Source: Stenotrophomonas acidaminiphila | GTDB lineage: Bacteria; Pseudomonadota; Gammaproteobacteria; Xanthomonadales; Xanthomonadaceae | Assembly (NCBI GenBank): GCA_002951995.1 | Contig: CP019797.1 | Coordinates: forward strand, 3,580,501 to 3,644,500 | Length of the DNA: 64,000 bases | Direction: 5' to 3' | Shown here: positions 1 to 64,000 of the stretch, in pieces | How positions within the stretch are numbered: the first letter of the stretch is position 1 | Layout: each line of letters begins with the position of its first letter | Position numbers and translations under genes: made by a program | The notes under the pieces: model-generated | Databases searched by the model: none | Seen by the model: only the letters and a program-made list of their open reading frames with translations | Told to the model about the DNA's origin: nothing

Positions 1-36
1 CGGCGACCGCGCGCGGATGCGAGCCGGGCGGCTGCG

Positions 37-825
37 TCAGGCGCCGCGCAGCAACTGCCGCAGGGTCGCCTTGAGCCGGCGGCCTTCCTCGCGCAGGTAG
101 TCGCGTTCGTGCCGCCAGTGCGGGAAACGCGCCTCCACCTCGGCCCAGAAGGCCGGCGAATGGTTGGCCTGCAGCAGGTGGCACAACTCGTGGACCAGCA
201 CGTACTCGAACGCCGCCGGCCGCGCCAGCGCCAGCGCCAGGTCCAGCGCCATCGAACCGTCCGGCGCCAGCGAGCCCCACTGCGAGGACATCACCTTCAG
301 CCGCACCCGCGCAGGCGCGCGTGGCAGCCCCGGCAGGTAAGCGGGCAGCCAGCGGCCGACGTCGGCGCGCATCCGCGCCTCGTAGAACTCGCGCAGCACG
401 CGCCGCAGCGAAGCGTCGCCGGCCCGCGCCGGCAGCTGGATGCAGGCGCCTCCGGCATCCACATCGATCCGGGTGAAACGGCCTTCCTGCCAGCACATCG
501 GCAGCAATTCCCCGCGCAGCGGCAGCACGCCGGGCTCGCGCAATGCCAGCGGCGGCGCCAGCAGGCCCTCGCCATCGAACCGCGCCAGCTGCTGCTGCAG
601 CCACTGCCGGTTGGCCTGCAGGAAGCGCTCCCCGGACGCCAGGCTGGCGCGCAGCGGCAGGGTCAGCCTCGCGCCGCGTTCATCGACGCTGAGCTTGAGC
701 CGCCGCGCACGCGGGTCGCGCACGCGCAGCACGTCAATCTCGGCATCGTCCAGGCGCAGCCGCACGGTGTCGCGCTGGATGACGGGCGCGGCGGCGGCGG
801 CCAGGCGGCGGAACAGGGTGGTCAT
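37..825 (-). CDS. YgjP-like zinc metallopeptidase (M48/DUF45 type)
   Basis: Predicted zinc-dependent peptidase of the YgjP/SprT-like group, 262 residues, with no signal peptide, so probably cytoplasmic. The zinc site is visible near the C-terminus: HELCH at residues 212-216, with His222 and the conserved NHSPAFW stretch as the third ligand region. Families of this type are often annotated as hydrolases of unknown substrate, so I do not assign one. The ATG at 825 lies six bases after a TATGCT box (832-837, minus strand), and a GGAG sits between them, so translation could be leaderless or use that weak ribosome site. The gene stands alone, transcribed in the same direction as rdgC, ttcA and plsB. 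The family call is firm; the role is unknown. Confidence 0.85.
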   Translation of the reverse strand: MTTLFRRLAAAAAPVIQRDTVRLRLDDAEIDVLRVRDPRARRLKLSVDERGARLTLPLRASLASGERFLQANRQWLQQQLARFDGEGLLAPPLALREPGVLPLRGELLPMCWQEGRFTRIDVDAGGACIQLPARAGDASLRRVLREFYEARMRADVGRWLPAYLPGLPRAPARVRLKVMSSQWGSLAPDGSMALDLALALARPAAFEYVLVHELCHLLQANHSPAFWAEVEARFPHWRHERDYLREEGRRLKATLRQLLRGA

Positions 826-831
826 CGCTCC

Positions 832-837
832 AGCATA
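832..837 (-). promoter_or_regulatory. -10-like box TATGCT of the metallopeptidase gene
   Basis: TATGCT on the minus strand ends six bases before the ATG at 825. This is one of seven boxes in the window placed 5-7 bases ahead of a start codon. No convincing -35 hexamer was found. Confidence 0.4.
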
Positions 838-877
838 GTCCCTGGGCGGCCGCCGGGACGGTCGGCGGATCGCCCGT

Positions 878-1786
878 TCAGCTGTCGGCCTTGCTCAGCT
901 TGAACGCCTGCTCCAGCAGCAGGAACAGGCGCCGGATCTCGCCGCTCTGCAGTGCGAACCGGGCGTCGAGTTCGGCGCGGCGGCCTTCCTCGTCGATGTG
1001 TTCGAGCTGGTCCAGGGCGCCGTCGAGGAACTTGAGCTTGCGCACGATCAGGTCGTCGCCGAGCACGAAGGACAGGTTGTCCTCGAACACCAGCGCCAGC
1101 TTGGTGACCTGCTTGCCGGCGTCCAGGTGCTTGTCGATCTCGTCGCAGCGCAGTTCCTGGTGCTGGCACTTGACCACCGCGCCGCCTTCCACCGGGTCCT
1201 TCATCTCGCACTCTTCGCCCAGGCTCAGGCCGTCGGGCAGGGGCTCGCCGGCGATCCACGCGGTCAGGATCGCGCGCGGCGCGACCTCGGCGTTCAGCGG
1301 CATCGCCGGGAAACTGCCGAGCATGCCGCGGATGTCGCTCATCACGTTCTCGCCGGTCTTGCGGCTGGAACTGTCCACCGCGACGTAGCCATGCTGCAGG
1401 TCGAGGAAGGCGTCGGTGCGCGAGCTCTTGACGAAGGCGCGCGGCAGCAGCTCGTGCAGCAGGTCGTCCTTGAGCCGCTTGCGCTCGCGGCCGCCGGGCT
1501 TGCGCCCTTCCTTCTCCTCGATCTCCTCCAGCTTCCGCGCCAGCAGGTCGTTGACCACCGCGCCGGGCAGGATCTTCTCCTCGCCGCCGACGGTGAGCCA
1601 CAGCGCATCGCCGATGCGGTGCGAGAACTGCTCCTTCTCTTCGCGCCCGAACGGCGAGATGAAGCCGCGCGAACTCATTTCCAGCGCACCGACCGGCTTG
1701 AGCGCGACGTGCGGCAGCAGGGTATCGACCTCGGAGAAATCAACCGAGGTGGGGAAGCGGAACAGGGTGAGATTCTTGAAGAACAT
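878..1786 (-). CDS. rdgC: Recombination-associated protein RdgC
   Basis: RdgC is a ring-shaped DNA-binding protein of the nucleoid that modulates RecA-dependent recombination. The reading frame continues upstream to 1858, but the family starts with MFFKNLTLFRF, which fixes the start at the ATG at 1786 and gives 302 residues, the usual length. The sequence shows the typical N-terminal strand pattern and the SRGFISPFG segment. A C-terminal acidic and helical region is also in keeping with the family. It lies downstream of ttcA, separated from it by a strong terminator hairpin (1835-1856), so it should have its own promoter. Identification is confident from whole-length resemblance. Confidence 0.95.
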   Translation of the reverse strand: MFFKNLTLFRFPTSVDFSEVDTLLPHVALKPVGALEMSSRGFISPFGREEKEQFSHRIGDALWLTVGGEEKILPGAVVNDLLARKLEEIEEKEGRKPGGRERKRLKDDLLHELLPRAFVKSSRTDAFLDLQHGYVAVDSSSRKTGENVMSDIRGMLGSFPAMPLNAEVAPRAILTAWIAGEPLPDGLSLGEECEMKDPVEGGAVVKCQHQELRCDEIDKHLDAGKQVTKLALVFEDNLSFVLGDDLIVRKLKFLDGALDQLEHIDEEGRRAELDARFALQSGEIRRLFLLLEQAFKLSKADS

Positions 1787-1834
1787 GGATGTCCTGCGAA
1801 ATGCGTGATCGGCGGAAGGAATCCTCCCGCCCGG

Positions 1835-1856
1835 AAAAAGCGCCGCGACGCGGCGC
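1835..1856 (-). terminator. Rho-independent terminator after ttcA
   Basis: On the minus strand a GC-only palindrome (1840-1856, GCGCCGCG/CGCGGCGC around one central base) is followed directly by five T residues (1835-1839). It lies 25 bases beyond the ttcA stop codon and before rdgC. Confidence 0.8.
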
Positions 1857-1880
1857 ATGAATCATGACGGCCGCGCCGCC

Positions 1881-2792
1881 TCAGTCCTCTTCCTGCGGAA
1901 GCGCGGCCTGCTTGTCGCCGCCGGCCAGCCATGCGTGCGCATCGGGCAGCGGCGCGTCGTCGCGGCGGCCCAGCGCCATGAAATCGAACAGGTTGGGATC
2001 GGCCATCTGCGAGGGGCGGATGTCGCCCAGCGCGCGTGCGATCTGCTCGATGCGGCCGGGGTGGTCCTTTTCCCACTGCTGCATCATCAGCCCGACCTGC
2101 TTGCGCTGCAGGTTCTCCTGGCTGCCGCACAGGTTGCACGGGATGATCGGGAACCGGCGCGCCGCCGCGTAATCGATGATGTCGCTCTCGCGCACGTAGG
2201 CCAGCGGGCGGATCACCACGTGCTTGCCGTCGTCGCTGCGCAGCTTGGGCGGCATGCCGGAGATCTTGGCGTGGTGGAACAGGTTCATGAAGAACGTGGC
2301 CACCATGTCGTCGCGGTGGTGGCCCAGCGCGATCTTGGTGAAACCGTTGGCCTCGGCGTAGCTGTACAGCGAGCCGCGGCGCATGCGCGAGCACAGCGAA
2401 CACATGGTCTTGCCTTCCGGGATCACCCGGCTGACCACCGAATAGGTGTCCTGCTCGATGATGTGGTAAGGCACGCCGATGCCGGCCAGGTACTCCGGCA
2501 ACACATGCTCGGGGAATCCGGGCTGCTTCTGGTCCAGGTTCACCGCCACCAGCTCGAACGGCACCGGCGCCTTCTTCTGCAGCTGCAGCAGGATGTCCAG
2601 CAGGGTGTAGCTGTCCTTGCCGCCGGACAGACAGACCATGACCTTGTCGCCGGCCTCGATCATGCCGAAGTCGGCGATGGCCTGGCCGACCTGGCGGCGC
2701 AGGCGCTTGCCGAGCTTGTGGTGTTCGCGTTCGGCCACGCGTGGATCGCGGGCGCGCGGGGCGGGATCGGGAAGGGGAATGACGGCACTCAT
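1881..2792 (-). CDS. ttcA: tRNA 2-thiocytidine(32) synthetase TtcA
   Basis: TtcA makes 2-thiocytidine at position 32 of certain tRNAs, using ATP to activate the base and an iron-sulfur cluster to deliver sulfur; it acts in the cytoplasm. With the ATG at 2792 the protein has 303 residues. The PP-loop SGGKDS is at residues 56-61, the first cysteine pair (CSLC) at 131-134 and the second (CNLC) at 219-222, all as expected for the family. An ATG 30 bases further upstream is in frame but adds ten residues not typical of the family. A TACAAT box ends six bases before the chosen ATG, so the message may be leaderless. A terminator follows at 1835-1856. Confidence 0.95.
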
Positions 2793-2798
2793 TCCCCT

Positions 2799-2804
2799 AT
2801 TGTA
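2799..2804 (-). promoter_or_regulatory. -10 box TACAAT of ttcA
   Basis: TACAAT on the minus strand, six bases before the ttcA ATG. Transcription would then begin at or next to the start codon. The -35 region is weak (CGAACA at 17-bp spacing). Confidence 0.5.
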
Positions 2805-2879
2805 AGGTCGTGTGGACGGCATGTTCGGCTGGACAACACCTTATTCGCCGATCCACGTGGCCGCTCGATCAACCACCGC

Positions 2880-4066
2880 TCAGGGCTTGTACCAGGTGTA
2901 CAGGTGGGCCAGCGGAGCATGGTCGCCACCGCGCCGCGACAGATACAGATTGCCCGGCAGCGACAGCGTCTTGCGGATGCCGGGCTCTTCGTCCGGCAGC
3001 GGCGCCATCGTGTCGACCTGCGCATCGCGCGGATCCACTTCTGCAGCCACCGGCAGGCGACCGGCGTACAGGTCAGCGAGCAACCTGCCAAGTTCGGCAT
3101 TGTTGGCCTGCAGTGCGTCGGCCAGCGTGCGGCAACCATCGGATGACCACATCCGGCTGCGCATGACCGCGGCGTTGGCGGGGGTCCAGTCGGCCAGCTT
3201 CGCCTCGCGCAGCCGTTTTTCATGATCCTTGATCAGCGGAACGACCGCTTTGCGGGCCTGTATGTCACCCGCATTCGCCTTGGCGATCAGCTCCCTGGCC
3301 GGACCACTGGCATGTCGCTCGTGCTCCCGGGCCAAGGCCTTTTCGATGTCTTCCGGGGTCTTCGGTGCAAGCGACACCTGGTCGGAGAACACGATGAGCC
3401 GGTCCGTTCGCGCCGGACGGGAGGCCCATTTGCGATCAGCGTCACCGATACCGGGAGCGTAGGTGTCCACCTTCAACGATGTGATCACCGTCGAGAAGTC
3501 CGGCGCCATGCTATAGGCTGCCGACAGTACGTGGCGGCTGGTCTTCGTATCGACCACGTCATCGATGTCGCTGTTCCCGCTGAGCACCACGTGCTGCGGG
3601 GAGACGCCCCGGGCCCACGGCGCGGCAGCCATGCTCTCGCTCACCGCGCTCGCGAGCGCCTGGCCACCGGGCAGGCGGCAGCCGGCCTCCTGCAGGCTCA
3701 GGTGCGCCGGCTCGACCAGCGACTTCGCTTCCTCCTTCATGGCGGCAGCGATGATGGCACCGGCAATCAGCCCCCCGCTGCGCCTGCCGCCATCATCTGC
3801 CCCATTGAGGCCCCGGGCACCGTGCTCAGTGTATTGGCGACCGCATTCTGGGCGAGCTGCTGGGTGAGATACGGGTCGTGGACGGAGCTTCCATACGGCA
3901 ATTGCGTGCGCAGCTCCTCGTTCAGTACGACCACATGCCGCTGAAGACCGCCCAGGACCTGGGCATGTTCGACATAGAAGCCGGCAGGCTCCGCGGCTTG
4001 CACCGCATTCGTGGTCAACACCAACAATACACCTGCCCAGAATGGACAGGAAACGGCGGATCTCAT
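2880..4066 (-). CDS. Secreted protein of unknown function, frame broken at 3771-3776
   Basis: I do not recognise this protein. The frame opens at the ATG at 4066 with a clear Sec signal peptide (hydrophobic core WAGVLLVLTTNAVQA, cleavage after AVQA-A), so the product should be exported. About 97 residues on, the frame ends in a run of six G (plus-strand C at 3771-3776). One more G in that run joins it to the next frame, which continues as a Gly/Ala-rich hydrophobic segment (LIAGAIIAAAMKEE) and then about 280 residues ending at 2880. The restored protein would have about 395 residues. The downstream part is mostly hydrophilic, with no motif I can name. Nothing in the flanks suggests a pathway. 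The break is probably a sequencing deletion, but slippage or a real mutation cannot be excluded. Confidence 0.6.
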
Positions 4067-4168
4067 CGATCATTCTCCGGTACGGTGCGTGCGGGTCCCC
4101 ACCCGCTGCGACGACTCTACGGCTTTGAGCGTCCGCCTGCCATGGCCGGCCGTCACTCCTCTTGGGGG

Positions 4169-4174
4169 TATGCT
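4169..4174 (+). promoter_or_regulatory. -10-like box TATGCT of the DUF465 gene
   Basis: TATGCT followed by TGCGCC, six bases ahead of the GTG start at 4181. The same 12 bases (TATGCTTGCGCC) occur upstream of yceH at 10220. Confidence 0.45.
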
Positions 4175-4180
4175 TGCGCC

Positions 4181-4387
4181 GTGAACTCCCTCATGCCGCC
4201 CGCCGAGATCAGCCAGCGCATCGCCGAACTGCGGGCCGAGCACCGCAGCCTGGACGAACGTATCGGCAGGCTCGCCGCCAACCCGGATGACGAACTGGAC
4301 GCGAAGCGGCTGAAGAAGCGCAGGCTGCAGCTCAAGGACTGCATCGCCCGCCTGGAAAGCATGCTGATTCCCGACGAGCCGGCCTGA
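4181..4387 (+). CDS. Small DUF465 (YdcH-like) coiled-coil protein
   Basis: Small charged helical protein of the DUF465/YdcH type, 68 residues from the GTG at 4181 or 64 from the ATG at 4193. The sequence is nearly all helix-forming, with an EISQRIAELRAEHRSLDERI segment and a KRLKKRRLQLKDCIARLE segment that should pair as an antiparallel hairpin. This is the usual shape and length of the family, whose function is not known. It is transcribed opposite to both neighbours, so it has its own promoter; the TATGCT box at 4169 suits the GTG start with no leader. The family call is good; the start is uncertain. Confidence 0.75.
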   Translation: MNSLMPPAEISQRIAELRAEHRSLDERIGRLAANPDDELDAKRLKKRRLQLKDCIARLESMLIPDEPA

Positions 4388-4412
4388 ACCGCAGCGCCGC
4401 CACGCCCGCCAC

Positions 4413-4636
4413 TCAGGCCGCGTGGCGGGCGATGACCCGCTTCGCTTCCAGCAGCGATGCACCGCTTTGCCGGCGGTAGGCCCGGATCGCGGCGATCCTG
4501 TTCCCGCTGCGCAGCAGCGCCTTCACCGCGTCCGACGGGTCGGGCAAGGCGGAAACATCACGCGGCGGGCGCAGGGCGTGCAGCGCGGCGAACACGCTGG
4601 CGATCGCCACCCCCAAAAAAAATCCGATGGCCGCAT
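4413..4636 (-). CDS. Small membrane protein with an L7/L12-like C-terminal segment (frame broken at 4610-4622)
   Basis: The C-terminal part (DAVKALLRSGNRIAAIRAYR, then QSGASLLEAKRVIARHAA) strongly resembles the C-terminal domain of ribosomal protein L7/L12, where it contacts translation factors. It follows a single predicted membrane segment (FFLGVAIASVFAALHAL). The ATG at 4636 has an ideal ribosome site, AAGGAG, six bases upstream (4643-4648), but its frame is off by one across a T8G5 run (plus strand 4610-4622). One extra T restores a 74-residue protein starting MRPSDFFLG. Without a correction the only start would be a GTG at 4652 with no ribosome site. The function is unknown; a membrane-tethered L7/L12-like domain is a recurring small-protein design in proteobacteria. 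It lies just beyond the plsB stop. Confidence 0.65.
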
Positions 4637-4672
4637 TGCCGTCTCCTTCCACTGCCCGGTGCAGGGGAATCT

Positions 4673-7285
4673 TCAGCCCGCCGCCGGTTCCTCCGGCTTC
4701 ACCGCCTCCGGGCTCACCCGCTCGATGGTGTGGCGCAGTTCGCGGCCGAGGATGAACTTGGCGTCCTTGGCCCAGGCGTCCAGGCGCTCGTCGAACAGCA
4801 GCTTGCTGTTCTCGTCCGGCCACACCAGGCGCAGCTCGCGCATCTTCTGGATGAAACCGCGGAACAGGGTTTTGTCGAAGAACTCCGGCGCGGCCGGAGC
4901 GTAGAGCAGGCTCAGGCGCTGCGCGGCCTGCTGGCACAGGCTCTCCAGTTCGGCCGCGCCGAGCACGCCGGGGCCGTTCTTCACCAGCACCGAGATGGCG
5001 ATGTAATAGCGCTCGAACGCCTGTTGCAGCGAGTGGCCGATGGCGCGCAGGCGGAATACTTCATCGGTCTGGCCGGTGCTGCGCGCGAGCATACCGCCCT
5101 CGTCCTCGCCCACCTGCTGCAGCAGGCCTTCGCGCACGAACACGTTGATGGTCTGCTCGATGCGCGCGGCGAATTCGTCCTCGGTCCACGGCAGGAACAG
5201 CTCCTGCTGCAGGAACGGGTACAGCCCGCGGCCCAGCCGCAGCAGGCCGGCGCGGCTCATGCGGCGGTTGTTCTGGAAACAGCAGGCCACCCACGAGGAC
5301 GCGGTGAACAGGTGCAGCACGTTGTTGCGGAAATAGCTCAGCAGCACCGCGGTATCGCCGCTGACGCTGAGCACGTCGCCCAGCGGGTGCTTGACCCGGG
5401 TGAGGACGTTGATCTCCTCGGCGTGGGCGATGATGCGCTCGGGCGAATGCGGGGTGACCGTCACCCGGTCCGAATACGGCAGCTCCACCAGCAGCTTCTT
5501 GCACAGCTCGATCTGCGCGATCAGGTCGGCCTCGCCCATGGCGTGCTTGGGCGTGGACAGCAGCGCCAGCGCCAACAGGTTGATCGGGTTGACGTCGGCG
5601 GCGCCGTTGATGCGCACCTGGATCTGCTCGGCCAGGGTATCGACCGTGCTCGACAGCCACGACGGCTTCTCGTCCTCGGACACCGGCTGGCCATCCCATT
5701 CCGGCGCCTTCTCGGCCAGCACGTCGTTCAGCGCGATCGGCTCACCGAAGTTGACCACCACCTGGCCGTAATTCTGCTTGAGCACCTTGGGGATGCCCCA
5801 CAGCAGCGCCCAGATCGACTCCTTTTCCTTCGGCCGCCCGGACAGCTCGTCCAGGTAGCTGTTGCCCTCCATCAGCTTCTCGTAGCCGATGTAGATGGGC
5901 TGGAACAGCACCGGCTTGCGCGGCTGCCGCAGGAACGCGCGCAGGGTCATCGAGATCATGCCGCCCTTGGGCTGCAGCAGGCGCCCGGTACGCGAGCGCC
6001 CGCCCTCGACGAAGTACTCGATCGAATAGCCACCGGCCACCAGCTGCGCCACGTATTCGCTCAGCACCGCCGAGTACAGCGCGTTGCCGCGGATGCTGCG
6101 GCGGATGAAGAACGCGCCGCCCTTGCGCAGCAGCGTGCCGACCACCGGCAGGTTGAGGTTGATGCCGGCCACGATGTGCGGCGGCACGATGCCGCGGTCG
6201 TACAGCAGGTAGCTCAGCAGCAGGTAGTCCATGTGGCTGCGGTGGCTGGGCACGTAGATCACTTCGTGCCCGGGCGCGGCTTCCTTGAACTTGTCCAGGT
6301 GGTGGACCAGCACGCCGGCGTAGATGCGGTTCCAGACGTGGGTCAGCATGAAACTGGCCGAGCGCACCACCGGGCTGGAATAGTCGGCGGCGATCTCCCA
6401 GGCATAGCCCTGCGCCTTCTTCCAGGCATCGGCCGGCCGGGAGTTGTCGCGCTTGGCCTGGGCGGTGATGGCCTCGCGCACCGGCTCGGCTTCCAGCACC
6501 TTGTCCACCAGCAGGCGGCGGGTGGACAGGTCCGGGCCGATGATCGATTCACGGATGCGGCGGAAGTGCGCGCGCAGCACGCGCTGCAGCTTGCGCACGG
6601 TGCGTTCGGGCTCCAGCCCCTCTTCCACGGTCTCGCGCAGCGAAATCGGCGCGGCGAAGCGCACGATGCTGTCGCGGCCGTTGAGCAGCACCGCCAGCAG
6701 GCGGCGGAAGCGGCCGACCAGCGCCCAGTTCTCCGAGAACAGCACCGCGAACCAGCCGCTCTGCTTGTCCGGCGCGCGGCCGACGAAGATCGACACCGGC
6801 ACCAGCTGCACGTCCAGCGCCGGGTTGGCGCGGTGCGCCTGCAGCAGCCGCGCCAGCGAGTCGGAGTGGGTGCGGGCGCCGCGCTGCTCGGGGATCAGCG
6901 CGTTGTTGCTGGAGCGCCGCGACAGCGCGACGTAGGCGCGCTTGCGCCCGGTCGGGTCGCCGGCCAGCGGCACCAGCGGCGACGGCAGCCCGGCGTCGCG
7001 GCAGGCCTTGTCCAGGATCAGCGCGTTGGACAGTCCGTAGTCCTCCAGCACGTAGACCACCGGCTGCGCCGGGTCGTGCTGCAGTTGCTCGGGCTCGATC
7101 TTCAGGCCGAGCCACGGCTCGATCAGGCGGCCCAGCAGGCGCGCCCACAGCGGGCGCCGGCCCGGGCGTACGGGCGGTCGGCCGGCCGTGGCCGGCAGGG
7201 GGGAGGCGGCCGCGGCGCTGGTGTCGCCCGGCGGCAGGAGTTCGCCCTGGTCGGGCCCTGGATTCTGTTTCGACATCGGCGACAT
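4673..7285 (-). CDS. plsB: Glycerol-3-phosphate acyltransferase PlsB
   Basis: PlsB transfers an acyl group to position 1 of glycerol-3-phosphate, the first step of membrane phospholipid synthesis, at the inner membrane. The protein has 870 residues, a little longer than the E. coli enzyme because of a Pro/Ala-rich N-terminus. All acyltransferase blocks are present: HRSHMD at 348-353, GGAFFIRR at 389-396, FVEGGRSRTGR at 425-435 and the PVLFQPIYIGYEK block near 457-469. The start at 7285 overlaps the stop of the upstream lipoprotein gene as TAATG, so the two are translationally coupled; an ATG nine bases downstream is an alternative. Identification is certain. Confidence 0.97.
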   Translation of the reverse strand: MSPMSKQNPGPDQGELLPPGDTSAAAASPLPATAGRPPVRPGRRPLWARLLGRLIEPWLGLKIEPEQLQHDPAQPVVYVLEDYGLSNALILDKACRDAGLPSPLVPLAGDPTGRKRAYVALSRRSSNNALIPEQRGARTHSDSLARLLQAHRANPALDVQLVPVSIFVGRAPDKQSGWFAVLFSENWALVGRFRRLLAVLLNGRDSIVRFAAPISLRETVEEGLEPERTVRKLQRVLRAHFRRIRESIIGPDLSTRRLLVDKVLEAEPVREAITAQAKRDNSRPADAWKKAQGYAWEIAADYSSPVVRSASFMLTHVWNRIYAGVLVHHLDKFKEAAPGHEVIYVPSHRSHMDYLLLSYLLYDRGIVPPHIVAGINLNLPVVGTLLRKGGAFFIRRSIRGNALYSAVLSEYVAQLVAGGYSIEYFVEGGRSRTGRLLQPKGGMISMTLRAFLRQPRKPVLFQPIYIGYEKLMEGNSYLDELSGRPKEKESIWALLWGIPKVLKQNYGQVVVNFGEPIALNDVLAEKAPEWDGQPVSEDEKPSWLSSTVDTLAEQIQVRINGAADVNPINLLALALLSTPKHAMGEADLIAQIELCKKLLVELPYSDRVTVTPHSPERIIAHAEEINVLTRVKHPLGDVLSVSGDTAVLLSYFRNNVLHLFTASSWVACCFQNNRRMSRAGLLRLGRGLYPFLQQELFLPWTEDEFAARIEQTINVFVREGLLQQVGEDEGGMLARSTGQTDEVFRLRAIGHSLQQAFERYYIAISVLVKNGPGVLGAAELESLCQQAAQRLSLLYAPAAPEFFDKTLFRGFIQKMRELRLVWPDENSKLLFDERLDAWAKDAKFILGRELRHTIERVSPEAVKPEEPAAG

Positions 7286-8262
7286 TATGGCGTAGCTGCC
7301 GCCGCCCGGCTGTTCCCGGCGTGGGCATCCGCGTCGGCGGCGGTGCCGGCCCCGGGGGACACGGTGTCCGCCGGTGGCGGCGCGGCGGCACGCGCGGCCG
7401 CCAGTACCGCGTCCACTTCGGCCAGGGTGCGGGCCAGGTACCAGTGGCCCTCCCGGCGCTGCAGTGCCACCTGCAGGTCGATGTCGTGGCCGGCCAGCGG
7501 GTACTGCACGTGGACCACGGCATGGTCGCCGTCCTGGCTGGCCAGGCCGGTGCGCATCTGCGCCACGCTGTCGTCCAGCGACAACCCGTAACTGGCCAGC
7601 ACCTGTTTGCTGGCCGCGGCGAACGGTGACAGCCGCTGCAGGCTGCCGGTCATGCCCGCCGCCTGCAGCGCGGCGTCGCTGTCCAGGCCGGTGGCGCGCG
7701 CGGCGGTGGTCAGGGTGGTGATGGTCGAGCGGGCCAGTTTGGGATCGGACAGCGGCGCGGCCTGGGCCCAGGCGCTGAGCGCCTTGACCAGCTGCACGTA
7801 GTGGGCGCGCTCGTCGTCGCTGTAGTCGCCCTGGTGGCTGATGTACTGCTCGCCGAACAGGCCCAGCGAGTGCGCGGCCTGGCGCACGCCGGCGGCCTGC
7901 CCGGCGATCTGCGCCTTGAACGCGCGCTGCAGCCGGGTTTCGGCATCGGGCGCGGACAGCGTGGCCAGCAGCGCCGGCAGTTTGTCGTGCAGGGGCAACT
8001 GGTCCAGCGGCCAGCGGCTGTGGCCCTGGGCCCAGGCCGCCTCCAGCTCCGCGTACTGCGCCGGCGGCACCGCCGCGCGGGCATAGCCGGCCAGGTCGTT
8101 GTCGTGCAGGTGCTGGACCAGCTGGCGCACGGCCGCTGCCGGCTCAGTGGCCGCACCCGGCAAGGGCTCGGGCGTGCGCCGGCACCCGGCGGCGAGGACC
8201 GCCACGGCGCACAGGGAGAGCAGGACCAGACGCGAACGGCTGCGAGATGAACGGCGTGGCAT
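7285..8262 (-). CDS. Lipoprotein of unknown function, co-transcribed with plsB
   Basis: Predicted lipoprotein of 325 residues. A basic N-terminus and the hydrophobic stretch LVLLSLCAVAVL end in the lipobox LAAGC, so the mature protein should be anchored by its cysteine. The rest is helical and Ala/Gln-rich, with no catalytic motif I recognise. It ends in a Pro/Ala-rich tail. The start at 8262 is chosen because a GGGAGG ribosome site lies upstream, although the frame stays open further upstream. Its stop overlaps the plsB start (TAATG), so they share one message. A terminator at 8361-8398 separates it from pyrF. The link to plsB suggests an envelope role, but that is inference only. Confidence 0.75.
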   Translation of the reverse strand: MPRRSSRSRSRLVLLSLCAVAVLAAGCRRTPEPLPGAATEPAAAVRQLVQHLHDNDLAGYARAAVPPAQYAELEAAWAQGHSRWPLDQLPLHDKLPALLATLSAPDAETRLQRAFKAQIAGQAAGVRQAAHSLGLFGEQYISHQGDYSDDERAHYVQLVKALSAWAQAAPLSDPKLARSTITTLTTAARATGLDSDAALQAAGMTGSLQRLSPFAAASKQVLASYGLSLDDSVAQMRTGLASQDGDHAVVHVQYPLAGHDIDLQVALQRREGHWYLARTLAEVDAVLAAARAAAPPPADTVSPGAGTAADADAHAGNSRAAAATP

Positions 8263-8360
8263 GGCGTCGTTGGTCCTCCCCCGGGGCCGTCGCATCTTGC
8301 GGCCTGCACGGTGACAGCGGCAAGCGCGGACGCGAAACCGGCGCCGCCCGGGTTGCAGGC

Positions 8361-8398
8361 AAAAAAAAGAGGCCGCCCCGTTGCCGGTGGCGAACCTC
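8361..8398 (-). terminator. Rho-independent terminator after the pyrF operon
   Basis: On the minus strand GAGG-TT-CGCC pairs with GGCG-G-CCTC across a 10-13 base loop and is followed by eight T residues (8361-8368). It ends the acid phosphatase-pyrF unit before the lipoprotein-plsB unit. Confidence 0.75.
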
Positions 8399-8494
8399 CT
8401 CAAGCCGGCGGAGCCGGGGACATGTGACACATCACCGGCAGGGCCGGGACGGGGCACAGCCTACGCGCCCGCTTCAGTTAATGCAACACTTCAT

Positions 8495-8519
8495 AAATCA
8501 ATACTTAACTCATTGATTT
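8495..8519. repeat. AT-rich perfect inverted repeat next to the pyrF stop
   Basis: AAATCAAT (8495-8502) and ATTGATTT (8512-8519) form a perfect 8-bp inverted repeat with a 9-base spacer. A second palindrome, TTCAATTGAA (8519-8528), touches it and overlaps the pyrF stop codon. The stretch is strikingly AT-rich for this genome. It could be a protein-binding site or a weak hairpin; the main terminator lies further downstream. Confidence 0.6.
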
Positions 8520-9239
8520 TCAATTGAAGAAATCCGCAATCTCGCGCTGCATGGCCTGGGCTGCGGCGCGCGGATCCGGCGCCAGCCGGATCGGCCGGCC
8601 GACGACGATGGCGTCGGCGCCATCGGCGAACGCCTGGTCCACGCCGACGGTGCGCTGCTGGTCGTCACCCACCGGGCCGCCGGGACGGATGCCCGGGCAG
8701 ACGATGGAGAAACCACGGCCGGTGGCGGCGCGGATCGGCGCGGCCTCCTGGCCGGAGGCGATCACGCCGTCGATGCCGGCGCGCTGCGCGGCCAGCGCGC
8801 GTTCCACCACCACGTCCACCGGCTCGCGGTCGATGCCCATCTGCGCCAGGTCGGGGCGGCCCATCGAGGTCAGCACGGTCACCGCCAGCAGCCGCATGTC
8901 CGAGGTGTTGGCCGCGGCGGCAGCCTGCATCATCGCCGGATGCCAGCCGTGGATCGTGCAGTAGCTCACCGGCCACTGCGACAGCCGCCGGATGACGCCG
9001 GCGACGGTGGCCGGGATATCGAAGAACTTCAGGTCCACGAACACGCGCTTGTCGCGCCTGGCCAGTTCGTCCAGCACGGCGAAGTACTCGCCCGAAGCCA
9101 GCAGTTCCATGCCGATCTTGTAGAACGACACCGCATCGCCCAGCCGCTCGACCCAGTCGATGGCCTCGGCGCGCCCAGGCACGTCCAGCGCGAAGATCAG
9201 GCGCTCGTCGGTGCGCAGCGGCATCGGCCCGCGGCTCAT
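8520..9239 (-). CDS. pyrF: Orotidine 5'-phosphate decarboxylase
   Basis: PyrF decarboxylates OMP to UMP, the last step of pyrimidine synthesis, in the cytoplasm. The start at 9239 gives 239 residues and overlaps the stop of the upstream phosphatase gene as ATGA; an ATG at 9224 is an alternative. The sequence carries the barrel motifs of the family: FALDVP with the first active-site region near the N-terminus, the catalytic DLKFFDIP stretch (Asp-x-Lys-x-x-Asp), and VCPGIRP plus [10 protein letters not shown] for phosphate binding near the end. The overlap implies translational coupling to the acid phosphatase gene, an unusual partner. Identification is certain. Confidence 0.96.
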
Positions 9240-10138
9240 TGGGCCAGCTCCAGCGCGGCGCGCTTGGCGGCGCGGCGCTCGGCTTCGGGCAACGACCAGG
9301 CATTGTTGAACTGCGCCGGCTCCCAGCCGCCATAGGTGGGATTGGACAGCATCCACCAGCGCTGCCCGAACCAGCCCTGGTGGGCCTGCAGCAGCGCATC
9401 GCGGCCGGCCTGGGTGTTGACCCCGATCGCGGCGAAGTCGCTGAGCTGGTCGCCGAACTGCATCAGCACCCGGTACTGCCGCGCCACCAGCTGGCGGCGG
9501 CAGGCCTTCTCGCTGCCTTCCTGCTCGCAGCCGGCCACGTACTTGTCCAGGCCCAGGTAGACGTCGTCGCCGGCCACCGGGAAGCCCAGCCGGCGCAGGT
9601 TGGCCAGGGTGACGTCCTTCATGTGCTCGGTGCGGTTGGTGACGTAGATCATGGTCACGCCCTTGGCCGCCGCGGCCTGCGCGAACTCGACCGCGCCCGG
9701 CACCGCGCCGGCCTTGCCTTCGGACACCCAGGCGTCCCAGCTGACGTCGTCGTAGCTGCCGCCGTTGCGCACCAGCCGCGCCTGGTAGGGCGAGTTGTCC
9801 AGCACGGTTTCGTCCACGTCCACCACCACCGCCGGCTTCAGCCCGGGCGACTGCTGGCTGCCGCCTTCCTGCGGCAGCAGCGCGGTCCAGGACGGGTCGG
9901 CGAGCGCGCGGTCCAGCTGCGCGGCGGCGGCACGCCAGGTCTGCAGGGCGTTGGCGCGGTATTCCTGCGAGCGCTGCACCCACAGCACCGCGTTCAGGTT
10001 GTCATTGGGGCCATCGCTGGCGGCCGCCAGCGGCGCCGGGACGGCGGGCTCGCCGTGGACCAGGGGCCGGGACGTGCTGCACGCGGCCAGCGACAGCAGC
10101 GCGCCAGCGAGCAGGAGGGAGTGGCGGATTCGGGACAT
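9236..10138 (-). CDS. 5'-nucleotidase, lipoprotein e(P4) family (acid phosphatase, HAD type IIIB)
   Basis: Outer-membrane or periplasm-facing lipoprotein phosphatase that removes phosphate from nucleotides such as NMP, allowing nucleoside uptake. From the ATG at 10138 the protein has 300 residues; a GTG two codons upstream is an alternative. The signal peptide ends in the lipobox LAAC. The HAD nucleophile motif [12 protein letters not shown] is present, followed by the second motif VTNRTEHM with its Thr, and a later GDQLSDF acidic motif, all typical of the e(P4) family. It shares an ATGA overlap with pyrF, so a scavenging enzyme is coupled to a de novo pyrimidine enzyme. The family call is firm. 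Confidence 0.9.
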
Positions 10139-10219
10139 GGGCACGGCTACCGGACAGAACGAAAACCCGGCAAGTTTACCGGCTCGCCACCCGCCCGGCG
10201 TCGGCGACGCGCCCTCGGC

Positions 10220-10225
10220 TATGCT
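10220..10225 (+). promoter_or_regulatory. -10-like box TATGCT upstream of yceH
   Basis: GGC-TATGCT-TGCGCC, 32 bases before the yceH ATG. The TATGCT-N-GCGCC pattern recurs at 4169 and 27368. Confidence 0.4.
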
Positions 10226-10257
10226 TGCGCCCCCTCGCGCGACCGGATGCCGACACG

Positions 10258-10917
10258 ATGACCGACACCCCTGCCCCCTTGCCCGTACCCGTGCTCGACG
10301 CCGCGCAGATGCGCGTGCTCGGCTGCCTGGTCGAGAAGGAAGCGACCACGCCCGAGACCTACCCGCTGACCGTCAACGCCGCCCAGACCGCGGCCAACCA
10401 GAAGACCGCGCGCGACCCGGTGATGAACCTGGATGCGGGTACCGTGCAGCACGCCCTGCGCCAGCTGGAAGCGATGGGCCTGGCGCGCCAGCATTTCTCC
10501 GCGCGCGCCGAACGCTATGAACACCTGCTTGGCGGCAAGCTGGACCTGCCACGGCAGCAGGTCGCGCTGCTGGGCCTGCTGTTGCTGCGCGGCCCGCAGA
10601 CCGCCGGCGAGCTGGCCACGCGCAGCGAGCGGATGGCGAAGTTCGCCGACGCCGAGGACCTGCGCCACCAGCTCGGGCGCCTGATCCAGCGGGGGCTGGC
10701 GGTGCAGCTGCCACGCGCGGCCGGCCAGCGCGAGGACCGCTACATGCACCTGCTCGGCGGCCCGGTGGACGTGGACGCGCTGGCGGCGCAGTTCCGCGCA
10801 CCCGCGGGCGCGGCCGCGGGCAACGGCGCGCTGGAAGACCGCGTGGCGCAGCTCGAAGCCACCGTGGCGGCGCTGCAGGAGCAGCTGGCACAGCTGCAGT
10901 CCCGGCTGGACGATTGA
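10258..10917 (+). CDS. yceH: YceH family protein (DUF480)
   Basis: YceH-like protein of 219 residues, made of two winged-helix domains with a C-terminal coiled coil. Its cellular role is not established. Family hallmarks are visible: [20 protein letters not shown] and [21 protein letters not shown] in the first domain, and the [12 protein letters not shown] and [16 protein letters not shown] repeats that close each domain. The last 35 residues ([20 protein letters not shown]) form an evident coiled coil. The ATG at 10258 was chosen over upstream in-frame codons because family proteins begin near here. It is followed by a REP hairpin and then the insertion sequence. Confidence 0.9.
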
Positions 10918-10923
10918 GCCAAC

Positions 10924-10951
10924 GTAGCTGCGGGGCTTGCCCCGCAGGGGG
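10924..10951 (+). repeat. REP element, GTAG head (SMAG-like)
   Basis: GTAG (10924-10927) is followed at once by a perfect 9-bp stem, CTGCGGGGC-TT-GCCCCGCAG (10928-10947), and then GGGG. The same layout with a different stem sequence is at 63684. Such GTAG-headed REPs are known in Stenotrophomonas and are moved by RAYT transposases. Confidence 0.8.
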
Positions 10952-11069
10952 CATCACCGTGGACGCCCCGCCAGCGGCCAAGGCCCACCGCCGCGCCGCG
11001 ATGCATGCCGCGGCCATGCCTCCGGCAGGCGCGCCCCGCCGCCCGGGCACGTCCCAGGTGCGGCGCGGC

Positions 11070-12014
11070 CTAGGTGTGTAAACCCAGCAGGTTGTTCAGT
11101 GGTATGCGGGAGATGGGTGGTTTGTAGCCAAGACTGGCGTGAGGGCGGTGCCAGTTGTAGTGGTGCAACCAGCCATGGAGGGCATCGGCGCGCTGCCCGG
11201 AGTTGTCATAGGCGCGGGCATAGGCCCATTCGCGCAGGCTGGTCTGCACCAGACGTTCGGCCTTGCCGTTGGTGCGGGGCGTATAGGGACGCGTGCGCAG
11301 GTGGCGCAGGCCGAGCCGACGGACCAGGCGCTGGAAGCGGCGCGACCTGTAGCAGGTGCCATTGTCGGTCAACACCCGCTCGAAGCACACGCCCAGGCTG
11401 CGGTAGTAGCGCACCGTACGGATCAGGGCCTTGCAGGCACTGGTCCCGCGCTCGTCCGGCTCGATGGAGGCGAAGGCCACGCGCGAGTGATCGTCGATGG
11501 CCAGGTGGACGTATTCCCAGCCGATGCCCCGGTGCCGGCGCGACCGGTCGCCGGTGACACGGTGGCCGGGGGAGCCGATCCGCCCCAGCTTCTTGATATC
11601 CAGATGCAGCAGTTGGCCCGGTAGGGCGTATTCGTAGCGGTTGTGCGGCAGCGCCGGTTCCAGTTCGGCCAGCCGATGCAGGCCGGCGCGGCGCAGCACC
11701 CGGGCGATGGTGCTTGGCGCCACGGACAGGCGCTGGGCGATCTGGCGATAGGTCTGGCGTGAGCGGCGCTGCTCCAGCACCTGCGCCACGATCACCGGGG
11801 ATAGGGCGTGGGGACTGGAATGCGGTCGGGAGCTGCGGTCCGTCAAACCACCCGGACCCTCCTCCCGGTAGCGCTTGAGCCACTTATAGGCCGTGCGTAC
11901 GCTCACGCCGGCCGCGTGGGCGGCCTCTTCGATGCGCAGGCCCTGTACCAGGATGCGGTCCACAAGCAGGGCTCGACCGCGTGGGCTCAAACGGGCATGT
12001 TTATGCAGGTTCAT
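11070..12014 (-). CDS. IS481-family transposase
   Basis: Transposase of 314 residues. It has an N-terminal helix-turn-helix (residues about 20-60, GVSVRTAYKWLKRYREEG) and a DDE integrase core with Asp139 (HLDIKK), Asp217 (LTDNGT) and Glu253 (NGKAERL), a 35-residue spacing between the last two as in the family. The ATG at 12014 is chosen because it opens the basic N-terminus common in IS481 members; upstream in-frame codons run through the IS end. The stop codon TAG lies outside the inverted repeat, in the flanking CTAG, so it is supplied by the target site. The frame is intact, so the element may be active. Confidence 0.93.
   Translation of the reverse strand: MNLHKHARLSPRGRALLVDRILVQGLRIEEAAHAAGVSVRTAYKWLKRYREEGPGGLTDRSSRPHSSPHALSPVIVAQVLEQRRSRQTYRQIAQRLSVAPSTIARVLRRAGLHRLAELEPALPHNRYEYALPGQLLHLDIKKLGRIGSPGHRVTGDRSRRHRGIGWEYVHLAIDDHSRVAFASIEPDERGTSACKALIRTVRYYRSLGVCFERVLTDNGTCYRSRRFQRLVRRLGLRHLRTRPYTPRTNGKAERLVQTSLREWAYARAYDNSGQRADALHGWLHHYNWHRPHASLGYKPPISRIPLNNLLGLHT
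11075..11098 (+). repeat. IS481 inverted repeat, left
   Basis: Begins TGTGTAAACC and ends GGTTGTTCA. Seventeen of its 24 bases match the other end in inverse orientation, including the whole 10-base inner block. Confidence 0.85.
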
Positions 12015-12072
12015 CCGGGGCTCCTGGGGGCTGGTTGGCTTCGTAACCCCCATCTTCCAGCGATGCCCCGGA

Positions 12073-12096
12073 TGAACAACCTACTGAGAGATCACA
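12073..12096 (-). repeat. IS481 inverted repeat, right
   Basis: Read on the minus strand it begins TGTGATCTCT and ends GGTTGTTCA, matching the end at 11075. Confidence 0.85.
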
Positions 12097-12097
12097 G

Positions 12098-12619
12098 CTA
12101 GCCCGTCGCCGGCGTGTTGAGGAACAGCAGCAGGTCCTCGTCCTTGCCGGGCAGGCGCACGCTGCCGTTGGCCTGGAATCCAAGCTTTTCCAGCAATGCG
12201 ACCGACCGCGCGTTGCCCGGCGTCACGATCGCGCACAGCGCCCCCAGCCGCAGCACAGCGCGTGCATGGCCCAGCACCGCCCGCGCCGCCTCCAGCGCAT
12301 AGCCCTGGCCGGTATGCCGCGCGAGCAGGGCGTAGCCGAGATCGGCATGCGGCAGCGCGGCGCGGTGCACCAGCCCGGCATTGCCCAGCCAGGCGCCGTC
12401 GCTGCGCCGCTCGACCGCGTACATGCCGTAGCCGTGCCGTTCGTAGCTCACCATCGGCCCGTTGCGGATGCAGTCCCGCGCCTGTTCCAGGGTCCGCACC
12501 CCGCGGTCGCCGATGTAGCGGTGGAAGCCCGGCTCGTTGAGCAGCTCCAGCATCGCCGCGGCATCGCCGTCGTCGTCGCGCAGCAGGCGCAGGCGCAGTC
12601 GTTCGGTTTCTATCAGCAT
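12098..12619 (-). CDS. GNAT family N-acetyltransferase (RimJ/Acetyltransf_3 type)
   Basis: Cytoplasmic acetyl-CoA-dependent acetyltransferase of 173 residues; the substrate is unknown. It opens with MLIETERLRLRLL, the usual start of this subgroup. The acetyl-CoA loop is ARHTGQGYALEAARAVL (R/Q-x-x-G-x-G/A type), followed by VTPGNARSVALLEKLGF, the conserved asparagine-serine motif. The stop TAG belongs to a CTAG that flanks the insertion sequence, so the element landed exactly at the end of this gene without changing the protein. Identification of the fold is confident; the role is not. Confidence 0.9.
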   Translation of the reverse strand: MLIETERLRLRLLRDDDGDAAAMLELLNEPGFHRYIGDRGVRTLEQARDCIRNGPMVSYERHGYGMYAVERRSDGAWLGNAGLVHRAALPHADLGYALLARHTGQGYALEAARAVLGHARAVLRLGALCAIVTPGNARSVALLEKLGFQANGSVRLPGKDEDLLLFLNTPATG

Positions 12620-12690
12620 TGCCTAGCCCGCCGCGGTCGTTGCATGCAGGGTCGCTCCACGCAGGCGTGGGCGCAAGCGCCCGCCGGCGG

Positions 12691-14675
12691 CTAGTCGAAC
12701 AGCGCCTGGATCGCCGCCAGCCCGGCCTGCGCGCGTTCCTTCTTGTGCGCGGCGTCGGCCACCGGGTCGGCGCCGTCGCGCTGGATCTCGGCCGCCGGCA
12801 GCTCGTCGAAGAAGCGGCTGGGCTTGAGCCGCACGTGCTCGCCGAACTTGCGGGTCAGGCGGCTGTAGCTCATCCACAGCTGGATCTTGGCGCGGGTGAT
12901 GCCCACGTACAGCAGGCGCCGCTCTTCCTGCAGGTTGCCCTCGTCGAGGCTGACCTGGTGCGGCAGCACGCCGTCCTCGCAGCCGACGATGAACACATAC
13001 GGGAACTCCAGGCCCTTGGAGGCGTGCAGGGTCATCATCCGCACCTGGTTGCCGCCGTCGTCCTTGTCGCTGCGCGAGATCAGCGCCAGCTGCGCGGCCA
13101 TGTCCGCGGCACTGGCGCCACGCGGGCCGTTCTCGAACCACGAGGCCAGCTCCTCGAGGTTGGCGGCGCGGCGCTCGTAGCCGGCGGTGTCCTTGGCCTG
13201 GTGGCGCAGCTCGGCCAGCAGGCCCGAATCCTTGGCCACGCGCCGCACCAGGTCGCCGGAGGACATCTGCCGCATGTCCATGCGCAGCGCGCGCAGGATG
13301 TCGGTGAAGCGGCTCAGGCTGTTGGCCGCGCGCGGCGGCAACTGCGCCAGCGCGCCCATCGCCTCGGCGGCCTGCGCCATCGACATGCCCTTGTCCGATG
13401 CCAGCTCCGCCAGCTTGGCCAGGGTACCGGCGCCGACGTCGCGCTTGGGCGCCTGTACCGCGCGCATGAACGCGGTGTCGTCGTCGGGGTTCACCAGCAG
13501 CCGCAGCCAGGCCAGGGTGTCCTTCACTTCCTGCCGTTCCAGGAACACGGTGCCGCCGGTCAGGTGGTAGGGCACCCCGACCATCTGCAGCGCCTTTTCC
13601 AGTGGCCGGCTCTGGAAGTTGCCGCGGAACAGGATGCAGAAATCGCTCCAGGGCGCGCGCCGGCTGGTGGCAATGAACTGGATCTCGGCGGCCACCTTTT
13701 CCGCTTCGTGCTCGCTGTTGCGGCATTCCCACACGCGGATGCGCTCGCCGTCGGCCTGGTCGGACCACAGCGTCTTCAGGTGCTCGTGCGGGTTGTGCGC
13801 GATCAGCGCGTTGGCCGCGCGCAGCACGCGGTTGGAACAACGGTAGTTCTGTTCGAGCTTGATGATCTGCAGCGACGGGTATTCCACCGCCATGTTCTGC
13901 AGGTTCTCGGGGTTGGCGCCACGCCAGGCGTAGATCGACTGGTCGTCGTCGCCCACGCAGGTGAAGTTGCCGGCCGGGCCGGCCAGCTGCTTGAGCAGCC
14001 GGTACTGGGCATCGTTGGTGTCCTGGCACTCGTCCACCAGCAGGTAGCCGATGCGTTCGCGCCAGGCCAGGGCGATGTCCGGGTTCTCTTCCAGCACCTG
14101 CACCGGCAACCGGATCAGGTCGTCGAAATCGACCGCGTTGAAGGCGGTCAGCCGCGCCTGGTACAGCGCGTAGACCATCGCTGCGTCCTTCTCGCGGTTG
14201 CTGCGCGCGGCGGCCATCGCCTGTTCCGGCGACAGGCCGCTGTTCTTGGCCCGCGAAATCAGGTTCTTCATGTCCTCGATGTCGTCGGGCTTGGCATTGC
14301 CGCCGCCGAGCAGGTCCTTGACCTGGGCGGCCGCATCGTCGGCATCGAAGATCGAGAACCCGCGCTTCAGCCCCACCGCGGCGTGTTCGATCTGCAGGAA
14401 CTTCAGCCCCAGCGCGTGGAACGTGCAGATGGTCACGTCCTCGGCCTGCCCACCGTGCAGGCGCTTGGCCACGCGCTCGCGCATTTCCTTGGCCGACTTG
14501 TTGGTGAAGGTGATCGCGGCGATGCGGCGGGCGCTGTAGCGGCCACTGCCGATCAGGTGGGCGATCTTCTCCACGATCACCCGGGTCTTGCCGCTGCCGG
14601 CGCCGGCCAGCACCAACAGGGGGCCTTGGGTGTGCAGCACCGCCGCGCGTTGGGGGGATTGAGGGAGTCCAGCAT
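12691..14675 (-). CDS. rep: ATP-dependent DNA helicase Rep (frame broken at 14652-14657)
   Basis: Rep is a 3'-5' superfamily 1 helicase that removes proteins ahead of replication forks. The helicase motifs are complete: GAGSGKT (Walker A), DDDQSIYAWRGA, EQNYRCS, TLHASKGLEFPYVF and RRLLYVGITRAK. The ATG at 14675 reads MLDSLNPP, then the frame is lost in a run of six C (minus strand; 14652-14657). One extra C gives MLDSLNPPQRAAVLHTQGP, the normal Rep start, and a 661-residue protein of standard length. Since the rest is intact and Rep is important, I take the break as a sequence error. The gene is divergent from the Sel1-like gene. Confidence 0.9.
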
Positions 14676-14755
14676 GGGTATGGGGGGATATCGTTATGGA
14701 TTCTAGCGAGAATCCATGTGCTACGCTCCGCCACAGCCAAGGATCCGGAGGCTGT

Positions 14756-15529
14756 ATGCGCAGAATAGGGAATGTAGGGGTGTTGCTACTTGCAGCCGTC
14801 TGTATCGCTGTTTTACCCACCAGCGCCGCAACCGCACAGTCGTCGGGCGTGCCACAGGAATTCGACCAGGATCTTGTAGCTGCGGGGCTCCTGTCGTCCC
14901 ACCCGGACATCCTGTATCGGAATTTCGGCATGGACCTTCTGGGACGCGGCCACCACGAGAGGGGGATGAAGGCGCTTCTGCGTGCAGCAAGCTATTCCGA
15001 CAAGCCCTCACAGGCCATCATCGCCGAGGCCTACCTGGAAGGCCGGTTTGGACTTCACCGCGATCCCGCCACGGCCTACGTATGGATGGATATGGCCGCC
15101 GAACGGGGCTATCCGGAACTCGTAGTGCTTCGTGAAAAATACTGGGCCAACCTGACTGCGGCAGAACGCTCTCAGGCTCTGGCGTCCGGCTCTTCGATAT
15201 ATACACGCTACGGGGACGAAGTCGCCAGGCCGAAGCTGGCGAGGGTGCTGCGGCGAGGCATGCGCGAAGTGACCGGAAGCCGCACGGGTTTCGGGGGCAA
15301 CGTGACCATCGTGGGGCCTCTGCTGGAAGGTGGAAGCGGGGCTCCATCGGCCTCTCACGATGCGGCGGCCGTCCCATCGACACGTATTCCGGGCGGCAAG
15401 TTCTATCACTCTTCGCTCTGGCAACCCCAGCAATACTTTCGACAACAGGACATGGACTGGAAGGAGCGTGTTGGTCCCACACTTTTCTCCCAGGTCAGGG
15501 TCGGCCGACCGGTCATGGACAGGCCGTAA
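14756..15529 (+). CDS. Secreted Sel1-repeat-like protein
   Basis: Exported protein of 257 residues. The start at 14756 has a GGAGG ribosome site four bases upstream and opens a signal peptide (core VGVLLLAAVCIAVLPTSA, likely cleaved at ATA-Q). One Sel1/TPR-like unit is clear near residues 80-110 (AIIAEAYLEGRFGLHRDPAT, then AYVWMDMAAERGY). The C-terminal 90 residues, with GGKFYHSSLW and WKERVG, match nothing I know. Base composition looks lower in GC than neighbouring genes, which may point to acquisition. Sel1 proteins commonly mediate protein contacts at the envelope; no partner is evident here. Confidence 0.7.
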   Translation: MRRIGNVGVLLLAAVCIAVLPTSAATAQSSGVPQEFDQDLVAAGLLSSHPDILYRNFGMDLLGRGHHERGMKALLRAASYSDKPSQAIIAEAYLEGRFGLHRDPATAYVWMDMAAERGYPELVVLREKYWANLTAAERSQALASGSSIYTRYGDEVARPKLARVLRRGMREVTGSRTGFGGNVTIVGPLLEGGSGAPSASHDAAAVPSTRIPGGKFYHSSLWQPQQYFRQQDMDWKERVGPTLFSQVRVGRPVMDRP

Positions 15530-15653
15530 TCGCCTGCGTCTTGCGCGCCCGGGTTTCGGCAGCCGTCGGCATGAGCTGAGCTCGGTTTCCGGGTAACCGG
15601 TGCCCTTGGGGGAGCCCCTCGATACCGGTGCGCGCCTGGACCACGCGCCCGGC

Positions 15654-15659
15654 TAAAAT
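15654..15659 (+). promoter_or_regulatory. -10 box TAAAAT of tdk
   Basis: TAAAAT ends five bases before the tdk ATG at 15665, implying a leaderless transcript. Confidence 0.55.
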
Positions 15660-15664
15660 GCCCC

Positions 15665-16285
15665 ATGGCCAAGCTCTACTTCTACTACTCGGCGATGAAC
15701 GCCGGGAAGACCACCACTTTGCTGCAATCGGCGCACAACTACCGCGAACGCGGCATGCGCGTGGCGATCCTGACCCCGCGCCTGGACCACCGCGCCGGCC
15801 ACGGCGTGGTCGCCTCGCGGATCGGTCTGCAGGCCGAGGCCACCGCTTTCGACCACGACACCGACCTGCAGCGCCTGGTCGAAGGCGACATCGCCGCGCA
15901 CGGGCGGCTGGGCTGCGTGCTGGTGGACGAGGCGCAGTTCCTGACCAAGGCGCAGGTGTGGCAACTGAGCGAGGTGGTGGACCAGCTGCGCATCCCGGTG
16001 CTGTGCTACGGCCTGCGCACCGATTTCCGCGGCGAGCTGTTCGAGGGCAGCCAGTACCTGCTGGCGTGGGCCGACGAGATGCAGGAGATCAAGACCATCT
16101 GCCACAGCGGCAAGAAGGCAACCATGACCGTGCGCGTGGACGGGAACGGCTTTGCGGTGCAGGACGGGCCGCAGGTGGAGATCGGTGGCAACGACCGCTA
16201 CGTGTCGGTCAGCCGCGCCGAGTTCAAGAAGATCACCCGCGGCGAGGGCCGGATCGAACCGATGCAGGCGCCGCTGCCCCTGTGA
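15665..16285 (+). CDS. tdk: Thymidine kinase (type II)
   Basis: Phosphorylates thymidine to dTMP in the salvage pathway, in the cytoplasm. The 206-residue protein has the P-loop SAMNAGKTT at 9-17, the Walker B motif LVDEAQF, and the YGLRTDF and [11 protein letters not shown] substrate-side motifs of the type II family. Type II enzymes usually hold a structural zinc with two cysteine pairs. Here the first pair reads ICHSGKK and the later cysteine position reads YVSVSR, so zinc ligands seem to be missing. The TAAAAT box lies five bases upstream of the ATG. Identification is certain. Confidence 0.95.
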
Positions 16286-16342
16286 CCGCACGGCCGTGGC
16301 GCCGGCATCCGCGGCCGGCGCGGCGGCGGGCCAGCGGCGGGC

Positions 16343-17788
16343 TCAATGCCCGCCTTCGGCGGCCAGCCGGTCCAGGTCGATGCCCTGGCGGCGCAGGATC
16401 GCGGCCGAGCGCAGCGCGTAGAACGCCAGGTAGGCGAAGCACGCCACGCCCACCCAGAAGCTCATGTGGATGCCGGCGGTGTCGGCCAGCACGCCCTGCA
16501 GCAGCGGCACCAGCGCGCCGCCCATGATCATCATCACCAGCAGGCTGCTGCCCTGGTTGGTGTGGCGGCCGAGCCCGGCGATGGCCAGTGCGAACACGCA
16601 CGGCCACATGGTGCTGCAGAACAGGCCCGAGCTGATGAAGGCCATGGCGCTGGTGCGGCCGTCGCTGGCCATGCCCACCAGCAGCGCGGCGATGCCGCAC
16701 AAGGCGAAGTACAGCAGCATCCGCGCCGGGTTGCCGCGGCTGAGCAGGGTGGCGGCGATCATCACCACGATCACCCCGGCATAGCCGTAGAACTGCGCCA
16801 CCTCGTGGCGCAGCGCCGCGTTCACCGCCAGGAACACACCGAAGGCGACGAACGGCAGGACCAGGGTCAGCATGCGCCTGGCGCCGCCGCCAATCTCGAA
16901 CGCGCCGGCGGCGCCGGTCCAGCGGCCGATCATCAGGCTGGCCCAGTACAGCGACACGTAGGGCGCGACCGCGGCCGTGTCCACGCCCAGGTGCTCGCGC
17001 ATGTAGGCCGGCAGGTGCGCGCCGGTGGACACCTCCACCCCGACGTAGAGGAAGATCGCGAGCATGCCCAGCAGCAGCTGCGGGTAGGCGAACGCCGAGG
17101 ACCGGTGCGCCAGGCTGGCGGTGTCCTGCGCCTCGCTGCGGGCGACGCCCTCCAGGTCGATATGGTTGGGCACCGAGGAGAACTTCAGGAACAGCGCCAC
17201 CAGCACGAAGGCCGCGCCCAGCACCAGGTAGGGCATCTTGACGCTCTCGATGCTGGCTTCGGTGTTGCCGCTGGCCACGCTGCCGAAGATCGCCACGCTG
17301 ACCAGCAGCGGGCCGATGGTGGTGCCGAAGTTGTTGACCCCGCCGGCCAGGGTCAGGCGCTGCGCGCCGGTGGCCGGATTGCCCATCACGATGGCCAGCG
17401 GGTTGGCCGCGATCTGCTGCAGCGAGAACCCCAGGCCGACGATGAACAGGCCCGACAGCATCAGCACGAACGAGCCGCTGTTGGCCGCCGGATAGAACAG
17501 CAGCGTGCCCAGCGCCGACACCAGCAGGCCCAGGCAGATGCCGTTGCGGTAGCCGATGCGGCTGAGCAGGTCCTGGCCGGCGAGCCGGGAGACGCCGAAA
17601 TAGACCAGCGAGCCGACCGTGTAGGCGATGTAGAACGCGAACGACACCAGCTGGCTCTGCGCGTGGCTGAGGTTGAAGGCCTTCTGGAAGACCGGGATCA
17701 GGATGTCGTTGCTGGCGGCGACGAAGCCCCAGAAAAAAAACACCGTGATGAGCACACCGAACTGCGACCAGCGGGTTTTCTGCGTCAT
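16343..17788 (-). CDS. FHS-family sugar:H+ symporter (FucP/GluP/NagP type)
   Basis: Inner-membrane major facilitator of 481 residues with about 12 hydrophobic segments. It belongs to the fucose-hexose-symporter group: the N-terminal FFFWGFVAASNDILIPVFQK and the QQIAANPLAIVMG and LAGGVNNFGTTIGPL signatures are typical. The sugar could be glucose, galactose, fucose or N-acetylglucosamine; the sequence alone does not decide. It has a good sigma70-like promoter 130-160 bases upstream (17918-17947), leaving a leader of roughly 120 bases. No sugar regulator or catabolic gene is adjacent. The opgD gene lies upstream in the same direction but is separated by 260 bases. Confidence 0.88.
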   Translation of the reverse strand: MTQKTRWSQFGVLITVFFFWGFVAASNDILIPVFQKAFNLSHAQSQLVSFAFYIAYTVGSLVYFGVSRLAGQDLLSRIGYRNGICLGLLVSALGTLLFYPAANSGSFVLMLSGLFIVGLGFSLQQIAANPLAIVMGNPATGAQRLTLAGGVNNFGTTIGPLLVSVAIFGSVASGNTEASIESVKMPYLVLGAAFVLVALFLKFSSVPNHIDLEGVARSEAQDTASLAHRSSAFAYPQLLLGMLAIFLYVGVEVSTGAHLPAYMREHLGVDTAAVAPYVSLYWASLMIGRWTGAAGAFEIGGGARRMLTLVLPFVAFGVFLAVNAALRHEVAQFYGYAGVIVVMIAATLLSRGNPARMLLYFALCGIAALLVGMASDGRTSAMAFISSGLFCSTMWPCVFALAIAGLGRHTNQGSSLLVMMIMGGALVPLLQGVLADTAGIHMSFWVGVACFAYLAFYALRSAAILRRQGIDLDRLAAEGGH

Positions 17789-17917
17789 GGCATCCCGATC
17801 TCGTTGTCGTCGTCACCGCGGGCGCGCCAGGTCCGCCCTTGCGGCGCCGTGGAGGGCCCTTGCGCTACGGTCGCCTCGCGCCATGCGCCTTCCCCGGGCG
17901 GCGACGGACCGTCGGCC

Positions 17918-17947
17918 GTTTTAGGCGCGATCGGGCGATGCTGTCAA
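17918..17947 (-). promoter_or_regulatory. Sigma70-like promoter for the sugar permease
   Basis: On the minus strand TTGACA (17942-17947), an 18-base spacer and TAAAAC (17918-17923). This is the best -35/-10 pair in the window. It points at the permease gene, giving a 5' leader of about 120 bases in which I see no riboswitch. Confidence 0.6.
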
Positions 17948-18048
17948 CGGATGCCTGCCGCTGTGCCGGCCGCTGCGCGGGTTCGGCATCGCCCAGCGGG
18001 CCGGGCGCACGCTGCCGGCGGCACCCGGCAGTGCACCGGCGCGGCGGC

Positions 18049-19644
18049 TCAGTACAGCGTGCGCTGGTCCGCCGGCGGCGGGTTGTACTGGTAGAGCCAG
18101 GTCTCGGTAAGGGCCCTGCCGCCGCTACGCAGGTACAGGCGGATGTCGATCTGCCCGGTCCCGTTGTCGGGCGGCACCAGGTCGAACATGGCGCGGTAGC
18201 CGTTGATCTCGCGCAGCGGCCGGGCCGACACCACTTCCACCCGGCCACTGCTGGCTTGCACCACCGCCTCGACCTCGGCCTTGTCGATCAGGCTGGCCAG
18301 GTCGCCGCCCTCGAAGTCCACCGCGAAGCGCCAGGAGAAGTACTCGCGCTTCTTGCCGATCACCCCGCCCAGCCCGGTGCGGCTGGCCACGCAGTAGCCC
18401 AGCGGCGGCCGCGCCGGCGGTTGCGCGCCCCAGTACAGCCGGTAGCCGACCAGCAGTTCCTGCCCCGGCTGCGGCTTCTGCTTCGGGTTCCAGAACGCGA
18501 CGATGTTGTCGAAGGTCTCGTCGACGGTGGGAATCTCCACCAGTTGCACCGAGCCCTCTCCCCATTGCCCCTTCGGCTCGACCCACAGGCACGGGCGCTT
18601 CTCGTAGAATACGCCGTCGTCCTGGTAATGGTCGAAATTGCGGTCGCGCTGCAGCAGGCCGAAGCCGCGCGGGTTGTTGTCCACGAACATGTTGAAGCGC
18701 AGCTGCGCCGGGTTGCACAGCGGGCGCCAGATCCACTCGCCGGCGCCGCTCCACATCGACAGGCCGTCGGTATCGTGGATTTCCGGGCGCCAGTCCCAGG
18801 CCATGCGGCGGTCGTTCTCGCCCACCTGGTACATGCTGGTGCACGGGGCGATGCCCAGCCGCTCGATCTCGCGGCGCGGGTACAGCGCGCTGTCGATGTC
18901 CATCAGCAGCACGTCGCCGTTGGTGATGGCGAAGCGGTAGGCGCCGGCCACGCTCGGCGAATCCAGCAGGCCATAGACCACCACGGTGTCCGAATCGCGC
19001 GCCGGCTGTTCCAGGTAGTAGGCGATGAAATCGGGGAATTCCTCCGGCCTGCCGGTACCGGTGTCGATCGCCAGTCCGCGCGCGGACTGGCCGTACTGGC
19101 CCTCCTTGCCCACCGCGCGGAAGTAGCTGGCGCCCAGGAACGCGGCGAAGTCGCGCTCGGTGTCGCTGCGGGTGTTGAGGCGGAAGCCGGCGAAGCCCAG
19201 GTCTGGCGGCAGCCGCCCGCCGTGGATGCCGCTGTTGCCGTAATCGAACGCGGCGCCGTCGTAGGCCAGCTCCTGCGCCTGGCCGCCGACCACGTCGAAC
19301 ATGCGCACCGGCGAATGGAAGTACAGGCCCAGGTGGAAGAACCTGGCCTGGAACCTGCCGGGCTGGTCGGCCCACAGCGCGTGGTCCTGGCGGTAGCGGA
19401 TGGACTGGTACTGGTCCCAGTCCAGCGCCTCCACTTCCGGCGGCAGGGTGCGCTTGTGGCTGCGGTACGGTGCCTGCGACAGCGCGCGCGCCTGGCCCTT
19501 GAGCGCGGCGAAGTCGAACGGCTGCGGCTGGCCGATGCGACGCAGGCCCACCTGCCGTTCGGCGGCGGCGCAGGCCGGCAGCGCCGGCAGTCCGAAGGCG
19601 GCCAAGGCCAGCGAGGCGCGCTGGAGGAAGTCGCGTCGATCCAT
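18049..19644 (-). CDS. opgD: Glucans biosynthesis protein D (OpgD/MdoD)
   Basis: Periplasmic protein of osmoregulated periplasmic glucan synthesis, thought to shape or process the glucan backbone. It has 531 residues with a twin-arginine signal (MDRRDFLQRASLALAAFGLPAL), as expected for OpgD. Family landmarks include PYRSHKRTLPPEVEALDWDQY, FHLGLYFHSPVRMF, SYFRAVG, and the later MWSGAGEWIWRPL and FVDNNPRGFGLLQRDR. No opgG or opgH gene lies nearby, so it is a stand-alone member here. The start is fixed by the Tat motif. Identification is certain. Confidence 0.95.
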   Translation of the reverse strand: MDRRDFLQRASLALAAFGLPALPACAAAERQVGLRRIGQPQPFDFAALKGQARALSQAPYRSHKRTLPPEVEALDWDQYQSIRYRQDHALWADQPGRFQARFFHLGLYFHSPVRMFDVVGGQAQELAYDGAAFDYGNSGIHGGRLPPDLGFAGFRLNTRSDTERDFAAFLGASYFRAVGKEGQYGQSARGLAIDTGTGRPEEFPDFIAYYLEQPARDSDTVVVYGLLDSPSVAGAYRFAITNGDVLLMDIDSALYPRREIERLGIAPCTSMYQVGENDRRMAWDWRPEIHDTDGLSMWSGAGEWIWRPLCNPAQLRFNMFVDNNPRGFGLLQRDRNFDHYQDDGVFYEKRPCLWVEPKGQWGEGSVQLVEIPTVDETFDNIVAFWNPKQKPQPGQELLVGYRLYWGAQPPARPPLGYCVASRTGLGGVIGKKREYFSWRFAVDFEGGDLASLIDKAEVEAVVQASSGRVEVVSARPLREINGYRAMFDLVPPDNGTGQIDIRLYLRSGGRALTETWLYQYNPPPADQRTLY

Positions 19645-19750
19645 GCGGTCGTCCGGTTAGGGGGTGGGCGGATGATAGGTAGCGGCGGGTGAACGAAGGT
19701 AAGCCGCGGGTGAAGGCGGGCCCGGCCGCGCGCCGGCCCGCCGCGGCCGC

Positions 19751-20563
19751 TCAGCGCTGGCAGTGGCCGCACCACACGCTGGCGCGCTGGCCGATGCTGG
19801 CATGGCGCAGCGGGCGCCCGCAGCGCACGCAGGCCTGGCCCTCGCGCCCGTACACCGACAACTCCTGCTCGAAGTAGCCGGGGGCGCCGTCGGGACTGAT
19901 GAAATCACGCAGGGTGGTGCCGCCGCGGGTGATGGCATGGCCGAGGATGTCCTTCACCGCGGTGGCCAGGCGCTGGTAGCGCTCGCGCGACACCTTGCCG
20001 GCCTCGCGCAGCGGATTGATCCCGGCCATGAACAGGCTTTCGGCGGCATAGATGTTGCCGACGCCGACGACGATGCGCTGGTCCATCAGGAAGCTCTTGA
20101 CCGGTGCGCTGCGGCCGCGGCTGCGCGCGAACAGGTAGTCGCCGTCGAACGCCGCGTCCAGCGGCTCGGGGCCGAGCCCGCGCAGCAGTTCGTGGGTCTG
20201 GCCCGGCGGCTGCCAGAGCAGGCAACCGAACCGGCGCGGGTCGTTGAAACGCAGCAGGCGCCCGTCCTCGAGGCTGATGTCGACGTGGTCGTGCGCGCGC
20301 ACCGGGGTGTCGCCGGGCAGCACGCGCAGGCTGCCGGACATGCCCAGGTGCAGCAGCGCGCTGCCGGCATCGGTATCGAGCAGCAGGTACTTGGCGCGGC
20401 GGCGGATCGCGGCGATGCGCTGGCCGGGCAGCGCCCGCTCGATGTCCGGCGGAATCGGCCAGCGCAGGTCCGGCCGGCGCAGGATCACGCCATGGATGCG
20501 GCGCCCCTGCAGGTGCGGTTCCAGGCCGCGGCGGGTGGTTTCTACTTCGGGCAGTTCGGGCAT
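19751..20563 (-). CDS. mutM: Formamidopyrimidine-DNA glycosylase
   Basis: MutM (Fpg) excises oxidised purines such as 8-oxoguanine and nicks the site. The start must be the ATG at 20563, since the mature protein begins MPELPEVET with the catalytic Pro as residue 2 and Glu3; an in-frame ATG three codons earlier would bury that proline and also lies inside the TACAAT box. The protein has 270 residues with the helix-two-turn-helix region ([12 protein letters not shown]) and a C-terminal zinc finger, CVRCG and CGHC, near 245-268. The box seven bases upstream suggests a leaderless message. Identification is certain. Confidence 0.97.
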
Positions 20564-20570
20564 GGCGGCC

Positions 20571-20576
20571 ATTGTA
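20571..20576 (-). promoter_or_regulatory. -10 box TACAAT of mutM
   Basis: TACAAT on the minus strand, seven bases before the catalytically required ATG at 20563, so the true message is probably leaderless. Confidence 0.5.
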
Positions 20577-20678
20577 GGCGTGGGACCACGCCGCCGCGCC
20601 GCGCTGTCGCTCCGGGCAGGCGGCAGGCCACCGGCAGAGGCGGGATTGCCGCGGGTGCGGCTTCACCGGGAATGCTGC

Positions 20679-20702
20679 ATGCGCGGCAAGCCCCGCATCT
20701 AC
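20679..20702 (-). repeat. REP element, GTAG head, minus orientation
   Basis: On the minus strand GTAG (20699-20702), then ATGCGGGGC-TT-GCCGCGCAT, a 9-bp stem with one mismatch. It forms an opposed pair with the repeat at 20728. Confidence 0.7.
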
Positions 20703-20727
20703 GACGCAGGCCACCCCACACAGCGCG

Positions 20728-20747
20728 GGTGCGGGGCTTGCCCCGCG
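20728..20747 (+). repeat. Degenerate REP hairpin, plus orientation
   Basis: GCGGGGC-TT-GCCCCGC (20731-20746) with flanking G/C pairs but no GTAG head. With 20679-20702 it makes a BIME-like inverted pair between mutM and the EF-hand gene. The remaining intergenic bases show nothing else. Confidence 0.55.
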
Positions 20748-20808
20748 CCCGGGCGTTCCCGGCATGGCCGCTTGTCGGGCAGGCCCCGCCAGGCCGGGAG
20801 AGCCACGG

Positions 20809-21180
20809 TCAACGCGGCGGCGCCATCAGCTCGCGTGCATCCAGGAAGCCATCGCCGTTGGCATCCTGCCGGTGGAATCGGGCGAGGATCGCCTGCTCGT
20901 GCTGGTCGCGGGTGATCGGCCGGCCGCGGCCGCCGGGCTGTTCCGCCGGCTCCAGCACGCCGTTGCCGTCGCGGTCCATGCGCTCGAAGGCGTAGCGCAT
21001 CCACCGCAGGTATTCGTCCGGCGCGACCCGGCCGTCGCCATCCAGATCCATGCGCCGCAGGTAGTCGCCGGCGTCCTGCACCTGCGCCGGTGCGGCCCAG
21101 GGCAGCAGCGCCGCCAGCAGGGCCGGCAGGCGCCGCGCGGGGCGGCGCCCATGGCCCGGTGCGGCGGCGCGGGTGGTCAT
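20809..21180 (-). CDS. EF-hand calcium-binding protein
   Basis: Protein of 123 residues with three EF-hand loops: DLDGDGRVAPDE, DRDGNGVLEPAE and DANGDGFLDARE, each with the calcium-ligand pattern D-x-D/N-x-D/N-G. The N-terminus is Arg-rich and then hydrophobic (LPALLAALLPWAAPAQ), which may act as a signal peptide, so a periplasmic calcium-binding role is plausible. The ATG at 21180 overlaps the stop of the desaturase gene (ATGA), so it is translated by coupling to it. The function is unknown; the link to a desaturase is unusual. Confidence 0.8.
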   Translation of the reverse strand: MTTRAAAPGHGRRPARRLPALLAALLPWAAPAQVQDAGDYLRRMDLDGDGRVAPDEYLRWMRYAFERMDRDGNGVLEPAEQPGGRGRPITRDQHEQAILARFHRQDANGDGFLDARELMAPPR

Positions 21181-22379
21181 GCCGCGTTGAGCGAGTAACC
21201 CTTCAGCCGCGCCGCATAGGCCTGCAGCGCGGCCACGCCGCTGGCCTCGGCCTCGTGGCACCACTGCTGCAGGTGGCGCAGGCGTTCGGCGGCGTCATGG
21301 GTGCGCGCCTCCAGCAGTGCCGACAGGCGCGCACGGTGCTCCACCAGCAGCTGGATGCGCGGGCGCTGGCTCACCCACTGCTGCAGCTGCTCGCGGCAGG
21401 CCGGCTTGAGCCAGCGGCCGTCATTGACCAGGCCCTTGCGCATGCGCCGCGGCAGCATCTTGCGCAGCTTGGCGCCGGCGGCGGCCGCCTCTTCACGCAG
21501 GGCCGGGGCGAACACGTTGCGCTGGTAATCGGTCATCGCCTGGAAGCGGTGCGACAGCAGTGCCTTGAGGGTGTCGGTATCGGGCACGGCGATGTTCGGG
21601 CGGATGTCCATGGTCGGCGCCACGCGCAGCACCTTGGCCAGGCCCAGCGCCTGCAGCAGGCGGATCGCCTGCCAGCCGATGTCGAACTCCCAGCGGCGCA
21701 TCGAGAAGCGCGCCGAACTGGGGAAGGCGTGGTGGTTGTTGTGCAGCTCCTCGCCGCCGATCCAGAACGCCCACGGCGTCAGGTTGGTCGAGGTGTCGGC
21801 CGATTCGAAGTTGCGGTAACCCCACCAGTGGCCCAGGCCGTTGACCACGCCGGCGGCCCAGAACGGGATCCATGCCATCTGGATCGCCCACAGGGCGATG
21901 CCCGGCAGGCCGAACAGCACGAAGTTCAGCGCGAACAGCACCACCGGGCCGAGGTTGGCGTGCGGGGTGTAGAGCCGGCGTTCGATCCAGTCCTCGGGCG
22001 CGCCGCGGCCGTACTGCTCGATGTCGGCGCGCATCGTGCGGGCCTCGCGGTACAGCTCGACGCCGCGCCAGAACACGCGGCCGATGCCCTTGGTCACCGG
22101 GCTGTGCGGGTCCTCGTCGGTTTCCACCTTGGCGTGGTGCTTGCGATGGATGGCCACCCACTCGCGGGTGATCATCGAGGTGGTCAGCCAGGTCCAGAAG
22201 CGGAAGAAGTGCGCGACCAGCGGGTGGAAGTCCACGCCGCGGTGGGCCTGGCTGCGGTGCAGGTACAGGGTGACCGCGAAGATGGTGAGCTGGGTGAACA
22301 CCAGCAGCACTGCCAGCATGCCCCACCAGCCCAGGCCGGCGACGCCGCCGGTGAGGAAGTCGAGGAGGGTATCGGGCAT
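21177..22379 (-). CDS. Acyl-CoA/delta-9 fatty acid desaturase
   Basis: Membrane di-iron desaturase that introduces a double bond into acyl chains, adjusting membrane fluidity. The 400-residue protein has the three histidine boxes HRSQAHR, HRKHH and HNNHH in the usual order, between hydrophobic segments. The C-terminal 150 residues are helical and longer than in minimal desaturases. The start at 22379 (MPDTLLDFLTGG) is chosen over an upstream codon because the upstream part is not family-like. It is divergent from the ABC ATPase gene over about 140 bases, and its stop overlaps the EF-hand gene. Confidence 0.9.
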   Translation of the reverse strand: MPDTLLDFLTGGVAGLGWWGMLAVLLVFTQLTIFAVTLYLHRSQAHRGVDFHPLVAHFFRFWTWLTTSMITREWVAIHRKHHAKVETDEDPHSPVTKGIGRVFWRGVELYREARTMRADIEQYGRGAPEDWIERRLYTPHANLGPVVLFALNFVLFGLPGIALWAIQMAWIPFWAAGVVNGLGHWWGYRNFESADTSTNLTPWAFWIGGEELHNNHHAFPSSARFSMRRWEFDIGWQAIRLLQALGLAKVLRVAPTMDIRPNIAVPDTDTLKALLSHRFQAMTDYQRNVFAPALREEAAAAGAKLRKMLPRRMRKGLVNDGRWLKPACREQLQQWVSQRPRIQLLVEHRARLSALLEARTHDAAERLRHLQQWCHEAEASGVAALQAYAARLKGYSLNAA

Positions 22380-22521
22380 CGCGGAACTCCAGGCCGTTCG
22401 GTGGCGGATGAAACTGTGGATACACATGATGGGGCCTGCGGCGGCAAACTTCATCCACCCGGCGCCCGACTTTGGTCCAATCCTTCAGGCTGCGCCGCCC
22501 CCGCCCACTCCCGCCTGAACG

Positions 22522-23346
22522 ATGTCCACCGCCACCGCCGCCACCGCGGCCCCCCTGATCGAGCTCGACCACGCCTGCGTCGTCCGCGGCCAGGTCCGGG
22601 TCCTGCACGACCTGGCCCTGCGCATCGAGCAGGGCCAGCACACCGCCATCCTCGGCCCCAACGGCTGCGGAAAGTCCTCCTTCATCAAGCTGATCACCCG
22701 CGAGCTGTACCCGCTGGCGCGCGCCGACGGCCATGTGCCGGTCAAGGTGCTGGGCCAGACCCGCTGGCAGGTGGACCGGCTGCGCGCGCAGCTGGGCATC
22801 GTCAGCGGCGACCTGTCCGGCAACCTGGCCGACATGCCCGGGCTGGGGGTGGAGGAGGCGGTGATCTCCGGCTTCTTCGCCAGTTACGTGGTGCCGGCGC
22901 ACCGCGACGTCACCGACAGCATGCGCGAGCGCGCGCGCCAGGCGCTCGCGCTGGCGCGCGCCCTGCCGCTGCTCGGCCGCAGCTACGCCGAACTTTCCGC
23001 CGGCGAGACCCGCCGCGTGCTGATCGCCCGCGCATTGGTCAACCAGCCGCGCGCACTGCTGCTCGACGAGCCATCCACCGGCCTGGACCTGGTATCGCGC
23101 CAGCACCTGATCGACAGCCTGCGCCACCTCGCCGGGCAGGGCATCACCCTGGTGCTGGTCACCCACCACATCGACGAGGTGATCCCCGAGATCCAGCGGG
23201 TGGTACTGATGAAGGGCGGGCGCATCTTCGCCGACGGCACGCGCGGCGAGCTGCTGCGCGCGGGCCCGCTGTCGGAGGTGTTCGGCGGCCCGATCGAGGT
23301 GCAGGAGGAAGACGGCCGGCTGAGCGCGTGGGCCCGCGCCATCTAG
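22522..23346 (+). CDS. ABC transporter ATP-binding protein (ModF/YlmA-like)
   Basis: ATPase subunit of 274 residues. It has Walker A GPNGCGKSS, a Q-loop region, Walker B ALLLDEPSTGLD and an H-loop VTHH. The signature motif is LSAGE rather than LSGGQ, as in the YlmA/ModF-like group. No permease or binding protein gene is adjacent, so the partner is encoded elsewhere or the protein acts alone. The substrate is unknown. The ATG at 22522 follows about 140 bases shared with the divergent desaturase gene. Confidence 0.85.
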   Translation: MSTATAATAAPLIELDHACVVRGQVRVLHDLALRIEQGQHTAILGPNGCGKSSFIKLITRELYPLARADGHVPVKVLGQTRWQVDRLRAQLGIVSGDLSGNLADMPGLGVEEAVISGFFASYVVPAHRDVTDSMRERARQALALARALPLLGRSYAELSAGETRRVLIARALVNQPRALLLDEPSTGLDLVSRQHLIDSLRHLAGQGITLVLVTHHIDEVIPEIQRVVLMKGGRIFADGTRGELLRAGPLSEVFGGPIEVQEEDGRLSAWARAI

Positions 23347-23392
23347 GTCGGCGGGGGCATCGGTGCGATGATGCCGGTCCGTTCCGCCGATC

Positions 23393-24247
23393 ATGCCCGC
23401 GTTGATGTCACGTTCCCCGTTTGCGCTGCGCTTGGGCGCGGTCACCGTCCTGGCCGCCGCGCTCGCCGCCTGCGCCGGCACGCCTGCCCGGCACGCCCCC
23501 GGCCACGACGCGCCAGCTGCACCGGCGCCCACCGGTTACCTGCAGGCGGACGCGATTCCCGACAGCCTGGCACTGAGCCCGCCACCGCCCGCGCCGGGCT
23601 CGGCCTGGGCGGCGCTGGACGACGCCGTCGCCGGCGAGGCCATCGCACTGCGCGGCAGCGCGCGCTTCACCCAGGCCGGCGCCGACGCCGACCTGCGCTT
23701 TCCCGCCGGCGCCGGGCAGTTCAGCTGCGCGCTGGGGGTGGCGGTCGACGACACGCACACGCCGGCGCTGTACCGCCTGCTGCAGCGCAGCCTGATCGAC
23801 GCCAGCGCGGCCACCCGCGCGGCCAAGAACCGGTACCAGCGGCCACGCCCGTTCATGGTCAACGGCCAGCCGACCTGTACCCCGGACGACGAACCGCACC
23901 TGCGCGGCAGCGGCTCCTACCCGTCGGGGCACACCGCCATCGGCTGGGCATGGGCGTTGATCCTGTCGGAGATCGCCCCCGGGCAAGCCACCGCGCTGCT
24001 CGAGCGCGGCCGCAACTACGGCCACAGCCGGCTGGTGTGCAACGTGCACTGGTACAGCGACGTGCAGCAGGGCCAGGCGTTGGGCGCGGCCACGGTCGCG
24101 CGCCTGCACGACAACGCGGCGTTCCGCGCCGACCTGGACGCGGCGAAGCGCGAAATCGCCGCCGCGCGCAGGCACCCGCGACCGCTGCCACGCGACTGTG
24201 CCGCCGAAGCCGCGGCGCTGGCGACCGATCTGCGCGAAGCGCGCTGA
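23393..24247 (+). CDS. Class A acid phosphatase (PhoN/PAP2 type), lipoprotein
   Basis: Secreted phosphatase of the vanadium-haloperoxidase fold, 284 residues. The three active-site motifs are present: KNRYQRPRP (K-x6-RP), YPSGH, and GHSRLVCNVHWYSD (S-R-x5-H-x3-D). A signal peptide ends in LAAC, so it is probably lipid-anchored. Class A enzymes release phosphate from many monoesters in the periplasm. An ATG at 23405 (MSRSPFALRL) is an equally good start. With the e(P4) phosphatase at 9236 it is the second surface phosphatase in this window. Confidence 0.9.
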   Translation: MPALMSRSPFALRLGAVTVLAAALAACAGTPARHAPGHDAPAAPAPTGYLQADAIPDSLALSPPPPAPGSAWAALDDAVAGEAIALRGSARFTQAGADADLRFPAGAGQFSCALGVAVDDTHTPALYRLLQRSLIDASAATRAAKNRYQRPRPFMVNGQPTCTPDDEPHLRGSGSYPSGHTAIGWAWALILSEIAPGQATALLERGRNYGHSRLVCNVHWYSDVQQGQALGAATVARLHDNAAFRADLDAAKREIAAARRHPRPLPRDCAAEAAALATDLREAR

Positions 24248-24346
24248 CCCGGGCGCGGCTGGGCAGGGCCGGCGGCGTGCGCCCGCCCCGCCGCGCTTCA
24301 CACGGTTTCAGGCGTTACCGCACGCGGCGGCGTCCGCCGTTGCGGC

Positions 24347-24352
24347 TAGAGT
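24347..24352 (+). promoter_or_regulatory. -10-like box TAGAGT upstream of the chitinase gene
   Basis: GGC-TAGAGT-GGGCGC, 27 bases before the start at 24380; it follows the recurrent TANNNT-GC pattern. Confidence 0.3.
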
Positions 24353-24379
24353 GGGCGCTGATCCATGCCGGGGCCTTCC

Positions 24380-25489
24380 ATGTCCGCACCCCATCGCCGC
24401 CTGCGTGCCCTGCTGGCGACCGCGCTGCTCGCATTCGCCGCCACCGCACTGGCGCAGCCCTTCCGCCTGATCGGCTACGTGACCGACGGTCCGACGCCGC
24501 CGCGGCTGCCGGCCGCGCAGCTGGACGTGGTCAACTTCGCCTTCGCCAAAGTCGCACCCGATGGCAGCGTGTACCTGCCCGACAAGGTCGACCCGGCGCA
24601 CGTGCACGCGCTCGTCGCGCATCGCGCCGACAACCCCGCGCTGAAGATCGTGCTGTCCATCGGCGGCTGGGGCGCCGGCAACTTCTCCGAGGCCGCGGCC
24701 ACCGAAGCGGCGCGTGCGCGCTTCATCGACAGCGGCGTCGCCCTGCTGCGCCGCTTCGACCTGGACGGCCTGGACATCGACTGGGAGTACCCGACCCTGG
24801 GCGACGCCGACATCAGCCACAGCCCGGACGACCGCCGCAATTTCACCGTGCTGTTGGAAGCGCTGCGCGCGCGCCTGGACCGCGAAGGCGGCGGCAGGCG
24901 CCATTACCTGTTGACCATCGCCGCCGCCGAGGGCCGCTTCGCCGACGGCCTGGAACTGCCGCGCATCGTCCGCTCGCTGGACTGGATCAACCTGATGACC
25001 TACGACTTCCACGGCAGCCTGACCCCGACCACCGGCCACCACAGCGGGCTGGCCCGTTCGGCGCGGGCGCCGGCGGGCGCGCGTACCACAGAAGGCGCGG
25101 TGCGCTATTTCCTGGAGGCCGGCGTGCCGGCGGGCAAGATCAATGTCGGCGTGCCGTTCTATGGCCGCCGCTTCGGCGACGTGGAGCCGGTCGACGCCGG
25201 GCTGTACCGGAAGTACGGCAGCGAAGGCGGCTTCATCGACTGGAGCGAGATCGTGCGCGGCCGCCTCGGCGCGCCGGGCTGGGAGCGCCACTGGGATCCC
25301 CAGGCGCAGGCGCCGTGGCTGTGGAACCCCGCCACCCGCCAGCTGATCACCTACGACGACCCGCAGTCGCTGGCGATCAAGGCCGCGTACGTCAGGCGCA
25401 ACCGGCTCGGCGGCATCATGTACTGGGAACAGCGGCTGGACGACGGCCAGTTGCTGGACGTATTGCACAAGGCGCTGCACGCGCGCTGA
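24380..25489 (+). CDS. Secreted family 18 glycoside hydrolase (chitinase-like)
   Basis: GH18 enzyme of 369 residues that should cleave beta-1,4-N-acetylglucosamine polymers outside the cytoplasm. The signal peptide covers about residues 1-25 (ALA-Q cleavage). The fold motifs SIGGWG (93-98) and the catalytic DGLDIDWE (Asp129, Asp132, Asp134, Glu136) are intact, as are MTYDFHG and MYWEQ near the barrel end. There is no chitin-binding or linker domain, so it is a single-domain enzyme. An ATG at 24365 would add five residues. The family is certain; chitin as the substrate is inference. Confidence 0.93.
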   Translation: MSAPHRRLRALLATALLAFAATALAQPFRLIGYVTDGPTPPRLPAAQLDVVNFAFAKVAPDGSVYLPDKVDPAHVHALVAHRADNPALKIVLSIGGWGAGNFSEAAATEAARARFIDSGVALLRRFDLDGLDIDWEYPTLGDADISHSPDDRRNFTVLLEALRARLDREGGGRRHYLLTIAAAEGRFADGLELPRIVRSLDWINLMTYDFHGSLTPTTGHHSGLARSARAPAGARTTEGAVRYFLEAGVPAGKINVGVPFYGRRFGDVEPVDAGLYRKYGSEGGFIDWSEIVRGRLGAPGWERHWDPQAQAPWLWNPATRQLITYDDPQSLAIKAAYVRRNRLGGIMYWEQRLDDGQLLDVLHKALHAR

Positions 25490-25542
25490 CCGGCCAGCGG
25501 CCGGTGGAGCGATCGCAGGTGCCTGCGCATGCCACCGCGTCA

Positions 25543-25548
25543 TAGACT
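25543..25548 (+). promoter_or_regulatory. -10-like box TAGACT upstream of the AIM24 gene
   Basis: CA-TAGACT-GGCGG, 28 bases before the start at 25577; a member of the recurrent TANNNT-GGC pattern. Confidence 0.3.
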
Positions 25549-25576
25549 GGCGGTCTTCTTCCCGCCAGGCACGCCC

Positions 25577-26590
25577 ATGAGCCAGTGGTACTTCCACACC
25601 CCCGGACACTCCGACCGTATCGGCCCGCTCGACGACGAGGCCGCCCGCCGCCACGCCCAGCTGCACCGTGACGCCCTGGCCTGGCGCGAGGGGCTGCAGG
25701 GCTGGCAGCCGGCCGGGTCGCTGCCCGAGCTCGGCGGGCAGGCGTCGCCACCGCCGATGCCGCCACCGGTCGGCGGGCGCCGCAACCGCGCCGATGACAT
25801 CGACTTCCGCATCGTCGGCCACGAGATGCAGTTCGTGGAGATCGAGCTGGACCCGGGCGAAAGCGCCATCGCCGAGGCCGGCGCGCTGATGTACAAGGAC
25901 GCCGCGGTGCGCATGGATACCGTGTTCGGTGACGGCCGCCACGAAAGCGAGGGCGCCGGGTTCATGGACAAGCTGCTGTCGGCGGGCAAGCGCGTGATCA
26001 CCGGTGAGAGCCTGTTCGCCACGCTCTACACGCACGGCGGCCAGGGCAAGGCCAGGGTCGCCTTCGCCGCGCCCTACCCGGGTACCGTGCTGCCGATGAA
26101 GCTCGACGAGCACGGCGGCAAGCTGATCTGCCAGAAGGACAGCTTCCTGGCCGGCGCGCGCGGGGTGCAGGTCGGGGTGCACCTGCAGCGCAAGGTGATG
26201 ACCGGCCTGTTCGGCGGCGAGGGGTTCATCATGCAGAAGCTGGAGGGCGACGGCTGGGTGTTCGTGCATGCCGGCGGCTGCGTGGTCGAACGCGAGCTGG
26301 CCGCCGGCGAGCGCATCGACGTGGATACCGGCTGCGTGGTCGCCTACCACGCCGGGGTGGACATGGACGTGCGCCGCGTGGCCGGCCTGAAGAGCATGTT
26401 CTTCGGCGGCGAAGGCGTATTCCTGGCCACCCTCACCGGACCGGGCAAGGTGTGGCTGCAGTCGCTGCCGTTCTCGCGCCTGGCCGGGCGCATGTACGCG
26501 GCCGCACCGCAGGGCGGCGGCCAGAGCCGCGGCGAAGGCTCGGTGCTGGGCGGGCTGGGGCGCATCCTGGACGGCGACAACCGGTTCTGA
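25577..26590 (+). CDS. TIGR00266/AIM24-family protein with N-terminal GYF_2 domain
   Basis: Protein of 337 residues made of two parts. Residues 1-50 (SQWYFHTPGHSDRIGPL, ALAWREGLQGWQPAGSLPEL) are a GYF_2 domain, often found ahead of membrane-linked modules and thought to bind Pro-rich peptides. A proline-rich linker follows (PPPMPPP), then the AIM24/TIGR00266 beta-helix domain, with GDGRHESEGAGF, GESLFATLYTHGG and FFGGEGVFLATLTGPGKVWLQ. The biochemical function is unknown. The start is the ATG that opens the GYF_2 domain. The family assignment is good. Confidence 0.85.
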   Translation: MSQWYFHTPGHSDRIGPLDDEAARRHAQLHRDALAWREGLQGWQPAGSLPELGGQASPPPMPPPVGGRRNRADDIDFRIVGHEMQFVEIELDPGESAIAEAGALMYKDAAVRMDTVFGDGRHESEGAGFMDKLLSAGKRVITGESLFATLYTHGGQGKARVAFAAPYPGTVLPMKLDEHGGKLICQKDSFLAGARGVQVGVHLQRKVMTGLFGGEGFIMQKLEGDGWVFVHAGGCVVERELAAGERIDVDTGCVVAYHAGVDMDVRRVAGLKSMFFGGEGVFLATLTGPGKVWLQSLPFSRLAGRMYAAAPQGGGQSRGEGSVLGGLGRILDGDNRF

Positions 26591-26693
26591 GCCACCGCGG
26601 CCGGACAGGCCGCCGCGCGGGCCGGCGCCGCTTGTCGGCGTGCGCGCGCCCTCGCATACTCGCCGCAATCACCTGCAGGGATGGAGGGGTGGC

Positions 26694-27290
26694 ATGGACG
26701 CGCAGGACGATGTCTACGCGGCACCACGGGCGGCGCTGGTCGCCGCTCCCACGGAACGGCCGCGCCTGCCGCCGTTCTACGTGGTGTCCGTGACCAAGCT
26801 GGTACTGCTCTCGTTCGCCACCCTGGGGCTGTATTCGCTGTACTGGTTCTGGCGTCACTGGAAACTGCACAAGCTCGACAGGAAGCTCGACATCTGGCCG
26901 GTCCCGCGCGCCCTCTTCTCGATCTTCTTCGCCCACGGCCTGAACCGCGAAATCGACCAGCGGCTGCAACGCTCCGGCAGCCGCCATGCCTGGTCACCTG
27001 GCGCCTGGGCCACGTTGTTCGTGGTCTCGGCGATCAGCGGCCGCATCATCAGCCGCGTCCCCGATTCGGTGCTGCCATTCGGGCCGGGTTTCGGGCTGAT
27101 CGTACTGAGCCTGGCCGGCGGCACCCTGGCGATGGTCCACGCGCAGCGCGCAGCCAACCTGGCCAGCGGCGACCCCGCGGGCGCGGCGAATGCGCGGCTG
27201 ACGCTGGCCAACTGGCTCTGGCTGGTGCCGGGCGGCCTGTTCTGGCTGATGTCGCTGGCCAGCCTGGTGCTGCTGACCGGCGACGCCTGA
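26694..27290 (+). CDS. Integral membrane protein (DUF4234-like)
   Basis: Membrane protein of 198 residues with about four hydrophobic segments. The start at 26694 has a GGAGGGG ribosome site. The first membrane part (KLVLLSFATLGLYSLYWFWRHW) with its YWFWRHWK motif resembles DUF4234-type proteins. The N-terminal 30 residues are hydrophilic (DDVYAAPRAAL), a pattern often seen in bacterial proteins with such domains. Nothing in the neighbourhood gives a function. Confidence 0.7.
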   Translation: MDAQDDVYAAPRAALVAAPTERPRLPPFYVVSVTKLVLLSFATLGLYSLYWFWRHWKLHKLDRKLDIWPVPRALFSIFFAHGLNREIDQRLQRSGSRHAWSPGAWATLFVVSAISGRIISRVPDSVLPFGPGFGLIVLSLAGGTLAMVHAQRAANLASGDPAGAANARLTLANWLWLVPGGLFWLMSLASLVLLTGDA

Positions 27291-27367
27291 TCGCCACCAC
27301 GCGGCGGCAACGAAGTGGCGCCTAAACGGCCGCGCGGCCGGCGCGGCCCGTGCCCGGCGCAAAGCGC

Positions 27368-27373
27368 TATGCT
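27368..27373 (+). promoter_or_regulatory. -10-like box TATGCT upstream of the patatin gene
   Basis: GC-TATGCT-GGCGCC, 33 bases before the ATG at 27407, the same motif as at 4169 and 10220. Confidence 0.4.
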
Positions 27374-27406
27374 GGCGCCCTTTTCAACGCCCCCCACCCG
27401 TTCATC

Positions 27407-28441
27407 ATGAAGCCGCGCACCGTCCGCCTGCTGCTGTCCCTTTCGCTGTCCGGCCTGCTGGCCGCGTGCGGCGGCGAGAACGTGAAGCCCGCGGCGCCGG
27501 CCGCGGGCCGGCCGGTCACCGCGGCCAAGCCGGTGAAGATCGGCGTGGCGCTGGGCGGCGGCGCGGCCAAGGGCTTCGCCCATATCGGCGTGATCAAGAT
27601 GCTGGAAGCCAACGGCTTCGAGCCGGTGGTGGTGTCAGGGACCAGTGCCGGCAGCGTGGTCGGCGCGCTGTACGCCAGTGGCATGAATGCCTTCGACATG
27701 CAGCAGAAGGCGGTATCGCTGGACCAGGCCAGCATCCGCGACGTGCGCCTGTTCTCCGGCGGCCTGATCCAGGGCCAGAAGCTGCAGGACTACGTCAACG
27801 CGCAGGTCGCCAACAAGCCCGCCGAGCAGCTGAAGAAGCCGTTCGCGGCGGTGGCCACGCAGCTGGAGACCGGCGAGCGCGCGGTGTTCGTGCGCGGCAA
27901 CGTCGGCCAGGCGGTGCGCGCGTCCAGCGCGGTGCCGGGGGTGTTCGAACCGGTCACCATCGGCGGCAAGACGTTCGTCGATGGCGGCGTGGTCAGCCCG
28001 GTGCCGGTGGATGCCGCACGCCAGCTCGGCGCCGAGTTCGTCATCGCCGTGGACATTTCCAGCAAGGCCAGCGGGCAGCGCCCGAGCGGCCTGCTGGGCA
28101 CGGTCAACCAGTCCATCGCGATCATGGGCCAGCGCCTGGGCGAACAGGAGCTGGCGCGTGCCGACGTGGTGATCCGGCCGCAGGTGCTGGACATCGGCGC
28201 GGCCGATTTCGAACAGCGCGGGCGCGCCATCCTCGAGGGCGAGAAAGCGGCGATGGCGGCGATGCCGCAGATCCGCGCCGGTGTCGCCCGCCTGCAGCAG
28301 GCGCACGCGGCCAGCGCACGCAACGCCGATGCGCGGGCCAGCGCCGCCGCGGCCGAGGCCTACCAGCGCTGCCTGGACGGGCGTTCGCGGCTGGACAAGC
28401 TGCGCGGCAAGGAAGGCAGCTGCACCGCGCCGTCGCGCTGA
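27407..28441 (+). CDS. Patatin-like phospholipase lipoprotein (RssA-like)
   Basis: Lipoprotein of 344 residues with a patatin serine-hydrolase domain. The signal peptide ends in LLAAC. The oxyanion loop GGGAAKGFAHIG, the nucleophile elbow GTSAG and the catalytic aspartate in DGGVVSP are all present, making a Ser-Asp dyad. The tail after residue 290 is an Ala-rich helix. It should act on lipids in the periplasm or at the outer membrane. The start at 27407 opens the signal peptide. Confidence 0.9.
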   Translation: MKPRTVRLLLSLSLSGLLAACGGENVKPAAPAAGRPVTAAKPVKIGVALGGGAAKGFAHIGVIKMLEANGFEPVVVSGTSAGSVVGALYASGMNAFDMQQKAVSLDQASIRDVRLFSGGLIQGQKLQDYVNAQVANKPAEQLKKPFAAVATQLETGERAVFVRGNVGQAVRASSAVPGVFEPVTIGGKTFVDGGVVSPVPVDAARQLGAEFVIAVDISSKASGQRPSGLLGTVNQSIAIMGQRLGEQELARADVVIRPQVLDIGAADFEQRGRAILEGEKAAMAAMPQIRAGVARLQQAHAASARNADARASAAAAEAYQRCLDGRSRLDKLRGKEGSCTAPSR

Positions 28442-28457
28442 GCGCGGCACGCCGCGG

Positions 28458-29687
28458 CTAGGACCGCGTGTACTGCAGCTGCACCCAGAGTTTGTCGGCA
28501 TCGCGGGTGCGCAGTGCGTCGGCACTGCGGTAGCGCGCGGCCTTGAGCAGCACGCTCAGGCCCTTGAGCTGCGGCACTGCGCGCTCCCACGACAGGTTGA
28601 GTTCGTGCCCGTAGCGGTAGCTGCCGCGATCGCTGCGGAAATCGTGGTACCACGCCTGCGCCTTGCCGCCGGCCAACGGCACCACCACGCCCGCATACGC
28701 ATCGCGCAGGCCATCGGCGGGCGTGGTCAGGAACTGGTCGGCCCACCCCTGGAAGGCGTGCTTGGTCGCCAGCGGCGTCTGGAACGCGCGATTGCCGGGG
28801 CCACCCGCACCGGCGCCGAGCACTTCATAGCCGAGCGTGCTTTTCACCTCGCCGGCGGCATGGCTGGCCTCGCCCAGCCAGTAGCGGCTGTCCAGCGACC
28901 ACGGGTTGCCGTGGCCATCGACCTGGCGCGCATGTTCCAGCACGTAGCCGAAGGCGCCGTGGCTGCCCTGCACGCGCAGGCCGGTGGTGTCGGCCGACAG
29001 CGTGCCGCGCGGCGCGCCCGCGGCCACCGCCACGTTCTCCAGGTCCAGGCGGTAGTGGTAGCCGGTGAACGCCAGCTGCGTGCCGGGCGCGAACCGCGCC
29101 TGCAGCAGGTGGCTGTCGCCGTGGATGTTGGCCGGCGCGGTGAGGCTGGGGGCCGGCGGTTGGTCCGGGCCGAACACGCTGTTGATGTTGGTCACGTAGG
29201 CGTAGGTCAGCTTCCAGCGGGCGGCCGGCGCCAGTTCCATCATCGCGCCGTCATAGGTCTGCTCGTTCTGGCGCCAGCCCACGCCGCCGACGAAACGCTG
29301 GTTGCCCAGGTTGATGCGCTGGCGGCCCAGCTGCACGTTGCCGTGGCCGCCGTCGTAGCGCAGCAGCGCCTGGTTGAGTTCGACGTAGTCCGGGTCGGCC
29401 ACGGTCGGGTAGCGGGTGCGGCCGTTGCGGGTGTCGTTGAAGCGTTCGCCGCCCAGGTGGGCCACGCCATCCACCTCGCCCAGCGCCGACCAGCCATGCC
29501 AGCGCGCGGTGCGATAACCCAGCCGCAGCCGGGCGCTGTGGGCGTCGGCGTCGCGGGCGATGCCGTCCTGCGCGACATGCTCGTAGCGGTAGCGCAGGTC
29601 CAGCAACGGCACTCCGCCGGCATCGGCCGCCAGCGCCGGGGCGGCGACCAGCAGGAGAGGCAGGGCAGCAGCAAGGCGGATCGACAT
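28458..29687 (-). CDS. Outer-membrane porin, alginate-export-type barrel
   Basis: Predicted beta-barrel of 409 residues with a signal peptide (ending APALA-A). It carries the repeating alternation of aromatic and charged residues of outer-membrane barrels and the pattern of alginate_exp family proteins: LRYRYEHV, LRLGYRTARW, VQLGRQRINLGNQRFVGGV, and a final strand ending LWVQLQYTRS. This family is widely used for uptake or export of small compounds. The start at 29687 follows a GGAG. It is convergent with the patatin gene and has no obvious partner. Confidence 0.82.
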   Translation of the reverse strand: MSIRLAAALPLLLVAAPALAADAGGVPLLDLRYRYEHVAQDGIARDADAHSARLRLGYRTARWHGWSALGEVDGVAHLGGERFNDTRNGRTRYPTVADPDYVELNQALLRYDGGHGNVQLGRQRINLGNQRFVGGVGWRQNEQTYDGAMMELAPAARWKLTYAYVTNINSVFGPDQPPAPSLTAPANIHGDSHLLQARFAPGTQLAFTGYHYRLDLENVAVAAGAPRGTLSADTTGLRVQGSHGAFGYVLEHARQVDGHGNPWSLDSRYWLGEASHAAGEVKSTLGYEVLGAGAGGPGNRAFQTPLATKHAFQGWADQFLTTPADGLRDAYAGVVVPLAGGKAQAWYHDFRSDRGSYRYGHELNLSWERAVPQLKGLSVLLKAARYRSADALRTRDADKLWVQLQYTRS

Positions 29688-29820
29688 GGAGGTGCTCCGG
29701 GTGGGGATGGCGCCATCGTCGGCGCCGGCCCCCGCGACCACCATGACGCCGATCAAGCCAACGGCGATCACCGGTGGATCCGGCGCCCGGCCGCAGTGCG
29801 TCGGGCAGCGCCGGCCGGCG

Positions 29821-30306
29821 TCAACCGCGACCGAGCTGCGACAACGGCAGCGCGCGGAACTCCTTGACGGTACGCAGCACGAAGCTGGAATTCACGTCGG
29901 CCACGCCGGTGGCGTCCAGCAGCTTGTCGAGCAGGAACGCCGAGAAGTGGTCCAGGTCGCGCACGTAGATGTGCAGCAGGTAATCCATGTCGCCGGTGAG
30001 CGCATGGCAGGCCACGACTTCGTCCCACAACTGCACTGCCTCGACGAAATGGCCGATCGCCGCCTGCCCGTGCTTGGACAACTGCACGCGCACGAACGCC
30101 TGCAGGCCCAGGCCGATGGCGCGCGGCTCCAGGCGCGCGCCATAACCGGCGATCACCCCGTCCGCTTCCAGCCGCTGCACCCGGCGCAGGCAGGCCGACG
30201 GCGAGAGGTTCACCCGCGTGGCCAGTTCGGCATTGGTGGCGCGACCGTGCTGCTGGATCTCCGCCAGCAGGCGCAGATCAGTGCGGTCGAGGGAGATGGC
30301 GTTCAT
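29821..30306 (-). CDS. Lrp/AsnC-family regulator, likely of phhA
   Basis: DNA-binding regulator of 161 residues. The N-terminal helix-turn-helix reads RATNAELATRVNLSPSACLR and is followed by the RAM (ligand) domain with GDMDYLLHIYVRDLDHF, the amino-acid-binding motif of the family. It is divergent from phhA (phenylalanine hydroxylase) over 128 bases full of TTGCG/CGCAA half-sites, so it probably controls phhA and itself in response to an aromatic amino acid. The start at 30306 is the ATG that opens the conserved MNAISLDRTDLRLL; the frame is open upstream into the operator. Confidence 0.9.
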   Translation of the reverse strand: MNAISLDRTDLRLLAEIQQHGRATNAELATRVNLSPSACLRRVQRLEADGVIAGYGARLEPRAIGLGLQAFVRVQLSKHGQAAIGHFVEAVQLWDEVVACHALTGDMDYLLHIYVRDLDHFSAFLLDKLLDATGVADVNSSFVLRTVKEFRALPLSQLGRG

Positions 30307-30310
30307 TTTG

Positions 30311-30388
30311 TTGCCCCGCAACATTGAATCGACGCAATAATCTTGCGCCATGCCGCTTGCCAAGCGCAATTTCGCACACCTGTTGCGC
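30311..30388. promoter_or_regulatory. Cluster of TTGCG/CGCAA operator half-sites
   Basis: Three inverted repeats stand between the divergent Lrp and phhA genes: TTGC-CCC-GCAA (30311-30321), CGCAA-TAATC-TTGCG (30333-30347, a perfect 5-5-5 palindrome) and GCGCAA (30364-30369) with TTGCGC (30383-30388). Fifteen-base palindromes with an AT-rich centre are the usual Lrp/AsnC sites. Confidence 0.6.
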
Positions 30389-30434
30389 GGCCGGATTTCT
30401 ACCATCAGGGCGATCCACTTTCCGGAATGCCGCC

Positions 30435-31325
30435 ATGGACACGTCCCCGCGCCGCGTAGAACACCAGCAGACCGACAAGGGCTATGTGCCGGTCTACACC
30501 ACCGCCGTGGTGGAGCAGCCGTGGGACGGCTACAGCGCCGACGACCACGCCACCTGGAGCACGCTGTACCGGCGCCAGCGCGAACTGCTGGTCGGCCGCG
30601 CCTGCCGCGAATTCCTCGATGCCCAGGACGAGATGGGCATGAGCGAGCACATGATCCCGCGCTTCGACCAGCTCAACGAGGTACTGGGCGCGGCCACCGG
30701 CTGGACCCTGGTGGGCGTGGAGGGACTGCTGCCGGAACTGGACTTCTTCGAGCACCTGGCCAACCGCCGGTTCCCGGTGACGTGGTGGATCCGCCGCCCC
30801 GACCAGATCGACTACATCGCCGAGCCGGACCTGTTCCACGACCTGTTCGGCCACGTGCCGCTGTTGATGAACCCGGTGTTCGCCGACTACATGGCCGCCT
30901 ACGGCCGCGGCGGCGTCAAGGCGCACGCCATCGGCGCGGACGCGCTGCAGAACCTCACCCGCCTGTACTGGTACACGGTGGAGTTCGGCCTGATCGACAC
31001 CGCCGACGGCCTGCGCATCTACGGCGCCGGCATCGTCTCGTCCAAGGGCGAGTCGCTGTATTCGCTGGAGTCGGCGGCGCCCAACCGCATCGGTTTCGAT
31101 CTGGAGCGGATCATGCGTACCCGCTACCGCATCGACACCTTCCAGAAGACCTACTTCGTGATCGACAGCTTCGAGCAGCTGATGGCGGCGACCGAGCCGG
31201 ATTTCACCCCGCTCTACGCACGGCTCGCCGACCAGGCGCACCTGCCGGCCGGCGACGTGCAGGACGGCGACCGGGTGTTGCAGCGCGGCAGCGGCGAAGG
31301 CTGGGCCGACGGCGGCGACGTCTGA
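30435..31325 (+). CDS. phhA: Phenylalanine 4-monooxygenase
   Basis: Converts phenylalanine to tyrosine with tetrahydropterin and non-haem iron, in the cytoplasm. The protein has 296 residues. The iron ligands are clear: His135 and His140 in DLFHDLFGHVPLL, and Glu183 in YWYTVEFGL. The C-terminal region after the catalytic core (VDS-like FVIDSFEQLM) is standard for bacterial enzymes. The start at 30435 (MDTSPRRVEH) fits the family; upstream codons lie in the operator region. It is transcribed away from its likely regulator and ends at a strong terminator (31355-31377). No pterin dehydratase gene is adjacent. Confidence 0.95.
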   Translation: MDTSPRRVEHQQTDKGYVPVYTTAVVEQPWDGYSADDHATWSTLYRRQRELLVGRACREFLDAQDEMGMSEHMIPRFDQLNEVLGAATGWTLVGVEGLLPELDFFEHLANRRFPVTWWIRRPDQIDYIAEPDLFHDLFGHVPLLMNPVFADYMAAYGRGGVKAHAIGADALQNLTRLYWYTVEFGLIDTADGLRIYGAGIVSSKGESLYSLESAAPNRIGFDLERIMRTRYRIDTFQKTYFVIDSFEQLMAATEPDFTPLYARLADQAHLPAGDVQDGDRVLQRGSGEGWADGGDV

Positions 31326-31354
31326 GCGGCGCATCGCGGGACATGCACACCAAA

Positions 31355-31377
31355 GCGCCGCCCACGGGCGGCGTTTT
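31355..31377 (+). terminator. Rho-independent terminator after phhA
   Basis: Stem CGCCGCCC-AC-GGGCGGCG (31356-31373) followed by TTTT. It lies between convergent phhA and the DUF2306 gene and may serve phhA best. Confidence 0.75.
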
Positions 31378-31403
31378 CGTTGGCAGCTGGCGCACGCCGC
31401 GGC

Positions 31404-32105
31404 TCACCGCGCGGGCACGGGCCGGCGGCCGTACCTGCGGTCCAGGCGGAGGCCGATGACCACCGCCACCACCACCGGCGCCATCCACGGGAACAGCTCG
31501 ACCAGCAGCGGCGGCACCGCGGCGTGCGCCTGCAGCCACTGCCACAGCGGGCGCATGCCGATGCCAAGGAACGCCACGTGGGTGGCGATGCCCGCGCCCA
31601 GCATGGACTGGTAGTGCTGGCGCAGTGCCCAGTCCGGGCGCGACGGGCCGCGACGGGCGAACTTCCACATGCGCCCGCCCACCCACAGGCCGATCGTGGA
31701 GAAGCCCAGGAACAGCAGCTGGCCATGGCGGACGCCGACCACCAGCGTGGCCAGCGCCAGCAGCAGCACCGGCCACAGCGCCAGTTTCCAGCCGACGCGC
31801 GCCACCAGCCGCTTCCAGTCGCGCTTGTCGGTGACCGCGCGCCATGCCAGCCAGGCAGCGTTGCCGGTGAGGGCCATCAGGTAGGCCAGGAACAGCGCCG
31901 ACAGCGGCTGCTTGCGGAACCAGGCGTACTCCACGGTGATCGGCAGCGCGGTGGCGACGATCGCCGCCATCGCCAGCAGGTACACCTTGCCCAGCGCACG
32001 ATGCCGCGGCGAGCCCTTCTTCATCAGCGCCGCCGACCAGAAGCCGGCCAGCGCGACCACCCCGGCCAGCACATGCAGCGCGACGAACAACGAATACCCA
32101 GGCAT
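31404..32105 (-). CDS. DUF2306-type integral membrane protein
   Basis: Membrane protein of 233 residues with about six hydrophobic segments. It begins MPGYSLFVALHVLAGVVALAGF and has the SPRHRALGKVYLLAM segment seen in DUF2306 proteins, with conserved histidines that could bind a cofactor. Function is unknown. The start at 32105 was chosen because the frame upstream is not membrane-like. It is divergent from the histidine kinase gene over 162 bases. Confidence 0.7.
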   Translation of the reverse strand: MPGYSLFVALHVLAGVVALAGFWSAALMKKGSPRHRALGKVYLLAMAAIVATALPITVEYAWFRKQPLSALFLAYLMALTGNAAWLAWRAVTDKRDWKRLVARVGWKLALWPVLLLALATLVVGVRHGQLLFLGFSTIGLWVGGRMWKFARRGPSRPDWALRQHYQSMLGAGIATHVAFLGIGMRPLWQWLQAHAAVPPLLVELFPWMAPVVVAVVIGLRLDRRYGRRPVPAR

Positions 32106-32267
32106 GACATCCTCCGATGGCGGCCGGCGGAATGCGGCGGCTGGTGCACAGATTCGTTGCACGGCGTCGGCCACGGCAGTCGCCGTGGTCACCTCCGGAC
32201 CCTGCCGGAAGTCACTTTCTGCAGCGTCCCCCTTGCCGCCGGCCGGCGCGCCCACCAGCATGCATGC

Positions 32268-33374
32268 ATGGAACTCGGCTCGCAGTCGCGCTGGCGCGGA
32301 CTTCTCCACCCCCTCAATCTGGCCGGACTGCTCACCTGGTGTGCGGTGGCCTTCACCCTGTCCTATGGCGACACCGCGCTGCTGCCCTGGCGCTGGGGCA
32401 GTGCCCTGCTGTTCCTGGCCGCCTTCCTGGTGGCCACGGCGCTGCCGCGGGCGTCCTGGCAACGCGCCGCGCTGCTGCTGGTGGAAGCCATTGCGGCGCT
32501 GGCGCTGGTACGGCTGGCGCATTACAGCGGGGTGGCGCCGGCGTTGCTGGTGATGCTGGCGGCGCAGGTCGCCGCCACCTGGCCGCTGCGCATCGCCCTG
32601 CTGGCGGTCGCCGCGCTGGACCTGGGCATGTACGCCGTGCTGCACGGGGTCAACGCGCATGCCGGGGTGGTGGTGGTGATCTTCGCCGGCTTCCAGGCCT
32701 TCGCCATGCTGACCACGCACTACGCGCGCAGCGCCGAGCTGGCCCGCGACCGCCTGGCGCTGGTCAACGCCGACCTGCTCGCCACCCGTGCGCTGCTGGC
32801 CGAAAGCTCGCGCGACGCCGAGCGCCTGCGGCTGTCGCGCGACCTGCACGATGTCGCCGGGCACACGCTCACCGCGCTGCGCCTGCAGCTGCGCGCGCTG
32901 GCCACGCAGCCGGGCGCACCGGCTGGGCTGGCATCGTGCGAACGGCTTTCCGCCGAACTGCTGGGCGACATCCGCGCCGTGGTGCAGTCACTGCGCGACG
33001 GCGGCGGGCTGGACATCGCCACCGCCCTGCACGCGCTGGCCGCGCCGCTGCCGCGGCCACGCCTGCACCTGCAGCTGGACGACAACGTGCGGGTGCGCGA
33101 CACCGCGCTGGCCGAGGCGCTGCTGCGCTGTGTGCAGGAAGCGCTGACCAACAGCGCGCGCCACGGCGACGCGCAGGTGCTGCACGTCGCCCTGCGGCAG
33201 CACGACGGGCGCCTGCTGCTGGACATGCACGACGACGGCCGCCTGCGCGGCGAACTGCGCGAGGGCAACGGCCTGACCGGCATGCGCGAACGCGTCGCCG
33301 AGCACGGCGGCAGGCTGCAGCTGCGGCGCAAGCCGGACGGCGCGCTGCACATCCAGGCGGAGTTCGCGGCATGA
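32268..33374 (+). CDS. Sensor histidine kinase (NarX/DesK type)
   Basis: Membrane sensor kinase of 368 residues. Residues 15-150 hold about five hydrophobic segments and no large extracellular domain, as in DesK-like kinases that sense membrane state. A short coiled coil follows, then the HisKA_3 dimerisation site with His194 in RLSRDLHDVAGHTL and an ATPase domain (EALTNSARHG, NGLTGMRERV). The start at 32268 is the last of three ATG codons in a row of ATGC repeats. Its stop overlaps the response-regulator start (ATGA). The stimulus is unknown. Confidence 0.9.
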   Translation: MELGSQSRWRGLLHPLNLAGLLTWCAVAFTLSYGDTALLPWRWGSALLFLAAFLVATALPRASWQRAALLLVEAIAALALVRLAHYSGVAPALLVMLAAQVAATWPLRIALLAVAALDLGMYAVLHGVNAHAGVVVVIFAGFQAFAMLTTHYARSAELARDRLALVNADLLATRALLAESSRDAERLRLSRDLHDVAGHTLTALRLQLRALATQPGAPAGLASCERLSAELLGDIRAVVQSLRDGGGLDIATALHALAAPLPRPRLHLQLDDNVRVRDTALAEALLRCVQEALTNSARHGDAQVLHVALRQHDGRLLLDMHDDGRLRGELREGNGLTGMRERVAEHGGRLQLRRKPDGALHIQAEFAA

Positions 33375-34006
33375 GCCGCACCCCGCGCATCGCCCTGGTC
33401 GACGACCAGGCCCTGATCCGCGCCGGCCTGCGCGCGTTGCTGCAGCAACAGGGCATCGACATCGCTTTCGAGGCCGACAGCGGCGAGGCGCTGCTGGCAC
33501 GCCTGGCGCAGCAGCCGGTGCAGCTGATCGTCTCCGACATCCGCATGCCGGGCATGGATGGCATCCAGGCGTTGCAGGCGCTGCGCGCGCGCGGCGACCT
33601 GACGCCCTGCCTGTTCCTGACCACCTTCGACGAGAGCGACCTGCTGCTGCGTGCCACCGCGGCCGGCGCGCAGGGTTTCCTGCTCAAGGACGCCGCGCCG
33701 GAAGACCTGCGCGACGCCATCGTGCGCATCGTCGCCGGGCGGACCCTGCTGCAACCGGTCAGCACCGACCCGGTACGCCAGCGCTATCGCTACCACGCCG
33801 ACGATGCGCCGCGCGAGCTGTTCAGCCAGAAGGAAGTGGCGGTGCTGCGGCTGATGGCCGGCGGCTACAGCAACCGCGAGATCGCCGCCAGCCTGTTCCT
33901 GGCCGAGGGCACGGTGAAGAACTACGTCTCGGCCATCCTGGACAAGCTCGACACCCGCGACCGTACCCGCGCGGTGCTCAAGGCGATCACGCTGCGGGTC
34001 ATCTGA
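33371..34006 (+). CDS. NarL/FixJ-family response regulator
   Basis: Partner of the kinase, 211 residues, coupled to it by an ATGA overlap. The receiver domain has Asp10-Asp11 and the phospho-acceptor Asp56 (LIVSDIRMPGMDG), Thr and Lys switch residues (FLTTFDE, FLLKDAAP), and a C-terminal LuxR helix-turn-helix (SQKEVAVLRLMAGGYSNREI). Target genes are not evident; the closest lipid gene that such a pair might control is the desaturase 10 kb away, which is speculation. Convergent with the cation-efflux gene. Confidence 0.93.
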   Translation: MSRTPRIALVDDQALIRAGLRALLQQQGIDIAFEADSGEALLARLAQQPVQLIVSDIRMPGMDGIQALQALRARGDLTPCLFLTTFDESDLLLRATAAGAQGFLLKDAAPEDLRDAIVRIVAGRTLLQPVSTDPVRQRYRYHADDAPRELFSQKEVAVLRLMAGGYSNREIAASLFLAEGTVKNYVSAILDKLDTRDRTRAVLKAITLRVI

Positions 34007-34018
34007 GCGCCGCCGTGC

Positions 34019-34981
34019 TCAGGGCGCGGCGCTGCGCACTTCCACGGTGACATGCACGATCTCCTCGTGCACCGACAGCGCGCGGTGGAACAGCTCGGCG
34101 TCGACACCCGGCACGGTCGCCACTTCCATCGCGCAGGCGAAGCGGCCGCGGCCGACCTGCCAGACATGCAGGTCGCTGATATGGGCCGGCACCGGCCCCT
34201 GTTCCACCGCCTCGCGGATCTCGGCCACCACCGGCGCGTCCATCTCCGCGTCGAGCAGCACCCGGCCGGTCTGCCGGATCAGGCCCCAGGCCCACACCGA
34301 TACCAGCACCGCGCCGACGATACCCATCAGCGGGTCCAGCCACCACGCATTGAAGTACAGCCCGCCGAGCAGCGCGATGATCGCCAGCACCGAGGTGGCG
34401 GCATCGGCCAGCACGTGCAGGTAGGCCGAACGCTGGTTGAGGTCGTGCTCATGGTGGCCGTGGGGTTCGTGGCCATGGTCGTGATGAGGGTGGTGGTGCC
34501 CATGGTCGTGGTGGTGGTGGTCGTGCTGGTCGCGCAGCCACCACGCGCACAACAGGTTCACCGCCAGCCCCACCACGGCGATGGCGATGGCCTGCTGGTA
34601 GTGGATCGGGCTGGGCTTGAACACCCGCGCGATCGACTCGAAGGCCATCAGCCCGGCCACGCCCAGCAGCAGGATCGCGCTGGTGTAGCCGGCCAGGATC
34701 TCGATCTTCCAGGTGCCGAAGGCGAAGCGCGGGTCGTCGCGGTAGCGCCGCGCGCAGGCGTAGGCGAACGCGGCCAGGCCCAATGCCAGCGCATGCGAGC
34801 TCATGTGCCAGCCGTCGGCCAGCACCGCCATGGAGTTGAACCACCAGCCGCCGGCGATCTCCACCACCATCATCACCAGGGTCAGCGCCATGGCACGGCG
34901 GGTGTTCTTTTCGGCCATCGGGTTGCCATGGCTGAACGCGTGGCTGTGCTGGCGGGAGCGGGCAAGGGTTTCGGGATTCAT
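34019..34981 (-). CDS. dmeF: CDF-family divalent cation efflux protein (DmeF-like)
   Basis: Inner-membrane cation diffusion facilitator of 320 residues that exports Co(II), Ni(II) or a similar metal in exchange for protons. Six membrane segments are visible. The metal-site motif ADGWHMSSHAL is near residues 55-65, and the loop between segments 4 and 5 is very His-rich (HDHHHHDHGHHHPHHDHGHE, about residues 153-180), typical of DmeF. A cytoplasmic domain closes the protein. It is divergent from an RcnR-like repressor over a clear operator, so it is almost certainly metal-induced. Confidence 0.9.
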   Translation of the reverse strand: MNPETLARSRQHSHAFSHGNPMAEKNTRRAMALTLVMMVVEIAGGWWFNSMAVLADGWHMSSHALALGLAAFAYACARRYRDDPRFAFGTWKIEILAGYTSAILLLGVAGLMAFESIARVFKPSPIHYQQAIAIAVVGLAVNLLCAWWLRDQHDHHHHDHGHHHPHHDHGHEPHGHHEHDLNQRSAYLHVLADAATSVLAIIALLGGLYFNAWWLDPLMGIVGAVLVSVWAWGLIRQTGRVLLDAEMDAPVVAEIREAVEQGPVPAHISDLHVWQVGRGRFACAMEVATVPGVDAELFHRALSVHEEIVHVTVEVRSAAP

Positions 34982-34999
34982 GGCGTGACACCTTCTCAG

Positions 35000-35016
35000 A
35001 TACCCCCATAGGGTAT
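35000..35016. promoter_or_regulatory. Operator of the divergent efflux/repressor pair
   Basis: ATACCC-CCATA-GGGTAT is a perfect 6-bp inverted repeat around a C-rich centre, the type bound by CsoR/RcnR-family repressors. It overlaps the TATACG/TACGAT promoter box of the repressor gene. Confidence 0.75.
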
Positions 35017-35021
35017 ACGAT
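35016..35021 (+). promoter_or_regulatory. -10-like box TACGAT of the repressor gene
   Basis: TACGAT ends six bases before the ATG at 35028 and overlaps the last base of the operator, so the message is probably leaderless and blocked by bound repressor. Confidence 0.45.
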
Positions 35022-35027
35022 CCGGCC

Positions 35028-35300
35028 ATGGCCCATATCCAGCGCGACAGGAAGAAGCTGCTCACCCGGGTGCGCCGCATCGCCGGCCAGGTGGCCGCGC
35101 TGCAGCAGGCGCTGGAAGCCGGCGACGACTGCGACGCGGTCCTGGTGCAGATCGCCGCCGCCAAGGGCGCCATGCACGGGCTGATGCTGGAGGTGATGGC
35201 CGGCCATCTCAGCGACCATGTCGTGGCCGAGGCCGATCCGGCGCGGCGCGCGGACGAGGCCGGGGTGCTGCTGGAACTGCTCAGGCGGCACGCGCGGTGA
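35028..35300 (+). CDS. RcnR/DmeR-type metal-responsive repressor
   Basis: Small all-helical repressor of the CsoR/RcnR family, 90 residues. The Ni/Co ligand set of RcnR is present at the same numbers: His3, Cys35, His60 and His64 (MAHIQRD, DDCDAV, MAGHLSDHV). This favours nickel or cobalt over copper or formaldehyde sensing. It is divergent from the dmeF-like gene and binds, by inference, the palindrome at 35000-35016, repressing both genes until metal binds. The ATG is six bases from the promoter box. Confidence 0.88.
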   Translation: MAHIQRDRKKLLTRVRRIAGQVAALQQALEAGDDCDAVLVQIAAAKGAMHGLMLEVMAGHLSDHVVAEADPARRADEAGVLLELLRRHAR

Positions 35301-35364
35301 CGCCGCCCGGGCCCGCCGGCCAGGCATGAATGCGGGCTGCCGGGGCACCCCCTGGCGGGCCATG

Positions 35365-35370
35365 TAAAAT
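35365..35370 (+). promoter_or_regulatory. -10 box TAAAAT of the motor-like operon
   Basis: TG-TAAAAT-GCCC, 22 bases before the DUF3348 start. It is the only good promoter box ahead of the four-gene operon 35393-39839. Confidence 0.5.
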
Positions 35371-35392
35371 GCCCGATTTTTCGGTCAGGACC

Positions 35393-36124
35393 ATGGCGAA
35401 AGCTTCCACACGGGCGCCCGTGCTGGGCCCGGCGTTCATTCGCCTGCTGGCCCGCTTCGGCGACGCCGACCTCCCGCGCACGCCGCCGGTACTGACCGAG
35501 CGGCTGGCGCAGTGGTTCGACTGGAACCGCGCCATCACCCTGTCGCGCGCGCTGGACAACCGGCTGCCGGCCCCCGCCGACGGTCCCGCCTTCGACACCG
35601 CCCAGGAAGCCGAATGCGCGCGCCTGCGCCGTTCGCTGCTGGACACCATCGACGCCGACGTCGACCTGTCCGCGCCGCGCCGCAAGGACGCCAGCGCCGC
35701 CAACATCGACCCCGGCTACCTGCCCTACCGGCAGCACTGCCTGGCCGCGCAGCGCGCGATGCAGGCGACCACCGGCCTGCTGCGCGGCCGCCTGCGCGAC
35801 ATGCTGGCACTGCAGTCGCCGGCCAAGGCACGCCTGGCCGAGGTCGACGCAGTGATGGAAGCCACGCTCAGCCCGCGCGAACAGGCGCTGCTGGCGATCG
35901 TCCCCGGCCTGCTCGGCCTGCACTTCCAGCGCCTGCGCGATGCCGGCGCCCCGGATACCCCCGATACCGCCGCCGCCGACGCGGCGGACGACACTCCCGC
36001 TGCTCCCGCCGCCGGCCCCTGGCTGGCACGGTTCCGCCAGGACATGCGCACCGCGCTGCTGGCCGAACTGGACGTCCGCTTCCACCCCATCGACGGCCTG
36101 CTCGCCGCGTTGCGCACCCGGTAA
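35393..36124 (+). CDS. DUF3348 protein, first gene of a motor-like operon
   Basis: Cytoplasmic, helical protein of 243 residues of the DUF3348 type; function unknown. It has no signal or membrane segment. A conserved-looking core runs from PAFIRLLARFGDADLP through QWFDWNRAITLSRALD, and a variable Ala/Asp/Thr-rich linker (residues about 185-210) precedes the last helix. It is followed at 10 bases by the DUF802 gene, and the four genes to 39839 overlap or nearly touch, so they form one transcript. I infer that it serves the membrane complex encoded next to it, perhaps as a cytoplasmic adaptor. Confidence 0.75.
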   Translation: MAKASTRAPVLGPAFIRLLARFGDADLPRTPPVLTERLAQWFDWNRAITLSRALDNRLPAPADGPAFDTAQEAECARLRRSLLDTIDADVDLSAPRRKDASAANIDPGYLPYRQHCLAAQRAMQATTGLLRGRLRDMLALQSPAKARLAEVDAVMEATLSPREQALLAIVPGLLGLHFQRLRDAGAPDTPDTAAADAADDTPAAPAAGPWLARFRQDMRTALLAELDVRFHPIDGLLAALRTR

Positions 36125-36134
36125 CCGCCTCTCC

Positions 36135-38531
36135 ATGTCCAGAAACCCCATCGTTCCCGTCGTGTTCCTTGCCGGCCTGCTGGCCGTGTGCTGGATCGGC
36201 ATCGGCTACCTCGGCAGCCATCCGCTGGCCGCCGCGGTGGCCGCGCTGATCGCCGCGTGCTACCTGGCCGGCGGCTTCGAACTGCTGCGCTACCGGCAGG
36301 CCACCGCCACCCTGGTGCAGGCGCTGCCATCGCTGGGCGAGGCCGCCGGCGACCTCGACGGCTGGCTGTCGCGGCTGCAGCCGGGCCTGCGCCATGGCGT
36401 GCGGCTGCGCATCCAGGGCGACCGCGTCGGCCTGCCGGCACCGGCGTTGACCCCCTACCTGGTCGGCCTGCTGGTGTTGCTGGGCATGCTCGGCACCCTG
36501 CTGGGCATGATGGCGACCCTGCGCGGCACCGGGCTGGCGCTGGAAAGCGCCACCGACCTGGACGCCATCCGCAGTTCGCTGGCCGCGCCGGTCAAGGGCC
36601 TGGGTTTCGCGTTCGGCACCTCCATCGCCGGCGTCGCCAGCTCGGCCGCGCTGGGCCTGCTGTCGGCGCTGCTGCGGCGCGAACGCGCGCAGGCGGTACA
36701 GCAGCTCGATGCGGGCATCGCCACGCACCTGGGGCACCTGTCGCACGCGGTGCAGCGCCGCGAGACCTTCCGCCTGCTGCAGGAACAGAACGCGCTGATG
36801 CCGGCCCTGGTCGAGCGCCTGCAGGCCCTGGCCGACACCCTGGAGCGGCAGCAGCACGACGCCGGGCAACGCCTGCAGGCCAGCCAGCAGGCATTCCACC
36901 AGCACAGCGAGGCGGCATGGACGCAGCTGGCCGGTTCGCTGCAGCAGGCGCTGCGTGACGGCATCGCCCAGCAGGCCAACGCCGTCGGTGCCGCGCTGCA
37001 GCCGGTGGTGGACACCACCATGGCCGCGCTGGCGCAGAAGTCCGACCGCCTGCAGGCGGCCATTGAACAGGCCGTGCACCGCCAGCTCGACGGCCTGGAC
37101 AGTGCCGTGCAGGGCACGGCCAGCGCCGCGCGCGAGAGCTGGAGCGCCGCCGTCGCCGAGCAGCAGCGCGGCAACGCAGCACTGGCCGATGGCCTGCAGC
37201 AGGCGCTGCAGCAGTTCGCCGCCACCTTCGAGCAGCGCTCGGCCGCGCTGGTCGACGGCGTGGCGACGCGGCTGGAAGACAGCAGCAGCCGGACCGCCGA
37301 CGCCTGGAACAGCGCACTGGCGCGCCAGCACGACGCCCATGCGGCGCTGGCCGAGCGCAACGAGCAGGCACTGGTGGCCGCCGCCGAACACCTCGACCGG
37401 CATGCACGCGCGCTGGTCGACACGCTGGCACAGGCGCACGGCGAACTGCAGGCGGCACTGGCCGCGCGCGACGAACAGCAGCTGGCGCACTGGTCGCAGT
37501 CGCTGGCGGCGATGCTCGCCACGCTGGAGGAGAACTGGCAGCGCAACGGCGCGCAGGTCGCGCAGCAGCAGCAGCAGGTGTGCGACGCGCTGGCGCGCAC
37601 CGCAGGCGAGGTCTCGGCCCAGCTGCAGGCCGCGGCCGGCGGCGCGCTGGAGGGCATCGCCGGCAACGCGCAGGCGCTGACCGACGCCGCCGCCGACTTC
37701 GCCCGGCGCAGCGACGCCATGATCGACGCCCTGCAGCGTTCGCATGGCGAACTGCAGGACGCCCTGCAGGCGCGCGACGCCGAGCGCTTGGCGCAATGGC
37801 GCGCTGCCTTCGCTACGCTGACCGGCGAGTTCGGCCAGCGCTGGGAACACAGCAGCGCCCAGGTCGCCGCGCAGCAGCAGCAGGTCTGCGACACCCTGGT
37901 ACAGACCACCCAGGCGATCCACGCACAGGCGCAGGCACAGGCGCGCGATACCCTGGCCGAGATCGGGCGGCTGGTCGCCACCGCGTCCGAGGCGCCGCGC
38001 GCGGCCGCCGAAGTGGTCGCCGAGCTGCGCCAGAAGCTGTCCGACAGCATGGTCCGCGACACCGCCATGCTGGAAGAGCGCGGGCGCCTGTTGGAAACCC
38101 TGCAGACCCTGCTCGACGCGGTCAACCATGCATCGCACGAACAACGCGGCGCCATCGACGCGCTGGTCTCGACCTCGGCCGAGCTGCTGGAGCGCGTGGG
38201 CAGCCGCTTCAGCGCGCAGGTCGAAGGCGAGGCCGGGCGGCTCGACGCCGCCGCCGCGCACGTCACCGGCAGCGCGCTGGAAGTGGCGAGCCTGGGCGAA
38301 GCGTTCGGCGGCGCGGTGCAGGCGTTCGGCGACGCCACCGGCAGCCTCAATGAACGCCTGCAGGCCATCGAATCGGCGCTGGAGAAATCGCTGGCGCGCA
38401 GCGACGAGCAGCTCGCCTACTACGTGGCGCAGGCACGCGAAGTGATCGAGCTGAGCATGCTGTCGCAGAAGCAGATCATCGGCCAGCTGCAGCAACTGGC
38501 CGGGACCGGCGACGGGGCCGCCGGCGCATGA
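36135..38531 (+). CDS. DUF802 protein: MotA/ExbB-like membrane core with a long coiled-coil tail
   Basis: Protein of 798 residues. Four hydrophobic segments are seen at about residues 7-27, 31-49, 107-128 and 155-180. The last two (LVGLLVLLGMLGTLLGMMAT and FAFGTSIAGVASSAALGLLS) have the Gly/Ala/Ser-rich look of MotA/ExbB/ZorA proton-channel helices. Residues 200-798 are a Gln/Ala-rich coiled coil with an internal repeat of about 102 residues (HGELQAALAARDEQQLAHW at 435 and HGELQDALQARDAERLAQW at 537). The next gene encodes a MotB/OmpA-like partner and overlaps it by four bases (ATGA). The function is unknown; I infer an ion-driven complex with a cytoplasmic tail, as in ZorA. Confidence 0.8.
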   Translation: MSRNPIVPVVFLAGLLAVCWIGIGYLGSHPLAAAVAALIAACYLAGGFELLRYRQATATLVQALPSLGEAAGDLDGWLSRLQPGLRHGVRLRIQGDRVGLPAPALTPYLVGLLVLLGMLGTLLGMMATLRGTGLALESATDLDAIRSSLAAPVKGLGFAFGTSIAGVASSAALGLLSALLRRERAQAVQQLDAGIATHLGHLSHAVQRRETFRLLQEQNALMPALVERLQALADTLERQQHDAGQRLQASQQAFHQHSEAAWTQLAGSLQQALRDGIAQQANAVGAALQPVVDTTMAALAQKSDRLQAAIEQAVHRQLDGLDSAVQGTASAARESWSAAVAEQQRGNAALADGLQQALQQFAATFEQRSAALVDGVATRLEDSSSRTADAWNSALARQHDAHAALAERNEQALVAAAEHLDRHARALVDTLAQAHGELQAALAARDEQQLAHWSQSLAAMLATLEENWQRNGAQVAQQQQQVCDALARTAGEVSAQLQAAAGGALEGIAGNAQALTDAAADFARRSDAMIDALQRSHGELQDALQARDAERLAQWRAAFATLTGEFGQRWEHSSAQVAAQQQQVCDTLVQTTQAIHAQAQAQARDTLAEIGRLVATASEAPRAAAEVVAELRQKLSDSMVRDTAMLEERGRLLETLQTLLDAVNHASHEQRGAIDALVSTSAELLERVGSRFSAQVEGEAGRLDAAAAHVTGSALEVASLGEAFGGAVQAFGDATGSLNERLQAIESALEKSLARSDEQLAYYVAQAREVIELSMLSQKQIIGQLQQLAGTGDGAAGA

Positions 38532-39175
38532 GCGACGAGATCGAGTTCGACGCCGAATCCAGCGCCACCACCTGGGCCGCGTTCGGCGACCTGATGTCGG
38601 TGCTGCTGGGCGCGTTCGTGCTGATCCTGGCCAGCGTCATCGGCATCCAGCTGCTGCTGCACAACCGCCTGGACGAGGAAGTGAAGCAGCGCCAGGCCGA
38701 GGCCGCGCGGCTGAAGACCCTGGAGCAGGCACTGGCCGCGCCGCTGGCGGCCGGCCGGGTGACCGTGATCGACGGCCGCATCGGCATCAGCGGCAGCGTG
38801 CTGTTCGCGCTCAACTCCGACCAACTGCAGCCCGAGGGCCGCGAGCTGCTGCAGAGCATCGCCGGACCGCTGCGCGACTACCTGTCCGCGCGCGACGAGA
38901 TCCTGATGGTCAGCGGCTTCACCGACAACCAGCCGGTGCGCGCGGCCAACGCCCGCTTCGCCGACAACCTGGAACTGTCGGCGGCGCGCGCGCTCACCGT
39001 CACCCGCACCCTGATCACCGACGGCGTGCCGTCGTCGTCGGTGTTCGCCGCCGCGTTCGGCGCCGAGCAGCCGGTCAGCTCCAACGACGACGAGGCCGGG
39101 CGCGCGAAGAACCGGCGCGTGGAGATCGCGCCGATCCCGCGCCACGCGCCCGATGGCAAGGCCGATGGCCGCTGA
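38528..39175 (+). CDS. MotB/OmpA-like membrane protein
   Basis: Protein of 215 residues with one membrane helix (about 22-44). Asp21 stands at the start of the helix in AFGDLMSVLLGAFVLIL, matching the position of the proton-binding Asp of MotB, ExbD and ZorB. A short coiled coil follows, then a C-terminal OmpA-like peptidoglycan-binding domain (about 75-208: ISGSVLFALNSDQLQPEG, VSGFTDNQPV, NRRVEI). The GHTD motif of OmpA reads GFTDNQ here. The gene overlaps both neighbours. With the DUF802 protein it makes a stator-like pair: channel plus cell-wall anchor. Confidence 0.85.
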   Translation: MSDEIEFDAESSATTWAAFGDLMSVLLGAFVLILASVIGIQLLLHNRLDEEVKQRQAEAARLKTLEQALAAPLAAGRVTVIDGRIGISGSVLFALNSDQLQPEGRELLQSIAGPLRDYLSARDEILMVSGFTDNQPVRAANARFADNLELSAARALTVTRTLITDGVPSSSVFAAAFGAEQPVSSNDDEAGRAKNRRVEIAPIPRHAPDGKADGR

Positions 39176-39839
39176 GGCCGGCGATGTCCACGCGCGGCTG
39201 GAAGCCTGGCAGCAGCAGGGCGCCGACCGCATCGATCCGCTGCGCTTCGCGCTGATGCGCGCGCTGGCGCGGCACGCGGCGCGCCACGACGGCGCGCTGC
39301 GGCAGCACCTGGACGCGCGCCTGCGGGAACTGGCCGATGCCTATGCCGCACTGCCACCGCCCACCGGGCTGCCGCGATCGACGCACGCCGCCGGCGCCAG
39401 CCCGCTGCGACAACTGCTGGACCGGTTCGGCCAGGCGCGGCCGGCGGCGGCACCGGCGCAGTCCGCCGCCCCGGCTGCACCCGGTGCAGCGGGCGACGCC
39501 GGCGACACCGTGCCGGTCGTCGATCTGGCCGCGCCGATGCCGGTACTGGACGAGTTCCAGCAGCTGTGGACCCGCATCCGCATCGACGGCCTGCTGCGAC
39601 ACTGCCTCGACGGCCTGCCCGAGGACGCCGGCCCGCTGCATTCCAGCGTGCTCACTTACCGCGCCATGGCGCTGATGCGCGAGGTCTGCCCCGATTACCT
39701 GCAGCATTTCGTCGCCTACACCGACGCGTTGTCGTGGCTGGAGCAGCTCGGCGGCGGTACCGCCGGTGGCAATGACGGCGATGGCGCCGCGGCCGCCCGC
39801 AGGCCCACGCGCAGCCAGCGGCGCAAAAAGCCGCAATGA
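39165..39839 (+). CDS. DUF2894 protein, last gene of the motor-like operon
   Basis: Soluble, mostly helical protein of 224 residues of the DUF2894 type; function unknown. It has a helical first half, an Ala/Pro-rich linker (residues about 85-115) and a helical second half (LLRHCLDGLPEDAGPLHSSV), ending in a very basic tail (RRPTRSQRRKKPQ) that could touch nucleic acid or membrane. The start at 39165 overlaps the upstream gene by 11 bases; an ATG at 39153 is an alternative. It always seems to belong with its three partners here, so a role in that complex is likely. Confidence 0.7.
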   Translation: MAAEAGDVHARLEAWQQQGADRIDPLRFALMRALARHAARHDGALRQHLDARLRELADAYAALPPPTGLPRSTHAAGASPLRQLLDRFGQARPAAAPAQSAAPAAPGAAGDAGDTVPVVDLAAPMPVLDEFQQLWTRIRIDGLLRHCLDGLPEDAGPLHSSVLTYRAMALMREVCPDYLQHFVAYTDALSWLEQLGGGTAGGNDGDGAAAARRPTRSQRRKKPQ

Positions 39840-39850
39840 CCCGCGCACCC

Positions 39851-39922
39851 GCAGGAGCGCACTTCAATGCGCGACGGGGCCTGACAGGAAGAACTTCATC
39901 GCGCACCGCAGCACGCTCCTGC
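39851..39922. repeat. Imperfect long inverted repeat after the motor-like operon
   Basis: GCAGGAGCGCACTTCAATGC on the left and the reverse complement of a related arm on the right (GCACGCTCCTGC, ending 39922) form an imperfect stem of about 25 bp around GACAGGAAGAA. The GCAGGAGCGC arm resembles dispersed extragenic repeats known from Pseudomonas and Stenotrophomonas. It may also end transcription of the operon. Confidence 0.55.
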
Positions 39923-39963
39923 AAACGCGCTCCTGGGCGGACGCGGGCGGCCTGGCTTTCGCC

Positions 39964-40359
39964 TCAGGTATCGCGGAAGCCGTAATCGAAGGTGTAGTGG
40001 TGCCTGCCGTCGACGATGTCGATGGCGATGCGGCCGTGCAGGCCGGCCAGCTCGCCGGTGCCGCTGTCGGGCACCACGGTGAGGTCGAGCCGGGGCGCGC
40101 CGCGGTCCATGACACCGTTGTGCTGGGCATGGAAGCTGCCGCGGCGGCCGTCGAGAGTGCCTTCGATGCGCTCGAGGGCGACGTAGGCGCCGGAGCCGGA
40201 TACCGGCGACATCATCGCCAGCATGTGCACCACGCTGCTGGCGTCCAACGGGCCATGGAAGCGCTTGTCGAAACGCACATGGCCGACGACCGCGCCGCCG
40301 CCGATGTCCAGTGATTCCTGCGGGACGCGCGTGATGTCGAACTCGCCCTTGGCCTGCAT
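39964..40359 (-). CDS. DUF3224 family protein
   Basis: Small protein of 131 residues, entirely beta-rich and without a signal peptide. It begins MQAKGEFDITRVPQESLDIG and has the VGHVRFDKRFHGPLDASSVV and GSGAYVALERIEGTLDGRRGSF motifs of DUF3224, ending in the DGRHHYTFDYGF strand. The fold is an allene-oxide-cyclase-like barrel; the function is unknown. The start at 40359 opens the first conserved strand. It stands alone. Confidence 0.85.
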   Translation of the reverse strand: MQAKGEFDITRVPQESLDIGGGAVVGHVRFDKRFHGPLDASSVVHMLAMMSPVSGSGAYVALERIEGTLDGRRGSFHAQHNGVMDRGAPRLDLTVVPDSGTGELAGLHGRIAIDIVDGRHHYTFDYGFRDT

Positions 40360-40458
40360 GACGGGATTCCCGGGTTGGCAAGGAAAGCAGTCTAGGCGGG
40401 GACCGCGCATGCCGCCATTGCCGGCGCCGGCGCTACCCGCAAAGCCCACGGTGGACCA

Positions 40459-40812
40459 TCAGCGGAACCAGATCTTCAGCGTCACGTACATTCCATAACC
40501 CAGCGCCAGCACCAGCCACACCAGAAACAGAACGTTGGCCCAGTACGCGCCCGCATGCGCGACCAGCGTATACACCTGCCCGGCGCAGCCCTTGCCGAGG
40601 CAAGGTATCTGGCCCCGCACCAGCGCGCGCATGACGGCGAACAGCGCATAGCCCGCCACGCCAGCGGTCATCAGGAAGCCCACCGGCCCCACCAGCCCCT
40701 GGGTCGGTGCGCCGTTCTCGTCGAAGGGCGCTTTCTGGAGCTGCTTCTGCCCGAACCGGTACCAGGCCCATCCCAGCAGGAGCAGGGAGGAGTAGTAGAG
40801 GAAGTCACGCAT
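40459..40812 (-). CDS. Small integral membrane protein, unrecognised
   Basis: Protein of 117 residues with three hydrophobic segments (YYSSLLLLGWAWYRF, VGFLMTAGVAGYALFAVM, WANVLFLVWLVLALGYGMYV) and a pair of cysteines between the second and third (CLGKGC), which may form a disulphide or bind metal. I do not recognise the family. The start at 40812 was chosen at the first hydrophobic segment; the frame upstream is Arg-rich and unlikely to be translated. Confidence 0.6.
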   Translation of the reverse strand: MRDFLYYSSLLLLGWAWYRFGQKQLQKAPFDENGAPTQGLVGPVGFLMTAGVAGYALFAVMRALVRGQIPCLGKGCAGQVYTLVAHAGAYWANVLFLVWLVLALGYGMYVTLKIWFR

Positions 40813-41192
40813 GTCGTCGCGGTACCGTGGCCGGCCAATCCGCAGTATGGCGGCAAGCGCAACCGCTGCCTGTGGCGCCCTGCACGGATTGGCGGACAAG
40901 GTGCCTGCTTCCTGCGGCTCCCGGGCCCGGCGCTGTCCGCGCATGCGCAGGCCGGTCGCCTCCGACCCGCCGTCGCGAAGCGATGCGCTGACCCACCCGC
41001 GTTCGTACGCCATGCCGGGAGAACCCGCGCGGCGCCGGGAATGTCGCGGCGAATCCGCAGCGGCAGTGGCGCCCGGGTTCTAGCGGAAGGCACGGGTGTC
41101 TGCGTCGCTCCTGCATCCGGCTTGCCTTCGCCGACGACGGCAAGGGCGCGGTCGCCCGCGCCCTTGCGTCGATCACCAGGCGGTCCCGCCGC
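40813..41192. other. Intergenic stretch without a gene
   Basis: About 380 bases between a small membrane protein gene and pirin. It contains a perfect 10-bp inverted repeat, CAAGGGCGCG-GTCGCC-CGCGCCCTTG (41141-41166), with no T tract; it may be a weak terminator for pirin. Nothing else is visible, and the open frames here have no protein-like pattern. Confidence 0.5.
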
Positions 41193-41897
41193 TCAGGCGG
41201 CGGTATCCACCAGCACCAGTTCGGCGTCTTCCAGCGCGCGGACGGTGATGCTGCCCTCACCGGCAATGGCGGCACCGTCGCGGGCTTCGAGCGGCACGCC
41301 GTTCACTTCCACCTTGCCGGTGTTGGGCACCAGGTAGCCGTGGCGGGTGGCGTCGCGGAAGTGGTACGTGGTGCTCTCGCCGGCCTTCAGCGACGCGCCC
41401 AGTACGCGGGCGTCGGCGCGGATCGGCAGGGCCTCCTCGTCACCCTGCATGCCACTGGCCAGGGCGATGAAGCGACCGGAGCGCCCGCCCTTGGGAAAGG
41501 GCTTGGTACCCCACGCCGGGGCGCCGCCGCGCGCATCCGGGATGATCCAGATCTGGAAGATGCGGGTCACCCCCGGCTCCAGGTTGTACTCGGCATGGCG
41601 GATACCGGTGCCGGCACTCATCACCTGCACGTCGCCGGCCTCGGTACGGCCCTTGTTGCCCTGGTCGTCCTGGTGGCTGATGGCGCCCTCGCGCACATAG
41701 GTGACGATCTCCATGTCCGCGTGCGGATGCGGCGGGAAGCCGGTGCCGGGCTGGATGGTGTCGTCGTTCCACACCCGCAGGGCGCCCCAGTGGACGCGCG
41801 CCGGGTCGTGGTAGCCGGCAAAGGAAAAGTGGTGCCTGGCATCCAGCCAACCGTGGTTGGCTCCGCCAAGGGTGGCAAACGGGCGACGCTCGATCAT
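41193..41897 (-). CDS. Pirin family protein (YhhW-like)
   Basis: Bicupin of 234 residues. The metal-binding residues of the N-terminal cupin are visible: His57 and His59 (PPHPHADMEIVTYV), His101 and Glu103 (GIRHAEYN). Some members oxidise quercetin; the true substrate is usually unknown. It starts MIERRPFATLGGANHGWLDA as is typical. It is divergent from a LysR regulator over about 130 bases, which probably controls it. Identification of the family is firm. Confidence 0.92.
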   Translation of the reverse strand: MIERRPFATLGGANHGWLDARHHFSFAGYHDPARVHWGALRVWNDDTIQPGTGFPPHPHADMEIVTYVREGAISHQDDQGNKGRTEAGDVQVMSAGTGIRHAEYNLEPGVTRIFQIWIIPDARGGAPAWGTKPFPKGGRSGRFIALASGMQGDEEALPIRADARVLGASLKAGESTTYHFRDATRHGYLVPNTGKVEVNGVPLEARDGAAIAGEGSITVRALEDAELVLVDTAA

Positions 41898-41960
41898 GGT
41901 CGTGTCCTGCGGGGTGGTTGCGATGGGGCCAGTCTAGGCACGCGCGTTTGCATCCGGAAT

Positions 41961-41986
41961 GGAAGGAATGAAAATACATCCTTTCC
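41961..41986. promoter_or_regulatory. Inverted repeat between pirin and LysR
   Basis: GGAAGGAATG-AAAATA-CATCCTTTCC, an imperfect palindrome (8 of 10 arm bases pair) with an AT-rich centre, midway between the divergent genes. A likely LysR operator. Confidence 0.45.
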
Positions 41987-42028
41987 GTTTGTGCCATGAT
42001 CCAGTCTTCTCCCATCGCGGTGTGCACC

Positions 42029-42958
42029 ATGAGCCAACTGCCCGACCTGGAAGCCTGGGCCATCTTTGCCAGGGTCGCCGAGGCCGGCTCCTTCGCCCGT
42101 GCGGCCGAAGCGCTGGGGCTGTCGCAGGCCACCGTGTCCAAGGCCATCACCCGGCTCGAAGCACGCATCGGCACCACCCTGTTCCACCGCACCTCGCGGC
42201 GCATGTCGCTGACCGACGCCGGCGCCGCGGCACTGGAGCGCGCCGCGCGCATCCTCGACGAGGGCGAGGCGGTGGAGGCCGAGGTCGCCGACCGTTCGGC
42301 GACGCTGCGCGGGATGGTGCGGGTGGCCGCGCCGATGTCCTTCGGCGTGGCGCAGCTGGCGCCGCTGCTGCCGGCGTTCATGCGCGCGCACCCGGACGTG
42401 GAGCTGGATATCCAGCTCAGCGACGCGCAGGTGGACCTGGTGGCCGAGCGCTTCGACCTGGCGCTGCGCATTTCCACCCTGGCCGACTCCAGTCTGCGCG
42501 CGCGCCGCCTGTGCCAGGTGCGGATCCTGCTGGTCGGCGCGCCGGGCTACTTCGCCGAACACGGCAGGCCGCAGCACCCGCGCGACCTCGCCGGCCACCG
42601 CGGCTTCCAGTACAGCTACACCCGCAGTGGCAACACCTGGCGCTTCCGCCACCGGCGCCACGGCGAATATGCGCAGACCGTGCCGCGCCAGTTGCAGGCC
42701 AACAACGCCGAAGTGTTCGCCGCGGCGCTGCGCGGCGGGCTGGGACTGGCCCTGCAACCGGAGTTCATGGTCTGGGACGACCTGCGCGCCGGCCGCCTGG
42801 AAACGGCGATGGACGACTGGCAGGTGGAGCCGATCGCGCTGCACATCGTCACCCCGCCCGGCCTGCGCCGCCCGGCGCGCGTACAGCGGCTGATCGACTA
42901 CCTCGCCGCCGGGCTGGAACGCGCGCCGTGGGCGACGGGCGCGGGCGCAAGCCGCTGA
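42029..42958 (+). CDS. LysR-family transcriptional regulator
   Basis: Regulator of 309 residues. The winged helix-turn-helix at residues about 15-50 (EAGSFARAAEALGLSQATVS, KAITRLEARIGTTLFHRTS) and a periplasmic-binding-like effector domain (from about 90) are typical. The ligand is unknown. The ATG at 42029 gives the usual spacing before the helix-turn-helix; an upstream ATG at 41996 lies in the operator. Divergent from pirin, its likely target. Confidence 0.92.
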   Translation: MSQLPDLEAWAIFARVAEAGSFARAAEALGLSQATVSKAITRLEARIGTTLFHRTSRRMSLTDAGAAALERAARILDEGEAVEAEVADRSATLRGMVRVAAPMSFGVAQLAPLLPAFMRAHPDVELDIQLSDAQVDLVAERFDLALRISTLADSSLRARRLCQVRILLVGAPGYFAEHGRPQHPRDLAGHRGFQYSYTRSGNTWRFRHRRHGEYAQTVPRQLQANNAEVFAAALRGGLGLALQPEFMVWDDLRAGRLETAMDDWQVEPIALHIVTPPGLRRPARVQRLIDYLAAGLERAPWATGAGASR

Positions 42959-42991
42959 CCTCGCGGCTGGACGAGGCCCACGGGGAAGGCG

Positions 42992-43577
42992 ATGACCCTG
43001 GCGATGCGCATGCTGCTGGCGGGGCTGCTGCTGGGGCTGGCCGCAACCGCCGGCGCGACCGCGCAGGTCCCGGACCGTATCTTCATTGAAGGCCGCGACG
43101 ACGCGCTCGATACCAACCCGCTGGAAAGCCAGCTGCGCGATCGCCCCGATTTCCCGCCGGAGAACGTCTCGCGCGGCACCGCCAACTGGCGCGGTTGCGT
43201 GGCGCACCGGCGATCGACGGCGACCGGCTGCTGCTGCGCAGGGTCGAGGTACGCCTGTACGACAGCGGCAACGAAAGCTCCAGCAGCTCGACTTGCTGGC
43301 CCGGCTGTTTCGTGAAGGCGCCCCGGCGGCCGCCAGCTGGTACAGCGGCGCGCTGATCGTCCCCGACGGGCGCCTGGTCGATTACGTGCACATGGGCCAT
43401 GGCTCCATCTACGCGCATTACCGCGTCTACCGCATCGCCCAGGGACGGATGGTCGAGGCGCCGTCGATCGATCCCGAACCGTTCCGCGCCTGGCGCGAGT
43501 GGAAGTTCCAGGCGTTCAGGCAGACCGCGCAGTACCACCAGGCGGTGGAGCATATCCGCGGAAAGCTGAGGACATGA
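42992..43577 (+). pseudogene. Decayed gene of a secreted protein of unknown function (two frameshifts)
   Basis: The frame opens at 42992 with a GGGGAAGG ribosome site and a signal peptide (MLLAGLLLGLAATAGATA). It then reads IFIEGRDDALDTNPL to about 43207, where one base is missing. The next frame gives AIDGDRLLLRRVEVRLYDSG to about 43275, where a second base is missing. The third frame gives LQQLDLLARLFREGAPAAAS, then WYSGALIVPDGRLVDYVHMG and so on to 43577. With two added bases a 195-residue protein is restored. I recall similar secreted proteins in this family of bacteria but not their function. The breaks are not in long homopolymers, so real decay is possible. Confidence 0.6.
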
Positions 43578-43624
43578 GTGCGGACGATATCGACGGCTTC
43601 GTGCGTGGCTTTCATGCCGGGTAG
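43574..43624 (+). pseudogene. Truncated gene start (16 codons)
   Basis: ATG at 43574 overlaps the previous stop (ATGA) and reads MSADDIDGFVRGFHAG before TAG. This resembles the first residues of a family of small hypothetical proteins that usually continue with a Thr-Leu-Pro-Lys/Trp-Thr-His segment. The rest of that gene is absent, and the toxin-antitoxin module follows. A junction probably lies near 43615-43625. Confidence 0.45.
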
Positions 43625-43677
43625 TGCATGGGGCGGTAGGAGCCAGCAGGCTGAAGACCCTCTGGACTCGCCGCGGA

Positions 43678-43970
43678 TCAGCGTACGTACCCGGCCTCGC
43701 GCTGCGCCCTGATGACAGGGACGAACACGGTGTCGATACCGGCAACATACCGGTACAACGCCATGTATCCGGCTGCGCCCCTGCCGATCACCAGCTCACG
43801 CATGTCCTCGCCACAGTGGCGGCCGATCAGGGGGCTGCTTTCCAGCACGTTGAAGGCGTCGATGATGCCGCCAAGCCGTGCCGTGCGTTGTCCGGCATCG
43901 TATGGCTCGAGATGCAGGAGGATGCGCTCGAAATCTCCCCGACCTCGGGCGCAAGTTCGATCCGCGTCAC
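43678..43970 (-). pseudogene. RelE/ParE-family toxin (frame broken at 43937-43940)
   Basis: Toxin half of a ParDE-like module. The GTG at 43970 overlaps the antitoxin stop (GTGA) and reads VTRIELAPEV, then the frame is lost near a G4 run (plus C at 43937-43940). One extra G leads into DFERILLHLEPYDAGQRTAR, then SSPLIGRHCGEDMRELVIGR and IDTVFVPVIRAQREAGY, a ParE-like fold of 97 residues in total. Members poison DNA gyrase or cleave mRNA on ribosomes. As read, the toxin would not be made, which would leave the antitoxin unneeded; a sequence error is also possible. Confidence 0.65.
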
Positions 43971-44257
43971 CGCTGTTCCGCCAGCTTGCGGGCGGCGGGG
44001 TGCCGGGCGGTCTGGCCCACCACCCGACGTTCCAGATAGCTGCGCATCTCGTTCCAGGGGAAGGTTTTTCCCGATGCGGCGATGCCGGCATGGCGTCGTT
44101 CCGCCTCGGCTTCGAAGTCGGCGCGGCGTTGGGCCAGCGCCGCTTTCTCGGCGATCGCTTCCAGGATGAATCCATGCGGCGTCATGCCGGTTTCCTTCGC
44201 CATCTCGGCGACGCGGGCCTTCAACTCGTCCGGAAGGCGGATGGTGGGGGTGCCCAT
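43967..44257 (-). CDS. Antitoxin, ribbon-helix-helix/CopG-like
   Basis: Antitoxin of 96 residues. Its N-terminus MGTPTIRLPDELKARVAEMA is a ribbon-helix-helix domain of the type that binds DNA as a dimer; the C-terminus (AGIAASGKTFPWNEMRSYLE) should wrap the toxin. It is upstream of and overlaps the toxin gene. A perfect 10-bp palindrome lies 34 bases upstream of the start, the likely autoregulation site. The start at 44257 opens the ribbon. Confidence 0.8.
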   Translation of the reverse strand: MGTPTIRLPDELKARVAEMAKETGMTPHGFILEAIAEKAALAQRRADFEAEAERRHAGIAASGKTFPWNEMRSYLERRVVGQTARHPAARKLAEQR

Positions 44258-44290
44258 GAGCTGCCCCGTGGGATCACTGATTCCGGACCG

Positions 44291-44312
44291 AAGTAGCACA
44301 CATGTGCTACTT
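44291..44312. promoter_or_regulatory. Operator palindrome of the toxin-antitoxin module
   Basis: AAGTAGCACA-CA-TGTGCTACTT is a perfect 10-bp inverted repeat 34 bases upstream of the antitoxin start, suited to a ribbon-helix-helix antitoxin. Confidence 0.75.
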
Positions 44313-44357
44313 GTCGGCACGAGTACTGATCGCCGGTCATGCAGGGCACAGCGGGCA

Positions 44358-46295
44358 CTATCCCTGCGCCTGGCCCAGCCGCTGCGCCAGGCCCGACCAG
44401 CGGCTGGCGTGGCGCGACAGCGCGGCTTCGATCACCGCCGCGTCGCCCGCCAGGTGCAGGGCGTGGCGGGCGCGGGTGATGCCGGTGTAGAGCAGTTCGC
44501 GGCTGAGCACGCGGTTGTCGCGGTGCGGCAGCTGCAGCCAGACCTCGTCGAACTCCGAACCCTGCGCCTTGTGCACGGTCATGGCAAAGGCACTTTCGTG
44601 CGCCGGCAATGCCGCCGGGTGGAACGGCCGCGGCGCGTCGGGATCGTCGCCGGCGAACCAGGCGGTGGTACCGCGGCCGGTGCCGTCCCGCAGGCAGATG
44701 CCGACATCGCCGTTGAACAGGCGGTGGCGATAGCTGTTCTCGGTGACCAGCAGCAGGCGCCCGTGGAAGTGGGCAGGTGCGCCGCCGCGCGGGGTCGTGC
44801 CGCCGAGCAGCTCTTCGATGCGCGCGTTGAGCCCGCGCGCGCCCTGCGGGCCTTCGCGCACGGCGGTGAGCAGGCGCAGGCGCCCGGCCAGGGCCAGCGC
44901 CTGTGCCGGCGTCTGCGCGGCGGCCAGTGCTTCCCAGTAGCGCTGCAGTGGTTCACGCCAGGCCTGCAGCGGATCGTCCTCGTTCTCGTGGAAGTGCACG
45001 CCGGGCAGCTGCGCGTCGCGCAGCAGCGACAGCGCGCGGGCGGCGTCGCCGCCGCGCATCGCCGCGGCCAGCGGTGCCAGCTGCAGCGCCTCGCTCTGCC
45101 GGTAGCCGCGCTGCAACTGCACGCGGGTGCCGGCGAAACCGGTCGCCGGCGGCGCGATGGATGCCGCCGGCAGCGCGCCCAGCAGGCCCTGCAACGCCTG
45201 CGCGTCGTCGGGCGCAATGCGCGTGCCGTCGCCGGCGGCGCGCAGGATGGCGCCGAGCACGTCGCCGGCTTCCACCGAGGGCAGCTGGTCCGGGTCGCCC
45301 AGCAGCACCAGCCGGGTGCCGTCGGCCACCGCCTCGACCAGCTTGGCCATCAGCGGCAGATCGATCATCGAGGCCTCGTCCACCACGATCGTGTCGTACG
45401 CCAGTGGGTTGTCGGCGTGGTGGCGGAAGCGCGGCGAATCCGGAATCACGCCCAGCAGGCGGTGCAGGGTGGTGCCGGTGGTCGGCAGCTGCGCGCACAG
45501 CGCCGCGTCCACGCCCAGCCGCGGCAGCTGCTGCACGGCGTTGCGCAGGCTTTCGGCCATGCGCTCGGCAGCGCGGCCGGTGGGCGCGGCCAGCGCCACC
45601 CGCGGCGGCGCGCGGCCGGCAGCTTGGGCCTGCGCGGCCAGCAGCACCAGCAGGCGCGCGATGGTGGTGGTCTTGCCGGTACCCGGCCCGCCGGTGACCA
45701 GCAGCAGCGCGTGGCGCAGGGCCAGCGCCGCGGCGCGGGCCTGCTGGTCGACGGCGGGGGAAGCGTCGGTGGATGCGGCGGCCGCAGCGGCGGGCACCTG
45801 GGCGAACAGGTCACCCTGCCGGGCCGCCGGGCCCGGCGCGGCGGCCGCGTTGCCGGGAAACAGCCGCGCGAACAGCGGCGCCAGCGCCGCCGGATCGGCG
45901 GCCTGCAGCGGGGCCTGGCCGATGCGCTGCAGGCCCAGCGCCAGCCGCCGCTCGTACTCGCGGTAGCGCCGCAGGTACAACAGGCCGTGTTCCCAGGCCA
46001 GCGGCGCCTGCGTGGCCTCGTCGGCATCGTCGTCGGGCCGCGCCACCCAGGGCGATGCCTGCAGCTGCGCGATCCAGCCCTGCGCGTCGGGCCAGGGCAG
46101 CGCGGCCTCGACCAGCCGCGCCGGCCGCGCCGGGTCGAACCCGGCGTGGCCGTGGGCGACGGCCAGCGAGGCCAGCGCGGCGGCGGCCAGTACCGCGTCG
46201 GGGGTATCGGGATCGAGCCGGCGCAGGCTTTGCGCCAACGCGTGGTCGAGCGCACGCAGCGCCCCGGCCTTGTTGAGTGCGGCCAGCAGGCTCAT
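44358..46295 (-). CDS. recD: Exodeoxyribonuclease V subunit alpha
   Basis: RecD is the 5'-3' helicase of the RecBCD complex, which processes double-strand ends for recombination and degrades foreign linear DNA. It has 645 residues with Walker A GGPGTGKTT at 202-210, Walker B VDEASMIDL, GDPDQLPSVEAGD, and the C-terminal MTVHKAQGSEFDE and YTGITRARHAL motifs. It is the last gene of recC-recB-recD; its start overlaps the recB stop (ATGA). Identification is certain. Confidence 0.96.
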   Translation of the reverse strand: MSLLAALNKAGALRALDHALAQSLRRLDPDTPDAVLAAAALASLAVAHGHAGFDPARPARLVEAALPWPDAQGWIAQLQASPWVARPDDDADEATQAPLAWEHGLLYLRRYREYERRLALGLQRIGQAPLQAADPAALAPLFARLFPGNAAAAPGPAARQGDLFAQVPAAAAAASTDASPAVDQQARAAALALRHALLLVTGGPGTGKTTTIARLLVLLAAQAQAAGRAPPRVALAAPTGRAAERMAESLRNAVQQLPRLGVDAALCAQLPTTGTTLHRLLGVIPDSPRFRHHADNPLAYDTIVVDEASMIDLPLMAKLVEAVADGTRLVLLGDPDQLPSVEAGDVLGAILRAAGDGTRIAPDDAQALQGLLGALPAASIAPPATGFAGTRVQLQRGYRQSEALQLAPLAAAMRGGDAARALSLLRDAQLPGVHFHENEDDPLQAWREPLQRYWEALAAAQTPAQALALAGRLRLLTAVREGPQGARGLNARIEELLGGTTPRGGAPAHFHGRLLLVTENSYRHRLFNGDVGICLRDGTGRGTTAWFAGDDPDAPRPFHPAALPAHESAFAMTVHKAQGSEFDEVWLQLPHRDNRVLSRELLYTGITRARHALHLAGDAAVIEAALSRHASRWSGLAQRLGQAQG

Positions 46296-49200
46296 GGCTG
46301 GCCTCCCAGCCGCGCCAGCAGCGCGGCGTGGGCGTCGTCACCGCCGGCGAACAGCGCGTCCACCGCGTGCACCAGTTCCGGCGCGAAGGCATGCGCGTAC
46401 ACCCCCGGCGAAGGCGTGCGGGTCGCATCCAGGCCACGGCAGAACAGGTAGCGGATGCCGCCGAAATCACGCGCGTAGTCATAGCCGTCGCCCAACCGGA
46501 AGCGCAGCCAGCGGTGCAGCGCCACGGTGTAGATCAGCGCCTGCAGGTCGTACTCGCTGTGGCGCATGGCCGCCTCCAGCTGCGCCGGGGCGTAGCCGGG
46601 CAGGCGGTTGGACTTGTAGTCGAGCACGTACCAGCGACCGTCGCGCAGGTAGGTCAGGTCGATCTTGCCGGTCATCAGTCCTTCCAGGCGGCCACGCGCA
46701 CCGAAGCCGTGGCGGCCGCGCACCACGCCATGCGCATGCAGCACGCGCAGCAGCGCCGGCACCGCGGTGGGCTGCATGGCGAAGTGGAACTCGATCTCGG
46801 CACGGCGCTCGCCCGCGGCCAGCGCATGCAGCGCGCCGCCTTCGGGCAGGTCCACGGTCAGGGTCTGCCCGACCAGCATGGTGAGCAGGGCCACGCCGTC
46901 GTCGATGTCGGGCCCGGCATAGCCTTCGGCGCGCAGTGCCGCGGCGATTACTCCGGCCTGTCCCGCAGGCGCCGCGTCGCCGGGCCGCCAGCCTCGCCAG
47001 GCGCCGAAGTCGGTGTTCTCCAGCGCGGCATGCAGCACGTTGCCGAAGCGGCTGCCGGCGAAGCGCGGATCGAAGGCCTCCTGCACCGTGACGGGATCCT
47101 GCCCGGCATCGTCTTCGCCCTGCGCCGGTTCGTCGGCGGCGCCGCCGCTGTCCTGCGTGGCGGCGGCCGACGTGTCGTGGCCGGCCTCGGCGTGGGCGAG
47201 CTGGGTGAAGCTATAGACCCACCAGTCCAGCGACAGCGCGCGGCGCACCCCACGCACCGGCGGTACTGCCGGCTCGTGCGCGGGCGGCAGCCGCGCGGGC
47301 AGCGCATCCACGCTGCCCGCGACGATCTGGATGTCGGCGTGCGCGGCCAGCCGCTGCATGTCATCCAGCAGCGGCCCCAGCCGCGAACCGGGCAGCCCGG
47401 CCAGCGCGCCGCCGGCGATCCACAGCGCGTGCTCGGCGCGGGTGAGGCCGACGTACAGCAGGCGCGCGGCTTCGGCCGCCTCCTCGGCGGCGGCCTGCTG
47501 GCCGACCGCCTTCCACTCTGCCGCGTCCTTGTCGATCTTCCAGTGCAGTACGCGGCGCTCACCATCGTGCACGATGCGGTGGCCGTCGGTGGCCGGCGCG
47601 CCGCCGTCGATGCCGACGAACGGCAGGTACACCAGCGGGTACTCCAGGCCCTTGCTCTTGTGCAGGGTGATGACCTGCACCCGGTGCGCGTCCGATTCCA
47701 GGCGCAGCAGCTGGGTCTCGTCGCCGTCGTCGGCATGGGCGATGCGCGCCTGCAGCCAGTCGAGCAGGCCATGCAGGCCGATGCTGCGGGTGCCGGCTTC
47801 CTGCAGCAGTTCGCCCAGCTGCAGGTAGTTGGTCAGGCGGCGTTCGCCGTCGACCAGCGCCAGCAGGCGCTCGGCCTGTTCGGCGCACAGGTCCGACAGC
47901 ATCGCCAGCACGCCGCCGCGCTGCCAGCGCTCGCGCCATTGCAGCAGGCGTTCCTGGTGCCGGCGCTGGCGGTCGCCCTCGTGCTCCATCGTGGCGATGG
48001 CCGCGGCGCTTTCGCCCAGCAGCACGGTGGCCAGCGCGGCGCGCAGGCGGCCTTCGTCGGCCGGTTGCAGCAGCGCCAGCAGCAACAGGCGCAGCTCGTG
48101 CGCCTCGGCGGTCGCGAACAGGCTGTGTTTGCCGGCGGCCACCGCGGGAATGGCGGCAGCGGCCAGCGCCTGCTGGATGCGCGTGGCCTCGCGGTGCGAG
48201 CGCACCAGCACGGCGATGTCGCCGGGGCGCACCGGGCGGCCATCGACCAGCGCCCTGCCCTGGCGCGCCGCGGACAGCACGCGGTGGATGTCGGCCACGC
48301 AGGCCACGGTGGCGGCGTGGCGCGAGTCATCGGCCTTGAGCGGCTTGCCATCGGCGTCGGCGTCGAGCAGGTGCAGGGTCAGCGCCGGCGCGGGGACGCC
48401 GTCGAGCAGGTAGTCGGCATCGCTGCGCTTGGAGCCGGGCTCGACCGGCTCGAAGCGGATGCGCGGGTCGAGGAAAGCCTGTTCGCCGGCGTTGGCGTAC
48501 AGCGCGTCGATCGCGCGCAGCAGCCCGGGGCGCGAACGGAAGTTGTGCGCCAGCCGCGGCGCCTCGGCGGCGCGCTCGCGGGCCTGCAGGTAGGTGTGCA
48601 CGTCGCCGCCACGGAAGCCGTAGATGGCCTGCTTGGGGTCGCCGATCAGGAACAGCGCGGCGGCGGCGGGCGGTTCGGCGAACACCCGGCGGAAGATGTC
48701 CCACTGGCGCGGGTCGGTGTCCTGGAATTCGTCGACCAGGGCAAAGCAGTACTGCGCGCGCAGGCGTTCGGCCAGCACCATGCCGGCTTCGCCGTCCAGC
48801 GCCGCATGCACGCCGTCGATCAGGTCGTCGTAGGTCTGCACCCGGTACTGCTGCTTGTGCCGCGCCAGGCGCTGGCGGGCGTCGTCGCGCAGTGCATGCA
48901 GCAGGACGATGGACTGCTGCCGGCGCCATTCGGCGAAGCGCGCCTGCGCCTGCACGTAGTCGGCGATCAATGGCTGCAGCGGCGACACCGGGGTGCTGCC
49001 GGCCTTGGCCTTCACGGTGCGGGCGGTCAGCGCGTCGAGGGTGAGCCGCTGCAGCCGCTCGTCCAGCGCGGCGGCCGGATCGGGATGGCGCGCCCAGTGC
49101 AGCACCTGCCGGAACAGCGGTTCGATCCATTCGGCCTTGTAGCTGCTCCTGTTGAGCACACCGCCCTCCAGCGCGGCGCGCAGCTGCTGCAGGTAGGCGT

Positions 49201-49918
49201 CGCCATGCGCGGCCAGCCCGCCGGCAAGGCGCAGCGCGGCGGCGTCGCGCAGCGGGCCGGCATCGTCCAGCGGCGCTGGCGGCAGCGCCGGCAGCAGCGG
49301 CAGGTCGGCGACCAGCACCGGCAGGTCGGCCGCCAGGGCGTCGGGGCCCTTCCACAGCGCGGTCAGGGCCGCCAGCGCATCGCCGCGGGCGGCATGCTGC
49401 CGCCACAGGTCGGCCGCGAGCCCGGCGTGGAGCGCGCGGGTATTGGTCAGCAGTTCCGGCGCGGCGAAGCTGTGGCCGCTCTCCAGCGCGTGTTCGGCCA
49501 GTACCCGGGCGCAGAAGCCATGGATGGTGAAGATCGCCGCCAGGTCGGTTTCCTCGGCGGCGATGCGCAGGCGCCGCGCCAGCTGCGCGGCACTTTCGGT
49601 GCCCAGCTGCAGGTAACGCCGCAGGATGGCGCCGGTCAGCGCGGCCTCATGGCCCACGTCCGCCGCTGGCGCGGCCTCGGCCAGCCGCGCCGCCAGGTCC
49701 AGGCGCTCGCGGATACGCCGGCGCAGTTCCTGGGTCGCCGCTTCGGTGAAGGTGACGGCCAGGATCTGGCCCATGCGCAGGTGCCGTTCCACCACCAGGC
49801 GGGTGAACAGGGTGGCCAGGGTGAAGGTCTTGCCGGTACCGGCGCTGGCCTCGATCAGGCGCAGGCCGTCCAGCGGCAGCTCCAGGTACGGGTCGTTCGC
49901 AGGTGCTGCGGTGCTCAT
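46292..49918 (-). CDS. recB: Exodeoxyribonuclease V subunit beta
   Basis: RecB is the 3'-5' helicase and nuclease of RecBCD. It has 1208 residues. Helicase motifs: LIEASAGTGKTFTL (21-34), VDEFQDTDPRQWDIF, IGDPKQAIYGFRGGD, ITLHKSKGLEYPLVY, LLYVGLTRAEHALW. The C-terminal nuclease has GKIDLTY and VLDYKSN, the D-x-K metal site. It overlaps recC upstream and recD downstream by four bases each. Identification is certain. Confidence 0.97.
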   Translation of the reverse strand: MSTAAPANDPYLELPLDGLRLIEASAGTGKTFTLATLFTRLVVERHLRMGQILAVTFTEAATQELRRRIRERLDLAARLAEAAPAADVGHEAALTGAILRRYLQLGTESAAQLARRLRIAAEETDLAAIFTIHGFCARVLAEHALESGHSFAAPELLTNTRALHAGLAADLWRQHAARGDALAALTALWKGPDALAADLPVLVADLPLLPALPPAPLDDAGPLRDAAALRLAGGLAAHGDAYLQQLRAALEGGVLNRSSYKAEWIEPLFRQVLHWARHPDPAAALDERLQRLTLDALTARTVKAKAGSTPVSPLQPLIADYVQAQARFAEWRRQQSIVLLHALRDDARQRLARHKQQYRVQTYDDLIDGVHAALDGEAGMVLAERLRAQYCFALVDEFQDTDPRQWDIFRRVFAEPPAAAALFLIGDPKQAIYGFRGGDVHTYLQARERAAEAPRLAHNFRSRPGLLRAIDALYANAGEQAFLDPRIRFEPVEPGSKRSDADYLLDGVPAPALTLHLLDADADGKPLKADDSRHAATVACVADIHRVLSAARQGRALVDGRPVRPGDIAVLVRSHREATRIQQALAAAAIPAVAAGKHSLFATAEAHELRLLLLALLQPADEGRLRAALATVLLGESAAAIATMEHEGDRQRRHQERLLQWRERWQRGGVLAMLSDLCAEQAERLLALVDGERRLTNYLQLGELLQEAGTRSIGLHGLLDWLQARIAHADDGDETQLLRLESDAHRVQVITLHKSKGLEYPLVYLPFVGIDGGAPATDGHRIVHDGERRVLHWKIDKDAAEWKAVGQQAAAEEAAEAARLLYVGLTRAEHALWIAGGALAGLPGSRLGPLLDDMQRLAAHADIQIVAGSVDALPARLPPAHEPAVPPVRGVRRALSLDWWVYSFTQLAHAEAGHDTSAAATQDSGGAADEPAQGEDDAGQDPVTVQEAFDPRFAGSRFGNVLHAALENTDFGAWRGWRPGDAAPAGQAGVIAAALRAEGYAGPDIDDGVALLTMLVGQTLTVDLPEGGALHALAAGERRAEIEFHFAMQPTAVPALLRVLHAHGVVRGRHGFGARGRLEGLMTGKIDLTYLRDGRWYVLDYKSNRLPGYAPAQLEAAMRHSEYDLQALIYTVALHRWLRFRLGDGYDYARDFGGIRYLFCRGLDATRTPSPGVYAHAFAPELVHAVDALFAGGDDAHAALLARLGGQP

Positions 49919-52900
49919 GCGCGGTCCCCGCCGCCGGTCGCCACCCGGCCCTCGCGCAGCGCGGTGAACACCACCAGGCTGTTGTGGATAAATCTGTTGG
50001 TAGTGGCCGCGTCGGCGAACGGATCGGCGCCGCGCAACGCCAGTTGCACGGCTTCGCCGTCACGCTCGCCCCAGCTGCGGTCGCTGCCATGCCACTTCTC
50101 GCGCGCGACCTTTTCGCGGGCGTCCGGATCGGCGTTGTAGATCGCCCAGCCGGTGTAGGGGGCGAACGGCAGCGGCGCCTGCAATCCCCGCGCACGCAGC
50201 TGCAGCAGGGCCTGCAGGGCGGCGCGGGCCTGTTCAGCCGGTGGCGGCGGCAGGATGTGCGGGCCAAAGCCGCCATCGCCGGCATCAATGAACTGCAGCA
50301 GCGGCAGCGGCACGCCGGCGGCATTGGCCAGCAACCATTCCAACCCGCTGCGCAGCACCCAGGCCACGCCCGGCGCACCGGCCTGCAGGCGGGGCAGCCC
50401 CTGTGGATGGATCTGTGCGACACGGCCGTGGACGGTGGTGCCGTCGATCGCCACTTCCAGCCGCTGCGACTGCAATGGCGCGCCGTCGTACCACTGCGCG
50501 AAGCTGTCCGCGCACGGGCGGATGCGACCCAGCAGCTGCTCGAACTGCTGCCGGCCCAGCGCCCCGGAGGGCAGCAGCGCGCGCGCCCGCAGGCGCTCGT
50601 ACAGGCCCTGTTCGCTGCCTTCCAGCAATGCGCCGAGTACCTGCTGCTGCAACGCGCTGTGCTCGCGCCCGCGTTCGGGCAGCACCAGCGGTTCGAGGTC
50701 GTCGCCGGGCAGGATCTCGCCGCCCAGGCGCAGCCCCAGCCGCTGTTCCAGGAACTGCCCGGCCGGGTCGGCCAGGAAGCGGCGCAGCGCATCCAGCGAC
50801 AGCGCGGGTTCGCGCAGGGCGTCGGGCAGCGGCGCGTCCAGTGCACCGGCGGACCAGGGCGCCAGCGGCTGGCGCTGGCCACCGACCGCACCGGCGGCCG
50901 GGTGCCACTGGCGGCGGTAGCTGAAACGCCGCGGCTCGCCATCGCCGCCGAACGCGGCCGGGGCGAAGGGCTGCAGCGGATGGCGCACGACCATCGCCTG
51001 GCGCGCGCTGGCCGCATCGGCATGGCAGGCGGCCACCGCGTCGATCAGCTCGCTGACCAGCACCGAAGGCTCGCGCTCGCTGCCGTCGCGCGCGTCGGCG
51101 CCGAGGTAGCTCAGGTAGAACACGTCCTGCGCCGACGCCAGCAACTGCAGGAACAGGAAGCGGTCGTCCTCGCGCAGCGAACGGTCGCCGTGGCGGCGCC
51201 GCCCGGTGCCGAGTTCGGCGGTGAGCCGGCTCAGGCCGGCGGCCGGGTCGCGGCGCGGGAAGTCGCCATCGTTCAGGCCCAGCACGCAGATCGCGCGGAA
51301 CGGCAGCAGCCGCATCGGCACCATGCGCCCGAAACTGACGCCGCCGGTGAGCAGCGGCGCGCGGGTGTCGGCCTCGGACAACACCGTGGAAAAGTGCGCA
51401 CGCACCACCTCGGCGGGCACCGCCGCATCGAAGCCGGCCTTTTCCGCGTCCTCGGCGAAGGCGTTGATCAGCTTGCGCAGCCGGTCCAGCGCGCGCTGGG
51501 TGGACGGCTCGGCGGGCGTTTCCGGCAGCAGCGCGTCCAGCAGGCCAAGCAGGCGTTCGCGCCACTGCGCCGGCGCCAGCGCCTCGGCCAGCGCCTTCTG
51601 GTGGCGGGCGAGCACGCGCAGCAGGCGGATCAGCGCATCCAGCGCGGCCAGTGCGCTGCCTTCCAGCTCCGGCCACGGCGCGACGCCGGCCAGGTCGTCG
51701 TCGCTGCCGCTGGCGTGGCCGAGCAGCAGCCGGTCCAGGGCGAACTGCCAGGTGCAGGCGTCGTCGAGCGGCGCCTGGTGCTGGCCGCGGTGCGCCGCAT
51801 CCAGCCCCCAGCGCGCGCCGGCGGCCTGCAGCCAGCCGTGCAGGCGCTCGAACGCGGCCGCGTCCAGTCCGGCGGCGGCGGCCAGCGGCGGGCTGGCGAG
51901 CAGGTCGAGGATCTCGTTGAGGCCAAAGCGCGACACCGGCAGCCCCAGCAGCTGCATGAACACGTCGGCCAGTGGCTCGCCCTGCAGCGGACTGGCGTCG
52001 GCCAGTGCCCACGGAATGTGGCCCTCGCCGCCGCCGCGGCCGCCGAACACCGATTCCAGGTACGGCACGTAGGGGTCGATGTCCGGCGCCAGCACCGCGA
52101 TCTCGCGCGGCTGCAGCGGCGGGTCGAAGCGCGGATCGTCCAGCAGCGCGCGCAACTGGTCGTGCAGCACCTGCATTTCCCGCAGGCGGGTATGGCAGGC
52201 GTGGACCTGCACGCTGGGGTCGTCCAGCCGCAGCGCCGGGCGCAGCGGCGCCGGCGGCCGCGCGCGGCGGTGGAACAGGTCGGCCTGCAGGCGGTGCAGC
52301 AGGCTGTCGCGCAGGCCGCCCTGGTCCAGCGTCGGCCCGTCGCGCCGCTCGGGATCGGCATAGGCGGCGATCTCGCCGGACGGGTGCACCACTTCGTAGC
52401 TGCCCAGCACCGCCATGAAGTCGCGCCCGGCCGCGCCCCAGGCCTGCAGCAGCGGGTTCTCGCCGGCGTCGCTGCCGAACGGATCGTCGACGCCGCCGCG
52501 CAGCCGTTCGGCCAGGGTCTGCAGGTCGCCCCAATAGGCGCGCGTGGGCGTGGGCAGGTAGAAATGCAGCGTACCGACCCGCGCCTGGGTGGCGATCACC
52601 CGCAGCACGTCGGGCGAAACGTTGAGCGTGGCGAAGGCGAACAGGCGCGACGGCAGGCCGCGCGGCAGCGGCTGGCCGGCGCCCTCGAACCGCGCCAGGT
52701 AGTCGTTGATGCGGCGCGCGCGATGCTGCTGGCCGCCGGCGATGCGGCGCCAGAGGATGGCCTGCGGATCGGCGGGATCGGCGCCGGCCTCCCAGCGCAG
52801 CAGCCAGTCGCGGCGCCAGGCCTGGTACTTCTCGAATACCCCGCCCAGTTCGGCGGCCAGCGACCAGGCCCGCAGCGGGTCGCCGGCGCCGGGCGCGTCG

Positions 52901-53270
52901 CCCCCAGATAGGTGCGCAGCGCGGCCATCGCCGGCTGCCGCATCAGCGCCGGGTCGGTCAGGGCCGCGTACAGCCGCCACTGCAGCCCCGGCGCGCCGAG
53001 GTCGTCCTGCTCGCCGGGCACGTTTTCCTGCAACGCGCGGGCAACGAACTCACCCGGCGTGAGGAATTCGAGATTGGCGGCGATGCCGTATTCGGCGGCC
53101 AGCGTGGACTGCAGCCAGCGGCGCATCGCCACCTGCGGGATCAGGACCGTGTCGGCCGCCAGCAGCGGCTGCCCGGGCGCGGGCGCGCGCAGCGCGTGGG
53201 CCAGCAACGAGGCGAGCACGTCCAGCGCATTGGAGTGGTAGAGGCGGAAATCCGCGGCGGCATCAGGCAT
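49915..53270 (-). CDS. recC: Exodeoxyribonuclease V subunit gamma (frame broken at 52901-52905)
   Basis: RecC scans DNA for Chi and splits the strands between RecB and RecD. The frame opens at 53270 (MPDAAADFRLYHSNALDVLA) and is typical to residue about 122, where it leaves the frame in a G5 run (plus C at 52901-52905). One extra G gives AALRTYLGGDAPGAGDPL and continues through the rest (VFEKYQAWRRDWLLRWEAG) to 49915, about 1118 residues in all, normal for RecC. Since recB and recD are intact and overlap perfectly, I take the break as a sequence error. First gene of the operon, downstream of rhuM. Confidence 0.9.
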
Positions 53271-53317
53271 GGCCGCGCCATTGTGCCGGAGCGGCGTCGC
53301 GTTGACTGCGACGAAAG

Positions 53318-54349
53318 CTACCGCGATGCCCGCTTCCGGGCCGAAACCAGCTGCTTGGCTTCGACCTGCAGTTGTCTCAGTTCGTCGACCGCCTCCTGCT
53401 CGGCGGCCAAAGCTTCCGCGGTGCGCCGGCGCATGTCGAAAGCGGCATAGCGGTCAGCCACAATGGCCTCCATCTGCTCGCGCGATATCCGGCCAGAGCC
53501 CATTAGTACGGAACGTTCGTTGAAATCGAGGAAGCGGTCGGTCTGGGCGATCCAGTCGGCCATCCGCGTTTCGATCCGGCGCATGGCTCGGTCTTCGGCG
53601 AAATCCAGGAACATGGTGACCAGCCGGTTGAGCTGGTCCAGCTCCTGCGCATCCAGATAGTTCTTCGACACGACCGCATCGGCTTTGCGCACACGCTCCC
53701 CGACCCAGTTTGTCAGCGCCATGTTGTCGGCTGCTGGATCGGCCCGTTCCACGATCAGTTCGGCAGCGGTGCGGCCGGTGATCGCATACACCAACTTGTT
53801 CTGGATGGTGGCGAAGAAGGTCTTTGCGGTATGCGCGCTTCCGTCATAGTCGCTGCTGCTCGCTTTGAACAGATCCCGCAGCTTCTGGTAGAAGCGTTTC
53901 TCCGAACTGCGGATATCGCGGATGCGGCGCAGCAGTTCGTCGAAGTAGTCCGCCCGTTCGGCGTCCTTGAGGCGCTGGTCATTGAGCAGGAAGCCCTTGA
54001 CCAGGTACTCGGCCAAGGTGGTTCCCGCCCAGCGCCGGAACTGGTTCCCACGTGGGGAGCGCACCCGGAAACCGATCGCCAGGATCAGGTCTAGCCGGTA
54101 AAGCATTGTTTTATAACGCTTTTCATCTGCGGCAGTTGTCAAGTAAAACTTGACAACTGCCTCCTCGGATAGCTCTCCCTCCGCAAAGATCTTGCGGATA
54201 TGCAGGCTGATGTTCTGCTTGGTGGTTTCAAACAGATCCGCCATCTCACCCTGGGTCAGCCAGACCGTACCGTCGGTAGCACGCAGGTGGATATCGGTAC
54301 GACCGTCCTCGGTCCGGTAGAGAATCAATTCGCCATTGTTTTCGCTCAT
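53318..54349 (-). CDS. rhuM: RhuM family protein (virulence RhuM/cell filamentation-like)
   Basis: Protein of 343 residues of the RhuM type, named from a Salmonella pathogenicity island; its activity is unknown. Family features are clear: VWLTQGEMADLFETTKQNIS, LILAIGFRVRSPRGNQFRRW, AGTTLAEYLVKGFLLNDQRL, and a C-terminal region ending in a charged coiled coil. The N-terminal part resembles a helix-turn-helix. It has a textbook AAGGAG ribosome site six bases before the ATG, unlike most neighbours, and looks lower in GC, so it may have been acquired. It lies in front of recC with 47 bases between. A 29-base palindrome is embedded in its coding sequence (54132-54160). Confidence 0.87.
   Translation of the reverse strand: MSENNGELILYRTEDGRTDIHLRATDGTVWLTQGEMADLFETTKQNISLHIRKIFAEGELSEEAVVKFYLTTAADEKRYKTMLYRLDLILAIGFRVRSPRGNQFRRWAGTTLAEYLVKGFLLNDQRLKDAERADYFDELLRRIRDIRSSEKRFYQKLRDLFKASSSDYDGSAHTAKTFFATIQNKLVYAITGRTAAELIVERADPAADNMALTNWVGERVRKADAVVSKNYLDAQELDQLNRLVTMFLDFAEDRAMRRIETRMADWIAQTDRFLDFNERSVLMGSGRISREQMEAIVADRYAAFDMRRRTAEALAAEQEAVDELRQLQVEAKQLVSARKRASR
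54132..54160. repeat. Perfect 13-bp inverted repeat inside rhuM
   Basis: GCAGTTGTCAAGT (54132-54144) and ACTTGACAACTGC (54148-54160) are exact reverse complements around AAA. It lies within the coding sequence for AVVKFYLTTA. Confidence 0.9.
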
Positions 54350-54602
54350 GCGATCTCCTTGGTCATGCAACCTCGCATGCGTGCGGCTGCGCCGGGGCAA
54401 TGTACTGACTGGCATCCGACGACTCCATACCTGTGTCGTCCACATAGGCCGAACCGCCGCAACGACACCCGGAAGACTGGGCGTTCCACGCATGGCCACT
54501 GACGCCCGGCGCCGGTCCGGCGACAATACTGCACGGTCCAGTTCTCTTTTGTTCAGGCGGACCCGATAATCCTGCCACGTTGGTTTTCCGTTAAAGGCCG
54601 CC
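54350..54602. other. Divergent promoter region between rhuM and mlaF
   Basis: About 250 bases between divergent genes. A GATAAT box (54565-54570) stands 32 bases before mlaF with no clear -35. GC content drops on the rhuM side. No gene or hairpin of note. Confidence 0.4.
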
Positions 54603-55391
54603 ATGTCCCTTCCCCGGACACCCCTGGTGCAGTTGTCCGACGTCCGCATCGACCGCGGCGGGCGCACGATCCTGCGCGACGTTTCGCTGGACGTGCCGCG
54701 CGGCAGCATCACCGCCGTGCTCGGCCCCTCGGGCACCGGCAAATCGACGCTGCTGGCGGCGTTGACCGGCGAGCTGCGCCCGGTCAGCGGCCAGGTGCGC
54801 CTGTTCGGGCAGGACATCCCGCAGGGCAACCGCGCGCTGCTGGAAATGCGCAAGAACATCGGCGTGCTGCTGCAGGGCAACGGCCTGCTGACCGACCTGA
54901 CGGTCGCCGAGAACGTCGCCCTGCCGCTGCGGACCCACACCCGCCTGCCCGAGCCGGTGCTGCAGCGCCTGGTGCGGATGAAGCTGCACGCGGTGGGCCT
55001 GCTGGCCGCGGCCGATGCATGGCCGCGCGAACTGTCCGGTGGCATGGCGCGGCGCGTGGCGCTGGCCCGCGCGCTGGCGCTGGACCCGCCGCTGATGATC
55101 TACGACGAGCCGCTGACCGGGCTGGATCCGATCGCCTCGGGGGTGATCATGAGCCTGATCCAGCGCCTGAACCACAGCTTGGGGCTGACCAGCGTCATCG
55201 TCAGCCACCACGTGCACGAGACCCTGCCGATCTGCGACCACGCCGTGGTCATCGCCAACGCCGGCATCGTGTTCTCGGGCACGCCTGACCAGCTGCAGGC
55301 CAGCAGCGACCCGCTGGTGCGGCAGTTCCTGCACGGCCAGCCCGACGGCCCGATCCCGTTCGACGCCGCGCCGCGGCCGAGGGCTGCCTGA
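54603..55391 (+). CDS. mlaF: Phospholipid ABC transporter ATP-binding protein MlaF
   Basis: ATPase of the MlaFEDB complex, which moves phospholipids between the membranes to keep outer-membrane lipid asymmetry. It has 262 residues with Walker A GPSGTGKST, signature LSGGMARRV and Walker B MIYDEPLTGLDP, and the MlaF-like VSHHVHE H-loop. It is the first gene of mlaF-E-D-C-B-A; its stop overlaps the mlaE start (TGATG). Identification is confident. Confidence 0.93.
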   Translation: MSLPRTPLVQLSDVRIDRGGRTILRDVSLDVPRGSITAVLGPSGTGKSTLLAALTGELRPVSGQVRLFGQDIPQGNRALLEMRKNIGVLLQGNGLLTDLTVAENVALPLRTHTRLPEPVLQRLVRMKLHAVGLLAAADAWPRELSGGMARRVALARALALDPPLMIYDEPLTGLDPIASGVIMSLIQRLNHSLGLTSVIVSHHVHETLPICDHAVVIANAGIVFSGTPDQLQASSDPLVRQFLHGQPDGPIPFDAAPRPRAA

Positions 55392-56140
55392 TGCCGTTCG
55401 TGTCCTCGATCCGCTCGCTGGGCCGCGCCGGCCTGTTCTCGCTGACGGTGCTGCGCGGCTCGCTGCCGACGCCCGATTTCCTCGCCGAGCTGACCCGCGA
55501 GATCTACAAGATCGGCGCGCGCTCGCTGCCGATCATCGCCGTGGGCGGCGCCTTCGTCGGCCTGGTGCTGACCCTGCAGGGCTACCGCACGCTGACCACC
55601 TTCGGCGCCGCCGATGCGCTGTCCACCCTGCTCGGGCTGTCGCTGTACCGCGAACTGGCGCCGGTGCTGACCGCGCTGCTGTTCATCGGCCGCGCCGGCA
55701 GTTCCATTGCCGCCGAGCTGGGGCTGATGCGTGCCACCGACCAGATCAAGGCACTGGAACTGATGGCCATCGACCCAGTGGCCAAGGCGGTGGCCCCCCG
55801 CTTCTGGGCAGCGGTGCTGACCGTGCCGCTGCTGACCGGCGTGTTCTGTTCGCTGGCCATCACCGGCGGCTGGTTCGAGGCGGTGAAGGTGCTGGGCCAG
55901 GACAACGGCACGTTCTGGTCGGGGCTGCGCAGCAGCGTCGATTTCTGGGACGACTTCGCCGTGGCGCTGCTCAAGTCGGCGATCTTCGGCGGCACCGCCG
56001 CATTGGTCGCCGCCTATGTCGGCTTCCACGCCGAACCCACCATCGAAGGCACCTCGGTGGCCACCACCCGCGCGGTGGTGAATGCCTCGCTGCTGGTGCT
56101 GATGTTCAACTTCGTGCTTTCCGCACTGATGTTCCATTGA
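55391..56140 (+). CDS. mlaE: Phospholipid ABC transporter permease MlaE
   Basis: Inner-membrane permease of MlaFEDB, 249 residues, with about five membrane helices. The MlaE signature region GLVLTLQGYRTLTTFGAADA, then ELAPVLTALLFIGRAGSSIA, AELGLMRATDQIKALELM and the final LMFNFVLSALMFH are all present. It overlaps mlaF by one base. Identification is certain. Confidence 0.95.
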   Translation: MPFVSSIRSLGRAGLFSLTVLRGSLPTPDFLAELTREIYKIGARSLPIIAVGGAFVGLVLTLQGYRTLTTFGAADALSTLLGLSLYRELAPVLTALLFIGRAGSSIAAELGLMRATDQIKALELMAIDPVAKAVAPRFWAAVLTVPLLTGVFCSLAITGGWFEAVKVLGQDNGTFWSGLRSSVDFWDDFAVALLKSAIFGGTAALVAAYVGFHAEPTIEGTSVATTRAVVNASLLVLMFNFVLSALMFH

Positions 56141-56247
56141 TGCCAATCCCTGCCGGGTACCCGCGCGTGGCGGTGCGCGGATCCGACGAACAACCCGCTT
56201 CGCCCGCACCGGCGAGGCACCTGCTGGATCAGGAGTGAGACAACAAC

Positions 56248-56762
56248 ATGGCCATTCGTGGACCTCGACTCGAATTCTCCGTCGGCGCCTTCCTGCTGCT
56301 GGCGCTGGCGTCGCTGCTGGTACTGGCGGTGGCATCCACCAACCAGCGCTTCGGCATCGGCGGCGGCGACTACGTGCTCAAGGCGCGTTTCAGCCAGATC
56401 GGCCAGCTGCGGCCGCAGGCGCCAGTGAAGGTAGGGGGGGTGACCATCGGCCAAGTGGCCGATATTCAGCTGGACCCCGTTAAATACGACTCCATCGTCA
56501 CCCTGTCGCTGGACGGCAAGTTCAAGGACCTGCCCGCCGACACCTCGGCCGGCATCTTCACCAGCGGCCTGCTGGGCGAAAGCTACATCGGCCTGCAGCC
56601 GGGCGGCGACCCGGACGTGCTCAAGTCCGGCGACGAGATCGTGTTCACGCAGCCGGCGGTGGACCTGATCCAACTGGTCGGCAAGTACATGTTCAGCGGC
56701 GGCGGCAACAACGCCGCGTCCCCCCGGGCCCCCACGAGACGCCCACCAAGGAAGAACCCTAA
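56248..56762 (+). CDS. mlaD: Mla substrate-binding MCE protein MlaD (frame broken at 56720-56725)
   Basis: MlaD is anchored in the inner membrane by one helix (about 10-30) and its MCE domain forms a hexameric ring that hands phospholipids to MlaC. The MCE motif VKVGGVTIGQVADIQLDP is clear. Near the end the frame leaves at a C6 run (56720-56725). One extra C gives a short Pro-rich tail ending KEEP and a stop just before mlaC, 171 residues. As read, the frame would run on into mlaC. I take this as a sequence error. Confidence 0.9.
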
Positions 56763-56764
56763 TC

Positions 56765-57433
56765 ATGAAAACCCGACTGCTCACCACCGCGCTCGCCGCG
56801 GCCCTGCTCGCCGCCGCCCCGTCGCTGGCGATGGCGCAGGCGCGCCCGGCGGCCAGCGCCGCGCAGCCTTCGGCCGCCGCGCGTACCGTGCTCGACGCCA
56901 GCTCGCGCATCCTGTCCACGCTGGAAACCCGCCGCGGCGAGTTCCGCGCCAACCCGACCGCGCTGCGCGGCTTCATCGACAGCGAACTGAGCCGCGGCTT
57001 CGACCGCGACTACGCCGCCCGCCTGGTGCTGGGCGTGCATGGCCGCGGCGCGGCCGATGCCGACGTCAAGCTGTTCGCCGACGCGATGGCCGACAACCTG
57101 ATGGCCCGCTACGGCTCGGCCCTGCTCGACATCCAGGGCAAGCCCAGCTTCCGCTACAAGGGCGAGGCCGCGCTGCCGGGCAACCGTGGCGTGAAGGTGT
57201 CGACCGAACTGGTGCGCGCCGGCGCCGAGCCGACCCCGGTCGAATACCTGATGCGCAACGTCGGCGGCCAGTGGAAGATCTTCGACGTGATGATCGAAGG
57301 CATCTCCTACGTGCAGACCTTCAAGAACCAGTTCGACGCCCCGCTGCGGCAGAAGTCGATCAAGGAAGTGGCGGCCGAACTGCGCAACGGCAGCATGCAG
57401 GCCACCGCGGGCCCGGCACCCCGTGGCAAGTGA
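56765..57433 (+). CDS. mlaC: Periplasmic phospholipid carrier MlaC
   Basis: Soluble periplasmic protein of 222 residues that shuttles phospholipid between MlaA and MlaFEDB. Signal peptide at 1-25 (cleaved at AMA-Q). The body has the family pattern: FIDSELSRGFDRDYAARLVLG, YLMRNVGGQWKIFDVMIEGI and SYVQTFKNQFDAPLRQKSIK. It starts two bases after the restored mlaD stop. Identification is confident. Confidence 0.93.
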   Translation: MKTRLLTTALAAALLAAAPSLAMAQARPAASAAQPSAAARTVLDASSRILSTLETRRGEFRANPTALRGFIDSELSRGFDRDYAARLVLGVHGRGAADADVKLFADAMADNLMARYGSALLDIQGKPSFRYKGEAALPGNRGVKVSTELVRAGAEPTPVEYLMRNVGGQWKIFDVMIEGISYVQTFKNQFDAPLRQKSIKEVAAELRNGSMQATAGPAPRGK

Positions 57434-57731
57434 CGCCACCGCACGCGTCGAGGGCGACGCCCTGCACCTGGCCGGCACGCTGGACCGCGCCGCGGCGGTG
57501 GCGCTGTGGCCGCAGTTGCTGCGCCAGGTGGGCGGGCTGCGCCGGCTCGACCTGAACGCCGTCGAGCGCGTGGACAGCGCCGGGGTGGCGCTGCTGGCCG
57601 AGCTGTCTGCACGCATGCGTAGCAATGGCGGCGCTACCATCGTCGGCGCACCGGTGGGCCTGGACGAGCTGCGCGCGGCGTACCGGCTGTCACCGGACCT
57701 GGATTTCAACGCCTCTTCGGCGGAACACTGA
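57423..57731 (+). CDS. mlaB: STAS-domain protein MlaB
   Basis: MlaB stabilises the MlaF ATPase on the cytoplasmic face. Its 102 residues form a STAS domain, with LDLNAVERVDSAGVALLAEL as the central strand-helix. The start is a GTG that overlaps the end of mlaC by 11 bases. Its place in the operon supports the call although the sequence is short. Confidence 0.85.
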   Translation: MASDATARVEGDALHLAGTLDRAAAVALWPQLLRQVGGLRRLDLNAVERVDSAGVALLAELSARMRSNGGATIVGAPVGLDELRAAYRLSPDLDFNASSAEH

Positions 57732-57732
57732 C

Positions 57733-58778
57733 ATGAACCTCTTCCGCACCCTCCCGCTCCTGGCCGCCGTGCTCGTGCTGGGCGCCTGCGCCGGCAAGCC
57801 CGTGCGCGCGACCGCACCGCCCGCCAGCGCAAGCGTCGGCGCGGAGCCCTCCGGCTGCGCGGACGCCGCGTCCTGCGCGGGCGCACCGGCGCCGGCCACT
57901 GCACCGGCGCCGGTCCCGGTCGCCGACGTGGCGGCGCAGCCCACCCGGGCATCCGACGACACGCTCGCGGGTACCCCGGCGGAGGCGCAGGCGACCCCGC
58001 CCAGCCCGGCCGCGGCGACCGATGCCGAGGACGATTTCGCCGCGCTGTACGGCCCCCCGGTACGGAGCCCGGCAGCGGCGGCGATGGCGCCACGCCGACC
58101 TACGATCCGTGGGAGAAGTACAACCGCCGTATGCACCGCTTCAACCTGGCGGTGGACCGCGGCATCGCCCGTCCGCTGGCCACCGCCTACGTGCAGGTGG
58201 TGCCGCGCGTGGCGCGCACCGGGGTCAGCAACTTCTTCAGCAACCTGCGCTTGCCGGTGACCATGGTCAACCAGCTGCTGCAGGGCCATGCCGACGACGC
58301 CTGGGACTCGCTGGGCCGGTTCCTGATGAACTCCACGCTCGGCATCGGCGGCCTGTTCGACCCCGCCAGCAAGGCCATGGTGCCGCGCCGCAGCGAGGAC
58401 TTCGGACAGACCCTGGGTACCTGGGGCTGGCGCCAGTCGCGCTACGTGGAGCTGCCGTTCTTCGGCCCGCGTACCGTGCGCGACGTGTTCGGCCTGGCCG
58501 GCGACGTACCGTTGTCGCCGCTACGCCGGGTGGACACGGACACACTGCGCATCGGCCTGCAGGGCCTGCAGCTGGTCGACACCCGGGTGCAGTTGCTGTC
58601 GCTGGACGACATCCGCGACAACGCGGTGGACGAGTACGCGCTCACCCGCGATGCCTGGCTGCAGCGGCGCAATTACCAGATCGAGAAGGACCTGCGCCAC
58701 GACCGCCGCCGCCATGGCGACGACGAGCAGACCACCATCCCGGTCGATGCGATGCCGATGCCCGAATGGGGGCGCTGA
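57733..58778 (+). CDS. mlaA: Outer-membrane lipoprotein MlaA/VacJ (frame broken at 58053-58058)
   Basis: MlaA removes misplaced phospholipids from the outer leaflet. Signal peptide and lipobox LGAC at the start. The frame leaves at a C6 run (58053-58058); one extra C leads to TYDPWEKYNRRMHRFNLAVD, the MlaA start motif, then NFFSNLRLPVTMVNQLLQG, FLMNSTLGIGGLFDPAS and ELPFFGPRTVRDVFGL. The restored length is about 348 residues. Some 100 residues of Ala/Pro-rich sequence separate the lipobox from the domain, longer than in most MlaA proteins. A terminator follows at 58807. I take the break as a sequence error. Confidence 0.9.
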
Positions 58779-58803
58779 GCGCGCGGTGTGCAATGCAGGT
58801 ACG

Positions 58804-58836
58804 AAAAAAGCCCGGGGTAATCCCGGGCTTTCTTTT
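58804..58836. terminator. Bidirectional terminator after the mla operon
   Basis: AAAGCCCGGG-GTAAT-CCCGGGCTTT (58807-58831), a perfect 10-bp stem, with an A run on the left and a T run on the right. It can end both mlaA and the small membrane gene on the other strand. Confidence 0.9.
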
Positions 58837-58868
58837 TCCGGGCCGGCGTCGGCGCCCTGGACCGGGAC

Positions 58869-59051
58869 TCAACTGCCGTCCGGGTGCCGGGATGCCTGGA
58901 GCACCAGCAACAGCGTGGCGAGCGGGCCAAGCAGCAGCGACAGCAGCCCCCAGTTCATGCCACTGCGTCCCTTGCCCTGGGCGAGCCCGGCGTTGATGAG
59001 CGCCAGGGTGAACCAGCCGACCGCGAACCCACCGGAATTGCCTGCCGTCAT
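58869..59051 (-). CDS. Small membrane protein, unrecognised
   Basis: Protein of 60 residues, about half hydrophobic: FAVGWFTLALINAGLAQG and WGLLSLLLGPLATLLLVLQA, so probably two membrane helices. It has no recognised family. It ends just beyond the mla terminator, so it has its own promoter on the minus strand. The short length and membrane pattern make it plausible but not certain. Confidence 0.55.
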   Translation of the reverse strand: MTAGNSGGFAVGWFTLALINAGLAQGKGRSGMNWGLLSLLLGPLATLLLVLQASRHPDGS

Positions 59052-59135
59052 CCTGCGATCGCCTCTTCAGTCTGTTGCCCGATGCGGCGCGCGAAAACCG
59101 ACCGCTGCCGCCGGGGCCGCGATCGGTGGCGGGGC

Positions 59136-59681
59136 TCAGGCCGCGAGCGCGGCATCGATCGCCGCGCGCAGGCCGGCGTCATCGGCGGTGGTATCCGGCG
59201 AGAAGCGGCCGATGACCTGCCCGTCCTTGCCGACCAGGAACTTCTCGAAATTCCACAGGATGCCCGGCGCCGGGTTGGGTTCGATGCCGAAGCCGACCAG
59301 CTTCTCGCGCATCGGGCCTTCGCCGGTCGCCACCGGCTGCGCCGCGATCAGCTGCTGGTACAGCGGGTGCACGTCGGCGCCGGCGACGCTGATCTTGGCG
59401 AACATGGGGAAGGTCACGTCGTAGGTGAGCGAGCAGAACTGCCGGATCTCGTCCTCGCTGCCCGGCTCCTGGCCGTTGAAGTTGTTGGCCGGGAAACCCA
59501 GCACCTCCAGCCCGGCGTCCTTCTTCTCGCGGTAGAGCTTCTCCAGCCCTTCGTACTGCGGCGTCAGCCCGCACTTGGAGGCGACGTTGACCAGCAGCAG
59601 CACCTTTCCGCGGTAGTCGCCCAGCGAGGCCGGGGCGCCGTCGAGGGTGGTCAGGGGGATGTCCTGGATGGCGGTAGCCAT
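59136..59681 (-). CDS. Glutathione/thioredoxin peroxidase, cysteine type
   Basis: Peroxidase of 181 residues that reduces hydroperoxides with thiol donors in the cytoplasm. The active site has Cys37 (VNVASKCGLT) rather than selenocysteine, with Gln71 in GFPANNFNGQEPG and a Trp in GILWNFEKFL, the catalytic triad of the family. An AGGAA lies upstream of the ATG at 59681; the frame is open further up but not family-like. Confidence 0.93.
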   Translation of the reverse strand: MATAIQDIPLTTLDGAPASLGDYRGKVLLLVNVASKCGLTPQYEGLEKLYREKKDAGLEVLGFPANNFNGQEPGSEDEIRQFCSLTYDVTFPMFAKISVAGADVHPLYQQLIAAQPVATGEGPMREKLVGFGIEPNPAPGILWNFEKFLVGKDGQVIGRFSPDTTADDAGLRAAIDAALAA

Positions 59682-59723
59682 GGGGGGTTCCTGTGGTTGA
59701 TTAGGCAGCCCAAGCATATCCGG

Positions 59724-60416
59724 TCAGGCGTCGATCCCTGCCGCAAATTCGCCGACGACCCTGGCGCAGGCCTCCGGCTCGGCCTGCAGCAACAGATGCG
59801 GACCTGCCACTTCCACCGTCCGACAACGTGGTATCGCAGCGCTCATCTGCCTGCCCGGATCGCGCTGGAGCAGCTTGTCGTCGCTGGCACGCAGATCGAG
59901 CACGGGCACGGCGATGGCGGCGCATCGCGCCAGCACGTCGACCCGCAGCGCGCTGGCGGCGCGGAAACGCAGCACATGGGGGGAAACCTTGCGCAATGCA
60001 TCCCGCAGCGCGGCCTCAAGCGCTGGCGTCGCCCAACGCCCGAACAGCCACCAGGACAACAGCATCGATGGCGGGAGCGGGAAGGGAACGGCGTGCAGCA
60101 ATGGGGCGAACGTACGCAAGAAGGGAACCGGTGCGGTTGCGAACGTAGTGGAGAGAACCAGACCGCGCAGGTTGGCAGGCGGGTCTGCGGCGATGGAAAG
60201 CGCGACAGGTCCGGAGAAGGATTCGCCCAGCAGCACAAACGGTTTGTCTGGGAATGCAGCCCTAGAAATAACCTCCAGCTCGGCATAACCCAGCGGCCGG
60301 TCCGGGGGATACGCCACCACCTCAACGGAGTCGAACAGCGGCGCAGCGGCCTCAATGAATGCCGTGTGCAGTGTTGCCGTTCCATCCAGACCGGGAAGGA
60401 TGAGCAATGCGGTCAT
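59724..60416 (-). CDS. Alpha/beta hydrolase, unknown substrate
   Basis: Hydrolase of 230 residues. The nucleophile elbow is GESFSG and a late His (VAGPHLLLQ) completes a plausible triad; the acid may be in LRASDDKLL. It begins MTALLILPGLDGTATLH, the HG-like oxyanion region. The sequence looks somewhat lower in GC than its neighbours. No partner gene indicates its role. Confidence 0.8.
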   Translation of the reverse strand: MTALLILPGLDGTATLHTAFIEAAAPLFDSVEVVAYPPDRPLGYAELEVISRAAFPDKPFVLLGESFSGPVALSIAADPPANLRGLVLSTTFATAPVPFLRTFAPLLHAVPFPLPPSMLLSWWLFGRWATPALEAALRDALRKVSPHVLRFRAASALRVDVLARCAAIAVPVLDLRASDDKLLQRDPGRQMSAAIPRCRTVEVAGPHLLLQAEPEACARVVGEFAAGIDA

Positions 60417-60484
60417 CTACATCCCCCCATTGATGATGCTGCCGGGTGCCGGGCATCCGCGATGCGGTGCGACGCTGCGGATCT

Positions 60485-62050
60485 TCAGTCCGTTGCGGTG
60501 GCATCGTCGCCCGTCATTCCGTCGGTCAAGGCGCGCACGCTCTCCGGCTGCAGTTCCGGCGGCAGCGCCTTGCGCGCCTTGCTGCCGAGTTCGGCCAGGC
60601 GGCGGGCGCGGTTGGACACCGACTGCGGCGACTCGGTGAGGCGGTTGCGCGCCTGGGCAAAGGCCTTGCCCGCCTCCTCCAGCTTCCTGCCAACCATGTC
60701 GAACTCGGCCAGGAAGGCGACCAGCGCGTCGAGCACCTTGCCGCCGGTGTCGCTGATCTCCAGCGCCTGGCGCTGCACCTTGTCGCGCGTCCACAGCCGC
60801 TCGGTAACGCGCAGCAGCGCCATCAGCGTGTTCGGCGAAGCGAACACCACGCGGCGATCGAACGCATAGGACTGCAGGTCCATGTCCACGCCGAGCGCGG
60901 CCGAGAGCGCGCCTTCGATCGGGACGAAGGCGATGGTCACGTCCAGTGCGTCACCGCCGATGGCCTTGGGGTAGTTCTTGTCGCCCAGGTCCTTGACGTG
61001 CTGGCGCAGGCCGATGGCATGGCGGCGCAGGGCTTCGTCCTGCTGCTCGGGCGTGGCCGCGTTCATCGCTTCCTGCCAGGCGATGAGGTTGACCTTGCTG
61101 TCGATCACCACCGCGCGCTGGTCGGGGAAACGCACCACCACGTCCGGGCGCAGGCTGTCGCCTTCGTCGGTGGTGGCATGCGCCTGGCGCTCGTAGTGGA
61201 TGCCCTCTTCCAGGCCGGAACCGCGCAGCACGTTGTCGAGCATCAGTTCGCCCCAGTCGCCACGCACCTTGGCGCTGCCCTTCAGCGCGCTGGTCAGCGC
61301 GGCGGCCTGCGCCGCCATGTCCTGGTTGAGGGTCTTGAGCTCACCCACCGCGCCGAGCAGGCTGGCGCGCTCGCGCGCCTCTTCACCGTACAGGGTGTCC
61401 ACCCGCTGCCGGAACTCGCCCAGCTTGTCGGCGAACGGCTTGAGCAGGGTCTCGATGTCGGCGCGCGACTGGCCGGTGGCCAGGCGCACGTTCTTCTCGA
61501 ACTGCTGGCCCTTCTCGTCGAACACCTTGGCGGCCAGTTCGGTGAAGGCGCCGGACAGGTTCTCGCGCGCCGCGGCGATCCAGTCGCGCAGCTGTTCCTG
61601 CGCCTGTCGCGCATGCTGCAGCTCGGCCTGCAGGCGCGCGCTGTCGGCCCGCGCGGCGTGCAGGGCCTGGCGCTCGCGTTCCAGCGACGCGCTCAGTTCG
61701 GCGAGCTGCGCGCGGGCGTCGGCCAGCGCCGCCTCGCGCTCGGCCAGGCGCACCGCGGCCTCGGCCGATTGCGTGGCTTCGCGTTCGATGCGCTGGTTCA
61801 GGGCGGCCAGCTGGCGGGCCTGCTCGGCCTGTTCGCGACGCTCGTGTTCCATTTCCGCGGCCAGCGATTCCAGGCGCCCGCGCAGCTGGCCGGCGTCGAT
61901 GGCGGCGGCGTTGGCGCGCTGGCGTTCGGCGTCCAGGTCGCGGGCGAGCGCTTCGGCGTGCCCGTTGCCGCCAATGCGACGGAACAGGAACACCAGCAGC
62001 ACGATGACGGCCAGCAGCAGGCCGGCCAGGATCAGGGTTTCGGTTTGCAT
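60485..62050 (-). CDS. rmuC: DNA recombination protein RmuC homologue
   Basis: RmuC limits recombination at inverted repeats and is predicted to have a nuclease-like fold. The 521-residue protein starts with one membrane helix (LILAGLLLAVIVLLVFLF), then a long coiled coil (about 25-190) and the RmuC core: GDWGELMLDNVLRGSGLEEG, SLRPDVVVRFPDQRAVVIDS, KVNLIAWQEAMNA, TIAFVPIEGAL and VVFASPNTLMALLRV. The TACACT box seven bases before the ATG suggests a leaderless message. Identification is confident. Confidence 0.94.
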   Translation of the reverse strand: MQTETLILAGLLLAVIVLLVFLFRRIGGNGHAEALARDLDAERQRANAAAIDAGQLRGRLESLAAEMEHERREQAEQARQLAALNQRIEREATQSAEAAVRLAEREAALADARAQLAELSASLERERQALHAARADSARLQAELQHARQAQEQLRDWIAAARENLSGAFTELAAKVFDEKGQQFEKNVRLATGQSRADIETLLKPFADKLGEFRQRVDTLYGEEARERASLLGAVGELKTLNQDMAAQAAALTSALKGSAKVRGDWGELMLDNVLRGSGLEEGIHYERQAHATTDEGDSLRPDVVVRFPDQRAVVIDSKVNLIAWQEAMNAATPEQQDEALRRHAIGLRQHVKDLGDKNYPKAIGGDALDVTIAFVPIEGALSAALGVDMDLQSYAFDRRVVFASPNTLMALLRVTERLWTRDKVQRQALEISDTGGKVLDALVAFLAEFDMVGRKLEEAGKAFAQARNRLTESPQSVSNRARRLAELGSKARKALPPELQPESVRALTDGMTGDDATATD

Positions 62051-62057
62051 GGGGCAA

Positions 62058-62063
62058 AGTGTA
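62058..62063 (-). promoter_or_regulatory. -10 box TACACT of rmuC
   Basis: TACACT on the minus strand, seven bases before the ATG at 62050, the seventh of the leaderless-type boxes. Confidence 0.45.
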
Positions 62064-62131
62064 GCCCCGCGCGTCTCACCGGCTGCGCCGCTTCTGCGAT
62101 CATGTGCACCCCACGCGCATTCCCGCCCGCC

Positions 62132-62665
62132 ATGAAGCCGTTGCTGCTGTCCTGCCTGTTGCTGCTGTCGCCGGTCGCCGCGGCGGGTTCGCAGACGATC
62201 ACCTCGCCCGCCCCCATTCCCGCGGGCGATGCACGGCCCAGGGTGTTCCTGGCCGGCAGCATCGAGATGGGCAGGGCCGGCGACTGGCAGCAGCAGGTGC
62301 AGCAGGCGCTGGCCGACGAGGACGTGGTGCTGCTCAACCCACGCCGCGCCGACTGGAACCCGGCCTGGCGCGCCGAGGCCGACGAGCCGGAGTTCCGTCG
62401 CCAGGTGGAATGGGAGCTGGCAGCACTGGAACAGGCCGACATCGTGCTGATGTACTTCGCGCCGGGCACGCAGAGCCCGGTCACCCTGCTCGAGTTCGGC
62501 CTGTATGCGCGCTCGGGCAAGCTGCTGGTGGCCGCGCCGGCGGGCTTCTGGCGCAAGGGCAATCTGGACATCACCGGCGACCGCTACCGGGTACCGCGGC
62601 ATGACGACCTGCAGGCGCTGATCGCCGCGGTGAAACAGCGGCTTGCCATGCAGCGCGCGCGCTGA
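62132..62665 (+). CDS. Nucleoside 2-deoxyribosyltransferase-like protein with a signal peptide
   Basis: Protein of 177 residues. The core matches nucleoside 2-deoxyribosyltransferase-like proteins: RVFLAGSIEMGRAGDWQQQV, VVLLNPRRADWNPAW, and ADIVLMYFAPGTQSPVTLLE followed by FGLYARSGKLLV, with the Glu of LLEFG as the expected nucleophile. Such proteins are normally cytoplasmic, yet this one starts MKPLLLSCLLLLSPVAAAGS, a convincing Sec signal. If the start is right, the enzyme is exported; if a later start were used it would lose little of the fold. The role is unknown. Confidence 0.75.
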   Translation: MKPLLLSCLLLLSPVAAAGSQTITSPAPIPAGDARPRVFLAGSIEMGRAGDWQQQVQQALADEDVVLLNPRRADWNPAWRAEADEPEFRRQVEWELAALEQADIVLMYFAPGTQSPVTLLEFGLYARSGKLLVAAPAGFWRKGNLDITGDRYRVPRHDDLQALIAAVKQRLAMQRAR

Positions 62666-62684
62666 GCCGGCCGGGACCAGCGCC

Positions 62685-63308
62685 ATGCCGTGGATGGGCA
62701 TCAACGACCTGGGCACCTTCGTGGTGGCCGTCATCCTTTTCCTGATGCTGCCCGGGCCGGGCACCTTCACCCTGCTCACCGCCACCGCGCGCGGCGGCGT
62801 GCGCGCCGGCTACGCGACGCTGGCCGGGTTGATGCTGGGCGACCAGATCCTGATCGCCATCGCCGCCACCGGCGTGGCCGCGCTGCTGAAGGCACATCCG
62901 CTGCTGTTCGCCGGGCTGCGCTACGTCGGCGCGGCCTACCTGGTCTGGGTCGGCCTGCAACTGCTGCGCGAACCGGCCGCCGCGGCCGGCGCCACGGCGC
63001 AGCAATGGGGCCGGCGCTGGTTCCGGCAGGCGTTGCTGGTGGGCGTGCTCAACCCCAAGGCGATCCTGTTCTACATGGCGTTCTTCCCGCTGTTCATCGA
63101 CCCGGCCACGCAGCGTGGCGCGTTGACCCTGGGGCTGATGGCCGGGTTGATCGCGGTACTGAGCGTGGGCTGGTGCTCGGTGCTGATCTTCGGCGGCCAG
63201 TTCATCGCCCGGCGCCTGGCCGGGTACCCGCGCGTTGGCGTGTGGCTGCGGCGCGCGGTCGGCGTATGCTTGATCGCATTCGGCGTACGGCTCGGGCTGG
63301 AAGGCTGA
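62685..63308 (+). CDS. LysE/RhtB-family amino-acid exporter
   Basis: Inner-membrane exporter of 207 residues with about six hydrophobic segments. The family signature appears near the start: FLMLPGPGTFTLLTATARGG, then GLMLGDQILIAIAATGVAAL and GVLNPKAILFYMAFFPLFI. The exported amino acid is unknown. The start at 62685 (MPWMGINDLG) is chosen; an ATG at 62694 is an alternative. It follows the previous gene at 19 bases, probably as one transcript. Confidence 0.88.
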   Translation: MPWMGINDLGTFVVAVILFLMLPGPGTFTLLTATARGGVRAGYATLAGLMLGDQILIAIAATGVAALLKAHPLLFAGLRYVGAAYLVWVGLQLLREPAAAAGATAQQWGRRWFRQALLVGVLNPKAILFYMAFFPLFIDPATQRGALTLGLMAGLIAVLSVGWCSVLIFGGQFIARRLAGYPRVGVWLRRAVGVCLIAFGVRLGLEG

Positions 63309-63330
63309 GCCCCGGCGCCGGGAGGTCGGC

Positions 63331-63687
63331 ATGCCCATCCATTGCAAGCGCGCCTACGAACCGGCCACCGCCACCGATGGCCAGCGCTTCCTGGTCGACC
63401 GCCTGTGGCCGCGCGGGGTCAGCCGCGCCCGGCTGCAGGCGCAGTGGCTCAAGGACGTGGCGCCCAGCAACGAACTGCGGCTGTGGTTCGACCACCGCGC
63501 CGAGCGCTGGGACGCATTCCGCCAGCGCTACTGGCGCGAGCTGGCCGCGCAGCCACGGCTGCTGGCGCCGCTGCGCGATGCGCTGGACGCAGGGCCGGTG
63601 ACCCTGGTGTACGCCGCCAGCGACACCGAACACAACCAGGCCGTGGCCCTGCGCGAGTACCTGCTGGCGCATCCGCGCCGCGCGTAG
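63331..63687 (+). CDS. DUF488 family protein (YeaO-like)
   Basis: Small protein of 118 residues of the DUF488/YeaO group; function unknown. Characteristic parts are KRAYEPATATDGQRFLVDRL, WPRGVSRARLQAQWLKDVAP, SNELRLWFDH and FRQRYWRELAAQP. It starts 22 bases after the LysE gene and probably shares its transcript. A REP hairpin begins just before its stop codon ends. Confidence 0.88.
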   Translation: MPIHCKRAYEPATATDGQRFLVDRLWPRGVSRARLQAQWLKDVAPSNELRLWFDHRAERWDAFRQRYWRELAAQPRLLAPLRDALDAGPVTLVYAASDTEHNQAVALREYLLAHPRRA

Positions 63688-63711
63688 GTACGCGGCTTGC
63701 CGCGTACGGGG
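63684..63711 (+). repeat. REP element, GTAG head (SMAG-like)
   Basis: GTAG (63684-63687) overlaps the DUF488 stop codon and is followed by GTACGCGGC-TT-GCCGCGTAC (63688-63707), a perfect 9-bp stem, and GGGG. Layout as at 10924 with different stem bases. Confidence 0.8.
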
Positions 63712-64000
63712 TTCGCCGCGGCGCGCCATCGGCGAAGCCCGGCGCAGTGAGCCTCCATGGCCACGACGTGGATGCGCCGCATCTTGCCGGCAGCTCCTGT
63801 CCCCGCCATCGCCCGCAGGCGCTGCGTCGGGCGCCCTGCCCCGCTTCGTCCACGCCGCCCCCCGGGCGCATCGGCGGACGACGCCATCAACACCTGGCTG
63901 GCGGCTTTTGTGCCGGATCCGTCGCCCCGGCTACCGCCCATCGCCAAAGCCCATGAAAGCAGCGGGAAATTCTGGCTTTGCTGCGCTGCGTTCGGCGAAA
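63712..64000. other. Stretch at the window end without a confident gene
   Basis: After the REP element an ATG at 63757 opens a frame that stays open to the window end (81 codons, Arg/Pro-rich, then NTWLAAFVPDPSP). It has no ribosome site and no pattern I recognise, and it includes a C6 run (63858-63863) where frame errors are common here. A partial gene is possible but unsupported. Confidence 0.3.

Follow-up and report, generated by a model that had tools for sequence, protein, structure and literature searches.

Stator units of the MotAB, ExbBD and TolQR kind have a 5:2 architecture. The same architecture of stator units is described in the available text of PMC11890865, according to which Zorya types I and II require the ZorB aspartate, the ZorA tail and binding to peptidoglycan, and ion flow matters as well; a nuclease output is shown there for ZorE, a nuclease-like complex is suggested for all Zorya types, and type III is listed as frequent in genera including Stenotrophomonas. 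Type III itself is defined, in the part of the 2021 PADLOC paper (PMC8565338) available, by DUF3348 and DUF2894 genes flanking a ZorAB pair; the system of this type from Stenotrophomonas nitritireducens DSM 12575 (NZ_LDJG01000021.1) was cloned and provided protection against phages in E. coli. An excerpt of PMC13064858 presents the type III Zorya of Ralstonia solanacearum as an example of a conserved species-level system; conservation at this level is, for Ralstonia, already published. Within the available portions of the literature, no structure or mechanism of type III Zorya was found. The two additional proteins go under conflicting names: DUF3348 is ZorF and DUF2894 is ZorG in the excerpts of PMC8565338 and PMC11890865, and these labels are reversed in PADLOC-DB 2.0 (ZorG3 for DUF3348 and ZorF3 for DUF2894).

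Identification of a type III Zorya operon

The window, the whole stretch of Stenotrophomonas acidaminiphila DNA analyzed here, is 64,000 nucleotides long. An initial annotation had described one tight DUF3348-DUF802-MotB/OmpA-DUF2894 unit in it, and both the open reading frames and the Pfam matches agree with this description (Table 1). The spacing given there, namely, a 10-base gap, a 4-base overlap and an 11-base overlap, was confirmed from the reading frame coordinates. These are also the commonest spacings, at 47, 67 and 38, respectively, of 71 loci for which gene starts were picked by script. The locus set consists of the window and 70 others, all picked for carrying DUF3348; at least one genome is present twice, and the DUF2894 gene of one locus is cut by a contig end. 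Gene order, which had been proposed for a survey across genomes, proved to be constant, with relatives of all four genes in the same order at 71/71 loci.

Table 1. Coordinates of the operon and of neighboring features in the window
Feature	Positions	Strand	Size	Pfam	PADLOC
Whole operon	35393-39839	+	four genes		
DUF3348 gene	35393-36124	+	243 aa	PF11828, E 1.2e-75	PDLC00658, E 6.1e-83
ZorA type III	36135-38531	+	798 aa	DUF802, E 3.3e-22	PDLC00650, E 0, 1109 bits
102-residue repeat in ZorA tail	37359-37943	+	units beginning near residues 409 and 511		
ZorB type III	38528-39175	+	215 aa	OmpA, E 3.9e-18	PDLC00651, E 4.4e-109
DUF2894 gene	39165-39839	+	224 aa	PF11445, E 8.8e-41	PDLC00652, E 5e-63
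Variable region, hydroxylase to pirin gene	31380-41200				
Three long reading frames	44358-52980	-	645, 1208, 1021 aa		

The Pfam and NCBIfam names of the four proteins mostly denote unknown function. All four are matched by the type III Zorya models of PADLOC-DB (E 0 to 5e-63); the genes for the proteins matching the ZorA and ZorB models adjoin those for DUF3348 and DUF2894, and ZorB carries the aspartate (Asp21). Given these four matches and the two partners that define the type, the operon is almost certainly type III Zorya, a previously published anti-phage system, and the candidate "new machine" is thereby resolved. The initial annotation had concluded from a lack of Zorya effectors that the output would differ from that of Zorya. 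This conclusion does not hold: only the type I and type II effectors are absent, and DUF3348 and DUF2894 are the type III partners. Type I was rejected on the failure of PADLOC searches at E 1e-5 to detect ZorC or ZorD among the 10 proteins neighboring the operon and on a weak match of ZorA to the NCBIfam model ZorA_1 (20.8 bits vs a cut-off of 190); type II was rejected with ZorE not found among the same 10 proteins at the same threshold.

Genome contigs were scanned with the window DUF3348, a scan from which records very near the window are possibly absent. The closest of at least 30 loci found is the cloned one from S. nitritireducens DSM 12575, with best-segment identities of 88% for DUF3348, 89% for ZorA, 95% for ZorB and 75% for DUF2894. 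The two systems have the same four genes, order and overlaps, and ZorA is 798 aa long in both; they differ in that they reside in separate genomes, and the DUF2894 protein is the most diverged. With a probability of roughly 0.9, the locus is best explained as an anti-phage Zorya system of type III belonging to a Stenotrophomonas near S. nitritireducens. Gene content, gene order and homology are the part of this system observed directly here. Beyond the published definition, we add the match of ZorA to a type I structure, the presence of Asp21 at every locus, the tail repeat, the distribution within the genus, the scarcity of defense neighbors and helical models of the partners.

Genomic distribution and neighborhood

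DUF3348 is present in 87 of the 91 genus genomes (83 of the 86 good-quality ones), each time at a single place, which holds two adjacent pieces in seven genomes. Such near-universal presence is unusual for a defense system and speaks against the defense reading. By comparison, HSDR_N (type I restriction) exceeds the cut-off in 46/91 genus genomes and type I ZorA in 0/91, with weak matches in 7/91; this contrast is suggestive, because two comparison families do not amount to a full survey of defense patchiness. The four genus genomes lacking DUF3348 (G015, G020, G029 and G070, the last 76% complete) all have the upstream hydroxylase gene, and the downstream genes of the window were not found beside it in the stretches examined. 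Across the family, 98 of 247 genomes, representing 19 of 54 genera, carry DUF3348, and 129 of the 224 good-quality genomes lack it. At the class level, it was found in 8/369 genomes, four of them from the window's own family, and DUF2894 occurs in the identical eight, a few kb away. DUF2894, but not DUF3348, also scored over the cut-off in the Corynebacterium glutamicum control genome.

The evolution of the operon was compared with that of GyrB in 41 genomes chosen among DUF3348 carriers, 21 of them from the genus. Operon distances correlate with GyrB distances (r 0.41-0.57 for all genomes and 0.55-0.64 for those of the genus), and none of 2000 permutations reached such values. The nearest neighbor is the same as in GyrB for only 16-19 of the 41 genomes, and 29 well-supported tree splits include 9 in common with GyrB and 15 in conflict. 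Median identity within the genus is 54% for DUF3348, 70% for the channel part of ZorA, 76% for ZorB and 38% for DUF2894, vs 90% for GyrB. Single-linkage grouping of the flanking DNA of the 21 genus genomes yielded groups of 8, 6, 3, 3 and 1, eight genomes having the window's site in common on both sides. We read this pattern as a sign that the operon has stayed in its lineages for a long time and was now and then replaced or relocated.

The genes upstream of the operon encode a biopterin-dependent hydroxylase, a histidine kinase and response regulator, a cation efflux protein and a metal-responsive repressor; those downstream encode DUF3224, pirin and LysR proteins. Proximity to defense genes, which the initial annotation had wished to see surveyed, turned out to be slight: none of the 10 proteins around the operon matched PADLOC at E 1e-5, and at E 1e-15 five models (three PDC-S31 and two RtcR-type) each matched a single one of the 133 proteins flanking 34 other loci, probably two proteins in all. 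No transposase or integrase family is among the 25 commonest of the 138 Pfam families in the flanks of the other loci. Sister species with common flanks differ in what lies between the hydroxylase and pirin genes and in how long this region is; wherever the metal repressor and efflux pair was detected, 0.4 to 6 kb separates it from the operon. The three long reading frames about 4.5 kb downstream of the operon are, by eye, presumably recD, recB and recC.

The near-core presence at one place per genome, set against the two comparison families, the few PADLOC matches in the flanks and the within-genus correlation with GyrB are what one would also expect of a housekeeping envelope-stress or cell-wall motor of the core genome, for which phage protection in E. 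coli would be an overexpression side effect. We consider such a motor improbable: DUF3348 is missing from 3/86 good-quality genomes of the genus as well as from more than half of those of the family, the operon occupies several different sites within the genus, 15 of the 29 well-supported splits conflict with GyrB, all four proteins change fast compared to GyrB, and a close homolog protects from phages, as reported in the accessible text of PMC8565338. Expression data count against the type III defense reading as well: for Burkholderia cenocepacia K56-2 under phage infection, the excerpt of PMC12584637 reports a significant change only in the first one or two Zorya III genes and places Zorya III outside the systems counted as transcriptionally active.

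The probable ZorA-ZorB motor

Hydropathy analysis of ZorA gave four membrane segments (about residues 6-24, 33-51, 109-127 and 162-180), the number claimed initially for the DUF802 protein, and the claimed tail of about 600 residues was likewise found. A profile of 45 N-terminal regions (first 260 residues) searched against the PDB retrieved chain 8vvn_C, a type I ZorA, as the best match (E 1.3e-5; profile positions 107-195), and the channel-like helices of ZorA span about residues 107-195. The two remaining matches up to E 1, at 0.092 and 0.6, are to helical chains and arose by chance; up to the same limit no second ZorA chain was retrieved. That 8vvn_C is the one chain providing the link counts against the preferred explanation. 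In ZorA, Thr121, Thr132, Thr162, Ser163 and Ser170 are invariant at 71/71 loci.

In ZorB, the single hydropathy segment directly follows Asp21 and is combined with an OmpA domain, just as annotated, and Asp21 is present at 71/71 loci. With a ZorB profile built on 54 proteins, MotB and OmpA-domain chains scored best in the PDB, and nearly full-length matches were obtained to 8vvn_B (E 7.7e-8) and 8qyd_F (E 4.2e-6), the latter from an entry that we take to be E. coli ZorAB. A lack of MotA, ExbB or ZorA similarity, regarded beforehand as counting against a ZorAB/MotAB-like complex, did not emerge, because the ZorA profile matches 8vvn_C and the ZorB profile matches 8vvn_B and 8qyd_F. Together with the PADLOC ZorA3 and ZorB3 matches, this homology supports the wall-anchored, ion-driven reading of the pair.

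The channel helices, the ZorB aspartate, the OmpA-like domain and the long cytoplasmic tail are common to the type III pair and type I ZorAB (8vvn, from Shewanella), although the relationship is distant and ZorC and ZorD were not found among the 10 neighbors. With type II, the operon shares the ZorAB core, but ZorE was not found among these neighbors, and two DUF proteins are there instead. The OmpA-like anchor of ZorB is as in MotB, whereas the long tail and the added partner genes set the operon apart from MotAB, ExbBD and TolQR. A non-Zorya machine, that is, a force transducer akin to MotAB, TolQR or ExbBD but with a new output of its own, as first proposed, is hardly tenable: ZorB resembles MotB and has its top NCBIfam score with PRK09040 ("hypothetical protein"), and both partners are without known function, but specific type III models match all four proteins, ZorA scores 13.7 bits with the Pfam family MotA_ExbB (PF01618), under the curated cut-off of 22.9, and, up to E 1, type I ZorA is the only MotA/TolQ/ExbB-type PDB chain that this profile of ZorA retrieves.

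The repeat-built ZorA tail

The tail, which includes DUF802, contains three prolines. In a self-comparison of the tail, an offset of 102 residues scored 176.8, vs 48.4 for the best of 50 shuffles; a weaker second repeat has an offset of 55 (score 74.4). Nine orthologs were aligned singly against the window ZorA. Two of these (L003, 798 aa, and L004, 800 aa) align without a large gap, and two shorter ones (L082, 698 aa, and L070, 696 aa) show one 102-residue gap, located inside the repeat. The 102-residue gap recurs in L106 (652 aa), along with gaps of 29 and 11, and in L099 (890 aa), along with one of 186; the gaps in the other three are 22 and 30 (L073), 9, 42 and 33 (L007) and 18, 55, 55 and 47 (L014). 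Over the 71 loci, ZorA length ranges from 625 to 890 aa, the commonest values being 692-701, 736-754, 777-802 and 884-890. Judging from the gap pattern of the orthologs and these lengths, the tail commonly, but not invariably, changes by a 102-residue unit; it has no fixed length. The exact tail length may therefore be dispensable, and sister-species tails one unit apart are natural length variants for tests of tail signaling.

The soluble partners and the proposed mechanism

Structure prediction yielded all-helical models for both partners, with a mean pLDDT of 80.5 and a pTM of 0.75 for DUF3348 (alignment of 54 sequences) and low overall confidence for DUF2894 (pLDDT 74.8, pTM 0.42; alignment of 48). 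PDB searches revealed a convincing relative for neither. All 54 DUF3348 and all 48 DUF2894 members match their own DUF in Pfam, and any further Pfam match, confined to one or two members, had an E value of 0.011 or worse; the HEPN pair R-x4-6-H is not conserved in the members of either family. Because these Pfam and HEPN searches revealed no nuclease family or motif in either partner, the output through a recruited nuclease that characterizes types I and II has no visible counterpart among the type III partners, which weighs against the preferred explanation; a new nuclease fold is possible. What remains of interest is this apparently non-nuclease output, together with the repeat-built tail, and the question is sharpened to how a Zorya system without a recognizable nuclease stops phages, set against the nuclease-like complex suggested for all types in the available text of PMC11890865.

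By analogy with published work on types I and II, five ZorA and two ZorB subunits would form an ion channel in the inner membrane; disturbance of the envelope by a phage would let ZorB dock on peptidoglycan, ions would pass at Asp21, the ZorA ring would move, and the long tail would relay this to the cytoplasm. These motor steps probably apply to type III Zorya. In the least certain step, the ZorA tail would recruit or release DUF3348 and DUF2894, which would stop the infection; this role of the partners is offered tentatively. A version that makes type III Zorya a mostly resident motor, close to core status, with a non-nucleolytic output, unlike the DNA nicking of types I and II, seems rather unlikely; here, two helical adaptors and the repeat-built tail of variable length would halt infection, for example, through DNA or membrane binding by the basic DUF2894 tail or through channel gating. 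Within the type III Zorya mechanism preferred here, DUF2894 might contact nucleic acid or membrane via its basic C-terminus: the last 25 residues carry a net charge of at least +4 in 67 of 70 proteins, the one cut by a contig end having been dropped from the 71.
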